Assembly: GCA_023374045.1 (NCBI GenBank)
Contig: CM041776.1
Location: forward strand, 285,461,873 to 285,525,872
DNA from: Limonium bicolor
Taxonomy: Eukaryota > Streptophyta > Magnoliopsida > Caryophyllales > Plumbaginaceae
Direction: 5' to 3'
DNA length: 64,000 nucleotides
Program-made: the position numbers and the translations under genes
Notes under the pieces: model-generated
Databases searched by the model: none
The model's input: the letters and a program-made list of their open reading frames with translations, nothing else
What the model was told of the DNA's origin: nothing
Shown here: in pieces, positions 1 through 64,000 of the stretch
Layout of the letters: each line of letters starts with the position of its first letter
How positions within the stretch are numbered: the first letter of the stretch is position 1

Positions 1-199
1 AAGTCCGCGTGGAGCCCATCGAGAGCGGGTGTAGTGCTCACTAGCATTCCCCTAATACTTTCTGGGAAAGACGGACGATAGAGTAGGTATTTGAGGGTTG
101 CCATGAGTAACGGGTTTTCACCCTCCACAGAATGGCAATTTCTAGGATCTAGGCTTTTAGTCAGACCATATTTAGATAGACCCCCCTCATACCGAAAAA

Positions 200-505
200 T
201 CACCCTCCACACCACCAAAACAACAGGGCTGCATTTTTTGTCTCAAAATCACAAACGTCCAAACCACCATATGTCTTTGGTCTCGTGAGAGCACTCACTT
301 CATCAATGCCAAGCCTTTCCCCGAACCATGACTCCACGGGAACTTCATTTGAATGGAGTTGGTTAGACCTGACAAAAAAGGAACAAAAACAAATATATGA
401 CCTCAAACACGACACGACATTAGCAGCGGGAACAGAAACTAGTCTCACCTTTTGATCTTTACGCCAAATTAGTGGCAAAGGAGAATTGCATCGGAATTTT
501 TTCAC
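200..505 (-). pseudogene. LINE RT-distal segment
   Basis: The end of this minus-strand frame reads 'RPKTYGGLDVCDFETKNAAL', which matches the conserved 'PK..GGLGV.....NAALL' motif found about 50 residues after the RT domain in plant LINEs. The N-terminal part of the frame does not look like LINE protein. This fits an insertion boundary close to 320-510. It continues toward the window start in broken frames. Confidence 0.6.
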
Positions 506-510
506 CGGCT

Positions 511-830
511 CAGGGCTAAATGGACATAAGGAATGTCACTCATTTTGAAGAAGATGGTGAATCTAAGCATGATGGAGTAAGCGAATTTTGGTGGATGGAT
601 ACAAACATGATCCCGAAGTCTTGATGATTCGCTGGTCGTAACAAACGAATAGGACTGCTATGTGTTAGGGTGGCCGTTTAAGGCAGATTATTTAGTTAGC
701 TTATTTTTCTGATGATTCATATGTTGTGCCGTGTGGAGATTAACTCTTCATAGCTAGGAATTTTCCTATGCTGAAAAGACCGCTTACGGTCGAAACTTGC
801 TACCTTTGTAGCCCCCTGATCAAAAAAAAA
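511..830 (+). mobile_element. Possible LINE 3' tail, opposite strand
   Basis: The segment ends in a short pyrimidine-poor 3' stretch and 'CTGATCAAAAAAAAA' at about 816-830, the kind of tail that closes many plant LINEs. No coding motif was recognised, and no target duplication was confirmed. It would be in the + orientation, opposite to the host LINE. Confidence 0.35.
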
Positions 831-1518
831 TATGAAACTAACTTTGTGTCATGTTTAGTATATACATGATTTATTAACGCGTTGTGTACCGTTTCTAATT
901 ATATATATATATCATGTATACCTGAAATGCCTATAAATAAATCAAATTAATAAAATCCCATATATCGGTTATTTAAGAAAGCACTTCATCCATTTCAAAC
1001 TCTATTATTTTAATAGTTAACTTTAGCATGTAATCATGATGCTAGTTGTATTTTAATGAAGGTACAAATTTTTGAAAAAAGACAACATAAAGGTCGATTA
1101 GAATATTGGGGTCTCTTTATTACACGGATAGAAAAAGAAATTGGTATTGAATTAGTATTTTATCATCCATTTGTGAGATCTTTATTAAATGTGCTGGTGA
1201 ATTTTTCACATACAAAGTCTATATTATTTTTCTAAAAGAACATACTAAATCTATATGTGTTTTGGTATTTCAGTTAACTTCGTGTTACTTATATGTTTCA
1301 TTACTTCATGTTCACATGTAATTCGTGTACACACAAATAAACTTTGTATATTCATATTGTTTACAGGTTTTTTGAATTTCGTTTTCGTATATAGAATTCC
1401 ATATACAAAAACATTTTCATGTTGTATACTGTGTATCTTCATGTAAATTTCATGTCGTGTATCTTACCATCATGTACACGATAAAAATATACGATTAGTC
1501 AGGCCTAGAGTTTATTTT
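831..1518. other. AT-rich unassigned filler
   Basis: A low-complexity AT-rich stretch with scattered CATGT/GTGTA words and a TATATA run near 900-912. No coding motif, tRNA-like box or clear terminal repeat was seen. It separates two parts of the minus-strand LINE and was therefore inserted after it. Confidence 0.4.
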
Positions 1519-3219
1519 CTAAACCACTTTTCTCAGCATAAACAAACTCATATAGTAAGCTGGGATGCTATCCAGGACAAAACGGATGAGCACAATCCTA
1601 CATGCTCGTGATAACGACGATGCTTTCCAAGGACATAGTCTCTTTTCAATTTTACAGGCAACCACGTATCCATTTCGTGGGGGTTTGCACCTGGTGGTAG
1701 GCCAAGGTACGTACTGGGTAGCTCTTCTACCTGGCACCCAAGTGTGTTTTGGATCCGCACCTTATCACCATCAACGAGAGTCACCCAATGGGCTAATGAC
1801 TTTCTTTAGTTAATCTCCGAACCCGACATGTCAGAGAAGAGAGTGACAATCCATCTTATCATTTGGAGTTCCCCTTCTTCTACTAAAGTAAAGATGATTG
1901 TATCATCCACAAACTTCATATGTGATACTCTTACTTCATTGTTGCCCACAACAATTCCTTTCCGGTCCACAAGCTGAATAGAATAATCAAGGATCCAATT
2001 CAGCACTTTAGCTACTAATATGAATAACAACAGCGTAAGGGGGACTCCTTGTCTGAGCCCCCTTCTTGGCTTGAAGGTCCGAGTAGGCGACCCATTTACC
2101 AGCTAGCATTGCAATTCTAGGTGTAATGCAAATGCTAATCCAGTCTCTCCAAACGACCGGGATATGATATTTCTTCATCATTTTCGTTACAAACTTCCAG
2201 CTTACGCAATCGTAGGTTTTACGAAAGTCAGGCTTAAAAAATACTCTTTTGCGCCTACAATTTTTCATCCAACTAATAATTTCATTAGCAATCAAGGGGC
2301 CTTCCAAAATGTGCCTACCCCTTATGAACACAGTTTGTGTCTCTCCAACAAGCAAACTAATAATCCAACTCAGTCCCATGGCCTTGCGGTATTCCTCTAT
2401 CCTAGTTGCATTTGGTATTTTGGGAATCAATGTTACACATGTAGTAAGATCTCCCCCGACATTCTATTCTCCCGTAATAACATGAGTACTTTTGTAGGAA
2501 AATCCTCTCCAATAACACACCACATTCTCTTGATTATATTGAGGTTAAAACCATCGCATCCCGGAGCTTTACTAACATGACAACTCCATACAACATCTTT
2601 GATTTTGATACCTGTACGTAATGCGGTGAGCATTGCTTGTTCTTCCACTAATAATCTCAGCCTACCTTTACTCATCGGAAAAGATCCTGATGCAAAATTC
2701 ACATTATATAGCTCACGAAAACACTTTCTCACTTCCTTTCGCTTCATTGCGGGACTAAAAGACAACCTCCCATCTATTATTAGTGCTGATATTTTATTTG
2801 AAATACGATTGAAGCTTTCCTGTGAAAATACTGGATATTAAGGTCACTTTCTATGACCTTTTTTTCATGAGACATTTTCCCCCAATACCTTTCTTCTCTG
2901 CTTAATGTGTTCCCCATTTCAGCCTTTAATAGAGTCCTTTCAATACTTCTCTCTTCATTTGGCTTAAGAGACTCATCAAGTCCAGTTCTTTCCATCTCCT
3001 TTGTTTGATTTTCAAGTCTCGCACTGATCTCCCCCAAATGTTCCGGTTCCACTTCCTTAGGACCTCCTTCCTTACTTTCAATTTACAGTATGCTCGGCTC
3101 CCTGTTAACTTATTCCACTCATTTTTGAAAAAGGTAGTGAAACTGTCATCCTCGAACCAAGCATTCAATGTTCTAAAAAAGTGTGCCTCCCAATCCTCTT
3201 TATGTAATTGTAACCACAT
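1519..3219 (-). pseudogene. LINE reverse transcriptase, degenerate
   Basis: Four overlapping minus-strand reading frames give a collinear LINE RT. A linker with 'RKWNRNIWG' (3219-2926) is followed by 'SKAPGCDGFN' (the KAPGPDGF motif), then 'IPKIPNATRIEEYR' and 'GRHILEGPLIANEII', then 'SHMKFVDDTIIF' (catalytic box, FVDD where FADD is usual), then 'STYLGLPPGANP' and 'VLDSIPAYYMSLF' near 1519-1784. Frameshifts separate the blocks. In an intact element this enzyme copies LINE RNA at a nicked target. It cannot be active here. Confidence 0.85.
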
Positions 3220-3224
3220 AAACC

Positions 3225-3592
3225 TATGGTCGCTTATTCTCCAAGGTCATCCTCTGAGTACCATTTGCGGGAACTGAGAACCACTCCACCATATAGATGG
3301 CCCTATCATTCTACTCCAATAACCTCTACTCTTCCATGTAAGTTTACATCCTGGCAGGTTTACTTCCGTCATTTCCATTTCCTAAATCCATTGTTCAAGA
3401 TCTCTCATCGATGAACTCAAAAGCGAACTATTCCCACCTTTTCACTCATGACCTCTTCGAACTTCATTACAATCACCAACTGATATAATGGGTATTCTTA
3501 TTGCTTCTGTAAGACCACACAACTCCCGATACAATCTTTTTCTTTCCACCGGATTAGTTGGGCCATATACAAAGACGATGAACACTTGGAAC
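3225..3592 (-). pseudogene. LINE endonuclease domain, C-terminal part
   Basis: Read on the minus strand from 3590, the frame gives a 'VYGP...ER..LYREL' stretch followed by 'ISVGDCNEV', the usual GDFN motif with F replaced by C, and then a 'W(I)...L.G..LTW' stretch. This is the order seen in the apurinic endonuclease domain of plant L1 elements. Several in-frame stops are present, for instance just after 'RRGHE', so it is a fossil. The N-terminal half is missing because the copia element begins at 3593. Confidence 0.7.
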
Positions 3593-3783
3593 TATTAATA
3601 AAGCTAAGTAGAGAGAGTGACTGTAATATTCAGTGTATTAGTTGTATGTAATATCGGTATACAACGCATGTATATATAGCTGTATAAGAGGCCTACAAAC
3701 ATTATAACAGCCACTGGGCTTTATTCTACTATAATACGAGACCAACCCATATAATATGAGACCAGCCCATAGACTATTCTAAC
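3593..3783 (-). repeat. copia 3' LTR
   Basis: About 191 bp between the flank of the interrupted LINE and the purine run (GCGGGGGGAAG on the minus strand, about 3784-3794). Its outer end 'TATTAATAAAGCTAAG' is repeated next to the PBS at 22373, which identifies it as an LTR. The inner boundary is placed by the polypurine tract and may be off by a few bases. Confidence 0.75.
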
Positions 3784-4645
3784 TTCCCCCCGCGCTCAAA
3801 ACGACAGCGCAGCGGAAGTTTTGAGCGGTTCCGATCGAACGAAAGAGGGATTAGCGCTTTTGTGAAGAAATCGGCAAGCTGATCCGTCGCAGCAACATGC
3901 ATCACCTTCAACCCTCCATTGATGACACGTTCGTGAATGAAGAAGAAATCGGTTTCAACGTGCTTCATCCGACTATGGAAGACTGGATTCTTACACAGAT
4001 AAGTAGCCCCAATATTCAGTACAAGATTGGTGCTTTATGTAGAAAAACCCCTAATTCATTCAATAGCTGTAGAATCCAAATACTTTCAGCAGTAGTAGTA
4101 GTAGCCGTTGCCTTAAACTCTGCCTTAGTACTCGATTTCGCCACTGACTGCTGCTTTTTCGAACTCCGGGAAACAAGGCTAGCTCCAAAGAAGATACAAA
4201 AACCGGTGGTGGAACGTCGATCAACACGAGCCCTAGCCCAGTCCGCATCATACCAGATGGTGACAGAATCAGCAGTAGTTCGAGGGAAGAAAAGTCCCAG
4301 ATGACGAGTATGATTGAGGTACCACATGATCCTTTTAACAGCTTTCCAGTTATTCTCCTTTGGTTCTTTCATGTATTGACACACACAGTTTACAGCATAC
4401 TGAATATCAGATCTGGTAATAGATAAGTACTGTAGTGAACCAACAATACTTCTGTAGTGCGTAGGGTTAGAGAATAGAGGAGATGTAGGATCATCTAGGT
4501 TAGCATTGTGATGTATAGGAGTAGATAGAGGCTTATACTGGTGTAGATTTATCTTGTGGAGGAGCTCAACAATGTATTTGTGTAGGTTAAGTAACAGACC
4601 ATCAGAGGATCAATGGACTGATACCCCAAAAAAATAGGAAAGAGA
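3774..4645 (-). pseudogene. copia RT end and RNase H
   Basis: From 4645 leftward, the minus strand resumes the RT with 'SLSYFFGVSV', passes through a broken frame with 'YRSIVGSLQYLSITRSDIQY', and then reads RNase H: 'WYDADWARARVDRRSTTGFC', 'SRSSKKQQSVAKSSTKAEF', 'AESIWILQLLNELG', and finally 'HVAATDQLADFFTKAL'. These are the standard copia RNase H blocks, including the conserved D-A-D-W and the E of 'KAEF'. Stop codons near 4600 and between 4016 and 3968 break the frame. Confidence 0.85.
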
Positions 4646-6517
4646 TCCTATGAAATACCCCGTAATTAAAAAATAGTGATTAATTAGGTTAATAAGTATT
4701 TTAGAAGCTTAATTATGTCTAAATAATCATGAGGGAACAAATCCCAAAGAAAACGGATCCTTAAAATGGATTAAAAACACTAACGAACCTTAAAGCACGT
4801 TTTTCGAGGAAACCGGGAAAACGTGACTTTAAGCGAGTCAAATAGACTCGTAACAATTTTGGTCAACTAAATAGTCATTAATTAATATTAGTGAAGCTTT
4901 AGGACCAATAAAATCAATAAAACGAGGAAATAGTAAAAACTGTCAAAAACGGGAAGTTGTGGGGTGAGAGTGTAATTAAAATAAGTTAGTTTGTCCACTT
5001 TCAAATAAAAATGTAAAGTGTGTGTGTGTGTGTGTGTGCTGTATGGGCCGGTTTACTGCCCTCTATCACACCCCTCTCTTAATTCCCTCCTTATGTGCTA
5101 ACAAACAAAACAAATAAAAAGCAAAAAGTAAACACTCTCTCTCCTCACACACTACTCTCTCACGTTTTTATTTTGCCCAGCACTCTCTCTTCTTCCTCTC
5201 TGGTCCAGCCATGGCGATTTGAGAACCCACATACAGAGCCCTCTTCTTCTTCATTTTTGAAACCTCAAATCACCACCAAATGCAACAAAAATTATACCGT
5301 TGAATTCGTATCGCTTCGGAGAACATTTTACACCCTTCAAAAATCTAAAACCTCCAACTTTAGTTTTGAGGGTATAATCGTTTTAGAGCTTGAGGAGCAC
5401 CATTTGGAGGCCCATCTTCTCCTTCATGTTCTAAGGTAAGAAAAAGACCAAAGCTTCACTCTTTTCCATTTTTCCTTGCAAAGTCAAAACTCACGTGAGC
5501 AACCCTATTGCATTGTTCAGCCGATTTTGGCATGCCACTGTGAGAGCTGAAGCCTTGTCACTTTCTACCTAAACACTCCATTAGAAGCTCAAGGTAAGAG
5601 TTCCTAAGAGTTTAAGTGGTTTCTCATAATCTAGGGTTTAATACATGAGATAGAAAATTTACTAGTTTGGTGTGTATGTGTATGCCTTGTTACATGGTGT
5701 AGCTTAGCTTAATTAAACCAAGAAAACAAAGAAGGAAAACGGAGCAAGAAAGGAGAAGGAGAGAAAGGAAAAGAACCAAGGAAACGCAAGGTAATGAGAA
5801 GCCTTGTACGATTTTTAATGTTTATGTATGTGTAGGTATATTACTGTAACAATGTTTAAGCCACTATAACCGTAGGAAAGGAATAGGTACATTAATGTGA
5901 ATGGTAATTGTAGTGGAAGCTTTTGAAAAACAAATAAACAAGTGCTAAGTGTAAATTGTTAAGTGTGCAGTAAGTATTTAGAATGTGGTGTGAGTAATGT
6001 ATATGTTGAGCAGGTTGTGAATATATTGAGTGTGCAAAACTATGTGGTGAGAACACTTAGAAATGTAGGCAAACCCGGTCAAAATTTGGTTAGAAATCTA
6101 GATACTTGTTGCTGTTAGAAAAGAAAGAAACAGATGGGTTTTACAGAGAAGAAAAGAGTGGGATGTTCACTTTGTTTTGTGACAGGAAAAGGAGATGTAG
6201 TTGAGTGGAGTTGTAAATGGTGTATTGGGAGTTGTCAAACTAAGTTGGGCTAGTGTAAGAGTCATTGAGTTAGTGGGAAGAAGAGAAGGAAAATCTGTAG
6301 CATGAATGGAGAAGGAAAAATTATAACAGGGAGAGAAAAACTGGCATATAAGTGTGTAGTGTAACAGATATGGTTAGAGGTGGATTATGCTAGCTTAAGT
6401 TTCTTAATCAATGTTAAAACATGCTAGATTATATGAAGGAATATTAGGGAAGAAATTGATAGAAATTTGGAATTTAAACAAGTTGAAAAAACTTACACAA
6501 ATTGTAAAACTGCAACT

Positions 6518-6845
6518 GGTCCGGGACTGTAAACCGGTACAGAAACCCGGACCAGCATAAAAACACGACAGAAAGTTTTACAGAGGAGTGGTACGGGTTT
6601 ACAAACCAAGACACTAGCCCGGACCACCCCAAAAACATACCTGTAACTTACCAAAACATGTGGTCCGGGTTTGCAAAGGAGTACACAAACCCGGACCACA
6701 CGAAAAATTTACCCCTAACTAATCAACATATGTGGTCCGGGTTTGCAGGGCCGGACATAAACCCGGACCAGTAGTTAAACTCACCCGAGGACTTTTCTAA
6801 TGTGTTGGTTCGGGTATGTAAACCCTGACAACATCCCGGACCAAC
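6518..6845 (+). repeat. GTCCGGG/CCCGGAC inverted-repeat array, gypsy1 5' LTR
   Basis: About five degenerate units of 70-90 bp. Each has GGTCCGGG (or close) followed 20-40 bp later by CCCGGACC, able to form a GC-rich hairpin. It is repeated at 16892-17206 in the 3' LTR. Confidence 0.8.
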
Positions 6846-7965
6846 CCCAAAATTGTACAGAACATGTTTAAAACGTAATCTAAGGCAGGTTAAGGATGGG
6901 TGATGGTATTATGAGATAATTAAGACATAATTAATGATGTTTAAAGGTCATTAAGGCTATAAGCAAGCTTAGAGAATAATTTTAAGTAAGCGACTTAAGT
7001 AAATGTATTTGAACAACAATGAATTAGTAAGTATAAATCATAAAATGTTAGTAAAGTAATTAGTAAGGTTAAGTAAGGGTAATTAACCACCCAATTGTAT
7101 GTATATGTTAGGATTTGGATTGTGAACACCGGAGGAACGTCGGATACAAGTACAACGGTGAATGGTATGAATTCCTCATGCCCCGTATGTTATCTTGGTT
7201 ACTCTGATTTGTGTGTTGTGTGCTAATTGATCACCAAATAAGATAAACGCACGAATAGGACATAGTATGCTTACTTGTGAATATCATGAGATTGTTCCTT
7301 GTTGCATATCTTCTTAAATCATAGTTTGTATAATTCATGAAATGTATGGATGAATATGAGTGTGTGCATGTATGATGTACTGTATTGTGACCGAATGTGA
7401 TTGTGATTGGACTTCTAACTGATTCCTAACAAGCTAACCAATCTAACTTAAATTGGTAATTAAATTGGAATGAGTAGTTTCGGCCACGCGTGAGGATGCG
7501 GAGACACAAGAGGTTGGATCCAAGTCCTGACTCTTAAACTGGTCCGCGGCCCAAACCCCTTAAATGGGTAGCATCCCGGATTGGTGAGTCAAGTAAATCC
7601 CGGTGGTGGGATGGTGTAGTCCCCGGGCCGGAGGTCATACAGACTTAACATGAGTAAATGTAAGTAAGTAAGAATGAGTAAGTAAATATGGAAAAGTAAG
7701 TAAGTGTAAGTAAGAGTAAGCAATGTGTAATGAGTAAAAGAGTAAAAAGCATTCCGATTAACCCGGATGCGTAATTTGGCTAACCCTTGTGAAGGTAAGG
7801 ATTGTGTATGCTATTGTATTGTTGCCTTGGATTATGTATTGTATTGAGCATGAATGTATGATGTATGTAAAGCATGTATGTGTGAAATTAATGAACCGCA
7901 TGTACAGTCGACCTTAAATAGTCGGCGTACCCTAGCTAGCACGCGGTATATGCGGAGTTTATGCG

Positions 7966-8013
7966 CAGCTTTTGCTGAGCCCCTTGGGGCGATGTTTTTA
8001 CTATACGCAGGTA
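7966..8013 (+). promoter_or_regulatory. Double hairpin plus T-run plus GCAGGTA, gypsy1 5' LTR
   Basis: CAGC-TTTT-GCTG is followed by GCCCC-TT-GGGGC, then TTTTTA and GCAGGTA. It looks like a structured 3' splice acceptor (pyrimidine run then CAG|GT). The same order occurs in all six gypsy LTR copies of the window with different stem and loop bases. Confidence 0.6.
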
Positions 8014-8485
8014 CTCGAGAAGGGTGAAGACCATGAAGAGATTTGAGTTGATCTCTTTTGTCTGTAAATAATGAAATGTGAAAGGTGTAATATGTTGTAC
8101 ACGGCTGTAGGTTTTTGTTAGCCGGTGTACCATGGGGTACACCCTTTTGGATAATGAAAGAATATTAGGAAGATGTAGATGAGTAGCTTGTAAAAACTCA
8201 TTCTTTTGGGAAGATTAAAAAGGGATGTAATTAAATACTTTAAATACTCGGTAATCCAGCAATGTAAGTATGTTATCTTTCATAATTGGTATGGGTAGTA
8301 GTAGCTCGGTATACTTAGGCATCAGACCGTCACTGTAGGTAGTGTAAGCCTTGCTAACCGTATGGCCGGTTAGCGGCGTTGTATCACCCGCCGTAGTAGT
8401 AGTAGTATTTCCGCTGCGAACTGATAGAATCAACAGGACGATTAGACGGTAAGAATAGGATTAACGGTAGGGGTGTTACAGAAAG

Positions 8486-8497
8486 TGGTATCAGAGC
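8486..8497 (+). other. gypsy1 primer binding site
   Basis: TGGTATCAGAGC, complementary to the initiator-Met tRNA 3' end, five bases after the 5' LTR. Confidence 0.95.
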
Positions 8498-9373
8498 GAA
8501 GTGTCGCTCTGATGTCCATAGTTACCGAGCATAGGGGTTACCGAGTTAGGATTTCAACCGTCTTAAGACGGATACTTATAAACCTAACTAGGAACTACCG
8601 TTGTTAACAACGGATACCCTTGACGTTCTTAGGAACGATATCTTTGCTTAAATACCAGACCCTTAGGTCACATCTTGCAAAGCCTAATGTAAATGCTAAA
8701 TGTTCAGATGTCAGGACGAGGCCGAGGCCGAGCTAGAGGCGAAGCCTCTGAAGGACCTGATGCGCAGACGATAGCTGGGATCGTCGCCGCCACGGTAGCG
8801 CAGATGCTACCGTAAGTAATCAATGATATGCAGCAAAACCAACAGAACCAACAGACTCAAATGGGACCAATCCCGCCCCCTCCACCCAGAGAAGTAAACT
8901 GGGTAAAAGCTATCGCAGATCTCCGACCTCCGTGCTTTAGAGGCGAGAGCGATCCTGCTAAGCTCGAAGCTTACATCTCCGAAATGGAGACTGCATTTGA
9001 GACTCTCGAATGTCCTGATGGAGTTCGAGTGAGACTAGCCGCCTACTACCTCAAGGATGCAGCCATAGATTGGTGGAAATTAGTCAAGAACGACCATGTC
9101 AACGATCCTACCTTCGACTGGGAATCCTTCACCGCTATCCTCCGATCCAAATACTATCCGGAACATGTAAAGACTAAGAAAAGGCTAGAGCTGGATGCCC
9201 TGAGAATGACAGACAAGATGTCTGTGGATGAGTACTACCGCACTTTCACCTCTCTTCTACGTCTACTACCCGACCTTGGTTATACCGGCCAGGTGTTGGT
9301 CGATCGCTTCTATGGCGGTCTGAGCCATCGCCTTCGGTACGACATGGGCTACACCAGATTTACCTCTCTTCAG

Positions 9374-9471
9374 GTAAATATCGGTTTAACCCTTAGTACC
9401 ATTGTAAATTCCTAAATCTTTACCTTACCTTCTTTCTAAAATAAGAATCCCGGCTAATACCTGAACTTCAG
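9374..9471 (+). other. gag intron 1 (gypsy1)
   Basis: 98 nt from GTAAAT to CTTCAG, between 'TSLQ' and 'ECYHAA', phase 0. Read through, it gives a stop. gypsy2 has an unrelated 86-nt insert at exactly the same codon. Confidence 0.8.
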
Positions 9472-9751
9472 GAGTGTTATCACGCGGCATCTCGCGTTGA
9501 GATCACTTGCCAGATGAGGGATGAAGAAACCGCGCTTAAGCGCAAGGCCAAAAACAAGAATACCAGTGCCGAGGAGCAGAACCGGGGTAAGAGCTGGAAA
9601 AATAAGAAGGGAAAGTTCTTTCAGCAAACCCAAAAGAGCTTCCCAAGTGATAGCATTGCCCATGCTAAGAAGGGCAACCCGGTTGAGATTCTTCAGCTAG
9701 GTTCATCTGCACCGGTGGCTGCGAAGCCACTGAGATCACACCCACCAAAGG

Positions 9752-9833
9752 GTAAACTTCTAATCTAATTCGTATTTGCATAAGTATCATTCCTAGTATC
9801 TCCACACAAATGTGCTAACTCTCAAAACCTTAG
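9752..9833 (+). other. gag intron 2 (gypsy1)
   Basis: 82 nt from GTAAAC to CTTAG, phase 1, within a glycine codon after 'PPK'. gypsy2 has an 81-nt insert at the same codon and phase. Confidence 0.8.
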
Positions 9834-10178
9834 GTTCTGGCTCCGGTTTCACCAAAAACTTCTCCGACGGCCGCACCTACGTGTGCAGAAAGTGCAACCA
9901 AGACCATCCCGGCAAGGATTGCTATGGGAGAGAAATCAAGTGCTATAACTGTCAGAAACCGGGACATAGAGCTAATATGTGCCCAGAGAATGCTAAGCCC
10001 AGAGGAAACTTCCAGAGCTACAAGCAAAGGGAAGGCAAGGAGGTTGCATCTAGCGATGCACCAGCCCAGCAGGCACCACAGGGACAGGGATCCCGGGGTC
10101 CTCAGAGGGGCACACCCCAGAGGCAGCCTGTCTTGCATTTCACTGACCATGACGGGTCCGGTTCTAAGTCCAGCCTAG

Positions 10179-11212
10179 GTAACTAATCTAAACCTTGAAT
10201 CCTTGAGAAGCATGTCTGAGTATTAGAGTAACTGTTGAATGAATGCATAAATGAATGAATAGAAGTGTGTATTGAGCATGAAAAGAAGTAGTTGAAACTA
10301 GTACTCACCGTAGATGAAATTTATAACCATAGGAAGCTTTCGTATCTGTTATCCGATACCTTCGAAACCGAATCAAGAAGAGATCGACATCACCAATCAC
10401 TACTACACCAACAAAAAGTGTCAGGTCATCCGACCAGGTATGATTTTATTAAGGGGATACCTGACACCCGAAGCACAAATCTCAATTATTCGACGATGTA
10501 ACGAGCTAGGAACGGGTCGAGGAGGATTTTATACACCCGAATTCCCCGGTGGAGCGAAGATGAAGCTGAAGATGATGTGCTTGGGAAAGGACTGGAATCC
10601 TTACACCAAGACATACCAAGAGACACGGAAGCAAGACGGAGCAACGCCACCAACAATACCTCCAGAATTTCAAACACTTGTAGCACAAGCAGTAGAACTT
10701 ACACAACAATGCGAACATGATCCGATTCCCGCACTTGAAGCGGACCTATGTATCGTCAACTTCTATGAGAAAGAAGGACGACTTGGGTTACACCAAGACA
10801 AGGACGAGACAGCAGAATCTCTTGAACAAGGAGTGCCCGTAGTGTCTTGGTCCATTGGTGATGACGCCGTATTTATGTATAGCGAGCAGAAGCGTGTGGA
10901 CCTCGCAGAGAGACTGGTATTGAGATCAGGAGATGTCCTAATCATGGGTGGAAACTCTAAGATGCTGTATCACGGGATCAATAAGATCAAGTTGAATACG
11001 GCACCGCCGGCAATAATCAATGCCACACACATGAAACCAGGACGCCTGAACTTTACCTTTAGAAAGTATTAAATTCATAGTATCATGTAATGTATTAGTA
11101 ACGTGTATTAGAGACACGGTATGTATGATGGTTGGTTTATCAATAAAGAGCAGTGTTGATTTAATTCCACTTGTGTCCACCATCATTACTTAACCACTTG
11201 TAAATCCCACAG
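10179..11212 (+). other. Intron containing the AlkB exon (gypsy1)
   Basis: 1034 nt from GTAACT to CCCACAG. Removing it joins gag to protease in frame at phase 1 (base 10178 with 11213-11214). An alternative acceptor at 10331-10332 joins the same donor, also in phase 1, to the AlkB reading frame that starts at 10333. gypsy2 shows the same donor, the same two acceptors and the same phases. Confidence 0.8.
10333..11072 (+). CDS. AlkB-type 2OG-Fe(II) dioxygenase, alternative terminal exon
   Basis: An intact 245-codon frame ending at TAA 11070-11072. It also has an in-frame ATG at 10314; numbering here is from that ATG (252 residues). The jelly-roll catalytic signature is complete: iron ligands H160 and D162 in 'LGLHQDKDE', H220 in 'MLYHGI', and 2-oxoglutarate arginines R244 and R250 in 'RLNFTFR'. 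Such enzymes remove methyl groups from nucleic-acid bases by oxidation. The 'HQDKDE' and 'VSWSIGDDA' words look most like plant ALKBH1D-type proteins. It lies within the intron separating gag and protease, so splicing from 10178 would fuse it to Gag. No lesion is seen, although pol next to it is broken. Substrate (m6A, m1A, 6mA) is unknown. Confidence 0.9.
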
Positions 11213-14200
11213 GTTGTGGACTCGGTACCGAAGGTAACCTGAGTATCCTCACCGAAGCACAAGCCGGCAAAAGCGGCACCATTCTAACGGGAACCTTCCC
11301 AGTGAACGGCGTTGAAGCCGATGTGTTATTCGACTCCGGCGCCTCTCACACCTTCGTATCACCATCTTTTGTGAAGAGGTTGAAGCTAGATGCGGATGAG
11401 CTACCGAACTTCTTGGTTACTCTCCCATCCAAGGAGCGAATACGGTGTACCAAATATTACAAGTCAGCCACCATCGAAATCAAAGGCGAATCATTTCCCA
11501 TCTCCTTCATCGAGTTTAATGGGTTTGGATTTGATGTAATAGTCGGAATGAATTGGTTGGAGCGGCACAAGGGTAGAATCCTCTGCGCCGAGCATCGATT
11601 GCTACTCAAGAGTCCTTCTGGGTTACCGTATCTTACCGCCAGAGACCGAGGGAGCATTCGACCACACTCATCTCCGCTATGGCCATGTATCGGGAGCTCA
11701 GAAAGGGCCATGAAGTGTATTTGTGTTATGTACAAGACCTGGAGAGGGATCCAGAGTTCAGTGATGATGTACCGGTTGTATCTGAATTTCTCGATGTATT
11801 CCCTAAGGAGCTACCCGGCATGCCACCTCAGAGAGCGGTAGAATTTGAAATTGACCTCGTGCCAGGTACCGGTCCTATTGCTAGGGCACCGTACCGCATG
11901 GCACCTACTGAAATGACAGAGCTGAAAGAGTAGTTACGTGACTTACTCGACAAAGGGTTTATACGCCCGAGCGTATCACCCTGGGGAGCACCGGTCCTCT
12001 TTGTGAAGAAGAAGGACGGTAGCCTCCGACTTTGTATTGACTACTGCGAGTTGAATGCAGTTACAATCAAGAATAAATACCCATTACCACGCATCGACGA
12101 CCTATTCGACCAGCTGAAAGGAGCCTCAGTCTTCTCCAAGATCGACCTCCGTTCTGGGTATCATCAGATTGCCATCAAAGAGCAAGACATTGAGAAAACG
12201 GCATTCCGTACCAGATATGGCCACTACGAATTCACCGTCATGCCATTCGGTTTGTCAAACGCACCAGGGAAATTCATGGATCTCATGAATCGACTATTCA
12301 GTGAGCAGTTGGACACTTCGGTTGTTGTCTTCATCGACAACATCCTTGTATACTCAAAATCAGCAGAGGAACACGAAATTCATTTGAGGAAAGTACTTGA
12401 GACACTGCGCGAGAACCAGCTGTATGCGAAGTTCTCCAAATGTGAGTTCTGGCTAGATCAGGTATCATTCCTTGGTCATGTCATCTCGAGCGCAGGTATC
12501 TCAGTTGACCCTTCTAAGATAGAAGTTGTACGATCATGGCCTAGACCTAAGACTGTTACCGACATTCGGAGCTTTCTTTGTCTAGCCGGTTACTACCGGA
12601 TATTCATAAAGGACTTCTCAAAAGTCGTTAAGCCCATGACTACACTGATGAAGAAAGATGCACCGTTTGTATGGACAGACGAGTGTGAATTATCATTTCA
12701 GAGTCTAAAGGACTCATTGACCTCAGCGCCCATCCTCACTCTTCCAGAGGGCACAGAGGGATTTGAGGTATATTGTGATGCATCAGGCAAGGGAATGGGA
12801 TGCGTACTCATGCAGCATGGCAAGGTTGTAGCGTATGCCTCCCGCTAGCTGAAAAAGCATGAGGAGAATTACCCGACACACGACTTAGAGTTAGGAGCCA
12901 TTGTCTTCGCCTTGAAGATATGGCAACACTATCTATATGGGGTAAGCATCACCATCTACTCCTACCATAAGAGCTTACAGTATGTATTCACCCAGAAAGA
13001 ATTGAACTTGAGACAGAGAAGGTGGATGGAGTTTCTTTCAGACTACGACATCGACCTACAGTATAAGGAAGGGAAGGCAAACATTGTAGCCAACGCCCTG
13101 AGCCGTCGAGCACACTCGCTCCATTCACTACTCGCTTCTTCTAGCTTGGTTGATGAGGTGCGAGACGCTCAGTTGTGCGACCCTTACCTAACCGAAATCA
13201 GACAAAAGATCAAAAATGGTACATTTGAGAAGAAGAAGTAGGGCTTTAAGCTACATGAAGATGGTCTGATTCGACTGAATGGCAGGCTATGCGTCCCCCG
13301 AAGCAATGCTAAGCTAAGGGATCGCATCCTGTGGGAGTCACACAGTTCCACATTGTCAGTCCATCCAGGAGCCTCCAAGATGTACAAAGACATGAAGAGG
13401 TACTTCTGGTGGTCTGGGATGAAGATGTGGCAGAGTATATATTGAGATGCTTGACATGTCAGAAAGTAAAATTTGAACATCGTAGACCGGGTGGAATGGT
13501 ACAATCGATGCCAGTTCCAGAGTGGAAATTTCACGATATCTCTATGGATTTTGTTGTAGGACTCCCACCTGCTAGGGGAGGACTCAACATGATCTGGGTT
13601 GTAATCGATCGCCTCACCAAGGTTGCCAGATTCATACCGATGAAGGACACCTGGAAGGTAGTGAAGCTCGTAGAGCTATTCGACAAGGAGATTATCAGAC
13701 ATCACGGAGTCCCGAAAACTATAGTATCTGACCGCGACACCAGATTTCTTTCGAGATACTGGAGAGCTACACGGGAAGCGCTGGGTACAAAATTGAAGTT
13801 GAGTACCACCTTCCATCCTCAGACCGACGGTCAGACAGAAAGGACCATCCAGACACTGGAGGACATGCTTCAGGCATGTGCCTTAGACTTTCAGGGGAGT
13901 TGGTTAGATAAGCTTCATCTTATCGAGTTTTCATACAATAATAGCTACCATGCTTCGATTAAGATGTCGCCTTTCCAAGCCCTATATGGTAGACCTTGTC
14001 GTACACCTTTGTGTTGGGATGAGTCAAGCGAAGCGGTCATCATAGGACCGGAGTATCTAGAACAAGTCCAAGCGGAAGTGCAACAAATCCGAGCCAATAT
14101 GAAGGCAGCCCAAGATAGACAGAAATCCTATGCGGATGTGAGACGACGCGATCTTGAGTTCGCCGTGGGTGACCAAGTGTTCTTGCGAGTTTCACCTATG

Positions 14201-14596
14201 AAGGGTGTATTCCGTTTTGGTCAGAAGGGCAAACTGAGCCCAAAGTTTGTAGGGCCGTACACTATCACCGAGAGAGTTGGATCTGTAGCCTATAGGTTAG
14301 CATTACCTGAGGACTTGGGACGTGTTCATGATGTTTTTCATGTGTCACAACTTAAGAAGTACATTTCTGATCCTTCTCATGTCCTAGAGCCCGAGAGACT
14401 ATCCATAGAGCCGACAATGAGATATGTCGAGACCCCCGTGAGAATCCTTGATAGGAAGACCAGAGACACTCGCCATAAGTCTATACGAATGGTGAAGGTC
14501 CTATGGTCAAACCATGATGTCGAAGAAGCGACATGGGAATTGGAAGATGCCATGAAGGCGAAGCACCCACAGTTATTCATAGACTATATAGTCTAG
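11213..14596 (+). pseudogene. gypsy1 protease-RT-RNase H-integrase, inactivated
   Basis: Protease 'VLFDSGASHTFVS' is near 11326. RT runs from about 11940 with '[16 protein letters not shown]', '[12 protein letters not shown]' and 'MPFGLSNAP'. The catalytic box reads '[10 protein letters not shown]', so the second Asp is Asn. RNase H has 'EVYCDASG', but the later Asp is replaced in 'IYSYHKS'. Integrase has '[17 protein letters not shown]', 'SMDFVVGLP', 'VSDRDTRF' and '[11 protein letters not shown]'. The C-terminal end is chromodomain-like. Lesions: frameshift about 11620-11630, TAG 11931-11933, TAG 12846-12848, TAG 13239-13241, frameshift about 13420-13430. The enzyme cannot be functional. 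Confidence 0.95.
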
Positions 14597-15039
14597 TATT
14601 TAGTACATACGGGTACGGGGCGTACCCCTTTTAAGGGGGGTAGAGCCTTTTTGCTTTTACATTGCTTCGGGTGAGCATTGCATAGTGTGCGGGTATTGCA
14701 ATATGTTTTGATGGCACATGTAGTGCGGAGTGTGTTGGCATGTGAATGTATGTAGGTGTAATGTGTAGTGTATGGATGTGTATGTGCAATGTATGGTGTA
14801 TTGGTGTAATGTGTATTGTGAATTACAGTGGTGTATTGTGTAATGTAGATGTGATGGTATGTATGAAAAAGGTGCATTGTGTATGTGAATTCATATTGTG
14901 CTTGAATTGTGTATGCTTGCAATGTGGAAGGAAGTAAACACCTCATAGGTGGTAGTAAGACACATTATGGCAACTGGTTTGCCTAAGGAGTAGAATTATT
15001 AAACTATTAACCTTGAGCAACTTTGAGGGCAAAGTTTCT
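14597..15039 (+). other. gypsy1 3' untranslated tail
   Basis: About 440 bp between the pol stop and the PPT. It has a short inverted 'GTACGGGGCGTACCCC' and AAGGGGGG near 14616-14640, shared with gypsy2 (54791-54820) and in reverse with gypsy3 (about 35370). A TGTA/GTGT-rich low-complexity stretch follows (14700-14930). No protein is indicated. Confidence 0.7.
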
Positions 15040-15040
15040 T

Positions 15041-15051
15041 AAGGGGGTAGA
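15041..15051 (+). other. gypsy1 polypurine tract
   Basis: AAGGGGGTAGA directly before the 3' LTR, the plus-strand primer site. gypsy2 and gypsy3 have the same motif at the same place. Confidence 0.9.
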
Positions 15052-15052
15052 T

Positions 15053-18000
15053 TGAAATACCCTGTAATTAAAAAATAGTGATTAATTAGGTTGAGAAGTA
15101 TTTTAGAGGCTTAATTATGTCAAAATAATCATGAGGGAACAAATCCTTAAGAAAATGATCCTTAAAATGGATTAAAAACACTAACGAACCTTAAAGCGCG
15201 TTTTTCGAGTAAACCGGGAAAACGTGACTTTAAGCGGGTCAAATAGACTCGTAACAATTTTGGTCAACTATATAGTCATTAATAAATATTAGTGAAGCTT
15301 TAGGACCAATAAAATCAATAAAACGAGGAAATAGTAAAAACTATCAAAAACGGGAAGTTGTGGGGTGAGAGTGTAATTAAAATAAGTTAGTGTGTCCACT
15401 TTCAAATAAAAATGTAAAGTGTGTGTGTGTGCTGTATGGGCCGGTTTACTACCCTCTCTCACACCCCTCTCTTAATTCCCTCCTTATGTGCTAACAAACA
15501 AAACAAATAAAAAGCAAAAAGTAAAACACTCTCTCTCCTCACACACTACTCTCTCACGTTTTTATTTTGCCAGCACTCTCTCTTCTTCCTCTCTGGTCCA
15601 GCCATGGCGATTTGAGAACCCACATACAGAGCCCTCTTCTTCTTCATTTTTGAAACCCGAATCACCACCAAATGCTACAAAATTATACCGTTGAATTCGT
15701 ATCGCTTCGGAGAACATTTTACACCCTTCAAAAATCTAAAACCTCCAACTTTAGTTTGAGGTATAATCGTTTTAGAGCTTGAGGAGCACCATTTGGAGGC
15801 CATCTTCTTTCATGTTCTAAGGTAAGAAAAAGACCAAAGCTTCACTCTTTTCCATTTTTCCTTGCAAAGTCAAAACTCACGTGAGCAACCCTATTGCATT
15901 GTTCAGCCGATTTGGCATGCCACTGTGAGAGCAGAAGCCTTGTCACTTTCTACCTAAAACTCCATTAGAAGCTCAAGGTAAGAGTTCCTAAGAGTTTAAG
16001 TGGTTCTCATAATCTAGGGTTTAATACATGAGATAGAAAATTTACTAGGTTTGGGTGTAGTGTATGCCTTGTTACATGGTGTAGCTTGGCTTAATTAAAC
16101 CAAGAAAACAAAGAAGGAAAACGGAGCAAGAAAGGAGAAGGATAGAAAGGAAAAGAAACCAAGGAAACGCAAGGTAATGAGAAGCCTTGTACGATTTTTA
16201 ATGTTTATGTATGTGTAGGTATATTACTGAACAATGTTTAAGCCACTAAACCGTAGGAAGGAATGGGTACATTAATGTGAATGGTAATTGTAGTGGAAGC
16301 TTTTGAAAAACAAATAACAAGTGCTAAGTGTCAATTGTTAAGTGTGCAGTAAGTATTTAGAATGTGGTGGAGTAATGTATATGTTGAGCAGGTTGTGAAT
16401 ATATTGAGTGTGCAAAACTATGTGGTGAGAACACTTAGAAATGTAGGAAAACCCGGTCAAAATTTGGTTAGAAATCTAGATACTTGTTGCTGTTAGAAAA
16501 GAAAGAAACAGATGGGTTTTACAGAGAAGAAAAGAGTGGGTGTTCATTTGTTTGTGACAGGAAAAGGAGATGTAGTTGAGTGGAGTTGTAAATGGTGTAT
16601 TGGGAGTTGTCAAACTAAGTTAGGCTAGTGTAAGAGTCATTGAGTTAGTGGGAAGAAGAGAAGGAAAATCTGTAGCATGAATGGAGAAGGAAAAATTGTA
16701 AGAGGGAGAGAAAAACTGGCATATAAGTGTGTAATGTAACAGATTTGGTTAGAGGTGGATTATGCTAGCTTAAATTGCTTAATCAATGTTAAAACATGCT
16801 AGATTATATGTAGGAATATTAGGGAAGAAATTGATAGAAATTTAGAATTTAAACAAGTTGAAAAAACTTACACAAATTGTAAAACTGCAACTGGTCCGGG
16901 TCTGTAAACCGGTACAGAAACCCGGACCAGCATAAAAACACGACAGAAAGTTTACAGAGGAGTGGTACGGGTTTACAAACCAAGACACTAGCCCGGACCA
17001 CCCCAAAAACATACTTGTAACTTACCAAAACATGTGATTCGGGTTTGCAAAGGAGTACACCAACCCGGACCACACGAAAAATTTACCCCTAACTAATCAA
17101 CATATGTGGTCCGGGTTTGCAGGGCCGGACATAAACCCGGACCAGTAGTTAAACTCACCCGAGGACTTTTCTAATGTGTTGGTCTGGGTATGTAAACCCG
17201 GACCAACCCCAAAATTGTACAGAACATGTTTAAAACGTAATCTAAGGCAGGTTAAGGATGGGCGATGGTATTATGAGATAATTAAGACATAATTAATGAT
17301 GTTTAAAGGTCATTAAGGCTATAAGCAAGCTTAGAGAATAATTTTAAGTAAGCGACTTCAGTAAATGTATTTGAACAACAATGAATTAGTAAGTATAAAT
17401 CATAAAATGTTAGTAAAGTAATTAGTAAGGTTAAGTAAGGGTAATTAACCACCCAATTGTATGTATATGTTAGGATTTGGATTGTGAACACTGGAGGAAC
17501 GTCAGATACAAGTACAACGGTGAACGGTGTGAATTCCTCATGCCCCGTATGGTATCTTGGTTACTCTGATTTATGTGTTGTGTGCTAATTGATCACCAAA
17601 TAAGATAAACGCACGAATCGGACATAGTATGCTTACTTGTGAATATCATGAGATTGTTCCTTGTTGCATATCTTCTTAAATCATAGTTTGTATAATTCAT
17701 GAAATGTATGAATGAATATGAGTGTGTGCATGTATGATGTAGTGTACTGTGACCGAATGTGATTGTGATTGGACTTCTAACTGATTCCTAAAAAGCTAAC
17801 CAATTTAACTTAAATTGGTAATTAAATTGGAATGAGTAGAAGTCCGATATAGTTTTAGCCACGCGTGAGGATGCGGAGTCACAAGAGGTTGGATCCAAGT
17901 CCTGACTCTTAAACTGGTCCGCGGTCCAAACCCCTTAAATGGGTAGCATCCCGGATTGGTGAGTCAAGTAAATCCCGGTGGTGGGATGGTGTAGTCCCCG

Positions 18001-18851
18001 GGCCGGAGGTCATACCGACTTAACATGAGTAAAAGTAAGTAAGTAAGAATGAGTAAGTATGGAAAAGTAAGTAAGTGTAAGTAAGAGTAAGCAATGTGTA
18101 ATGAGTAAAAGAGTAAAAAGCATTCCGATTAACCCGGATGCGTAATTTGGCTAACCCTTGTGAAGGTAAGGATTGTATATGCTATTGTATTGTTGCCTTG
18201 GATTATGTATTGTATTGAGCATGAATGTATGATGTATGTAAAGCATGTATGTGTGAAATTAATGAACTGCATGTACAGTCGACCTTAAATAGTCGGCGTA
18301 CCCTAGCTAGCACGCGGTATATGCGGAGTTTATGCCCAGCTTTTGCTGAGCCCCTTGGGGCGATGTTTTTACTACACGCAGGTACTCGAGAAGGGTGAAG
18401 ACCATGAAGAGATTTAAGTTGATCTCTTTTGTCTATAAACAATGAAATGTGAAAGGTGTAATATGTTGTACACGGTTGTAGGTTTTTGTTAGCCGGTGTA
18501 CCATGGGGTACACCCTTTTGGATAATGAAAGAATATTGGGATGATGTACATGAGTAGCTTGTAGAAACTCATTCTTTTGGGAAGATTAAAAAGCGATGTA
18601 ATTAAATACTTTAAATACTCTGTAATCCAGCAATGTAAGTATGTTATCTTTCGTAATTGGTATGGGAAGTAGTAGCTTGGTATACTTAGGCATCAGACCG
18701 TCACTGTAGGTAGTGTAAGCCTTGCTAGCCGTATAGACGGTTAGCGGAGTTGTATCACCCGCCGTAGTAGTAGTAGTATTTCCGCTGCGAACTGATAGAA
18801 TCAACAGGACGATTAGACGGTAAGAATAGGATTAACGGTAGGGGTGTTACA
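15053..18851 (+). repeat. gypsy1 3' LTR
   Basis: 3799 bp, collinear with 4651-8480 and differing by scattered substitutions and short indels. It carries the same landmarks: donor-like sites at 15822, 15978 and 16174, the inverted-repeat array 16892-17206 and the double hairpin 18337-18384. The moderate divergence suggests an insertion older than gypsy2. Confidence 0.95.
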
Positions 18852-21241
18852 TCCTAAATCCTTGACTGGAAATTTGTGAGATAGGGTAGTGATTAGGGCT
18901 TTGAGAAGAGAGGTTGAGGAACCGGTCAAGAGGATATCATCCACATAAATGAGAGCATAAACCGTGTGTGATCCTTGATGAAAAACAAATAAGAAAGAGT
19001 CCTTGACAGATCCCACAAACCCTAGCTCCAACAAATAGGAACTCAAAGTAGAAAACCAAGCTCTAGGAGACTACTTACGTCCATAGAGAGCTTTTCTTAA
19101 CTGACAAACATGATTTGGAAATTGAGAATCAACAAAACCTGGAGGTTGACTCACAAAAACCTCTTCCTCCAACTCCCCATTCAGAAAAGCGTTCTGAATG
19201 TCCAACTGTTGTATAGGCCAATCCCTAGCAACCGCAAGAGCAAGCACAATTATAATGGTTGCCATTTTAACAACTGGGATGTAGGTTTCTCCATAATCCA
19301 CCCCTTCCTTTTGATTGAACCCTTGGGCCACTAAACGGGCCTTGCGCCTCTCAATACTGCCATAAGCACACAACTTAGTCTTCCGCACCCATTTTACCCC
19401 AAGAACATTAGAACCAGGAGGTTTAGGCACCAAGTCCCACGTTTTGGTTTCCAACAAAGCCTGATATTCCTTCTGCATAGCTGTTGTCCACTCAGGGTAG
19501 TTTAAAGCTTGTTTGAAGGTAGGTTCAAAGGGTATAGAGACATATGAGGAAATAGTAGTGGAATTGGTCTGAAGAGGATGATGCCAAGGAATGGTACCAT
19601 CAGTCCTTTGAAGTGGCTTAGTAATGTTATTCTTAGCGCGAGTGACCGTAGGGTGAGGCTGCTGAACAACAGGTAGGGAAGGAGAGTCTAGAGAGGATGA
19701 TGGTGAAGGTGTAGTGATGGGTAAGGGTGATGTAGAAGCTGTGGTGATAGGTGAGGGTGATGGGGTAGAAAAGGATGAACCATTATGTGTGGTACTTGGC
19801 TCAGGTGGTAAAGGAGTAGGTGAGTGTGATGTAGTGGTGGTAGAGGTCATATGAGGAACAACAAGGGGTAGTATTTGTGGAGTTTGTGTAGGTGGAGTGG
19901 AAGGTAAGGAGGGAACTGAAGCCATAGGAAAGTGAGCTTCATTGAATAGCACATCTCGACTGATATAATTCCTACCAGAATTAGGACAGTAGCAAATATA
20001 TTGATGCTTGGGAGAGTACCCCAAGAATATACACTCAACAGACCTGAAAGTCAACTTATGTGCATTGTGAGGCCTTAAATTAGGCCAACATGCACAGCCA
20101 AACACCCTCAGCATAGAATAAACAGGAGCTACCTTAAAAAAAACTTCATAAGGACTCTTAAAAGAGTGCAGCTTAGTAGGTATCCTATTCAATAAGAACA
20201 CAACAGTAGTAAAGGCATATGACCAAAACCGTATAGGCAAAGCAGACTGAGATAGGAGGGTAAGACCTTTGTCCACAACATATCTATTTCTGATCTCAAC
20301 AGCACCTTGTTGTTGATGTGAATAAGGACAGCTCAGGCGATGTAGAATCCCTTTCTTAGACAATAGTTCCTTTAGGGCCATAAATTCACCCCCACCATCT
20401 GTTTGAATTGCTTTAACCGAGGCAGAAAAATAATTCCCAACAAGGGCTAGAAATTGCTCAAGCAACAGAACAACATCAGATTTTCTTGAAAAAGGGAAAA
20501 GCCAAACATATTTGGAATAATCATCCACAATAATAAGTAAGAATTTATAACCATCAATAGATGTAGTAAATGCTGGTCCCCATACATCAAGAAACAAAAG
20601 CTCAAAAGGACTAGAGGCCCTAGAATGAGTAAGGTAATGTGGAAAGGCGTGGTGTTTTCCTACACAACAGGCATTACAAAAAGTGGCACTATGTGTCTTA
20701 TCAACTGGAAGATTAAAAACACTAAGACTATTATTTGTAATCTGTATGGATGGATGACCAAAACGCTGGTGCCAGTCAGCAAAAGTGGTCTTGGATCCTG
20801 GCAGCAACTTTGTGGAATTCAAACTGGGGCTTATTGTTGTGGGAAAAACATAGACTCCATTCTTAACATTACCTTGAAGAAGCACTTTCTTTGTCTGAAT
20901 ATCCTTCAAAACAAAAGAATCGGCATAAAATTTGAAGTAAGTGTTATTGTCTTGACAAAACTGTCTCACAAAGATCAAATGTTTGTGGAGGTGTGGGGAG
21001 TGATATATAGGAGACAATTGAAAAGAGCCAGAGGGATAAGTGAGGCAACCTGATCCTTGATAGGAAATAGGAAGAGAAGTGTCATCCCTTAGGGAAATAG
21101 TATCGGGACCAGAGTAATCCTGAGCTAAGAGATTCAGTCGAGACATATCTCCTGTAAAGTGATGAGTGGCTGCTGTGTCAGGCAGCCACTCATGAGAAAC
21201 AGATCTCCTTGTAGCATTAGCAGAAAAGAAGGGCGGGGGAC
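18852..21241 (-). pseudogene. copia protease-integrase-RT polyprotein
   Basis: The frame opens with a protease-like 'WLPDTAATHHFTG' just upstream of 21146 and runs through GAG-pre-integrase 'WHQRFGHP' and 'CNACCVGKHH'. Integrase follows with catalytic blocks 'FLDVWGP', 'IQTDGGGEF' and 'QQGAVEIRN' (D, D, E all present). A Ser/Thr/Pro-rich linker leads into RT with 'WVRKTKLCAYGSIERRKARL', 'LDIQNAFLNGEL' and, beyond the break, 'IYVDDILLTG' (YVDD intact). One TAG at about 19068-19070 interrupts RT within 'ALYGRK*SPRAWF'. gypsy1 interrupts the gene again 3' of the YVDD box. Confidence 0.9.
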
Positions 21242-22265
21242 TAGCCTAATTAGTCTGATTATAGCGATGATAACAGACTGCAGCAATGTTCCCTTTCTTT
21301 TGACAGATCTGGCATGTAGGCCTGTTATCTGGCTGACTAGTGAAGTAGGTAGAACCTCTTCCATAGCCACCTCTTCGTTGATTGGCATTGTTATTGTTAC
21401 CTCTTCCTCTGTAGGATGATCCTCCTTTATTAACGTTCTACTGAGTATCATTAGACGCATAAGATCTGCCTCTTCCTGATTGATTCTTGCCTCTATCTTT
21501 GTTTGTGTAGTTTGCCTCTGTGGCATTTACACAAACAGATTCTGTTGCCTTCAAATTATTCTGCTGTAGGATATCCTCATATGAGAGCAGATAATTGAAA
21601 ATTTGCCGAGGGGTGCAGAAATCACTGCGGGTAATAATATTAGTGATAACCGATTCATATTCCTTAGGTAATCCTCTTAGGATAAAGGACTGAAACTCAC
21701 GGTTAGTCACTTGATGGCTAGTTGTAGCTAGAGCAGAAACCAAACTCTTAGCACGGTTAAAGTAAGCCGTAATAGACTCTTATGACTTCTTTGTTAGACT
21801 AGCCATCTTGAGGTGTAGTTGACCAAGATGAGCTGCTGTTTGAGCAGCAAATGACTCATGTAAAGTATTCCATACATCAGCAAAAGTCTCAAGATCAACA
21901 ACTTGACCGACAATATCCTTAGACAAGGACAAAAATAGGATAGAAATCAACAATTGATCTTGTTGAATCCACTTGACATAATCAAGATTAACCACATTAT
22001 CAACCAAAGCCGATGGCCAAGGATGAGATCCATCCAAAAATTTGAACAGATCGTTCCCACGAAGGAAAGGCATGAGAATTCCTTTCCGTAGCCTAAAATT
22101 GTCCTGTGTCAACTTGATCAGATTCGCAGCAGCTGACAATATTGACTGAGTGCTTGTTGTTGTTTGTACAGGAACTGATGAAACCATACCTGGATTCACA
22201 GAAGTCTGTTGTGTCTCCTTCCTTGAACTATCAGTTCCAGAGCCAGGGGAATTCTCCAGATCCAT
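21242..22265 (-). pseudogene. copia gag (capsid, zinc knuckle)
   Basis: The start 'MDLENSPGSG' at 22265 follows the PBS by about 95 bp. The capsid region (22265-21780) has the copia gag words 'LTQDNFRLRKGILMPFL', 'DYVKWIQQDQLL' and 'AQTAAHLGQLHLKMASL'. After a stop near 21780 it continues as 'RAKSLVSAL', 'FILRGLPKEYESVIT' and an Arg/Gly-rich tail. The zinc knuckle near 21310 reads 'CQICQKKGNIAAVCYHR', with N where the CCHC histidine should be. The stop and the lost histidine indicate decay. Confidence 0.8.
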
Positions 22266-22360
22266 TGTCGAATAACAGAGAAAAATAAGAAAGCAAGAAG
22301 AAGAGAGGATTTATATATCTAGATCGAAGCAAGAATCGCCCAGACCGGCGATGTGAAGGA

Positions 22361-22372
22361 GCTCTGATACCA
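22361..22372 (-). other. copia primer binding site (initiator Met tRNA)
   Basis: The minus strand reads TGGTATCAGAGC directly inside the LTR end, the standard initiator-methionine PBS of plant LTR elements. Confidence 0.9.
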
Positions 22373-22403
22373 TATTAATAAAGCTAAGTAGAGAGAGTGA
22401 CTG
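22373..22403 (-). repeat. copia 5' LTR stub
   Basis: Only the last 31 bases of the 5' LTR remain. They match 3593-3623 up to GACTG, where gypsy3 begins at 22404. The intact 3' LTR copy shows the uninterrupted sequence at this point, which proves an insertion here. Confidence 0.85.
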
Positions 22404-25400
22404 TGTAACACCCCAACCGTTAATCTCGTCATTACCTCTTAAACCGTCACTAATTACTCTTACTCACACAGCGGAACTCTAATTACAACGAGGGGTGAAA
22501 CAACGCCGTTAGCCACCCATGTGGCTAACCAGCGTTTCTTACATACCGTAACGGTCTGATGAACTAGAACAACCGAGTACCCAACAGAAATACAAACTCA
22601 ACTCATCACTTTGCTATACCGAGTCTACACTATACGGATGCCGATAACATACTCGGACTTAAACCTCATTCAAATGCATAAGTAATTACAATCTAACTAC
22701 CCATGCTTCATAGCAGTCCCCGTCCTACTCTCTCAAATGGTGGTCAGCTTCAAGTACCTGCACACTAAAAACGTTCCCCCTAGGGGGTCAGCTTACGCTG
22801 AATATGAATTTCGCATATACCGCGTGCTAACCGCGGTACGCCGACTACTTTGGGTCGGATATACATGGAGTTCATTTTAATCAAACAACATGCATCATAG
22901 CAATACAATATATAAATATATTACACAAGGATTCTACATCCAATCATGGAACACAATTCCTAACTAACATAACAAGGTTGTTAGTTGTATCTGTTTACTC
23001 TTAGGCCTTGAGGGTTATACCTCACTATGCCTTGTTTACTTATTCAATACCTCACCCGCTCTCTCGGGTTACTTATTCATATACACACCCATTCTCTTGG
23101 GCTACTCGTACTATACTCACCCACACTCTCGGGTTACTTATTCTCATTATCTCACCCACACTCTTGGGTTATTTATACTCATTATCTCACCCACACTCTT
23201 GGGTTATTCATACTCAAGCTCTTGTAGATTCTCGGGACACTACAGGTCTCCTACGTCACGCTTGTTACTCTGAATACATACTTAGGCCAAAACTCATGGC
23301 TCTCAAGCATAGTCTTACTTCCCCGGTTTCGACCCTACTCCGGGTCTAGCATGGTGGGAAGGTTCAACTAGCTCACGTAACTCTCTCTTAGTTCCTATCT
23401 CTTTTTACTTAGGTCCGACTACTCTCGGACTACCCTCATTCCCATACAATCCTCTCTCGGAGTTATAATAATATTATGTATATTAGTCTAGAAGCATCAC
23501 TCTCGATGTTTCTAATGACTTGGGAACATTACTTTAGTTCGGTTAATCTTGGGTTTTGAGAGTTACCCATACATTCCACTTAGTCATACTTTCGGTTATT
23601 TTCTTAAATCGGTAAAATCCTCATATAGGAGGTCGACCGTGTCTCAAGGGTATCACATAGTCCCTCAGGTCTCTTTTACCTTTCTTATGTTCACAACATT
23701 GGACTAACTTTAATCCTCTCAATGGAGGTTCATCATCTCCCCACTCATAATTTCGTGGATTGTTTCGATAAGGTTTTATAACCGTTATCGGGTATTTACT
23801 CAGCCCGTACATCTCCTCACATTCTAGGGGGTTCATATGACTACGTTATCGATGTACTTTAGTCGATAGTTTATGTGTTTGCACGTTTTCGTTATCATAC
23901 GCATCGACCAGATCTAAGGGTCTCTAACCAAACGTTACTCATTAGGAGTCGGTCTTTACACTATGTTAGACCTCACCGGAATTCAAGCATTTAGCTCATA
24001 CAATATACATCAAGACATACATAAACAACCAATGGTTCAACTTCATGCTTTAGTCTTGATTAAGCCGGCACACAAACACACAAATCAGAGTAACTCGGTT
24101 AGCATACGGGGCATGAGAAAATCATACCTTTCACCGGGGTTTTTACTCTACAGTGGCATCTCACCATGCTCAGGTCACGCACGACTCTCTGATAATGTTT
24201 CAAACATTATTATTAATACTAAGATCATACGGTACATAATTAAATGCTACTCCCGTACTTACCCCGTTTATCCCGTTATCTCGGTTTTACACTTGTTAAT
24301 TTGAGTTCTCATTTCTCACTCTCTTCTAACACTTTCTTACACTTCTTAGGGCCTTTACATGTCACCAAACAAGGCCTTAACATCTTATAACATCATTAGC
24401 ATTCAAACCCCCATCATTAGCAACCTTTAAAACACTCACGGGGCAATTCTGGGGGTGGTCCGGGACTTGGTCCTTACCTAAAGTCCCGGACCAATTGTTT
24501 TCCTAACTCTCGGCTGATTTTAGACTATGGTCCGGGACCTTGTCCTGGAGTATAGTCCCGGACCAGGGGTGTTCTGCAACTCTCGACCGTTTTTAAAGTG
24601 TGGTCCGGGACTTTGTCCAAGGACCAAGTCCCGGACCCTGCTAAAACCTGCTCCAAACTTGATTTTTCCACTCCAAATCAATCCTTAAACCACCCTTAAT
24701 CTTTCCATAAACTTTCCACAAGTTTTCCACATGTTTAACCACCTTTAAACATGCTCCAAACCTCTTCAAATCATGGGTTAAACCCTTACCCAAATTCTTA
24801 CTCAAAATCACTTATTTTGCATTCTAATTTTGCACTAAGGCACACTTGTGCATTTTCTAACTCCTCTTGGCACTTGCATTTGCACTCACTAATTTGGCCA
24901 TTCCAAAACTTCCAAGATAATGCACACCGAATACCAAGTTCCAAGACTCACTCTTAAAGCCTTAAATCTTCTTTGTTTTCTAAAAACTCCCTAGGCACTA
25001 ATCCACTCTTTTGCTACAGATTTTGCATCAATTTCCTCCCCTTGAACAAGCCTTCCTTAAGTGATTAACTAACTCAACTAAGTCTCCATCCACACCTAGC
25101 TAGTTTCTCTAGGTCATTCCTCACACACAACTATGCTCAAACCACTCACATTTCTACACAAATTTCGCCATAACTTGGCTACTTTTCTAACTTTGCCCAA
25201 AGTTGGTCTCATCACATTATTCAACTAAAACTAACCAAACCCATCATGGGTTCTACCAGCACACACAAGTTCACCCATACTCATCAAATTCTACAAATTC
25301 AACTCAATTCATAAATCATAAAGTGCATAACTCTTAGGCTCTTACATCAAGCATTATTTCACAAATGTTTTCTCACTTGCACTATCACAATACAAGCACA

Positions 25401-26808
25401 TTATTACCACAACTCAAGTGGGGTTCATTTATTCATTAACCCTTCCCAAATCCTAAAACATATAGGACAACACTAAGATAAGTTTCTTACCTTAAATTTT
25501 CACATATTCCTCCTTTGCTCTCCTTCCTTCTCCTCTCTTGATTTTCAGTCAAATTGGTCAATACCCTTGTCAACCTCCAAGTCAATACCGAAATGGGGGT
25601 TTAGACACAATTCAATTCCCCTAAGCTTATTAATTAAGCTAAGAGGCAAGGAAAGTGCTTAAAGCACAAAATGGAGATTTACCTTGAAACTTTAGGATGG
25701 CCTTTTGGTCATGAATCAAAGAATGACTCCCCATGAGCTTTTGAAGCTTGAATATGGCTCATTCAAGGAAGGAAAACAAGGGAAATTGGGGAGTCAAAAC
25801 CGGCCACCAAAGAATAAAGGAAATGATGAGATTTTGTGGTTTTTCTTACCTTAAACCAACAAGGAGACTCCAAGCTCCAAAAAGATGTGGTTTACTCTTC
25901 AAATGCCCAAAACCCATGAAAATGGAACTCCTCCATTTGAAATTTCGAAAAGATAGGATGATAGGGCTTGAGGAGAGGAGTTCAAATATATAATTTATTT
26001 CGAATTTGGAGCTTAAATGAGACTTGGGCATGAGGTAGAAGTGGAGTTGCCATTGGAGCCCTTTATTGCAGCTTGAAATCGTCCAAGCAAGGAAGGAGGA
26101 GGGGAGCATACGGATGAGAGAGATGAGGGAATTCAGATGAGAAGAAGGAAATGAGGAGAGAGAAGAAAGAAAAGGTAAGTAAGTAACTTTTTCACTATTC
26201 CCCTTTTTGACTTTTCAACTCTTCTTTTTATTTGTTAATTAGCTAATAGAGAGGGCTGACTAGTCTAATAAAACCGGCCCCATACACTATTTAAACTAGA
26301 GCGTTTTTCATTTTCTTACAGAAAACGCTCGTTATTTTACCCGGTTTGGCACTATTCACTCTCCGGGCCCGTTTTTCGGATTTTTTCTCGTTTCTTTATT
26401 TTTAATGGCTATTAAGCTTCCATTAATACTTAATTATAGTTATTTAATCAACTATAATTTTTACGGGTCCGTTTGACCACTTAAAGTCACGTTTTCGGGT
26501 TTTCTCGAAAAAACGTGCTTTAAAACTCCGTTAGCGTTTTAATCCATTATTTGGATCCGTTTTCTTCGGGAATCATTCACGTATACTAATTAAGCCTAAC
26601 TAAGCCTTAGGAATCCATCTCGGACCCTTACGAGATCATGTATCTCTTATTTAAATTTAATGCGCATTTTAGCGTTTTTCGCGTTTAACGCATTTTCTCT
26701 TCTCTTTTGGTTTTATCCTTTTTACCAATACTCTCTAGGCACATTTAGGCCCTTAATAATCATATTAGAGTAATTAAATCACCACTTTTAGATCCGGGGT
26801 ATTAAAAT
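22404..26808 (-). repeat. gypsy3 3' LTR
   Basis: About 4.4 kb. On the minus strand it starts near TTTAATACCCC next to the PPT and ends GGGGTGTTACA. It contains donor-like AAG|GTAA sites (minus-strand GT at 25850, 25682, 25490), a GGTCCGGGAC inverted-repeat array (24457-24637), five 35-40-bp 'CACCCACACTCTTGGGTTA' type repeats (about 23045-23215) and the double-hairpin block (22755-22800). No coding sequence is supported. Confidence 0.85.
22755..22800 (-). promoter_or_regulatory. Double hairpin plus T-run plus GCAGGTA, gypsy3 3' LTR
   Basis: On the minus strand: CAGC-GTAA-GCTG, then CCCCC-TA-GGGGG, then GTTTTTA and GCAGGTA. The 5' LTR copy is at 39374-39419. Confidence 0.6.
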
Positions 26809-27902
26809 CTACCCCCCTTAGGAACTTTGTCCTCAAAGTTGGTGAATCTTATATCGTTGGTCTCATGGCACTCTACGTCGAGGTTATAATACATGTATAA
26901 CCTTACAGACTCCACAAGTCCGACGCATTTCACACTACACATACCACACATATATCACAGCATGTATAGCAATCAAAAATACTCTTTTTACTCTCTCCAT
27001 GGAATCGGTCCGAAGACAAGAAGACACAACAGTCCTCGAATCCATATTGAGTAATATACTACTGATCCCTCAGGTACCGGTCATGTTGAACACTTACTCT
27101 TTCTGGTTCACGGCCGTTTCATGACAAATGGGCACTTACTCTCTCTGGCCCACGGTCCCTTCGGTTCTGATCAAAACGTTTCACATAAAAATAACCTCAG
27201 GCACTCTGGTTGACTCACTCAACACAGGATCGTCTCAGGGTACTCTCCCCGTCCCGCTTCCTTTGGAAAAATCACACACTATCATCACCCCCCGCCAACC
27301 GGCATTAGGACCGCCGCACGTACGGTGCAATGGTTTCAAAACTAATACTCGCCCACCGTTCTACCGGTCATAAAGACTTAAGGCCGCAGCCATTGGCGGT
27401 GATAGCGGTTTGAAAACCAGTTTTCATTTCCATCTTTATACTTGAAGAAAATTCTTTTTCAAATTCTGTTTGAAAATTCCTTTTAAAACATCACACAACT
27501 CCAAATCCGGTTTATGGTAGCTGTATCTTTTCTTAGCGTGATTACTTGTGACCACTTATAGGGAGCTTCAAGAATCATCCAACCCTGATGTGATCAGCAT
27601 CAGTGTTGAACTATCCTTCCACCCCAATTTGTGTTCGGTTTCCCTTGATCGCTAGCAGACCAAGTTCCACCTCCCACGTCAGTTTCAAACAATCAGATAG
27701 TCAAACATTTTCGTTTTCTATCTTTGACTCTTACTAGTTGTAATCATAAAACAATCCATTTAATTTATCTCAAGTTCCTAGAACTTAGGTAATCTATTAT
27801 TATCAATTTACTTGCTTACTTTTCCTAAGCAACTCATGACTCGTTCTCTCAAATTGTTACTCAATTTAAAACATACAACATACAACTCCAAAGGATGGGA
27901 CT
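26809..27902 (-). other. gypsy3 PPT and 3' interior
   Basis: The minus strand has AAGGGGGGTAGAT (26809-26820) beside the LTR, preceded by 'CTTTGAGGACAAAGTTCC', a phrase also found before the PPT of gypsy2 and, in part, gypsy1. The remainder to 27902 has no recognisable coding sequence. GGACT at 27898-27902 is the target duplication of the nested Athila-like element. Confidence 0.75.
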
Positions 27903-29432
27903 TGATAAGTGTGAAATATATCTATTTTTAGGGCCATAATTCATCCTATTTATTATAATTTATGTTATATTTCTCACTTATCGTATGCTTTTACTAAGAT
28001 TTATGTTTAGATGAGAACTGATATATTTTATGTGTCAAGTAAAACGGTGACATATATACATATATATTATATACAATACATATATTACCAATATATATTA
28101 TATATATAATACATATATATTCGTATATACGTATATATATAATACATATTGATATATACAGCACGTCACTTATTTTGTTGCATGGATTGACGCTGTATTA
28201 TACAAGAGGAGATGGGCCACATATGATTAATGAAGAAAATAATAATAAATGGGCTGCTCCCTTGGATTTGTACGTGGCCTTAAAATGAAAATCAGAAAAG
28301 AGGCTGCCGTAGTTGTGCATGAAGTTGGAGGCGCTTCATTCTTTTTGGAAAGGAAATTCACACCGGCAGAAAAGATAAAAAAAATGGTAAAGAGAGAGGA
28401 TATTTTACGATATTATTTTATCGGTACAGATAAACAAAGGCTGCTATATATAGCCATGCATACATCCGATTCAAGACGGCATACACGTCCCACCGCTGGG
28501 GCCTTGGCCTCTGTTGCAGCCATATTCACCAGCCATTCGTCCAACACCAGACCACCATCATCATTCTCTTTCATTCACACACCACCATCGTACACCAGAT
28601 CCACCGCACCACCACACCATCGACCAACAGGCCCACCATCGCAGCACTTCCACAATTTATTGTTGTTACATATAAATTCTTTCTCTATTATTTTATTACT
28701 TTATGTCTTTGTTTGAGTAGTTAGTTTAGCTCCCTGGATTGGGGTAGCAAACCGGATCTTCATATTTATTTTGTAATCTTTTCTCTACTTATTAGTGCAG
28801 TAGTTTAATTCCAGTTCTTCATACGCCTTAATTTTCTAGCTAATTATTAAAGCAATCTTTGTAGTTTTCTAATCAACACGCGAGAGCTGAGATAGATAAC
28901 AAGACGTAGGAATTAAACCTGATTAACGACTAGAAGCATGATCCTGCCTATAGGTTAATCGGTCTCAAATAGAAACTGTTCTTTATGCGATTAGTTGTGT
29001 CCGGATTAGAGCATTAGTCTGCTGCTAGTTCTAGCAACTGGTTAGGATTCGTTAGACTTAGCCGTTGGCGAATTAATTATAGTTTATGAGTTTATTGCAG
29101 AAATAGGGAAGAGTTTATTAATAGATTAGAAAGTGAAGGTTTGCAGAACAATCCGGGGTGCTTGCTTTTATTTAGAGTTTTACTCTTTATTTATTTGTTT
29201 AGTTTATTTTACTGTTTTATGTTAGTTTGTTGAGTCTTTCTTTTTATTAAATTAAGCAAACCTGAAAAGTGACGTTTCCTGTTTTCTTAGTTTAGTTTCT
29301 CAGTTAGTAAATAAATTGTCAGTTAATTGAACGAGGTCCCTGAGATCGACAACCCCCACTCAATTCACTATTCCGTAAAACGATAGGTACATTGCCTAGG
29401 TAGAAGTATAGTAACACATATTTCTGCTAACA
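27903..29432 (+). repeat. Athila-like 5' LTR
   Basis: 1530 bp. It contains ATATAT-rich palindromic tracts (about 28050-28160) and a TATATATA-type motif near 28445 followed by a C/A-rich stretch (28480-28640), a plausible promoter and leader. The short frame starting at 28249 is shared with the other LTR copy, where it is broken, and is probably not a gene. Confidence 0.9.
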
Positions 29433-29438
29433 AGTTTT

Positions 29439-29456
29439 TGGCGCCGTTGCCGGGGA
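29439..29456 (+). other. Athila-like primer binding site
   Basis: TGGCGCCGTTGCCGGGGA, six bases after the 5' LTR. It is a typical Athila/Tat-group PBS, in the literature matched to tRNA-Asp. Confidence 0.85.
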
Positions 29457-30290
29457 CCTCTAGCACGGTTGATTGACATTTTTATTTATTTGATTTAGAA
29501 TTTAATTTAGTTTTTCTACTTGTTTAATATTTGTTTTTTAATATTTTAATTTTTTATCATTCAGTACGATCAAATTCTTTTTGTTTTCATTTCCTTCGAA
29601 TTCGTTATTTCATTAGGTTATTATTATTACTTTTTTTAATCTTTTTCCGATTTTGTCTATTCTTTTCCTTTTTGATTTACTATTGTTTCGATTATTATTT
29701 TTTTTCTTAGTTGATACATTTGTACGGTAGGTTAAGTCCTCATTTTTTTTGCTGGTTAATTAGTTTTAGTTAGGATTAATTGTGGTTTCTAGTTTTACGT
29801 TCCGATTTGTTTCTGATAATAGGATTTAACGTAGTTATGAGTTACGACTTGAATTTTCTTTAATTAGGACTTTATTTTTGGTTTTGAGTTTAGGATTGAG
29901 TTTGTTTGATTTTGTTCCGTTAATTTGTTTTGATTAGATTTTGGTTTATGATTTTATTTCTCGATTATGATTTCAGTTGAGATTTGAGTTTTATTCGATT
30001 TAATTTCGATTTCTGATTTAGTTAGTTTCGCAGTACGCAAGTTTTCTATTCATTACATTTTTTATCTTTGATTTTTTATTTTATTTTATTTTCGTTTTAT
30101 TTTATTTTATTTATTTTTGTTTTTATTTTAGTTTTGTTTTCATTAATTATTTATTTTAGCAATTCTCTTTAAGGTTATATTTCGTCTCTCTTTGTTATTT
30201 AGTTTAGTTAATTTTATTTTTGTGTTTCTTTTCTATTTTTATTTTTATTTTACTTTTACTTTTTATTTTTTTGTAGGCTGGGTGTTAAAG
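29457..30290 (+). other. Leader of the Athila-like element
   Basis: A T-rich, gene-free leader of about 830 bp with long TTTTATTTT runs. It ends in 'TTTTTTTGTAG', an acceptor-like sequence shortly before the gag-like ATG at 30291. Confidence 0.6.
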
Positions 30291-31379
30291 ATGGAGAACA
30301 ACATGGATGAGTTGAGGAGAGTGCTGACACAATTGGAGACGACGGTTGCGATAATGAACATAGAGCAGAATTTGAACAAGTATAATCAGCCGGGTACTCA
30401 GAGTTACAACCAGTTTAGGCGACAAGATTATTACCAGCCACAACAATCATCTTATCGACAGCCTTATTGGTGGGAAGGTGAATAGACTAGAACGCAGATG
30501 GAGGTCGAGCAATTCTATGCCTATCAGGAGCCTCCTAAGGAGGATACGAGCAGGATAGAGAGTATGCTGGAGGAGCTCCTAGAGCAAAGAAAAGCCACTA
30601 ATGCTAAATTTTCTGAAATTGAATCTAAATTTGATGCTAAGTTTGCAGATCAGGCCGCCATTAATCAGAATTTGGAGAGACAGATGAGCCAGCTTGCAGA
30701 GCAGCTAGCACAGGAGCTGACAAACTTCCTCCAAAATCAAAGCAATTCGAACCTACTGAACCCATTTCAAGTAGAGACTTTGATAGGTGAAGACCATTCC
30801 AAGCCTATTATTTCTGAAGCTGAAGAAGAGTCTAATGAAGAGGTTGAGCGACATGCTGAAGAGTTATATTGCCCTCCCTCCCCAACCTCGACTCAACCCG
30901 ACTACCCAGTGATTGAGAATATTTTTTCTGATCCGGTCTGCGAACCAGTAGAGATACCAAAGGTAGTTTATTTCAGAGAGGTTGAAGAAATTGAAGCTTC
31001 CTCTGCAATTGTCTGCCAACAAGAATCTTCCATAGAGCCTTTAACACTTGAGGAAGATTTCTGCATCCTCAAATTTCAGAAGGAAGAGCCACTTCCAACT
31101 AGTCATCAACTTCACAATCAATCCAAAAAGCCTCAACAACAGGAGGAGGACATTTATGTCCTTGAATTTGAGGAAGACAATCCATCATCACCTGGTCTCC
31201 AATTAGAAATACGTTACCGGCAGTATCTCCTCAAACATCAGGTTTTGTGGAGTATTCACTTTCCTATTTTATTTGCCGAAGTAACGCTTTGTTTTGATCC
31301 AGGTGGTTTGCTTTTAATTACTGTCTATTTTGTTTTCCTGGCAAAGCTATTATCTACTTTTATTTTTGATCCAGGATAA
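30291..31379 (+). pseudogene. gag-like protein, split by one stop
   Basis: ATG at 30291. The same frame runs to 31377-31379 with a single TAG at 30483-30485. The first part (65 codons) has a coiled-coil-like 'LRRVLTQLETTVAIM' and a Tyr/Gln-rich stretch 'YYQPQQSSYRQPYWW'. The second (from 30498) has 'MLEELLEQRKATNAKFSEIE' and 'NLERQMSQLAEQLAQ', a long amphipathic helix as in the C-terminal gag of Athila-type elements, followed by a very acidic region. There is no zinc knuckle. It may help package non-autonomous RNA; this is inference. Its far C-terminus runs into duplicated 3' sequence. Confidence 0.6.
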
Positions 31380-32215
31380 CGAAGCAGGAGTCTAGCCAAA
31401 GACTATAAAGATGGGCAGCTTACTGGGAGGCAACCCAGTGGTTAAATTTGTGTTATGTTTTTATTTTTGTTTTCTTGTTTATTTTTGTTTTTCTTTTATT
31501 GTGACAATGGTGCCTGTGCTTTTAATGCAACGCTTTTCAGCGTTTTGTGGTAGTTGTGAGTGTGTGCAGGTGAAATTTTTATTATTATGGTGTTTGATGT
31601 ACCCCCAAGGTTGGACACTTGCTTGAACGCAAGTGTGAGGAACGCTACCCCCCTTGTTCGAGCTTAAGTGTGAGGAAGGGAACCTTCCTCAATCTACGAT
31701 ATCAGGGGAGTTTCAATTTCTCTTTATTTTTATTGTTTACGTTCAGCCTATCATGAATATTATGCTTAAAGTTGTTTTCCTACCAAAGCTATTATCTACT
31801 TTTATTTTTGATCCAGGATAACGAAGCAGGAGTCTAGCCAAAGACTATAAAGATGGGCAGCTTACTGGGAGGCAACCCAGTGGTTAAATTTGTGTTATGT
31901 TTTTATTTTTGTTTTCTTGTTTATTTTTGTTTTTCTTTTATTGTGACAATGGTGCCTGTGCTTTTAATGCAACGCTTTTCAGCGTTTTGTGGTAGTTGTG
32001 AGTGTGTGCAGGTGAAATTTTTATTATTATGGTGTTTGATGTACCCCCAAGGTTGGACACTTGCTTGAACGCAAGTGTGAGGAACGCTACCCCCCTTGTT
32101 CGAGCTTAAGTGTGAGGAAGGGAACCTTCCTCAATCTACGATATCAGGGGAGTTTCAATTTCTCTTTATTTTTATTGTTTACGTTCAGCCTATCATGAAT
32201 ATTATGCTTAAAGTT
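31332..32215 (+). repeat. 442-bp tandem duplication
   Basis: The block from about 31332 is repeated at an offset of 442 bp (31774), and the two copies are virtually identical, including an identical 71-codon frame at 31411 and 31853. They lie in the 3' untranslated part of the Athila-like element and share the AAGTGTGAGGAA motif. Confidence 0.9.
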
Positions 32216-33234
32216 TATTTGTATATCAGTCTTTATGGTCCTGAATGAAATTCTTCATGAGTCTGGCATATTTTGAAAGCTCTTCTCTTGATTTTATTTT
32301 TGAACAATGAGGACATTGCTCCTCTTAAGTGTGAGGAAGAGTAGAAGATCTTTCTGAATATGCCAGTTGCACTTAAATGCCACACTTGTTTTTTATTGTC
32401 TTCTTGCTTTGAGAGAATCACTTCTTTGAGTGCCTATAAATATTGAATTCTTGGATGAAAATTTTTGCACAAATTTTGAAATCAAGCATGGTGACCACCT
32501 CAAGAATCTTTCTGCTTTAGGTTGTTTGTATATATATTTATTCAAATTAATCTGTTTTCACTGAAAGTTGATGGATTAGTTGATTGTGGAAACTGAATTA
32601 GTGTAACTTGGGATTTTGGAAATGATGTGAAAGTTTGGAATAAAAGGATAAGGCAAGGTACTCCGTTGATCAAAAGTTTTCCTAACAAAAGCAGGCCTCG
32701 TCTATCCGGTTATTAAGTCCTAGGGGTGCCTTAACACCTATCTACCTAAGGTCTCGGGATCTGGGATAGTTGGCCCAACACCGTTACATGGATGGAGAGA
32801 AAAGTCTGGGTTACGGAACAACTCTGCAATTCACAATAATTCGTTTGTTTTGTATATATTTCTTGAAGAAAATGTTTTTGCATGCGAAAGAAAAGTTAAT
32901 TGCAGTTTAATTTTTGTTTTTAATCATGAGTACGTGGTGTTGAAAGGTATCACAGAATAAGGTGTTACTTCACACCCCTTGTCATCCAAAGATTAGAGGA
33001 AAGGAATAGTGGAAGGTCCCAAGTTAATCTATATTCAGATTTTGTAATCTAACTTCTCCATGCTTTTAAAATATTTCTTTTTCACTGATTGCGAAAACCT
33101 ACAACCGGGAGCAGAACTATTCTTTTGATTGTCACTTTGCTAGCTTTCTGTTTTGCATTTGTTTGATCCTTAGGTTCCCTACTACGGCCTTAGAGATAGT
33201 TTAATTCTCTATTTGTTTGAGGACAAGTAAACGC
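32216..33234 (+). other. 3' untranslated region of the Athila-like element
   Basis: No coding motif seen. It contains the AAGTGTGAGGAAG motif at 32325-32339 and otherwise AT-rich sequence up to the PPT. Confidence 0.6.
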
Positions 33235-33250
33235 TAAGTGTGAGGAAGTT
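33235..33250 (+). other. Athila-like polypurine tract
   Basis: TAAGTGTGAGGAAGTT immediately before the 3' LTR. The same motif recurs upstream near 31631, 31664, 32073, 32106 and 32325. Confidence 0.7.
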
Positions 33251-35020
33251 TGATAAGTGTGAAATATATCTATTTTTAGGGCCATAATTCATCCTATATT
33301 TATTATAATTTATGTTATATTTCTCACTTATCGTATGCTTTTACTAAGATTTATGTTTAGATGAGAACTGATATATTTTATTTGTCAACTGCAGAAAACA
33401 GTGACATATATACATATATATTATATACAATACATATATATACCAATATATATTATATAATAATATATATTCGTATATATACGTATTATATATAATACAT
33501 ATTGATATATACAGCACGTCACTTATTTTGTTGCATGGATTGACGCTGTATTATACAAGAGGAGATGGGCCACATATGATTAATGAAGAAAATAATAATA
33601 AATGGGCTGCTCCCTTGGATTTGTACGTGGCCTCAAAATGAAAATCAGAAAAGAGGCTGCCGTAGTTGTGCATGAAGTTGGAGGCGCTTCATTCTTTTTG
33701 GAAAGGAAATTCACACCGGCAGAAAAGATAAAAAAATGGTAAAGAGAGAGGATATTTTACGATACTCCCTCCGTTAATTAATATCTGTCGTTTTAGGATG
33801 TGATTCTTGTTCAAAAATATCTGACATTCTAGCTTTTTGACACACCTCTTTCCACTTTTACCCCTACTATTTAATATAAAAGTAATTATTATGTAAATGG
33901 AAAAGTAAAAAGTAAGGGCACATGCGTCATTGTCATACTTTTCTTAATAAGTGTGCAAATTTCTAAAATGACAGTTATTGTTGAACGGAGGGAGTATTAT
34001 TTTACCGGTACAGATAAACAAAGGCTGCTATATATAGCCATGCATACATCCGATTCAAGACGGCATACACGTCCCACCGCTGGGGCCTTGCGCCTCTGTT
34101 GCAGCCATATTCACCAGCCATTCGTCCAACACCAGACCACCATCATCATTCTCTTTCATTCACACACCACCATCGTACACCAGATCCACCGCACCACCAC
34201 ACCATCGACCAACAGGCCCACCGTCGCAGCACTTCCACAATTTATTGTTGTTACATATTAAATTCTTTCTCTGTTATTTTTATTACTTTTATGTCTTTGT
34301 TTGAGTAGTTAGTTTAGCTCTCTGGATTGGGGTAGCAAACCGGATCTTCATATTTATTTTGTAATCTTTTCTCTACTTATTAGTGCAGTAGTTTAATTCC
34401 AGTTCTTCATGCGCTTTAATTTTCTAGCTAATTATTAAAGCAATCTTTGTAGTTTTCTAATCAACACGCGAGAGCTGAGATAGATAACAAGACGTAGGAA
34501 TTAAACCTGATTAACGACTAGAAGCATGATCCTGCCTATAGGTTAATCGGTCTCAAATAGAAACTGTTCTTTATGCGATTAGTTGTGTCCGGATTAGAGC
34601 ATTAGTCTGCTGCTAGTTCTAGCAACTGGTTAGGATTCGTTAGACTTAGCCGTTGGCGAATTAATTATAGTTTCCGAGTTTATTGCAGAATTAGGGAAGA
34701 GTTTATCAATAGATTAGAAAGTGAAGGTTTGTAGAACAATCCGGGGTGCTTGCTTTTATTTAGAGTTTTACTCTTTATTTATTTGTTTAGTTTATTTTAC
34801 TGTTTTATGTTAGTTTGTTGAGTCTTTCTTTTTATTAAATTAAGCAAACCTGAAAAGTGACGTTTCTTGTTTTCTTAGTTTAGTTTCTCAGTTAGTAAAT
34901 AAATTGTCAGTTAATTGAACGAGGTCCCTGAGATCGACAACCCCCACTCAATTCACTATTCCGTAAAACGATAGGTACACTGCCTAGGTAGAAGTATAGT
35001 AACACATATTTCTGCTAACA
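33251..35020 (+). repeat. Athila-like 3' LTR, with MITE
   Basis: 1770 bp, collinear with 27903-29432 apart from a 230-bp Stowaway insertion plus its TA duplication. Otherwise only scattered single differences were seen. Confidence 0.9.
33765..33994. mobile_element. Stowaway-type MITE
   Basis: 230 bp with 11-bp perfect inverted ends CTCCCTCCGTT (33765-33775) and AACGGAGGGAG (33984-33994), flanked by TA on both sides (33763-33764 and 33995-33996). The 5' LTR copy of the host element shows the empty site with one TA. These ends are standard for Tc1/mariner-derived Stowaway elements. Confidence 0.95.
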
Positions 35021-35025
35021 GGACT

Positions 35026-38000
35026 CACTCCATCAATCATTCTCAAATAAAATCACCTAGGGAAACTCCCTTCCTTCTAGGTTACACATCGGTTTCATAC
35101 CAATTCGTACTCGTCATATCTCATGTCTAATCTCAATAGACAAATACTAAAGGGATTCTCATTCCCCAGGAGTCTCTCTACTCCTCTTTTCATAAATTTT
35201 GTATACTCGTTACTTGCATCTCTCATGCACAATAATCATAATTACACAATGAATGGGTTATATGTTTAAATAACATAAGTTCCAATCACCAAAACCATTC
35301 CTTTTGTGCTACGCACATAGTAGTTTACGCACCTCTACGTAAAACATACTCTAAGCGGTTTCTCGCCCTACCCCCCTTAAAAGGGGTTACGCCCGCGTAA
35401 TCGATCATATGTTACTACTGAACATTGGTTCGCTAATTCGGGTATCAAGAAGTATTTCAACTTCAATGCGGTTAATTAACTCATAACCGGGTTCGGCTCT
35501 AGCCTCTAAGGCTTCAAAGCATTTAGGCTTAGCCAAATACTCACATTTGGTAGGTATACTTAACCTTTGAATTATGGTCCACTAGCTTCTGCTGCGTGAC
35601 CTGATAACTAGAGCTTCATTCGCTCTTCTGGTATTCTCAATGTATTATCCACTACCTTTTATCCCTTTTGACTTGGGAATAAAGGTTTCTCAATCGTCGC
35701 TAGGTATCTCTTACCGTATGCGAATTCGATGAGTTATAGGTTTTCTCTCCAGCTCTTTGGGAATCTATTTCGTATACTCTGTATACCTTCGTGGTTATTC
35801 ACTTACTTTTTCCGACTTATTGTCGGTTGAGATCAAGCTACTACTCAGTATGTAGTGCTTCCTCGTTTAATAGTACTTCTCAATTATGTTTGTTCATTTG
35901 TTTCTGTACAAGAATTCTTCATTGATACTACTCTGCGTTACCATGTATCGATCCTGGGACCTGTGGGTTACTGCCCACATTCTTTGTGCATCTTTGGCCA
36001 ATGGCCGCACGGTTATTTCTCTAGATTCTCACTCAACAGGATTCGTTGACATTTCTCCATTCCTGGCTCTCCCACTCGATCATTACCGCACAAGTGCAAT
36101 GCCAAAACACTCAGTCATACAGAGTGCAGAAGCGTAAACCCTTGACAGTAAATCTCTCATGAGATAGGAATGAACATGTCTCCTTTACCACATTTCCTCT
36201 TCAGCTTCGTATCATTATCTAGCTATACTCTTACAACGGTCGCTAGCTGCGTACCATGGTTTTCCCCTTTTCGTGGCATCCGCTACTACTTTAGCTTCCG
36301 CCCAGGTGTTCTCGCCATTTACACTATGGCTTGCCATTCACTTGGCTCAACAATATACGCTATTCTATAAATCTCTCTGCGCACTTGCGCGCTGCTTACT
36401 CTGCAGTTCATATTGCACACATACAATGTTTACTACTCAACCGATTACTCTTCGGTTTCGAATTGCCGCTATTGAGGTTCCTCTTTACACTCTACTATAG
36501 TTCATATACTTGTCGACAATTTACACATGCTCAAGTTTTACTACACCGCTCTAGCAGTTTCACATTTCATACCTAGGTGGTAGCCTTTCTCTAGAGGATT
36601 CATGCAATTGCCACTCCATAGGCCGTATAATAACAAGTGGTATCCCCATTCTAAGATAGTGGTTCATTGTCCACTGTTCCTTTTATGCTTTTATGCTTAG
36701 GTTTGCAACGTTTGGAACTACAAACTGTAGTTAGTTTTCCGGCTTACAAGCCACCTTGCCTCGAGCCATGCTCTATGCGGGCTGTTTATACAAGTTCCTT
36801 CTTCTCCGTACACCATTCAATGGTTTGGAGGTATTATTGGGATCTTTGGTATGATTGTCTCATCACGCTTCCGTACATGGAAGGCTCTTTAAATAACTTG
36901 ATATTAGTCCATGCCCTCTAGCAATCTAGGGTATCCCGGGTTGCGTGGGATCCCTTCGGTTCTACCCGAGTGTTTATTTTAACTCTTGTGTTCACAACAC
37001 GATATCTCGTTCAACTACTGTTGATTCCGGCACCCTTCACGGATTGTTCCTGGGTGTTACTATGTAATGCCAATACATCTGGATTGAACTCTTGGGTATT
37101 TTCAGTTTCCTTACTCCGCCTTGCGGTTATGTATATTTTGAACTATCCCATTTTGGGTTGTAACGTCTCCCGTTCTTGGGTAGACCATTGGTTCTTTCTC
37201 CTTTACTATCTTGATCAGGTCATTAATCTCTTCATTGAGGTATACTGTGGGAATCCTATCCCGTTTATCAAACGTTTATATGTTCATTTTCGGCCTTCGC
37301 CGTCTTGTTTACGCTGAATACTCATTCCAGGTATTAGGTATTTCCTCTTTGATTCTTGGGACATGTCCAATGCCCATACTTAATACTTTGTGCTTCACGC
37401 ACTATTAATCAGCCCATCCTCTCGTAGTGGGTTCTTGACTTCTTTCGCTTTATAAGCTTGTCTGCGTTCTTCGGTCATTTGAGGTGTCCAATTGTTTGGT
37501 TTGAACTTATCTTATGGTCCGTAGTATGGAGTCGACTACTTCCCGTGTTCCGTACTCTACTTGTATACATACATGGAGTATCTTATTGTTACGTTACCAC
37601 TTACCCGACTAACTCATGATTGGTCTGTCAGGCCCGCAAGCTCCTTCGGAGTGCGGTCGTTCCATGTCTCTTTTGTGTACACTTGTAGTGTCAGTCGCAC
37701 GCCTAGGTGAAGTATTCTGTTGTCAACTCCCCTTATATTGTCCTATGATAACTTATCGTGGTTCTTCTGGTTTAATTTTAAAAATTTTGGGGGTTTTTGA
37801 AAAATTTTGTGCTTGAAAGAAAATCCGGGGTTTTGAAGGTGAGATCTTCATGGCATTTCAATGCCGGCTGCTCCTTACCGAGTCCAGCTTCTCGCTGACT
37901 GGTATGTTCTTTATACAGTGATCAGGCCGTTAGGCCCTTTCAAGGTTTCGTTTCACAATTCTTAAGGTTTGAGTTGCTATATTGGCTTCGTTCGCCATCT

Positions 38001-39006
38001 TGGTACTTTGCTAAGTACTGGTAGCTTGTCAAAGCTCCTCTTAGTGGTCCCATCTTACTGCACTTGCCGTGGCAAGTGCGCGGTACAGGCGGTTTTTGGG
38101 ATATCTCGTACCGATTCCGGTATTGTTCACATTATATTTGGTGGCCTTGTCGGCTCTTCCTTGATCCTTTAGCTGGATAACTACTCCTTAGAGCTGCTTC
38201 TCACTCATCTTGACATGACTGTCATTCAATTTAGGTGCTTCTTCACTCTCGGAGTTCCTTAATTACTTAGTACTGTGTTCTACCTCGTTGCTCGTTCCCA
38301 CGTCTTTACTATGGTTACCGAGGTTAAGTCTTTTAGGCACTACTTCTGTAGTCCTATTCGGGTATATCCCGTAGTTATGCTCGTAGCTGTCTAAGCTATG
38401 CCCATTAGGTATTGCAACTTCTTTGGGTGTGGCAGGGTGGGTGTATCTACTCCAGACTAGATTCTTAGTCGGTTAATATACAATTGGTGGTATTGTTTAG
38501 CTATGGCGGTCTGTAGACTTGTGTCCCGGTTCTTGTTACTTTTGATGAATCCGCCTTGTTGCACGGTTGGTGACTTACTTCCTGTTGCTGCTTGGTCAGC
38601 CGGGTTCTCGCGACTGCTAAGCATATCGCCCCAAGCTGCCACAGATTCCGGTCTCCTTGGATTAAGTTGTCTCGATCTCCCGCCATTAGGAGCGGTTATT
38701 GTCGTTCCAGCGGGATTCGTCTCAGGGATTTCCGGTTCTCAGGATCTACCGCACGACAGGTTCTGGTTCAGATTGAAATATTAAATAACTGCCAGATCGG
38801 GTTTCCCCATCTCTCTGGCGTTCTTTCCCGAGCTTTTAATACGGGGGTTGTGGAGGGCGGGCATGGTATTGTAGGTATCCAGATCATACTGGAAGTTCCT
38901 ATCTAGCGCATCTCTCATGCTACCACTCAACCCATAGCCCTAAGTCTCTAATTCCTAACTCGGTATTTCCTAAGCTCGGTATTTCCAGTCATCAGAGCGA
39001 TACTTC
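35026..39006 (-). other. gypsy3 interior, no genes seen
   Basis: About 4 kb. Near 35365-35395 lies the reverse complement of the post-pol 'CCCCTTTTAAGGGGGG' tract of gypsy1 and gypsy2, so this point equals the end of pol. Between there and the PBS, where gag, AlkB and pol should be, only short unsupported frames occur. A run of A/T with AAAATTTT near 37770-37810 stands out. The coding interior seems to have been replaced rather than merely mutated. Confidence 0.65.
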
Positions 39007-39018
39007 GCTCTGATACCA
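39007..39018 (-). other. gypsy3 primer binding site
   Basis: Minus-strand TGGTATCAGAGC, four bases from the LTR end. The following leader resembles gypsy1 for about 90 bases and then diverges completely. Confidence 0.9.
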
Positions 39019-39022
39019 TTTT

Positions 39023-40730
39023 TGTAACACCCCAACCGTTAATCTCGTCATTACCTCTTAAACTGTCACTAATTACTCTTACTCACACAGCGGAAATCTA
39101 ATTACAACGAGGGGTGAAACAACGCCGTTAGCCACCTATGTGGCTAACCAGCGTTTCTTACATACCGTAACGGTCTGATGAACTGGAACAACCGAGTACC
39201 CAACAGAAATTCAAACTCAACTCATCACTTTGCTATACCGAGTCTACACTATACGGATGCCGATAACATACTCGGACTTACACCTCATTCAAATGCATAA
39301 GTAATTACAATCTAACTACCCATGCTTCATAGCAGTCCCCGTCCTACTCTCTCAAACGGTGGTCAGCTTCAAGTACCTGCACACTAAAAACGTTCCCCCT
39401 AGGGGGTCAGCTTACGCTGAATATGAATTTCACATATACCGCGTGCTAACCGCGGTACGCCGACTACTTTGGGTCGGATATACATGGAGTTCATTTTAAT
39501 CAAACAACATGCATCATAGCAATACAATATATAAGTATATTACACAAGGATTCTACATCCAATCATGGAACACAATTCCTAACTAACATAACAAGGTTGT
39601 TAGTTGTATCTGTTTACTCTTAGGCCTTGAGGGTTATACCTCACTATGCCTTGTTTACTTATTCAATACCTCACCCGCTCTCTCGGGTTACTTATTCATA
39701 TACACACCCATTCTCTTGGGCTACTCGTACTATACTCACCCACACTCTCGGGTTACTTATTCTCATTATCTCACCCACACTCTTGGGTTATTTATACTCA
39801 TTATCTCACCCACACTCTTGGGTTATTCATACTCAAGCTCTTGTAGATTCTCGGGACACTACAGGTCTCCTACGTCACGCTTGTTACTCTGAATACATAC
39901 TTAGGCCAAAACTCATGGCTCTCAAGCATAGTCTTACTTCCCCGGTTTCGACCCTACTCCGGGTCTAGCATGGTGGGAAGGTTCAACTAGCTCACGGAAC
40001 TCTCTCTTAGTTCCTATCTCTTTTTACTTAGGTCCGACTACTCTCGGACTACTCTCATTCCCATACACTCCTCTCTCGGAGTTATAATATATTGTATATT
40101 AGTCTAGAAGCATCACTCTCGATGTTTCTAATGACTTGGGAACATTACTTTAGTTCGGTTAATCTTAGGTTTTGAGAGTTACCCATACATTCCACTTAGT
40201 CATACTTTCGGTTATTTTCTTAAATCGGTAAAATCCTCATATAGGAGGTCGACCGTGTCTCAAGGGTATCACATAGTCCCTCAGGTCTCTTTTACCTTTC
40301 TTATATGTTCACAACATTGGACTAACTTTAATCCTCTCAATGGAGGTTCATCATCTCCCCACTCATAATTATTTCGTGGATTGTTTCGATAAGGTTTTAT
40401 AACCGTTATCGGGTATTTACTCAACCCGTACATCTCCTCACATTCTAGGGAGTTCATATGACTATGTTATCGTTGTACTTTAGTCGATAGTTTATGTGTT
40501 TGCACGTTTTCGTTATCATACGCATCGACCCGATCTAAGGGTCTCTAACCAAACGTTACTCATTAGGAGTCGGTCTTTACACTATGTTAGACCTCACCGG
40601 AATTCAAGCATTTAGCTCATACAATATACATCAAGACATACATAAACAACCAATGGTTCAACTTCATGCTTTAGTCTTGATTAAGCCGGCACACAAACAC
40701 ACAAATCAAAGTAACTTGGTTAGCATACGG
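39023..40730 (-). repeat. gypsy3 5' LTR, truncated
   Basis: Nearly identical to 22404-24109, with a few substitutions and small indels. It stops at 40730, exactly where the CACTA terminus begins. The missing part (equivalent to 24110-26808) is not found on the other side of the CACTA element. Confidence 0.9.
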
Positions 40731-40744
40731 CACTAGTAGAAAAA

Positions 40745-40980
40745 AGATCTTTAGTGTCGGAGCCTATAGCATCGGTTTTTAAGAAACCGTGACAATAGAT
40801 AATCTAAGGTGTCGGTTTTATATTGAAGTGAAACTATAGGCTGAAAAAAATTTAGATTTGATGGTATATTCTGGCGGGGAAAGTTTCCCGGTTAGACTAC
40901 AATTACTAAGGCGTCGGTTTTATTATGTAAACGTCACCATAGAGTACCAAGGGCGACGGTTTTATTAAAAACCGACGCTG
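40745..40980 (+). repeat. CACTA left subterminal repeats
   Basis: Several copies of (G)TGTCGGTTTT and related words in both orientations (for instance near 40760, 40810, 40910 and 40955), alternating with AAACCG. This is the usual transposase-binding region. Confidence 0.75.
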
Positions 40981-42808
40981 CAAAGACCCAATCCCTAATT
41001 ACTCTAGCTTCGGTCTTTAGAACAAACGACACCCAATCCCTAATTTTATTTCTCAAAGACCCATATTCCCCCACCTTCGTCAAAATTGGTCGCGTGAAGG
41101 TTAGCAGACCTCGCTCAACTCCTTTCGACTGCAACACGAGAACTCTCTCCTACCTTCTTCAATACCTTCATTCTCCAGCAAAATTGTCTCTTACCATCAT
41201 GAAAAATATCAATCTACACCCAAGGTGATCGAGCGGGAGCATGAACAAGTCAACACGCTGGACCGAATTCGAGTCCTTCACGCCATCTTACAACGTGCCG
41301 TAGGTTTTCATCACCTTTTCGATAAGGTTTGAAGGTCCCTCTCTTTCTCCCTCCTGTTTCTATTTCCTTGCATCATTAGATGAAAAGTGGTGGATAATTG
41401 TTCATTGACAATTGGTAACCGAGACCCATTTTGTGGCTTTATTATCTTCAGAATCACAGAGACGCAATGATGGAAGAAGGAGAAGGGTTGTGCAAGCTTA
41501 GGAAATTGCGGTTCGGAGAGGGGCCTCTTTATCTATTTGAGAGAGAGATTTCCGATGTTCTTGATTTCATCTACCAAACTCAGTTGGAACTCGCCGCATG
41601 TAAGTTAATCTATAAACATGACTGTCACTTTAAGGTCTGAATCTTTTTTATTTCTGAAATTTCCATGTTCGCTTTTGTTTGCTGCTGTTACTTGGGTAAT
41701 TCACAGCTGTAGTTAATGTCATAGCAACCAATTTGGACATTCAAAGCAGACTATATGAAGTATGAATAGACATAGTACTTGTTTTGAGAGAATTACAAGG
41801 GATGTGTGTGAAGTGTGCAAAAGTGAGTGGTGTCAGACCAGCGAGAATTGATAAGTTATGCGCAGAAAGTCTCAAGAACAAGTTACAAGTCACTGAAATC
41901 AATTTGGATGTGACAAGAAGTGGAGTATGAGTAAACCTGTAAATAATCAAGTATATGTAGCTAACGTCAAGGCATATGAGTATATATTTGCTTCTTGATC
42001 TAACTAAATGTATGCCTTCATGAGACTGATGTCATCTCTACTATCCCTGTGTTGTTCGCTCTCTTTTCAGTTAGTAAAGATGACTAATATGTCTTCTCAG
42101 CCATTATTTTATTTTCCTATCTTTAGTTGTTATGTTGTATACTTGTATCCGATTGTTATAACAGCCAGGGCTACTTAGTCATTAGATATTTCCTAGGCCT
42201 CCAATGCACTAATAGCTATATATATATATACAGTAGGCTATAACGAGGAAAGACATCAGGGTTCTGAATATGAAGTTGGGCAGAGTATCTCTGTGGCAAG
42301 GGCATTCTTTGAGCTCTATGTTATTGCTATCTAATGATTGTCTCCTACGTCTGTTACTCATATTCTTCTTTCGTTACTGTCCGATTTTACTCTCTAACAA
42401 TGGCGGAGATAACATACTGTGATTAGTTGTGTGACTTAGAAATTGTTTGTTGGCAGTCAATTGCACTGCTAATGGAGTCGAAATGTAGGCTGTAATTTTT
42501 TCTTGGACGATGCTTACCATGCAATCAAATGCAGTTCATGGAATAATGATGTCTCTGGAGCTACTAAAAAAACAATCAGGTTTAGTTAATTTTTTGCAAG
42601 ATTCTATGATGTGGCTGACACAACTCTTTTCTACTGTTATGGCCAACTCTATTGTTGCTCAATCTTTGGATTTGTGGTGTTTGAGACATCAAGTTGTGTC
42701 AATGATTGCCTATAAGGAGATTTCAGTTTTTCGTAGCATTCTATCCTAGCAACGCCCGAACTTAACTTGTTAGTCTGAGAATGGTGAGTTTCTCTTCGTG
42801 ATCGACAG
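40981..42808 (+). other. CACTA interior, unidentified exon-like segments
   Basis: A frame at about 41431-41640 (ending 'DFIYQTQLELAACKLIYKHD') could be coding but I do not recognise it. GT/AG-like borders occur. No transposase similarity was seen. Confidence 0.4.
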
Positions 42809-42892
42809 GCTGCTAGATACGATGATCTTGATGACATTCAAAAGCTTGGAGTCTGCTGGGGTTTCTCTTGATTCCAAGGATTCTCAAGGCTG
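42809..42892 (+). pseudogene. Captured ankyrin-repeat gene exon
   Basis: After an acceptor CGACAG the frame reads 'AARYDDLDD'. After one extra A it continues in the next frame as 'SLESAGVSLDSKDSQG', then a donor-like GTTAGT. The phrase matches the first repeat of small plant ankyrin proteins. The one-base shift makes it non-functional as a stand-alone exon. Confidence 0.55.
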
Positions 42893-43221
42893 GTTAGTGT
42901 GCAGAAAATGATTCACTCCAGAACCGGTAATTCCCTCAAACTTACCTTCACGATGAAGTTATAGCAGATTACTATAGATGCAAAAAGTACTATAGTTTTT
43001 CATCTCTTGTTGTGTCGTTGTGCTATATATTATTCCTTCAGCTTCCTTTAACAAATAATGCTCGAAGTTGAACTTAAAAGGGGATTCTTGCGAGCCACTG
43101 ATTCGTGTAATGATCTTTTATATTCCCAGGCACACGTAAAGAACATAGAATCGGTAGCTAATCGATCGGTGTGTTTAATTTAATTTGATTGTCATGCCAA
43201 ATTTGGGTTCCAGTTTAAATA

Positions 43222-43474
43222 GGTGGTTATGACAAAGAAGATAAAGCTGATAAGGCTTACGATTTGACTGCAATTAAGTATTGGGGTACCTCTACCACCA
43301 CTAATTTTCCGGTGAGTTTTGTTTGTTTGTTTGTATCAAACAATAATATACTGTAGTTGATTTTAATTGTATGTACTTTTTGGTTAGTTAAATTAAATAG
43401 ATTAGTAACTATGAGAAGGAAGTTGAAGACAAGAAACATATGACTCGGCAAGAATTCGTGACCGCCATTAGAAG
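43222..43474 (+). pseudogene. Captured AP2 (AINTEGUMENTA/PLETHORA-type) exons
   Basis: Two exons are separated by a GT-AG intron (43312-43400). Exon 1 (43222-43311) reads '[20 protein letters not shown]' then '[10 protein letters not shown]'. Exon 2 (43401-43474) reads 'ISNYEKEVEDKKHMTRQEFV' then 'TAIRR'. These are the end of the first AP2 domain and the linker of AINTEGUMENTA-like transcription factors, joined in frame at the expected intron. Only this part of the gene is present, so it cannot bind DNA as the parent does. Confidence 0.9.
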
Positions 43475-44532
43475 GTATTATATATACATCTAGCTTTAAT
43501 AGAGTTGGGCATTAATTTGTACTCCACTACCATTGATTCATTAATTTGTTCTGCTACATTGAAACGAGAAGATACTTATCTGGCTAAATGCTATGTGCTG
43601 ATTCTTTCTGAGTGCAACCCTTTTCAGATCTTAAATGAAATCAAGGTAAAAGTTTTATAGATGCTTTCAAGGGTGGAGTAGAAACAGCGGGGGAGTTGTT
43701 TTTCTTGTGTAATGCACTGTATTCTTCTGTTTACACTGTTTATTACAATGATATTCTGGGAAACAGGATGTTATTTGTTGCTCAAGCAAAAAGTGATGAG
43801 CATGTAGTACTTGGCTTGGCTGTTAACATTTGCAGACCTTATTTCAGCAGGTTCAGCTGGGCTGACCTCCAACTCATTTCTCTTCTTTAATTTTGTAAAT
43901 AAACATAGGTGGAGATTTCTAGTGTCTTAATTTTGGTTGAAGCACAGTTTAACATTTGACTTGTTAATTTATGTATGACCTGTAATGAATCGTAGATTTA
44001 GCAATTCACGTTCACCACTTAATCTCAGTATCTGATGAAGATTAACCAGGCTTATTATATGGAACTACTTGTTGTTATGAGATGCACTAGATTAATAGCT
44101 GAAAACTGATGAAAAAAAAGATAGATAGATTAAGTTGATAACTGAAGATAACTTAACTGGATGAAAAACTATATGGAGATAATGAGCTAGTTAGATTGTA
44201 AGAAGAAAAAAACAGATAAAGAGGTTGAACATATATAATCAGTTGCTTAACCAAACTACTTAATTAATGTCAATGGCTGAAAATGATAAAAGAGACATGA
44301 TAAAAGTGTGATATTTCCAGCTCTATTAATGAAACTTGATTGATTTGTTCTTCCTCATTTTACTTAACTGCACTCTCCCTCTCTCTTGCGTATGACCGAG
44401 TACCTGTTAGTCTGAAGGTAATGCTAGCTTCACTTTGGTCCTTTTATACTTAAATGTTATTTATATTGTCGTTTTCCTTTTAATATAGTTGATTGATTCC
44501 AGTAATTTATTGACTTTACTTTTTTGGATTAG
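43475..44532 (+). other. CACTA interior between AP2 and CPN20 fragments
   Basis: An exon-like frame about 43767-43850 ('MLFVAQAKSDEHVVLGLAVN') has an AG before it, but I cannot identify it. The rest is AT-rich and intron-like. Confidence 0.4.
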
Positions 44533-44688
44533 ACTGGGAGTTCAGTTCTATACTCCAACTATTCAAAATCTGAGGTTGAGTTAGATGGATCAAGTCATCT
44601 TCTTCTAAAAGAGGATGATGTGATTGGAATCCTTGAGACAAATGATGTCAAGGAGCTGAAGCCCTTAAATGACGTAGTTCTAATCAAG
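44533..44688 (+). pseudogene. Captured chloroplast co-chaperonin (CPN20) exon
   Basis: An exon bounded by TTAG and GTATGC reads 'TGSSVLYSNYSKSEVELDGS', then 'HLLLKEDDVIGILETND' and 'KELKPLNDVVLIKV'. This is the junction between the two Cpn10-like domains of plant CPN20/CPN21, which caps the chloroplast chaperonin. The frame is open, but only about 52 residues of roughly 250 are present. Confidence 0.85.
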
Positions 44689-45476
44689 GTATGCTCTTCT
44701 TCTTATTTTAATTCGTTAAGTTTGATGAAACTGAGAATTGTAATGATTTATGTACAAGGTCTAGATTAGCTTGAAGGATCATTTCTTCCAGGTATATACC
44801 AGTGATAGTTTATCATCTATTTCTTTCTTTATTTACTTAAAGTAGAACCTGTACATGTTATCCGATCTACTGTTTTAAAGTTTCTTAATTTGGTTTTAGG
44901 TGTTTAGATTTGCATGGTGTGTTTGATTGAGGCTTGCAAAAGATGTAAATACTTTTAGGTGACATTGTTGCTGGAAGAAAAAAGAAAACTAGAAGAAATT
45001 TCTGAAGGTATCCTTATATAATCAACATATGCTCCTTTTTATTCATCTTCCATAGATGATGGTTTCTTCTTTTTTAAAATGTTACCATGATGGTTTCATC
45101 TTCCATAGATGATGGTTTATTTGATGTTGACTCTAAATTTGCTCCTGCCTCTCATTATGTTTTGCTTGTGCGGTATTATATTGAGAGAGTGCTTACCGAA
45201 TTGTACTCGTCAGCTATTTGCTTATGCTTGTTACTTTTTTTTTGTTTCTGTGTGGGAATCTACTCCTGTGCCAAATTATATTCCTTATGTCTTGCACTTA
45301 CCATTGCTTTTATTTTGTGTAGTCCACATTGGTTCAGATGCAGTATTATGTAGTAGTGCATAATATTTGATAATGAAGTTCACAGGTAATTATTTGTTCA
45401 ATCTACTAGTATGTTATTAGAGATTCTAATACAATGAGTTTCTAATTTGAATAATTAATCTATTAGTCTTTGCAGA

Positions 45477-45546
45477 TCTGCTACTATTGGTGTCGATGAA
45501 GATTAGTCTTCTCGGGGGTCTACAGACTGGAAAGACTAGCTTATTG
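45477..45546 (+). pseudogene. Captured SGP1-type small GTPase P-loop exon
   Basis: The frame reads 'VSMKISLLGGLQTGKTSLL', followed by donor GTAAGT. It has a complete P-loop (G-x4-G-K-T) and the 'LKISLLG..Q.GKTS' wording of plant Spg1-like GTPases. It is a single short exon; switch regions were not found. Confidence 0.6.
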
Positions 45547-46056
45547 GTAAGTCTCTTCTTTCTTGATCTATTTTTGCTAAAGTTAATTTTTATTTTTTAT
45601 CTTTGCATTACCGCTAAGTATAGTTGTTTATCAGTGAGGGTTTATAGCATTGTTTTGTATCAGAAATTTAAGTAACTATCATTGAACTTGAATCTTGTGC
45701 TTTTTTTCTTTGTTTTGATCTGTTTACATTTGGTCATTGCAGACCTGTACATTTCTTTGTGTTTGTCGAAATATTTATGTGGATATATGGGATAACTGTT
45801 CAGTTCGTGCTATATATGTCAGTTCAAATTCATTCCATGATATGGGATAGGATCGTGAGAAGAGATCACTGCCACTGATCTCACTTGTTGAATTTGTATG
45901 AAGACACTGTTGCATTGTATTTAGTAATACTATTTAACTACTGCCCCTGTTACTCTACATTGTATTTAGTCATACTATCACACTATATGGTTTAGCATAA
46001 TATTTGTTGTCATTCCCAATATCACAGGTGTGAGAGCATTGGGTTATATTGATCAG

Positions 46057-46192
46057 GACACTCACATCCCCGGTGGCACTCTCCAAATGCTTGAAATCCA
46101 TCAAAGAGTACGCCTTCGTCGCCTCTGAATACCCTGTGGTCATCACCCTCGAAGACCATCTTACTCCTAAACTTCAGGCTAAAGTTGCTGAG
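46057..46192 (+). pseudogene. Captured phosphoinositide phospholipase C exon
   Basis: After an acceptor GATCAG the frame reads '[20 protein letters not shown]' then '[17 protein letters not shown]' and 'LQAKVAE', ending at a GT. This is part of the X domain of plant PI-PLC, including the conserved 'VITLEDHL'. The remaining catalytic histidines and the Y and C2 domains are absent. Confidence 0.9.
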
Positions 46193-46303
46193 GTCTGCAA
46201 CATATCTAAAAGTCAAAATAGATTAATTATATTGCATGAGAGCCTTTATTCACCAGGACTACTTGTATACAAAAACTAAGTGAAATGGTACTTTACAATA
46301 GAT

Positions 46304-46579
46304 GCAGAGATCTTTAAGAAGAATTGGCTTGTTCATCTTCAATGGATTCATGGTTACGTTGCAGTATATGCTTCTTATGAACTTGGGTTTGACCAGTTTG
46401 CCCAGCACGTAAGCTCTTGACCGGACCTGGAAATTCAGGGTCACAGGGATCAGTAATGTCGGAGCACTATTATTGCTGGATAGATTCAACCCGGCACCGT
46501 ACGTGGGTATGCTGTCTCCGCCTATCTGTACCATGATGGATCTATGGCTCTTCCTCCCCTGGTAGAATCTATCCACCTG
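46304..46579 (-). pseudogene. Captured LEA/NHL-type membrane protein exon
   Basis: On the minus strand, after TTTTACAG, the frame reads 'YGAGLNLSSN', 'PVTLNFQVRSRAYVLGKLVK' and 'RSIYCNVTMNPLKMNKPI'. The 'RSRAYVLGKLVKPKF' phrase marks a plant family related to LEA-2/NHL hydroxyproline-rich glycoproteins. It lies opposite in strand to the other fragments, so it was acquired separately or inverted. Confidence 0.75.
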
Positions 46580-47045
46580 TAAAATAAATAGTGTGTATGT
46601 TTAGTTGATCTGTTGTCTAATTTATGATTATTTTATGGGAATCGATGACTGTCACAAACATTAGTTAGTTATCTCGTGGAATATGTTTTAAGTAGTAAAA
46701 TGTCTAAGGTATTTATGTAATTACGAGCGGTCGGTACGGTAGCAATGAGATTTTGAACACTTACATTGCTAGCAAGACAAGCTGTATATGGAATCCACTA
46801 GTTCAGTCTGCTTTAGTAATCAATCTCAGTCATCATTTGCCTATTCCTTTATGATAAAAGGTTGTTGTTCTGCATGAATGCTAATCATGCACTGATTTCA
46901 CAAGCTTGGGTTACTTTGCTAGATTTGTTGTTTGATGCTATATGGAATTTAGGGTTCAGCAATCAGAAGTGTTTTAATTATTTTCATCTCTTGGAACTAC
47001 TGATTTGTAGGGTTGATGCTAATACCCAAAATTGTGATGTTGCAG

Positions 47046-47122
47046 CTTGACGTATTAGGTATTAAATCTGAAATGGAGAAGACATTGCAGTGGCTTGTTC
47101 CGATGGCATCAGACACCGTTAA
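47046..47122 (+). pseudogene. Captured PSI/DUF3475-type exon
   Basis: After GTTGCAG the frame reads 'IKSEMEKTLQWLVPMASDTV', ending at GTAAGA. The 'KTLQWLVP.A..T.K' phrase is typical of plant PSI1-like (DUF3475/DUF668) growth proteins. One short exon only. Confidence 0.7.
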
Positions 47123-47429
47123 GTAAGACTATCACATAATCTGTCTAAGTGTGAGGTCATGTTTCAATTGTTATATTCTGTTCATGAATGTCATTATGGA
47201 CGAAACCAGTTGAGATATTTGATACTACTACCTTGTACATACATAGTTAGAGGGGGATGAAATCGTGTGATAGGAAATTTTCATATGTAATTCGTCAACT
47301 TTTGTATATCAATGTAAATACTTTTAATCAGGTTGTATCATATTTATTACCAGGTGGTGTATTTGAATGATATTATCAGTGTGGACTTTTATTATATGGG
47401 GTGCAAAATTAAAAAAAAAAGAATTCCCT

Positions 47430-47775
47430 TAGGTGTCGGTTTTTAAAAGACCGACTCCTTAGCATTTTACTATTTTTTCTAAAAATACACTTCTGGTGTC
47501 GGTTATATGTTCAAAACCGACACCTAAAAATATTCTAAGGCGTCGGTTTTTTGTTGAGTGCAACACCACAGACTCATACATCCCGTCATAGGCATAGTCT
47601 AGAGCTTCAGTTTTAGACAGCCTAAAGCGTCGGTTTTATAAACCCACACCATAGTGCACATCTGAAGCCACGCTTCCAAAAACCGTCGCCTCAGATACAA
47701 ACCTGTAGTGACACCCTGCTGAGTGACGGTTTGAAAACCGACACCTAAGGGGTTTTATAACCGACGCTATAGATG
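47430..47775 (-). repeat. CACTA right subterminal repeats
   Basis: At least seven GTCGGTTTT/AAAACCGAC copies in both orientations, mirroring the left end. Confidence 0.75.
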
Positions 47776-47790
47776 TTTTTTCTACTAGTG

Positions 47791-48743
47791 TTTGATGGTT
47801 GTTGGTTAATGCCCGTTAAGGCTTAGCTAGCACATGGTGTTTAAGATGTCTACTAACTGGAACTTGAGTGAGGAAACCCGGGACCGATCTCCGGTCATGC
47901 ATGCTAAGGAAAAAGGGGGACGGTATCTGAATCAGATCCGCCCTCCGCTTAAGGACTTGTCTTCGGACTTGTAGCCTAGGGCCGGTTGCCGGCTCAGCTA
48001 CGCTGGACTCCCGTCCAGAGTAGGTGGCATTAAGATGGTGCGGTGGGATCACCTAAATCCCAGGTTCGAATTAAGCTACAACCAATCCCTTCCAGGAAAG
48101 GTTTGTATACTGAGATTAAGATTAAGATTAAGGTAAGGTAAGGAACTGAGATTAAGGAAATGAGGACTAAGGAGGGGGTTACTAACCCACTTGATAAGGG
48201 AACGCTTGAGTCGTTCATTGTTTGTGAACTATATATGTTCATCTGTGGTTATTGTTATTGCACTTCATATTATGCTTGTGTATGTAATCAATTTCCATGC
48301 TATCGACAATTAGTCGTCGTAGCCCCGTTAGCTTGGGGGCCATGAGAGGGTGTACCAGCATTCGTGCTGACCCCCTCGGGGGCTATTTTTACACTTGCAG
48401 GTAAGAGACCCATGAGGACGCACTACGAGAGTAGGAGCGGTTAGACTTAGGGTGGGATGTTTATTTTGAGTTCGGGTTGCGCCTGTGCACCCGACTGTTT
48501 ATATTAAACTGATGTAAGTTTGAGATTATGTTTAAGATACTAGTACTCGGTTGGTTGTGGTGTTGTGAATGTTGATGTTTTGAGTTGGATAAGTATTTTG
48601 GATAAGTTTTGTAAACGTTAAAGCCGGTATATTCTAACGATCAGACCGTGGCAAGGACCAGGTGTTATTTATTTCCGCTGCGACGTATTCGATTAAGTGT
48701 TCAGTTTGCGATAACCACGATAGGCTTTGGATGGGGTGTTACA
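47791..48743 (+). repeat. gypsy2 5' LTR, 3' portion only
   Basis: 953 bp, collinear with 58258-59210. It contains the double hairpin (48356-48403). The upstream 3.17 kb of this LTR is missing and the CACTA terminus stands in its place. Confidence 0.95.
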
Positions 48744-48748
48744 AAAAG

Positions 48749-48760
48749 TGGTATCAGAGC
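48749..48760 (+). other. gypsy2 primer binding site
   Basis: TGGTATCAGAGC, five bases after the LTR end. Confidence 0.95.
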
Positions 48761-48973
48761 GTAGTTACGCTCTGATCAAGAAATACCGGACATGAGTAAC
48801 CACCGAGTTAGGATATAAGTTAAGGAATAAGTGTTGGGTTAAGGGTGTGAGAAGTTAGAGTGAGTAGAGTCAGATGACCACTAATAAGTGTGGATCGTCT
48901 TTATCGTCTACGGACGTTATAAATTTACTAAACAGTGGTGAATACGAATCTAATGTGAGTTATGCTTGTTCAG

Positions 48974-50374
48974 ATGGCAGGACGTCCTAGGGGAGGCCGA
49001 GGTCGCGGCCGGGGTGAGGATACTTCAGGGATACCTGGAGGGCAGACGATCGCAGAGATCGTAGCTGCCGCATTAGGGCATGGGCTATCAGCCTGGTGTG
49101 GGTGCACCACCTCCACCGCCACAACCTAGGGAACCAAACTGGGTGAAGAGTCTAGCAGATCTTCGACCCGCTCATTTTAAGGGGGAGACCGATCCCGCCA
49201 AGCTTGAGGCGTACATCTCCGAGCTGGAGACCGCCTTCGAGACCCTTGATGTCCCTGCTGGGATCAAGGTGCGCTTAGCTGCTTTCTATCTGAAGGGGGC
49301 GGCAGGCGATTGGTGGAAGCTGGTGAGGGCCGAGCATGTGGCCAATCCAGAGTTCGGCTGGGAGCAGTACACCGCCTTGCTACGAGCAAAGTACTACCCC
49401 GCCCATGTCCAGACGAAGAAGCGCTTGCAGTTGGATGCGCTTAAGCAGTCGGACAAGATGACAGTGGACGAGTATTACTCAGAGTTCACTGCCTTGCTCC
49501 GTCTTCTGCCAGGTCTAGGGTATTCTGACCAGATCTTGGTGGACCGCTTCTATGGCGGGCTTAGCCATCGACTCCGCTACGGCATGGGGCCGACGAGTTA
49601 CACTACCTTGCAGGTAATAAGAATGATTGAGATTTGAGTAAGTGGTGAATAAGATTTAGATTATGAGAAATAAGTATGACTAATACTATGGAAAAGCAGG
49701 AGTGCTATCATGCCGCTGCTAAGGTTGAGATTACCGTCCAGCTGAGGGACGAGGAGAATGCAAAGAGGAAGAGTGCTGGTAAAGCTCAGAAAGTCAAGGG
49801 CAAGGAGGGTACAAGAAACAAAAGTACCAGCCTCAGGCCCAGAAAAATCAGAACCCAAAGGGGAAGGAGGAAAAGGAGAAGGCTTCGGAAGAGCCATTGA
49901 AGTTGACGTATGCTATTGCAGCTACACCCCTGCGCTCTAAGGCGCCAAAGGGTAAGGAAACTAACAATGAATGAGTTAAGAAATAAATTAGTAACCGTTT
50001 GAGATATGAGAATTGATATTGTGAATCAACAGGATCTGAGACTGAGAGGGGAGCCGGTGGTGGCTACCAGCGACGCTTCATCTGTAGATGGTGTCACAAG
50101 GACCACCCGGGGCTCGACTGTAAGGGAAACAAGGTGGAGTGCAACTTTTGTGGAGTCTACGGGCATCGAGCGTATGAGTGTTACCGGAACCCTGCTAGCA
50201 GAGCCTATAGGCCCGATACCAGGGGCAAGGGCAAGACCGATCAGGGAGCTGGATCTGACGGTCAGAGGAAGGTGCAGCAGCCGGCGGACAAGAACCCACG
50301 GGTGACCCAGAAGACGGGGCCCACTTTACACATGGTGGACCGGGACGATGAGCCTGAGCCCTCATCGAGGCCAG
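48974..50374 (+). pseudogene. gypsy2 gag, two introns
   Basis: ATG 48974 after TTGTTCAG. Exons 48974-49613, 49700-49951, 50033-50374; introns 49614-49699 (86 nt, phase 0) and 49952-50032 (81 nt, phase 1) match gypsy1 in position and phase but not in sequence. An Arg/Gly-rich start is followed by the gag domain ('NWVKSLADLRPAHFKGETDP', 'AAGDWWKLVRAEHV', 'LVDRFYGGLSHRLRYGMG'), a Lys-rich linker and zinc knuckles 'CRWCHKDHPGLDC' and 'CNFCGVYGHRAYEC'. Two frame breaks: about 49070 (+1 or -2) and about 49805 (-1, in a G run). Confidence 0.85.
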
Positions 50375-51402
50375 GTACCACTATAACCATTTAGTAATAA
50401 AACTACCTGCTTACCGCATTATCATGCATGTTTGGTGAATAAATGAGTTAAGTAAGAATAAGATGAGATTAGAACTTAAGTAAGATATAACCTACTACCA
50501 CTTTAGGAAGATTCAACATCTGCTACCCTATACCATCTACATCTAGCCCGGAGCACACCGACATCGAAACCATACACTTTCCAACCGAACAATGTCAGGT
50601 TATCCGCCCAGGTATGATTTTATTAAGGGGATACCTGACACCCGAAGCACAAATAGCCATCATCAGGAGATGCAATCAACTAGGAATGGGACCGGGAGGT
50701 TTTTACACACCGGAGTACCCAGGGGGAGCAAGGATGAAATTAAAGATGATGAGCTTGGGCAAGGATTGGAATCCGTATGCCAAGAATTACCAAACCATGA
50801 GGGAGCAAGATGGAGTCTCACCACCGGGAATACCCGAAGAGTTCCATCCAGTTATTACACAAGTCGTGGAAATCGCTCAGCAGTTGGAGGCTGAACCGAT
50901 TCCAGACATCCAAGCAGACATTTGCATTGTAAACTTCTACGAGAAGGACGGGAAACTGGGACTACACCAGGATAAGGACGAGACAACGGAGTCTCTCGAA
51001 AGAGGGATACCCGTAGTGTCTTGGTCCATTGGAGATGATGCGGAGTTTTTATACGGCGAGCAGAAGCGTGCGGACCGTGCAGATAAGATAGTACTTAAGT
51101 CAGGTGATGTATTAATTTTGGGAGGAGAATCAAGGATGTTATACCATGGGATTAAGAGAATCAAGCTGAATACAGCACCATCAGCAGTAGTCAATGCGAC
51201 CCATATGAGACCAGGAAGATTAAACCTAACCTTTAGACAATATTAGCCATGTAATGTTAGAATGAGATGAGAAATGAGATGTAAGATTGAAGCACATGTT
51301 GTAAACAGGATGGTCATGAATAAAATAACAGTGTTGTTCATATAAATTGATTACGACTCTTGTTATACCATCAATACTCATGGAGCTTGTGAACACAATT
51401 AG
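50375..51402 (+). other. Intron containing the AlkB exon (gypsy2)
   Basis: 1028 nt from GTACCA to ACAATTAG. The donor after 50374 joins protease at 51403 (phase 1) or AlkB at 50507 (phase 1). The arrangement equals gypsy1 (1034 nt). Confidence 0.8.
50507..51246 (+). CDS. AlkB-type 2OG-Fe(II) dioxygenase, alternative terminal exon
   Basis: An open frame of 245 codons, the same length as in gypsy1, ending TAG... at 51244-51246. Catalytic residues, numbered from the internal ATG at 50614: H118 and D120 in 'LGLHQDKDE', H178 in 'MLYHGI', R202 and R208 in 'RLNLTFR'. About 70 percent of residues match gypsy1 by eye. Upstream of 50507 the frame has a TAA 18 bases before the exon and no ATG, so unspliced RNA could start only at 50614 and would lose about 35 conserved residues. 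This favours expression as a spliced Gag-AlkB product from donor 50374. No lesion is seen. Substrate unknown. Confidence 0.9.
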
Positions 51403-54400
51403 GTTATGGACTCGGTACGGAAGGTGCACTAAGCATACTTACAGAGGCACAGGCCGACGCCAGCGGTACTATCCTCACCGGCACCTTTCCGATCAATGGG
51501 ATTGAGGCATCAGTTCTCTTCGACTCAGGGGCCTCGCATACCTTTGTCTCTGCATCATTTGCGAGCAGGTTGGGGCTAGACGCTGATGAGCTACCCGACT
51601 TCACGGTTACGCTCCCGTCTAAGGAGAAGGTTCGTTGCACTCGTTACTACCGAGGAGCCATTATCAGAATTAAGGGAGAAGACTTTCCAGTCAGTTTCAT
51701 TGAGTTCAGTAAGCTAGGATTTGATGTTATCTTCGGGATGAACTGGTTGGAGCGGCACAAGGGACGTATCCTCTGCGCCGAGCATAGATTGCTGCTCAGG
51801 AGTCCGTCTGGGGTAACGATATCATACCGCCAGAGGCCCAGAGAGCCTTCGACTAAGATCATCACCGCCATGGCAATGCATAGAGAATTAAGGAGAAAGG
51901 AAGAAGTATACCTCTGCTATGTACAGGACATAGAGAGAGACCCTGAGTTCGACCCCGACTTACCGGTAGTGTCGGAGTTCCCGACTATTTCCACGGGAAC
52001 TGCCCGGCATGCCACCCACTCGGGAGGTAGAGTTCACCATTGAGCTGCTACCTGGTACCGGACCGATAGCCAAAGCACCATACCGTATGGCTCCGGCAGA
52101 AATGACTGATTAAAAGAACAATTGAAAGATTTGTTGGATAAGGGATTCATTAGACCAAGTGTGTCACCATGGGGAGCGCCAGTCCTCTTCGTGAAGAAGA
52201 AGGATGGTAGTCTCCGCCTCTGCATCGACTACAGAGAGCTGAATGCAGTGACAGTGAAGAATAAGTACCCACTACCCCGCATTGACGATCTGTTCGATCA
52301 GTTGAAGGGAGCATCTGTGTTTTCCAAGATTGATCTCAGATCGGGGTATCATCAGATAGCCATTAAGGAGGGAGACATTGAGAAGACGGCATTCCGGACA
52401 CGATACGGCCACTATGAGTTTACAGTGATGCCGTTCGGTTTGTCGAACGCACCGGCGAATTTATGGATCTGATGAACCGCTTGTTCCGGGAGCAGCTGGA
52501 CAAGTCGGTTGTGGTTTTTATTGATGACATTCTGATATATTCAAAGTCTAAAGTTGAACATGAGGAACATCTGAGGAGGGTATTGGAAATATTGAGGGAG
52601 AACCAGCTATATGCTAAGTTCTCCAAGTGTGAGTTTTGGCTTGACCAGGTCTCTTTCCTAGGTCATGTCATCTCAGATGCTGGGATCGCAGTGGATCCAG
52701 CAAAGATTGATGCCGTACGTACCTGGCCAAGGCCGAAGACTGTTACCGACATCCGGAGCTTTCTCGGTCTGGCAGGTTACTACAGGAGGTTTGTTAGAGA
52801 TTTCAGCAAGGTCGCGAAGCCGATGACCAGTCTGATGAAGAAAGACGCACCATTTCTATGGACAGTTGACTGTGAGAGATCATTTCAGCGCTTGAAGGAC
52901 TCACTGACCACTGCACCGGTACTGACCATTCCAGACGGTACAGAGGGCTTTGAGGTTTATTGTGATGCATCCGGCAGAGGGCTGGGTTGCGTGCTCATGC
53001 AACATGGCAAGGTGGTGGCATATGCCTCACGCCAGTTGAAGAAACATGAGGAGAACTACCCCACACATGATTTAGAGCTAGGAGCTGTAGTCTTCGCTTG
53101 AAGATATGGCGCCACTACTTATATGGGGTTAGTGTCACGATCTACACCGATCACAAAGTTTGAAATACATATTCACTCAGAAGGAGTTAAATCTTCGACA
53201 GAGGAGATGGTTAGAGTTTCTGAAAGACTATGACATTGACCTCCAATACAAAGAGGGGAAGGCCAATGTTGTAGCAGATGCCCTGAGCCGTCGAGCACAC
53301 TCACTCCATTCGCTAGTTTCTTTCTCCAGCTTGGTTGATGAGGTGCGAGAGGCTCAGAGGACAGATGAGTATATGAGAGAGGTCAGACAGAAGCTGACAG
53401 ATGGTACCTTTGAGAGTCAGAAATACGACTTCAGACTTCATGATGATGATCTGATCAGACTTAAGGGCCGATTATGCATACCACGAGGCAACACGGATCT
53501 GAAAGACCGTATACTTAGAGAATCACACTGTTCTTCAGTTTCCATCCATCCGGGAGCCTCTAAAATGTATAAAGACATGAAGAGATACTTCTGGTGGTCG
53601 GGGATGAAGACAGATGTTACCGAGTTCGTCTTGAGGTGTCTCACATGCCAGAAGGTGAAATTCGAGCACCGACGACCGGGCGGAATGGTACAGTCGATGC
53701 CAGTTCCGGAGTGGAAGTTCCATGATATCTCCATGGACTTCGTAGTTGGGCTTCCACCTGCTAGGGGAGGTCTCAACATGATATGGGTGGTGGTGGATCG
53801 CCTTACCAAAGTAGCCCGATTCATACCGATGAAGGATACTTGGAAGGTGACCAAATTAGCTGAGTTATTTGAGAAAGAAATCATGAGACATCACGGCATA
53901 CCAAAGACCATAGTGTCAGATAGAGATACCAGATTCCTTTCGAGGTACTGGAGAGCTACCAGAGAAGCGTTGGGTACAGAACTCAAACTGAGTACCGCGT
54001 TCCATCCTCAGACAGATGGTCAGACTGAGCGTACTATTCAGACACTCGAGGACATGCTGAGAGCATGTGCCTTAGACTTCCAGGGCAGTTGGATTGACAG
54101 ATTGCATCTGATCGAGTTTTCATACAACAACAGCTATCACGCTTCGATCAAGATGGCACCTTTTCAAGCGTTGTACGGTAGACCATGTCGTACACCGCTC
54201 TGCTGGGATGAGTCGAGTGAGACGGTCATTATAGGACCAGAGTACTTAGAACAAGTTAAGGCTGAAGTTCAGCAAATCAGGGAGAACATGAAAGCTGCTC
54301 AAGATAGGCAGAAGTCGTATGCTGATGTTCGACGACGGGACCTGGAGTTCGCAGTGGGCGACCAGGTATTTCTGCGAGTTTCACCGATGAAGGGTGTATT

Positions 54401-54775
54401 CAGGTTTGGGCAGAAGGGCAAGTTAAGCCCGAAATTTGTTGGTCCTTATGAGATTACGGAGCGGGTGGGCCCGGTTGCTTACAGGTTAAATTTACCTGCT
54501 GAGCTGGGTAAAGTGCATGATGTTTTTCATGTTTCACAGCTAAAGAAATACATGCACCACCCCTCCCATGTGTTAGAACCTGAGAGGTTGACTTTAGAAC
54601 CAAATATGAGATCCGTGGAACTCCTCAGAGAATCTTGGACAGCAAGACTAGGGACACTCGCCACAAGTCAGTGCGACTGGTGAAGGTTCTCTGGTCTAAC
54701 CAGGATGTCGAAGAGGCCACGTGGGAATTAGAGGATAAGATGAGGGCGAAGTACCCTTCTTTATTTACTGACTAG
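51403..54775 (+). pseudogene. gypsy2 protease-RT-RNase H-integrase, frameshifted
   Basis: Protease 'VLFDSGASHTFVS' (about 51511), RT with '[10 protein letters not shown]' intact (about 52510), RNase H 'EVYCDASG', integrase HHCC-like '[16 protein letters not shown]' and catalytic 'SMDFVVGLP', 'VSDRDTRF', '[11 protein letters not shown]', then a chromodomain-like end 'SNQDVEEATWELE' and stop 54773-54775. Frame phases require single-base losses near 51983, 51996, 52109, 52458, 53098, 53158 and 54612. There are no nonsense substitutions. All motifs survive, unlike gypsy1, so this copy was recently active or is miscalled at homopolymers. Confidence 0.9.
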
Positions 54776-55073
54776 ATCGTCTGTATAGGGTACGGGGCGT
54801 ACCCCTTTTTAAGGGGGGTAGAGCTTCCTCGCTTTTGAGTTAGGAAACGATCATGTTTGTCGTTTGTTTGGTTGTTTAAGATGTGAATTTGTGTAAGTTG
54901 CTACACTTCGGTGTAAGTTTGAGTTATGTATAATACTTATGTATTGTATTGGAGATTGACCTTTGAGTCTTGAAATGTATGAATGTGAATATAAGATGTG
55001 GTATTAAGATTAAGAGAACTGTGTACCGTGAATGGTTAAGCACATGTGTGAACTTTGAGGACAAAGTTCTTTT
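54776..55073 (+). other. gypsy2 3' untranslated tail
   Basis: About 300 bp. It has the shared 'GTACGGGGCGTACCCC' inverted motif and AAGGGGGG tract at about 54790-54820, then non-coding sequence up to the PPT. Confidence 0.7.
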
Positions 55074-55085
55074 AAGGGGGGTAGA
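55074..55085 (+). other. gypsy2 polypurine tract
   Basis: AAGGGGGGTAGA, one base before the 3' LTR start TGAAATACCCC at 55087. Confidence 0.9.
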
Positions 55086-57402
55086 TTGAAATACCCCAAA
55101 CTTAGATATGGTGTTTAAATGATAAACTAAGATATAAGGAGGCTAAATAATGCCTTAGAAACATTAAGAAACATTTCTAATCAAAGAAAATATAAGGAAA
55201 CACCAAAAGAGCAGTTTTAACAAAAACGTGCTCTAAGCTTGGAGAGACTTGGGAGAGTACCCAAATATTGTTCTAAGACCTTAGTAATTCCTAATGGTCA
55301 TTTTAAATCAATTACCAAAGAAAACCAAGCTTGAAAACAAGTTAAAACACAAAATGTGCTTTAAGGAGTCTTAAAGCACGTTTTTGAAAAATTGTCTTGT
55401 AAATGAGTTTTGAATGGCTAAATGTCCATCATTACTCTTTAATTAACATGTGTACTATATAGTATCACATTTGGAAGTCTATATCAATGGGAAATCAAAA
55501 ATTTCACAACAATGTGCCTTGTTTTGGTGAATAGTGAATTAATTAGCTAGTTTATAACATAAGTCTATATAAGTGAGACATTTGGTCAACAAAGACTTAA
55601 TTACCCTCATTAATAAAAGGGTGCCGGTTTCTTAGGAGGTGAGTCACCACCTTCATGAGTCATTAAGTAAATAAGAAAGCAAATGAGAGTTATAAAGTAA
55701 AATCACTATTCACCTTTTACATAAATATCACACTTTATTAGTTCTCTCTCCTCACTTCTTCATTCTCCTTTGTTTTCCCACGGTTTGAGCTGCTCTCTCC
55801 CTTCTCCATTCACGTAGAACTCAACCTCCATGAAAGCTCCATCTTACCTTGGTCACATCTTACTCATTTTAGCTCCAAATCCAAAACAAAATACATACTC
55901 TTCTTAGTTAGCTCAAGCTCTTCTTTCTATCTGTTCAAAACTTCAAGAGCTTCATTTTGGTGCCAAGTCAAACCACCATTAGAGGAGGAAATTCAAGTTT
56001 GGAGACTCCATTGGCATCTCCATTCTCTTAAGGTAAAGAAAGTGTAAGAAAATCTAGGTTTCCACCATTTTCTTCACATGTCCGAAAATATATACTCATG
56101 GAACTCCATGTTTATGCCTTGTTCTAGCTTGTTTCTACTCTTCAAAGGAGAGAGGAGGTCCTTCTTGCTTCATATCCAAGTTTGTCTTGAGAAACCAAGG
56201 TAAAACAATCACATTAATACCTTAAAGCATATTTTTTAACCTAGGGTTTGTTCCTTAGGGTTAATGTGTTATCTAGTACTCATTGGAGTCATTGGATATT
56301 GGTTAGAACATTGGCAAGGAGATACACATTGGTGACCGAGATTGAACAAGGAAAAACCTAAGGAAGAAAGCTTTTTAAGCTTGTAAAAGAACAAGGTAAA
56401 TTACTTACCTTAAGATGTCTTGTTGTTTAAGGGAATGGGATTTAGGTATATGATGAGTTTAGTGTAGAGTTTATATTGGGAAGGTGTTATAAAACCTAGA
56501 AGAAACAATGACTATACTTGTGAACTTTTGACTAAAGAGCAAATGAGAAGAAGAGATAGTTAAAACAATGTGGAAATGAATTACAAGAAGCATTTTATTT
56601 CAATGGGAGCCTTGTTGAGTGTATTCGCAGGTTGAAGGCAAATATATGTGGAAATTCAGTGGTTAAGATTATTGTCATTTAAGGGCCTAAGTGCCAAGCA
56701 TTTTGAGTTTAAGCAATATATGATGATGTGGTGAAGTTTTAGTGTAGATTGTGTGTTAAGGTGTTGTGATGAGAATTTGTGTGGTATTGGTTGTTTGATG
56801 GAGAAAAACCATGTGTTAGGAGGTACTATATACTAGAGAACCCATGGCAAAATTTAAAGGAGAACTTAAGTGTTTAAGATATTCTAAGGGAATTTAATGA
56901 CTAAGGGAGTACTAGGATGTTCGATAGGTTGTCTTGATGAAAAAGGTGAGTTAAGGTGTCTAATGACTTATAATGACTTAGGTATCACCATGGAGGATTT
57001 AGGAATCAAGAGAATGTATTTGAGTATTTAGGACTTAGGCAAATGTTGGTAAACAACTAGGAAGGAAGTTTAAGTTGTGAAGGAACATTAAGTAAATGCT
57101 TAAGAGAGTTTTAGATAGTGAAAGATGCTTGGGAGATGATGTTATAGTGGTGAGGAAAACATTTGGCATAGTGGTTACATTAGGTATGAACCACCACCTA
57201 GAAACCTAGAGGAAAGCATTACAAGTGTTAGCATAATTACAAGGGAAAATGTATAATGATTAAGGTGAAACTTGGTGAATGATTTAATGTGTTTGGAGGA
57301 TGCTCTAAGGTGGGTTTAAGGGTCTAAATGATGTTAGAACATATTGGATGGCTTGAGGAAAGGTTTAGAAGATTTGGCAAAGTTTGGGCATGATTTAGTG
57401 GC

Positions 57403-57736
57403 GTCCGACCCAGGGGTCCGACCCAAGTTTGGGTCGGACGGCCTCTGTTTAACGCCAGGGAAAGGTTCTGGAATGGTCCGACCCAGAGGTCTTGGGTCGG
57501 ACATGGGTCGGACGGGTGATTTTTAAAGGGCAAATAAGTTTCTGGAATGGTCCGACCCAGAAGGTTGGGTCGGACGTGGGTCGGACATGAGAGGTTTTAG
57601 AAGACGGAAAGTTTCTGGAATGGTCCGACCCAGTTGGTTGGGTCGGACATGGGTCGGACATGTAGGGTTTTCCAAACCCGAAAGTTACTGGAATGGTCCG
57701 ACCCAGAGGGTGGGTCGGACGGTGGGTCGGACGGCC
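57403..57736 (+). repeat. GTCCGACCC/GGGTCGGAC inverted-repeat array, gypsy2 LTR
   Basis: About five units of roughly 65 bp. Each has 'GGAATGGTCCGACCCAG' followed within 10 bp by TGGGTCGGAC and a further GGGTCGGAC. It occupies the same LTR position as the array of gypsy1. Confidence 0.85.
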
Positions 57737-58822
57737 CTTAACACTTAAAAAAAAAAGAAATTTTAAATTCTAAGAATGGTACTAGGTAATAAGGTATACC
57801 TTTGGTAGGGTGGTAATGATTGGGACACTAAGAACTTAAGGAATTAAGTTAAGTTAAGTGTAAGTTTTAATGTTTAAAGTTAAGATTGTAAGCTAAGTGG
57901 CAAAGACTTGAGAGGTTGTTAAATGGGAATCTTTAGAGATTAAGCGAGTTAAGAAGGTGCAAATAACTAATGACCTAAAAATGAATGAATGTTTTAGGTT
58001 TGTGAATTGGGACCCCGAAGAAGGTTAAACAAACAACGATCGACGGTGAACGGTACAATCCTTCTTGTGACCTGCTTGCTAACGAGGTGTCCCTCGGCTT
58101 GTGTGCTATCTGTTTATTTGCTATGACTAAAACAAGATAAAGCATGCAACCGGTTATATTTATTCTCGTTGTGTTTGTGTTATCTTTACACTAACCCGCG
58201 AGACTTGAGATTGTTACTAACCAAGTTTAGTACTTACTGAGTTAAGAAAGAGTTAAGTTTGATGGTTGTTGGTTAATGCCCGTTAAGGCTTAGCTAGCAC
58301 ATGGTGTTTAAGATGTCTACTAACTGGAACTTGAGTGAGGAAACCCGGGACCGATCTCCGGTCATGCATGCTAAGGAAAAAGGGGGACGGTATCTGAATC
58401 AGATCCGCCCTCCGCTTAAGGACTTGTCTTCGGACTTGTAGCCTAGGGCCGGTTGCCGGCTCAGCTACGCTGGACTCCCGTCCAGAGTAGGTGGCATTAA
58501 GATGGTGCGGTGGGATCACCTAAATCCCAGGTTCGAATTAAGCTACAACCAATCCCTTCCAGGAAAGGTTTGTATACTGAGATTAAGATTAAGATTAAGG
58601 TAAGGTAAGGAACTGAGATTAAGGAAATGAGGACTAAGGAGGGGGTTACTAACCCACTTGATAAGGGAACGCTTGAGTCGTTCATTGTTTGTGAACTATA
58701 TATGTTCATCTGTGGTTATTGTTATTGCACTTCATATTATGTTTGTGTATGTAATCAATTTCCATGCTATCGACAATTAGTCGTCGTAGCCCCGTTAGCT
58801 TGGGGGCCATGAGTGGGTGTAC

Positions 58823-58870
58823 CAGCATTCGTGCTGACCCCCTCGGGGGCTATTTTTACACTTGCAGGTA
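58823..58870 (+). promoter_or_regulatory. Double hairpin plus T-run plus GCAGGTA, gypsy2 3' LTR
   Basis: CAGCA-TTCG-TGCTG, then CCCCC-TC-GGGGG, then ATTTTTA and GCAGGTA. The 5' LTR copy is at 48356-48403. Confidence 0.6.
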
Positions 58871-59218
58871 AGAGACCCATGAGGACGCACTACGAGAGTA
58901 GGAGCGGTTAGACTTAGGGTGGGATGTTTATTTTGAGTTCGGGTTGCGCCTGTGCACCCGACTGTTTATATTAAACTGATGTAAGTTTGAGATTATGTTT
59001 AAGATACTAGTACTCGGTTGGTTGTGGTGTTGTGAATGTTGATGTTTTGAGTTGGATAAGTATTTTGGATAAGTTTTGTAAACGTTAAAGCCGGTATATT
59101 CTAACGATCAGACCGTGGCAAGGTCCAGGTGTTATTTATTTCCGTTGCGACGTATTCGATTAAGTGTTCAGCTTGCGATAACCACGATAGGCTTTGGATG
59201 GGGTGTTACAATTTCAAA

Positions 59219-59568
59219 CCCGCTAGGCAGCTATTGCGCTGCTAGTGCGGTCGACTTTTTGTTTTATACCCGCTAGACAGCTATTGCGCTACTAGTGCGG
59301 TCGACTTTTTGTTTTACACCCGCTAGACAGCTATTGCGCTACTAGTGCGGTCGACTTTTCGTTTTACACCCGCTAGGCAGCTATTGCGCTACTAGTGCGG
59401 TCGAATTTTCGTTTTACACCCGCTAGACAGCTATTGCGCTACTAGTGCGGTCGACTTTTCATTTTACACCCGCTAGACAGCTATTGCGCTACTAGTGCGG
59501 TCGACTTTCCATTTTACACCCGCTAGATAGCTATTGCGCTACTAGTATGGTACTTTCATTTGCATTCT
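59219..59568 (+). repeat. 50-bp tandem repeat, seven copies
   Basis: Units begin at 59221, 59271, 59321, 59371, 59421, 59471 and 59521 with CGCTAG(A/G)CAGCTATTGC. The spacing is exactly 50 bp with few differences, and the last copy is degenerate. Confidence 0.95.
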
Positions 59569-59921
59569 AGGCCCGTCATAAACCCTAGGACTGGATATCA
59601 AAAGGTCCAGTTGAGGCACTCCTAAGCCCTCGTGCGCCTTAAATCAAATCGGATTGTTAGTATTATAGGCTCGTCATAAGGCCTATAGCTAGATATCAAG
59701 AGGTCTAGTTGAGGCACTCCTAAGTCCTCGTACTCTCAATCGCATTCTAGGCCCGTCATAAGCCCTAGGACTGGATATCAAGAGGTCCAGTTGAGGCACT
59801 CCTAAGCCCTCATGCACCCTAAAACCAAGTCGGATTATTAGTATCCCAGGCTCATCATAAGTCCTAGGGTTAGATGTCAAGAGGTCTAACTGAGGCTCGT
59901 CATAAGTCCTCGTACTTTCAA
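59563..59921 (+). repeat. 180-bp higher-order repeat, two copies
   Basis: Two copies at an offset of 180 bp (59563, 59743). Each consists of two related halves of about 98 and 82 bp, built around CGTCATAA..CCTAG..TGGATATCAA and GTTGAGGCACTCCTAAG. Confidence 0.85.
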
Positions 59922-59968
59922 TCACTCATACACTCACGGTCACATCCCAATACAGCAGTAAACCGCAG

Positions 59969-60063
59969 TGAGAATTTTTGGCGCCCTCAACCTTGATCCA
60001 ATTCTGCAAGTGCTTGCAAAATTGAATCAAGGGGAGCCATCTGTAGACACCAAAAATTCTCAC
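59969..60063. other. 95-bp near-perfect palindrome
   Basis: Outer arms GTGAGAATTTTTGG (59969-59982) and CCAAAAATTCTCAC (60050-60063). Inner arms 59991-60010 and 60013-60032 pair at 18 of 20 positions. RNA from either strand would fold into a long hairpin. It could be a foldback element, a small-RNA precursor or the junction of an LTR element. Confidence 0.7.
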
Positions 60064-60684
60064 CCCATAAAGCAAATTCCAAAATAATAAGAGGGGTTGT
60101 CGCCTTTCTTTGTCAAAACGTATTGACGTGCGTGCCAAAACGAAACCATTATTTCATGACAAAATTATTAAGTCATTTTTTTCAAAACATTTCATAAAAA
60201 CACAATTCTTCGAAAATGAATTTCCAACGACAGTATGGTTTTAAACCCGTTCCTCTTGTTTTATTTTCATATTTATTGCCACTTCTTATTATCTTTTAGT
60301 ATTTACTTCTTATTTTATCATCATTATTTCTAGTATTGTTTCTATCATTTTATGTACGATTTACTACTATTTTCTTTATTCATGTTAAGCATAATCTTGC
60401 CACTTGTACATAATTGATTCGTTTTTCATTTTTATCATATTCATCGGCGTTTAATCCCCGTTACACTGGTGCTATTTTATTATTTTATGAACATGATATT
60501 ATGTTATTCCATTTGCTTATATCTCATTATGACTTATACTTTTCTTTAGTTAATATTTCATTCCATTAGATTAACTCTCATTTTATTGTATACTTTCTTT
60601 AAAAAAAAAGAGCAAAGTAGCATTTTGGAGGAGTTATCTAGTCTTGGCCAAGGCTTTTGTATTGTTTTTCTTATATGCATACTG

Positions 60685-60775
60685 AAATCCGACTTAGTAT
60701 AACTGGTTAACCTGTTCCCCTATGTAATCCATTGATCATGGGTTCGATTCCTTGTGAGACCACGGGGGTTGATTT
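60685..60775 (+). other. tRNA-like segment 1 (SINE head or tRNA relic)
   Basis: Box A-like TAGTATAACTGGTTAA (60695-60710) and box B-like GGTTCGATTCC (60741-60751), 30 bases apart as in tRNA genes. The acceptor stem does not pair well, so a real tRNA is unlikely. Confidence 0.5.
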
Positions 60776-60840
60776 TTGTTTCACTTAAGTTTGCCCATAG
60801 AACTCTTGTTTTATTTTTTGCAAGTATGAACTGAAAATTA

Positions 60841-60910
60841 TCATAGCTCAATTGGTTGAGGCTAGTGTGGAAGAGACCAAAGGTCTCGAGTTCGAGTTGT
60901 GGGAGGGACA
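60841..60910 (+). other. tRNA-like segment 2 (SINE head or tRNA relic)
   Basis: Box A-like TAGCTCAATTGGTTGAG (60844-60860) and box B-like GAGTTCGAGTTG (60888-60899). It lies about 150 bp after the first tRNA-like segment, in the same orientation. Confidence 0.5.
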
Positions 60911-61078
60911 ACACCCGATTTTATTTTTCGATAGAACAACCCAAACGCGGCCTATACCCCAGCCCATGCCAAACACAGCCCGTTCTCTCAATTGGATCCG
61001 ACTTTTACCTTAAATAAAGCCCATTGTTGTATTTAGCCCATAAAACCATCAAAACAACCTATCTATAAAATAACAACA

Positions 61079-63110
61079 AAAAGAACAGCCGACAGAACAT
61101 TCGGTCCTGGTCTTCCTCCTCTTCATTTTGAAATCTCGAGAAGAACAAAAACAAAAAAATCAGAGAAGACACCACGCTTGGTCTCTTCTTGTTTTGAAAA
61201 CCACCATGGAAACCCATGCTTCCTCGATTCGTAAAAACCTGGTAGACCCATACTCCTCTGTCGATCTCTTCTCGATTCGCCTCCATTCCCTTGAAAACCC
61301 AGCACCTTCATCAATTTCCTTCTCCTCGGGCGAATATCAAAATCCATCGGGCATCGTTTTTCCATCGTTCTCTTCACTTCCTTCTCCGATCGTTCTTCTT
61401 CACTTTCGAAACTCTTCCCCTACCTCCATCTTCAAGTAAAAAAAAACCTAGAAAAATCGATGCCATAGCTTTCCTCTACCATGAGCCGCAACCATCTTCT
61501 TCTTCCTCGATATCTTGCGCGTCTTTCCCTCATCTCTTCTTCTCTGAAAACGTCTTCACCACCATTTGCTTCAATCTCTCCACTCACGGTTTTGCAAGCA
61601 ACAGGCAAACGTGGAGCACACTCTACGCCTTCTTCATTCTTGCTTCACACACAGAAATCTATTTGTCCTTCTCTCGCTTTCGGTCCCGGTGTTGTGAATG
61701 CTTCCACGTGTGACCAAATAATCTCGCACCTCTGTATTAGGCTCAACCTGCAGGTAACCCTCACTGTAGGTCCCGATTCTGCTCACCACAGGGTGAACGA
61801 CTCATTTTGGTTGCGTATTACCCCTTCGCAATCTGTTCATTCGATTATGCTAGTCATTTAATCTGTGTGATGCTGTGGTGCTTCTTCTTCGCTATTTGCA
61901 GGAGACTTCTAAGTGCAGAAACGAAAATATTTGAGTTTCCCCTTTTCGCTAGTCTCTAGATCCCTTTCAAAAACCAGTGTTGCCCAGGGCTAAGGTATGT
62001 AGGAAACTGAAATTCTTGGTTGACGATGGCCTGTATCCGTTAACTTATTTTTCTGGAGTCTGGGTTAAAGAAAAACAGTAGTATAGTCTGTTTATGTACA
62101 CCCCTTTCGGTTTGTTTGATTTGGCTATGTGTTTGGTTTGAACTTAAACCCATAAAATCAGTCTATGTATAAAACCGTGAGATTTGTTTTGTTATCTTAT
62201 CCATATTCTGCCTATTTACCCATTGATTCGATGATGGTTCATTTCTGTTGTAGTTTGTTTCCTAGCTTCTACACTGGATCAGCATTTGTCCTTGCTTAAA
62301 ATGACCTCTCTTACGTTTTCATTATACTGGACACTACTGTGGAAACTCGTTTTTCCTCTATTATCGGTGTTAATGGTTGAGTTTGGGTGCTCGGTTTCAA
62401 CTTGTGTGGTGGCGTAAAGCCTGGGCTGAAGTGTACCTATCTGAGTTGCTACCTACAAAGCTCATGGTTTGGTTCGTTTAGTATCTGATTGTTTAGTTTT
62501 TGTCTGTCAATTTTGGGCCTTGAATGAAGAATCTGCCTCATTGTATTTGTTTCCTTTGATTTGCATCGTGACGAGGTACTCTCCATTCTGAGCGCTGGAA
62601 TTCGAACGACATGATACTTCTGGATTTGACGCTGGCATCTGTGTGTGACTAAAGCAGAATAATCTTGGCCACGATACAAATGAGTTTTGTGGGTCAGCCT
62701 TTCTTATCTTTGAGTTAGCTAACCTCTGGTTGGTTTGGGAAGCATGTTGTGTACTAATCTGGTCCTCTGGGTATATTCATATTTGGCTGGAAACATGTTG
62801 TGTCTAGTACTAATCTTGGAATTTGATTCGAAACCGCATGTCATGGTTAGTAAAAGAAAACAGAGCAAATAGAGTTGTGAAAGAGATAGAATTAGTTAGC
62901 AATTTAGTCCAAGTTTTTCTTTTATTGGTTAATTATGCTAATAATTGTGCACTTTGTTTGTTACTTCGTATTTTAACTTACGTCCTTATTTGATCACAAA
63001 AAATACCAATGAGGTCGAGAAAAATAATTGGCAACTCGATTTCTTCTTTGTCAGTCAGATAATACTCATTAATCTTTTGGTTTTCCATTATATGTATATA
63101 TTGTATAGTT
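61079..63110. other. No gene recognised
   Basis: C/T-rich sequence with small frames (for instance 61128-61439 and 61291-61713) that show no known motif and look like UTR or LTR leader. Beyond 61900 there is AT-rich DNA without features. Confidence 0.4.
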
Positions 63111-63612
63111 TAGTTTGGTAATTGTTGGGCCCAGTCAAATATAGAGGCCCAATACAATAGGAAGCCCTAGATAGCTCATAGGACACCCCTCTGCAGAAAA
63201 GCTTTAGGTTTGGGTATCCTCAATGCATACGGGTCCTAGACACGGTCCATGTGAGGAATACCCGTATCCCATAAAATTTTCCAAATCATCCCCTAATTTC
63301 AGAATAAAATAAACAATCAACAAAATCCAATCCAATTGTAAATCCAGATAATTTTATTCACATGACTTCAGCCCACTAGCTCCTAATAGTTTCAAACAAA
63401 ATTTTAATCAGCCCATTTTTACAAATCCACTCTCAAAGCCCAATTCCACCAAGTCTGGCCCATTTCAGATCCGGCCCAATTTTAAAACCCGGCCCATCAC
63501 CTAGCTCGGCCCACTACCCAATCTCAGCCCACTACTCGTCTCGGCCCACTAGTCAACCAGGCCCACTATTTAAACCCGACCCATTATCTGAACTTGGGCC
63601 ATTATCCAAGCC

Positions 63613-63752
63613 TGACCCATCAGCCCAAATCGGCCCATCAGCCCAAATCGGCCCATCAGCCCAAATCGGCCCATCAGCCCAAATCGACCCATCAGCCCAA
63701 ACTGACCCATCAGCCCAAACTGACCCATCAGCCCAAACTGGCCCATCAGCCT
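63613..63752 (+). repeat. 18-bp tandem repeat
   Basis: About eight copies of CCCATCAGCCCAAATCGG and close variants. Translated, it gives a repeating HQPKSA, but the surrounding frame is not gene-like. It sits in a broader GCCCA-rich stretch (63420-63830). Confidence 0.9.
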
Positions 63753-63834
63753 AATTCAAAATCCAGCCCATTAGTCCTATCCGGCCTATGAGCCCAATTA
63801 AAAATCCGGCCCATTTCAAAGCCCGCCCCAAAAG

Positions 63835-64000
63835 TCTAACCTTGACCAAAATGTAACCTTGACCAAAGACTTTGACCTTGACCAGAAAACATTGGACCTT
63901 GACCAGAAACTTTGACCTTGACCAAAAAAACGTTGACCTTGACCAACAAAAAACGCTGACCTTGACCAAAAAAATGTTGACCAATCCCAATTTGACCTTA
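63835..64000 (+). repeat. TTGACC (W-box core) cluster
   Basis: About a dozen TTGACC motifs, many as CTTGACC or TTGACCTTGACC, in 165 bp, running off the window end. TTGAC is the core of the WRKY-binding W-box. It could be a plain tandem repeat. Confidence 0.8.

Follow-up and report, generated by a model that had tools for sequence, protein, structure and literature searches.

A predicted ALKBH1-type exon inside the gag-pol intron of a Limonium bicolor Ty3/gypsy retrotransposon and its probable alternative splicing

A Ty3/gypsy LTR retrotransposon of Limonium bicolor carries an ALKBH1-type exon inside its gag-pol intron. The one splice donor at the end of gag very likely has two alternative partners, the pol acceptor and the AlkB acceptor, and the products would be Gag-Pol and Gag-AlkB. 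We put the probability of this reading, which is drawn from genomic sequence, at roughly four in five. Genomic copies that lack exactly 10179-11212 or exactly 10179-10332 indicate that the element's RNA was very likely spliced either way. Sequence from the window (the whole 64,000-nucleotide stretch analysed, from contig CM041776.1) and from related genomic copies shows the AlkB domain and three introns with conserved splice sites; it also shows that AlkB is under purifying selection, that each of the two joins is exact, and that the frame is open from Gag into AlkB.

Two related elements in the window

Element 1 occupies 4651-18851 on the forward strand, as do all features described here, between TSDs of TCCTA (4646-4650 and 18852-18856). 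Its 5’ LTR (4651-8480) and 3’ LTR (15053-18851) are 96.2% alike, with a K2P distance of 0.025 over 3784 aligned bases, and they are followed and preceded, respectively, by the internal region, which opens with a primer binding site, TGGTATCAGAGC, at 8486-8497 that we take to be of the tRNA-Met type. Exon 1 of gag (8708-9373) encodes Retrotrans_gag; its ORF begins at the ATG at 8828, and a stop at 8813 interrupts the exon frame in this copy. Intron 1 (9374-9471, 66% A+T) and intron 2 (9752-9833), both with GT-AG borders, enclose exon 2 (9472-9751), and exon 3 (9834-10178), with a CCHC zinc knuckle, ends at the common splice donor. From this donor intron 3a (10179-10332, 68% A+T) leads to the AlkB exon (10333-11072, stop codon at 11070-11072), which is followed by a post-AlkB stretch (11073-11212, 66% A+T) that contains an AATAAA at 11142-11147 and ends at the pol acceptor. 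The pol exon starts with the protease (RVP_2, 11213-11640) and continues with reverse transcriptase and RNase H frames, split into separate ORFs (12003-13241), and with an integrase and putative chromodomain frame (13331-14596). A Pfam domain search found the order gag-PR-RT-RH-IN, with Chromo (PF00385) at the expected place at the integrase C-terminus (E 6.5e-05; score 23.2 bits, a little below the 25.1 cut-off). The long LTRs and the type of primer binding site are compatible with a chromovirus of the Tekay clade (compare PMC3605345). Neither gag nor pol retains an intact frame in this copy.

Element 2 (47790 to about 59210) has 71% nucleotide identity to element 1 over the aligned gag-pol and, like element 1, has an AlkB exon and three introns; at all seven splice sites, GT or AG is found at the aligned place. 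It consists of a truncated 5’ LTR (47790-48743), a gag exon 1 reading frame (49080-49613), an exon 2 whose frame is broken (49700-49951), exon 3 with the common donor (50033-50374), the AlkB exon (50507-51246), a post-AlkB stretch with an AATAAA at 51319 and the pol acceptor (51247-51402), broken pol reading frames (51403-54781) and a 3’ LTR (55087-59210). Its gag and pol frames are thus broken as well. The alignment of the two elements contains a 47-nt identical run. Element 2, introns 1 and 2 of gag and the broken frames of element 1 were absent from the first-pass annotation of this DNA.

Identity and conservation of the AlkB domain

Flanked by the gag zinc knuckle on one side and by the protease on the other, the ORF at 10314-11072 encodes a 2OG-Fe(II)/AlkB domain. 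The first-pass annotation had read 10333-11072 as AlkB and proposed a domain search as a check, and that search returned AlkB (PF13532, E 8.7e-44; score 150.5 bits, well above the 31.2 cut-off). Along with the PF13532 match, the HxD...H and RxxxxxR residues of an AlkB/2OG-Fe(II) dioxygenase are present; N143, Y145, H154, D156, H214, R238 and R244 (exon numbering), which we take to have catalytic roles, are intact in both elements. The same residue roles are listed for ALKBH5 in PMC9289625.

The best solved relative of the domain is rice ALKBH1 (OsALKBH1, 5xeg; E 2.2e-70), and an AlphaFold model (pLDDT 85.3) has its best fold match in OsALKBH1 5xoi (TM 0.89 by target). These best sequence and fold matches assign the predicted protein to the ALKBH1 type, in an analysis whose AlkB tree took in no ALKBH5/9/10 sequences. 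Plant ALKBH1-type proteins come closest, together with a separate clade in which the element exon groups with four unplaced relatives (99/98 support). Plant ALKBH1 is thus alike in sequence, predicted fold and iron/2OG residues (5xeg/5xoi; see also PMC10469495), but it is a host protein with its own N-terminus, whereas the element exon sits in the separate clade. An origin from the AlkB domains of plant RNA viruses, with which the domain had earlier been compared, is unsupported and not likely given these relatives; a scan of viral contigs with a six-AlkB alignment gave 244 pattern stretches, of which tblastn confirmed none. Fusions of AlkB to Gag with retroelement Pfam domains were found neither among the 120 matches listed of 481 proteins nor among 21 longer proteins.

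AlkB might be no more than a passenger, copied from a host gene and carried by the element without use. Decay of gag and pol in both window copies would fit such a view, as would the observation that additional ORFs of plant elements are often unconserved (PMC6317226). The AlkB sequence itself argues against it. Between the two elements 173 of 246 residues are identical (NG86 dN 0.177, dS 2.39), and dN/dS is about 0.07 at a divergence where silent sites are near saturation. The 73 amino-acid differences compare with 127 expected under neutral change, and none of 1000 simulations gave a number as low. Because dS is saturated for gag and integrase, only the values for AlkB, protease and RT are usable. 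Every tested catalytic residue is intact in both elements, and a hand count found no internal stop in 122 of 150 near full-length AlkB matches, a biased set in that these were the best-scoring 150 of 52,976 first-look candidates in the 2.92 Gb host genome. Purifying selection acts on AlkB, and an unused passenger is scarcely credible.

Splice sites and exact joins in genomic copies

The first-pass annotation had proposed a donor after 10178 with two acceptors in the same phase, and the borders are as it described: AG|GT at the donor, an AG before 10333 that leads into the AlkB frame and another before 11213 that leads into the protease frame, with one phase common to all. The short intron stretches have an A+T content of 66-72%, compared with 40-50% in the gag exons. 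In 27 further genomic copies, the seven splice dinucleotides were kept in 181 of 189 cases, while retention of any dinucleotide was 61% in intron 1, 64% in intron 2, 77% in intron 3a and 83% in the post-AlkB stretch. A rough, frequency-based splice-site score ranked the element 2 sites as middling (donor 16 of 147 GTs, AlkB acceptor 23 of 288 AGs, pol acceptor 38 of 288) and those of element 1 as better (donor 5 of 159 GTs, AlkB acceptor 1 of 244 AGs, pol acceptor 16 of 244).

Junction searches were run over the host genome (2.92 Gb). In 5 of 40 scored matches (L029-L033), gag and pol are contiguous exactly at 10178|11213, so that 10179-11212 is precisely missing as one block. Introns 1, 2 and 3 are all missing at their exact borders in L029, L030 and L031. 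Intron 2 is precisely missing in these three and in L049, and intron 1 was missing in 40 of 40 scored junction matches. L032 was rejected as spliced at intron 2, since it has an unrelated deletion there, and L033 retains the intron-2 stretch; the fully spliced copies are therefore only L029 and the pair L030/L031, which is near-identical and was counted as one event. A control with decoy junctions and borders gave 0 contiguous matches of 62.

The alternative join, gag|AlkB at 10178|10333, is present exactly and in frame in one copy, L049 (1 of 73 match rows), the sole such copy among the 40 scored of 2585 first-look candidates. The match is contiguous over all 220 nt at 90% identity. In L049, gag exon 2, exon 3 and AlkB are joined exactly, intron 3a is precisely missing and intron 1 is retained. 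The Gag frame is open through the join, with no stop before or at it, and the later lesions lie within AlkB. LTR sequences flank L049; ATGAC stands at the outer end of each, and over 498 bp the LTR ends are 98.2% alike. Both of the splices proposed by the first-pass annotation thus have counterparts among genomic copies, and the intron-less copies look reverse-transcribed from RNA that would have been spliced beforehand.

If the intron-less copies were instead ancestral, with the AlkB segment and introns inserted later in the others, L033, which lacks intron 3, might be expected near the base of the copy tree, and it is indeed the first to branch; the true number of intron-less copies is also not given by first-look counts. 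This order of events is very improbable. Spliced copies do not form one clade but are scattered among intron-bearing ones, a distribution for which the tree needs no fewer than 5 changes, with well-supported branches forcing 3 of them. Element 2, far outside on an end branch of 1.27, shares the three introns as well as AlkB. Insertion would have had to occur three separate times at phase-matched GT-AG borders, and the mixed states of L049 (without introns 2 and 3a, with intron 1 and AlkB) and of L033 (with the intron-2 stretch) also argue against it.

If AlkB were instead a separate protein, with translation beginning at an ATG of its own on RNA left unspliced or shortened in some other way, the single L049 join, compared with five gag|pol copies, could be rare noise. 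Such an ATG lies in frame at 10314 in element 1 and is retained in 22 of 27 copies, although these were chosen by AlkB similarity and the selection favours an intact AlkB and ATG; both elements also have an in-frame Met (PGM) where the catalytic core begins. In the same 27 copies, however, the AlkB acceptor AG is kept without exception, whereas the ATG is lost in 4-5, and the ATG-coded residue is unaligned in 26 of the best 150 AlkB matches while the rest is aligned (hand count). In element 2, there is no ATG between the in-frame stop at 50488 and exon residue 37 (first in-frame ATG not before 50614), yet the first residues are common to both elements. Over the 12 codons that follow the acceptor, the two elements differ synonymously at 6 codons and non-synonymously at 3, as few changes as in 164 of 5000 neutral simulations. 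Residues 13-36, which count against the splicing reading, are fast-evolving (3 synonymous and 14 non-synonymous codons). Lacking an ATG ahead of residue 37, element 2 needs splicing for its conserved exon start to be translated. We consider a separate AlkB protein unlikely and favour splicing from the gag donor, by which a Gag-AlkB fusion protein would be produced.

AlkB had also been proposed as an alternative terminal exon. The L049 join and its open frame bear out the alternative part, and the terminal part is suggested by an AATAAA that both elements have about 70 nt downstream of the AlkB stop and that 22 of 27 copies retain without change. If this signal were used, AlkB would be the terminal exon of a short RNA. 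In L049, pol and the 3’ LTR follow AlkB, so the source RNA of this copy ran past the AATAAA.

Relation to known elements and a possible role

Among the papers listed by searches of open-access PMC texts, the only AlkB-bearing LTR retrotransposon was that of PMC9289625, which the review PMC12786077 cites. The 2022 description concerns Gypsy_Pa_2799 of Phalaenopsis orchids, a Ty3/gypsy family in which many copies have retained an AlkB/2-ODD domain (pfam13532) and whose AlkB protein demethylated m6A RNA in vitro; 2-ODD was in no LTR consensus from the others of 121 genomes. Gypsy_Pa_2799 belongs to the Ogre/Tat lineage and measures 25.5 kb, compared with 14.2 kb for element 1. Its gag-pol is a single intronless ORF, and its ALKBH5-like domain ends a separate 565-aa ORF2 taken as independently expressed. 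The Limonium element does not have this arrangement: it is a putative chromodomain element whose gag-pol intron holds the ALKBH1-type exon, which is joined to Gag in frame. The earlier claim that no LTR retrotransposon with such a switch had been described thus needs narrowing, as AlkB in gypsy elements was known in another architecture, while an ALKBH1-type alternative exon within the gag-pol intron is new as far as our literature searches reach.

Alternative splicing of gag RNA, here read from exact joins in genomic copies, is shared with EVD/Ty1-Copia, in which splicing between gag and pol gives separate Gag and Gag-Pol messages and a poly(A) signal serves the short form (PMC8892269 and PMC12786077). 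The conserved AATAAA after AlkB is a candidate for such a signal, yet L049 RNA ran past it. EVD is a Copia element whose full-length RNA is unspliced and whose short form meets a stop shortly past the junction, adding no domain, whereas the Limonium element depends on splicing for gag-pol itself and has a predicted enzyme encoded in its alternative exon. Ogre, a gypsy element, has a polyprotein-region intron spliced in part of its transcripts; according to PMC6317226, this intron parts GAG-PROT from RT-RH-INT without an alternative coding exon, unlike that of the Limonium element.

We suggest, tentatively and at somewhat less than even odds, that a captured host ALKBH1 became an alternative exon, so that splicing would choose between the polymerase and a Gag-tethered eraser, while unspliced RNA would be kept as genome. 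Gag-AlkB would co-assemble with Gag and be packaged with genomic RNA, the capsid and zinc knuckle of Gag bringing the eraser to the element’s own RNA or particle. There it would strip RNA or new cDNA of methylation, of the m6A or m1A type in RNA and as 6mA in DNA, before and during reverse transcription; marks left in place would cause RNA sequestration or slower reverse transcription. If true, splicing delivers an enzyme into the virus-like particle, a self-carried escape from host RNA/DNA methylation.

Genomic retrocopies can act as a record of splicing when RNA is not at hand, and because the family is very numerous in a 2.9 Gb genome, RNA junctions, Gag-AlkB peptides and the enzyme’s substrate are directly testable. 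Should the main reading hold, the gag-pol intron gains a coding choice, and the Limonium element would be the second known AlkB capture by a gypsy retrotransposon, apparently involving another AlkB subfamily and another lineage of elements, such that methyl removal looks like a recurring need of plant retrotransposons.

Two elements with an AlkB exon between gag and protease

Element 1, a Ty3/gypsy LTR retrotransposon at 4651-18851, is bounded by LTRs (4651-8480 and 15053-18851) that are 96.2% identical in self-comparison (K2P 0.025 over 3784 aligned bases), with TG...CA termini flanked by the TSD TCCTA. Its primer site at 8486, TGGTATCAGAGC, is presumably of the tRNA-Met type. Pfam identified gag, CCHC zinc knuckle, protease, RT, RNase H and integrase domains, and a chromodomain scored slightly under the cut-off. 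This copy is not intact because its gag frame, with an ATG at 8708, meets a stop at 8813 and its pol is split into separate ORFs; unlike these frames, its AlkB frame is intact. Self-comparison of the window also revealed element 2 (47790 to about 59210), whose 5' LTR is truncated and whose parts follow the same order: gag, AlkB, protease, RT and integrase. The two elements are 71% identical over the aligned gag-pol region, and at all seven splice positions both carry GT or AG at aligned places. A+T content in both is 66-72% in the intron stretches, 40-50% in the gag exons, 54% in AlkB and 66-67% in the post-AlkB stretch.

The first-pass annotation had recognized an AlkB domain by eye, and a domain search of the ORF at 10314-11072 agreed, returning PF13532 (E 8.7e-44); the same ORF matched rice ALKBH1 5xeg at E 2.2e-70. 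The exon itself (10333-11072) has 246 codons, and an AlphaFold2 model (mean pLDDT 85.3, alignment of 14 rows) is nearest in fold to OsALKBH1 5xoi/5xeg (TM 0.89 by target). Both elements encode N143, Y145, H154, D156, H214, R238 and R244 (numbered along the exon), and their AlkB products share 173 of 246 residues. The 73 amino-acid differences compare with 127 expected under neutrality, a number as low as this arising in none of 1000 simulations (dN 0.177, dS 2.39). The AlkB frame of element 2 contains a stop at 50488 and lacks any ATG upstream of 50614; despite this lack of an early ATG, G-x-F-x-ICYPIPS directly follows the AlkB acceptor in both elements. Among codons 1-12 three are the same, six differ silently and three change the residue, and codons 13-36 are fast-evolving.

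A protein search for AlkB relatives gave 530 matches, 120 of them listed, and a tree of 51 rows was drawn from 204 proteins plus both window exons. The two exons and four protein relatives from outside the window (P0001, P0002, P0003 and P0005) form a single clade (support 99/98), separate from plant ALKBH1C/D and adjoined by a long-branched algal row; the tree supports the clade itself, not its attachment point. No protein joining AlkB to retroelement Pfam domains was found among the 120 listed of 481, nor in 21 of 21 in another set.

Within the AlkB exon, 47 bases at 10434-10480 are identical to about 50608-50654 of element 2, the rest of the exon being 72% identical with silent sites near saturation; a run of this length arose in 1 of 20000 codon shuffles. 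The run contains TTAAGGGG, also found in the polypurine tracts of element 1 (15039) and element 2 (55072), and could be an additional polypurine tract, a different kind of RNA signal or a product of local recombination.

Elsewhere in the window, two LTR-like stretches on the minus strand (22361-24109 and 39007-40730) are 98.4% identical, and each adjoins a reverse-strand TGGTATCAGAGC primer site. They may belong to non-autonomous elements, since tblastn with the gag, AlkB and pol parts of element 1 found no match between them. A 691-aa minus-strand ORF (19071-21146) resembles, by eye, a Copia integrase-RT polyprotein. Tandem repeats lie inside the 3' LTR of element 2 (57430-57734, 73-bp unit x 4.2) and directly past the element (59218-59546, 50-bp unit x 6.6).

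Splice sites and exact joins in genomic copies

We searched the host genome (2.92 Gb, 2686 contigs) with the AlkB query and scored 150 near full-length matches from 52,976 first-look candidates. By hand count 122 of the 150 have no internal stop and 26 leave the first residue unaligned, in a set biased because it holds the best-scoring copies. All eight loci cut out with flanks have gag before AlkB and protease after, one of them (L006) ending abruptly within pol. After a further 20 were added, the set comprised 27 copies other than that of the window, and 181 of their 189 splice dinucleotides (seven per copy) were conserved: GT and AG of intron 1 (9374-9471) in 27 and 25 copies, those of intron 2 (9752-9833) in 27 and 23, the shared intron 3 GT (after 10178) in 26, the AlkB AG in 27 and the pol AG in 26. 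The base rate for keeping any dinucleotide was 61% in intron 1, 64% in intron 2, 77% in intron 3a (10179-10332) and 83% after AlkB. The AATAAA after AlkB and the ATG at 10314 were each unchanged in 22 of 27.

For each junction, the 3'-most 110 nt of the upstream exon were placed directly before the 5'-most 110 nt of the downstream exon, and this 220-nt query was searched across the genome. The proposed join of 10178 to 11213 proved exact in five genomic copies (L029-L033, 86-91% identity), the contiguous ones among 40 scored gag|pol matches; the other 35 were half matches. Three of the five, L029, L030 and L031, are without any of the three introns, the gaps coinciding precisely with the predicted borders. 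Intron 3 is likewise exactly missing from L032, where intron 1 is present and a deletion takes out the end of exon 2 and nearly all of intron 2, and from L033, which retains an intron-2 stretch.

The alternative join, 10178 to 10333, was recovered exactly in one copy (L049, C6:288381265-288381484, 90% identity); 40 scored candidates gave 73 match rows, of which this one was contiguous over all 220 nt and the others were half matches. L049 joins exons 2 and 3 and AlkB exactly and retains intron 1; the post-AlkB stretch, protease and pol follow. The frame is open from exon 2 across both joins into AlkB, where the first stop comes later. The copy lies inside an LTR element, with 5' LTR sequence upstream and pol, the 3' region and an LTR start downstream; its LTR ends are 98.2% alike over 498 bp, and ATGAC abuts the outer end of the 5' LTR and recurs one base beyond the matched 3' LTR end.

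A decoy junction with both borders shifted by 60 nt gave no contiguous match in 62 rows. A tree built from exon pieces requires at least five changes to account for the six spliced copies, three of these changes being forced by well-supported branches, and L030 and L031 form a near-identical pair. Judging from these sequences, we read the joins as element RNA spliced at both alternative acceptors and then reverse-transcribed. Loss of intron 1 appears to be much more frequent than loss of intron 3, since all 40 scored matches to the x1|x2 query (gag exons 1 and 2) were contiguous, lacking intron 1, and some such copies by their coordinates retain intron 3 and AlkB (e.g., C7:211354405).

The fully intron-less L030 (C1:339300506) and L031 (C2:131580238) lie on different contigs; their exon pieces (about 1.65 kb) are near-identical, identity over the 9.5 kb compared is 98.9%, and in both the pol match ends at about window position 13828. 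They seem to represent an intron-less derivative that spread recently.

Proposed expression and function

Full-length RNA with its introns retained would serve as the genome. With introns 1 and 2 unspliced the gag frame is cut short at 9413-9415, downstream of the capsid part, and their removal would give the full Gag frame. Retention of intron 3 would then yield Gag alone, ending right after the donor (10184-10186), joining to 11213 would yield Gag-Pol, and joining to 10333 would yield Gag-AlkB from an RNA that probably ends at AATAAA, about 70 nt past the AlkB stop. The lone gag|AlkB retrocopy would fit a short RNA that rarely reaches the 3' LTR.

Parts of this arrangement have precedents. 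PMC9289625 describes orchid Ogre-like elements in which an ALKBH5-like domain occupies a separate ORF2 and gag-pol is intronless, and reports that the LTR consensuses of all other genomes among its 121 lack a 2-ODD domain. EVD and further Copia elements are described as making Gag isoforms through splicing (PMC8892269), and Ogre as being partially spliced (PMC6317226). An alternative enzyme-coding exon within a gag-pol intron was not found in the open-access papers searched. Thus AlkB in gypsy elements and splicing-coupled Gag isoforms are known, whereas an enzyme-coding alternative exon in the gag-pol intron is apparently new.

Functionally, Gag would deliver the eraser to RNA or particles of the element. 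Its substrate could be element RNA or new cDNA, because m6A on Arabidopsis ONSEN RNA leads to sequestration from which ALKBH9B releases it (PMC12786077, PMC9289625), and rice ALKBH1 acts on 6mA in single-stranded or unpaired DNA (PMC10469495).
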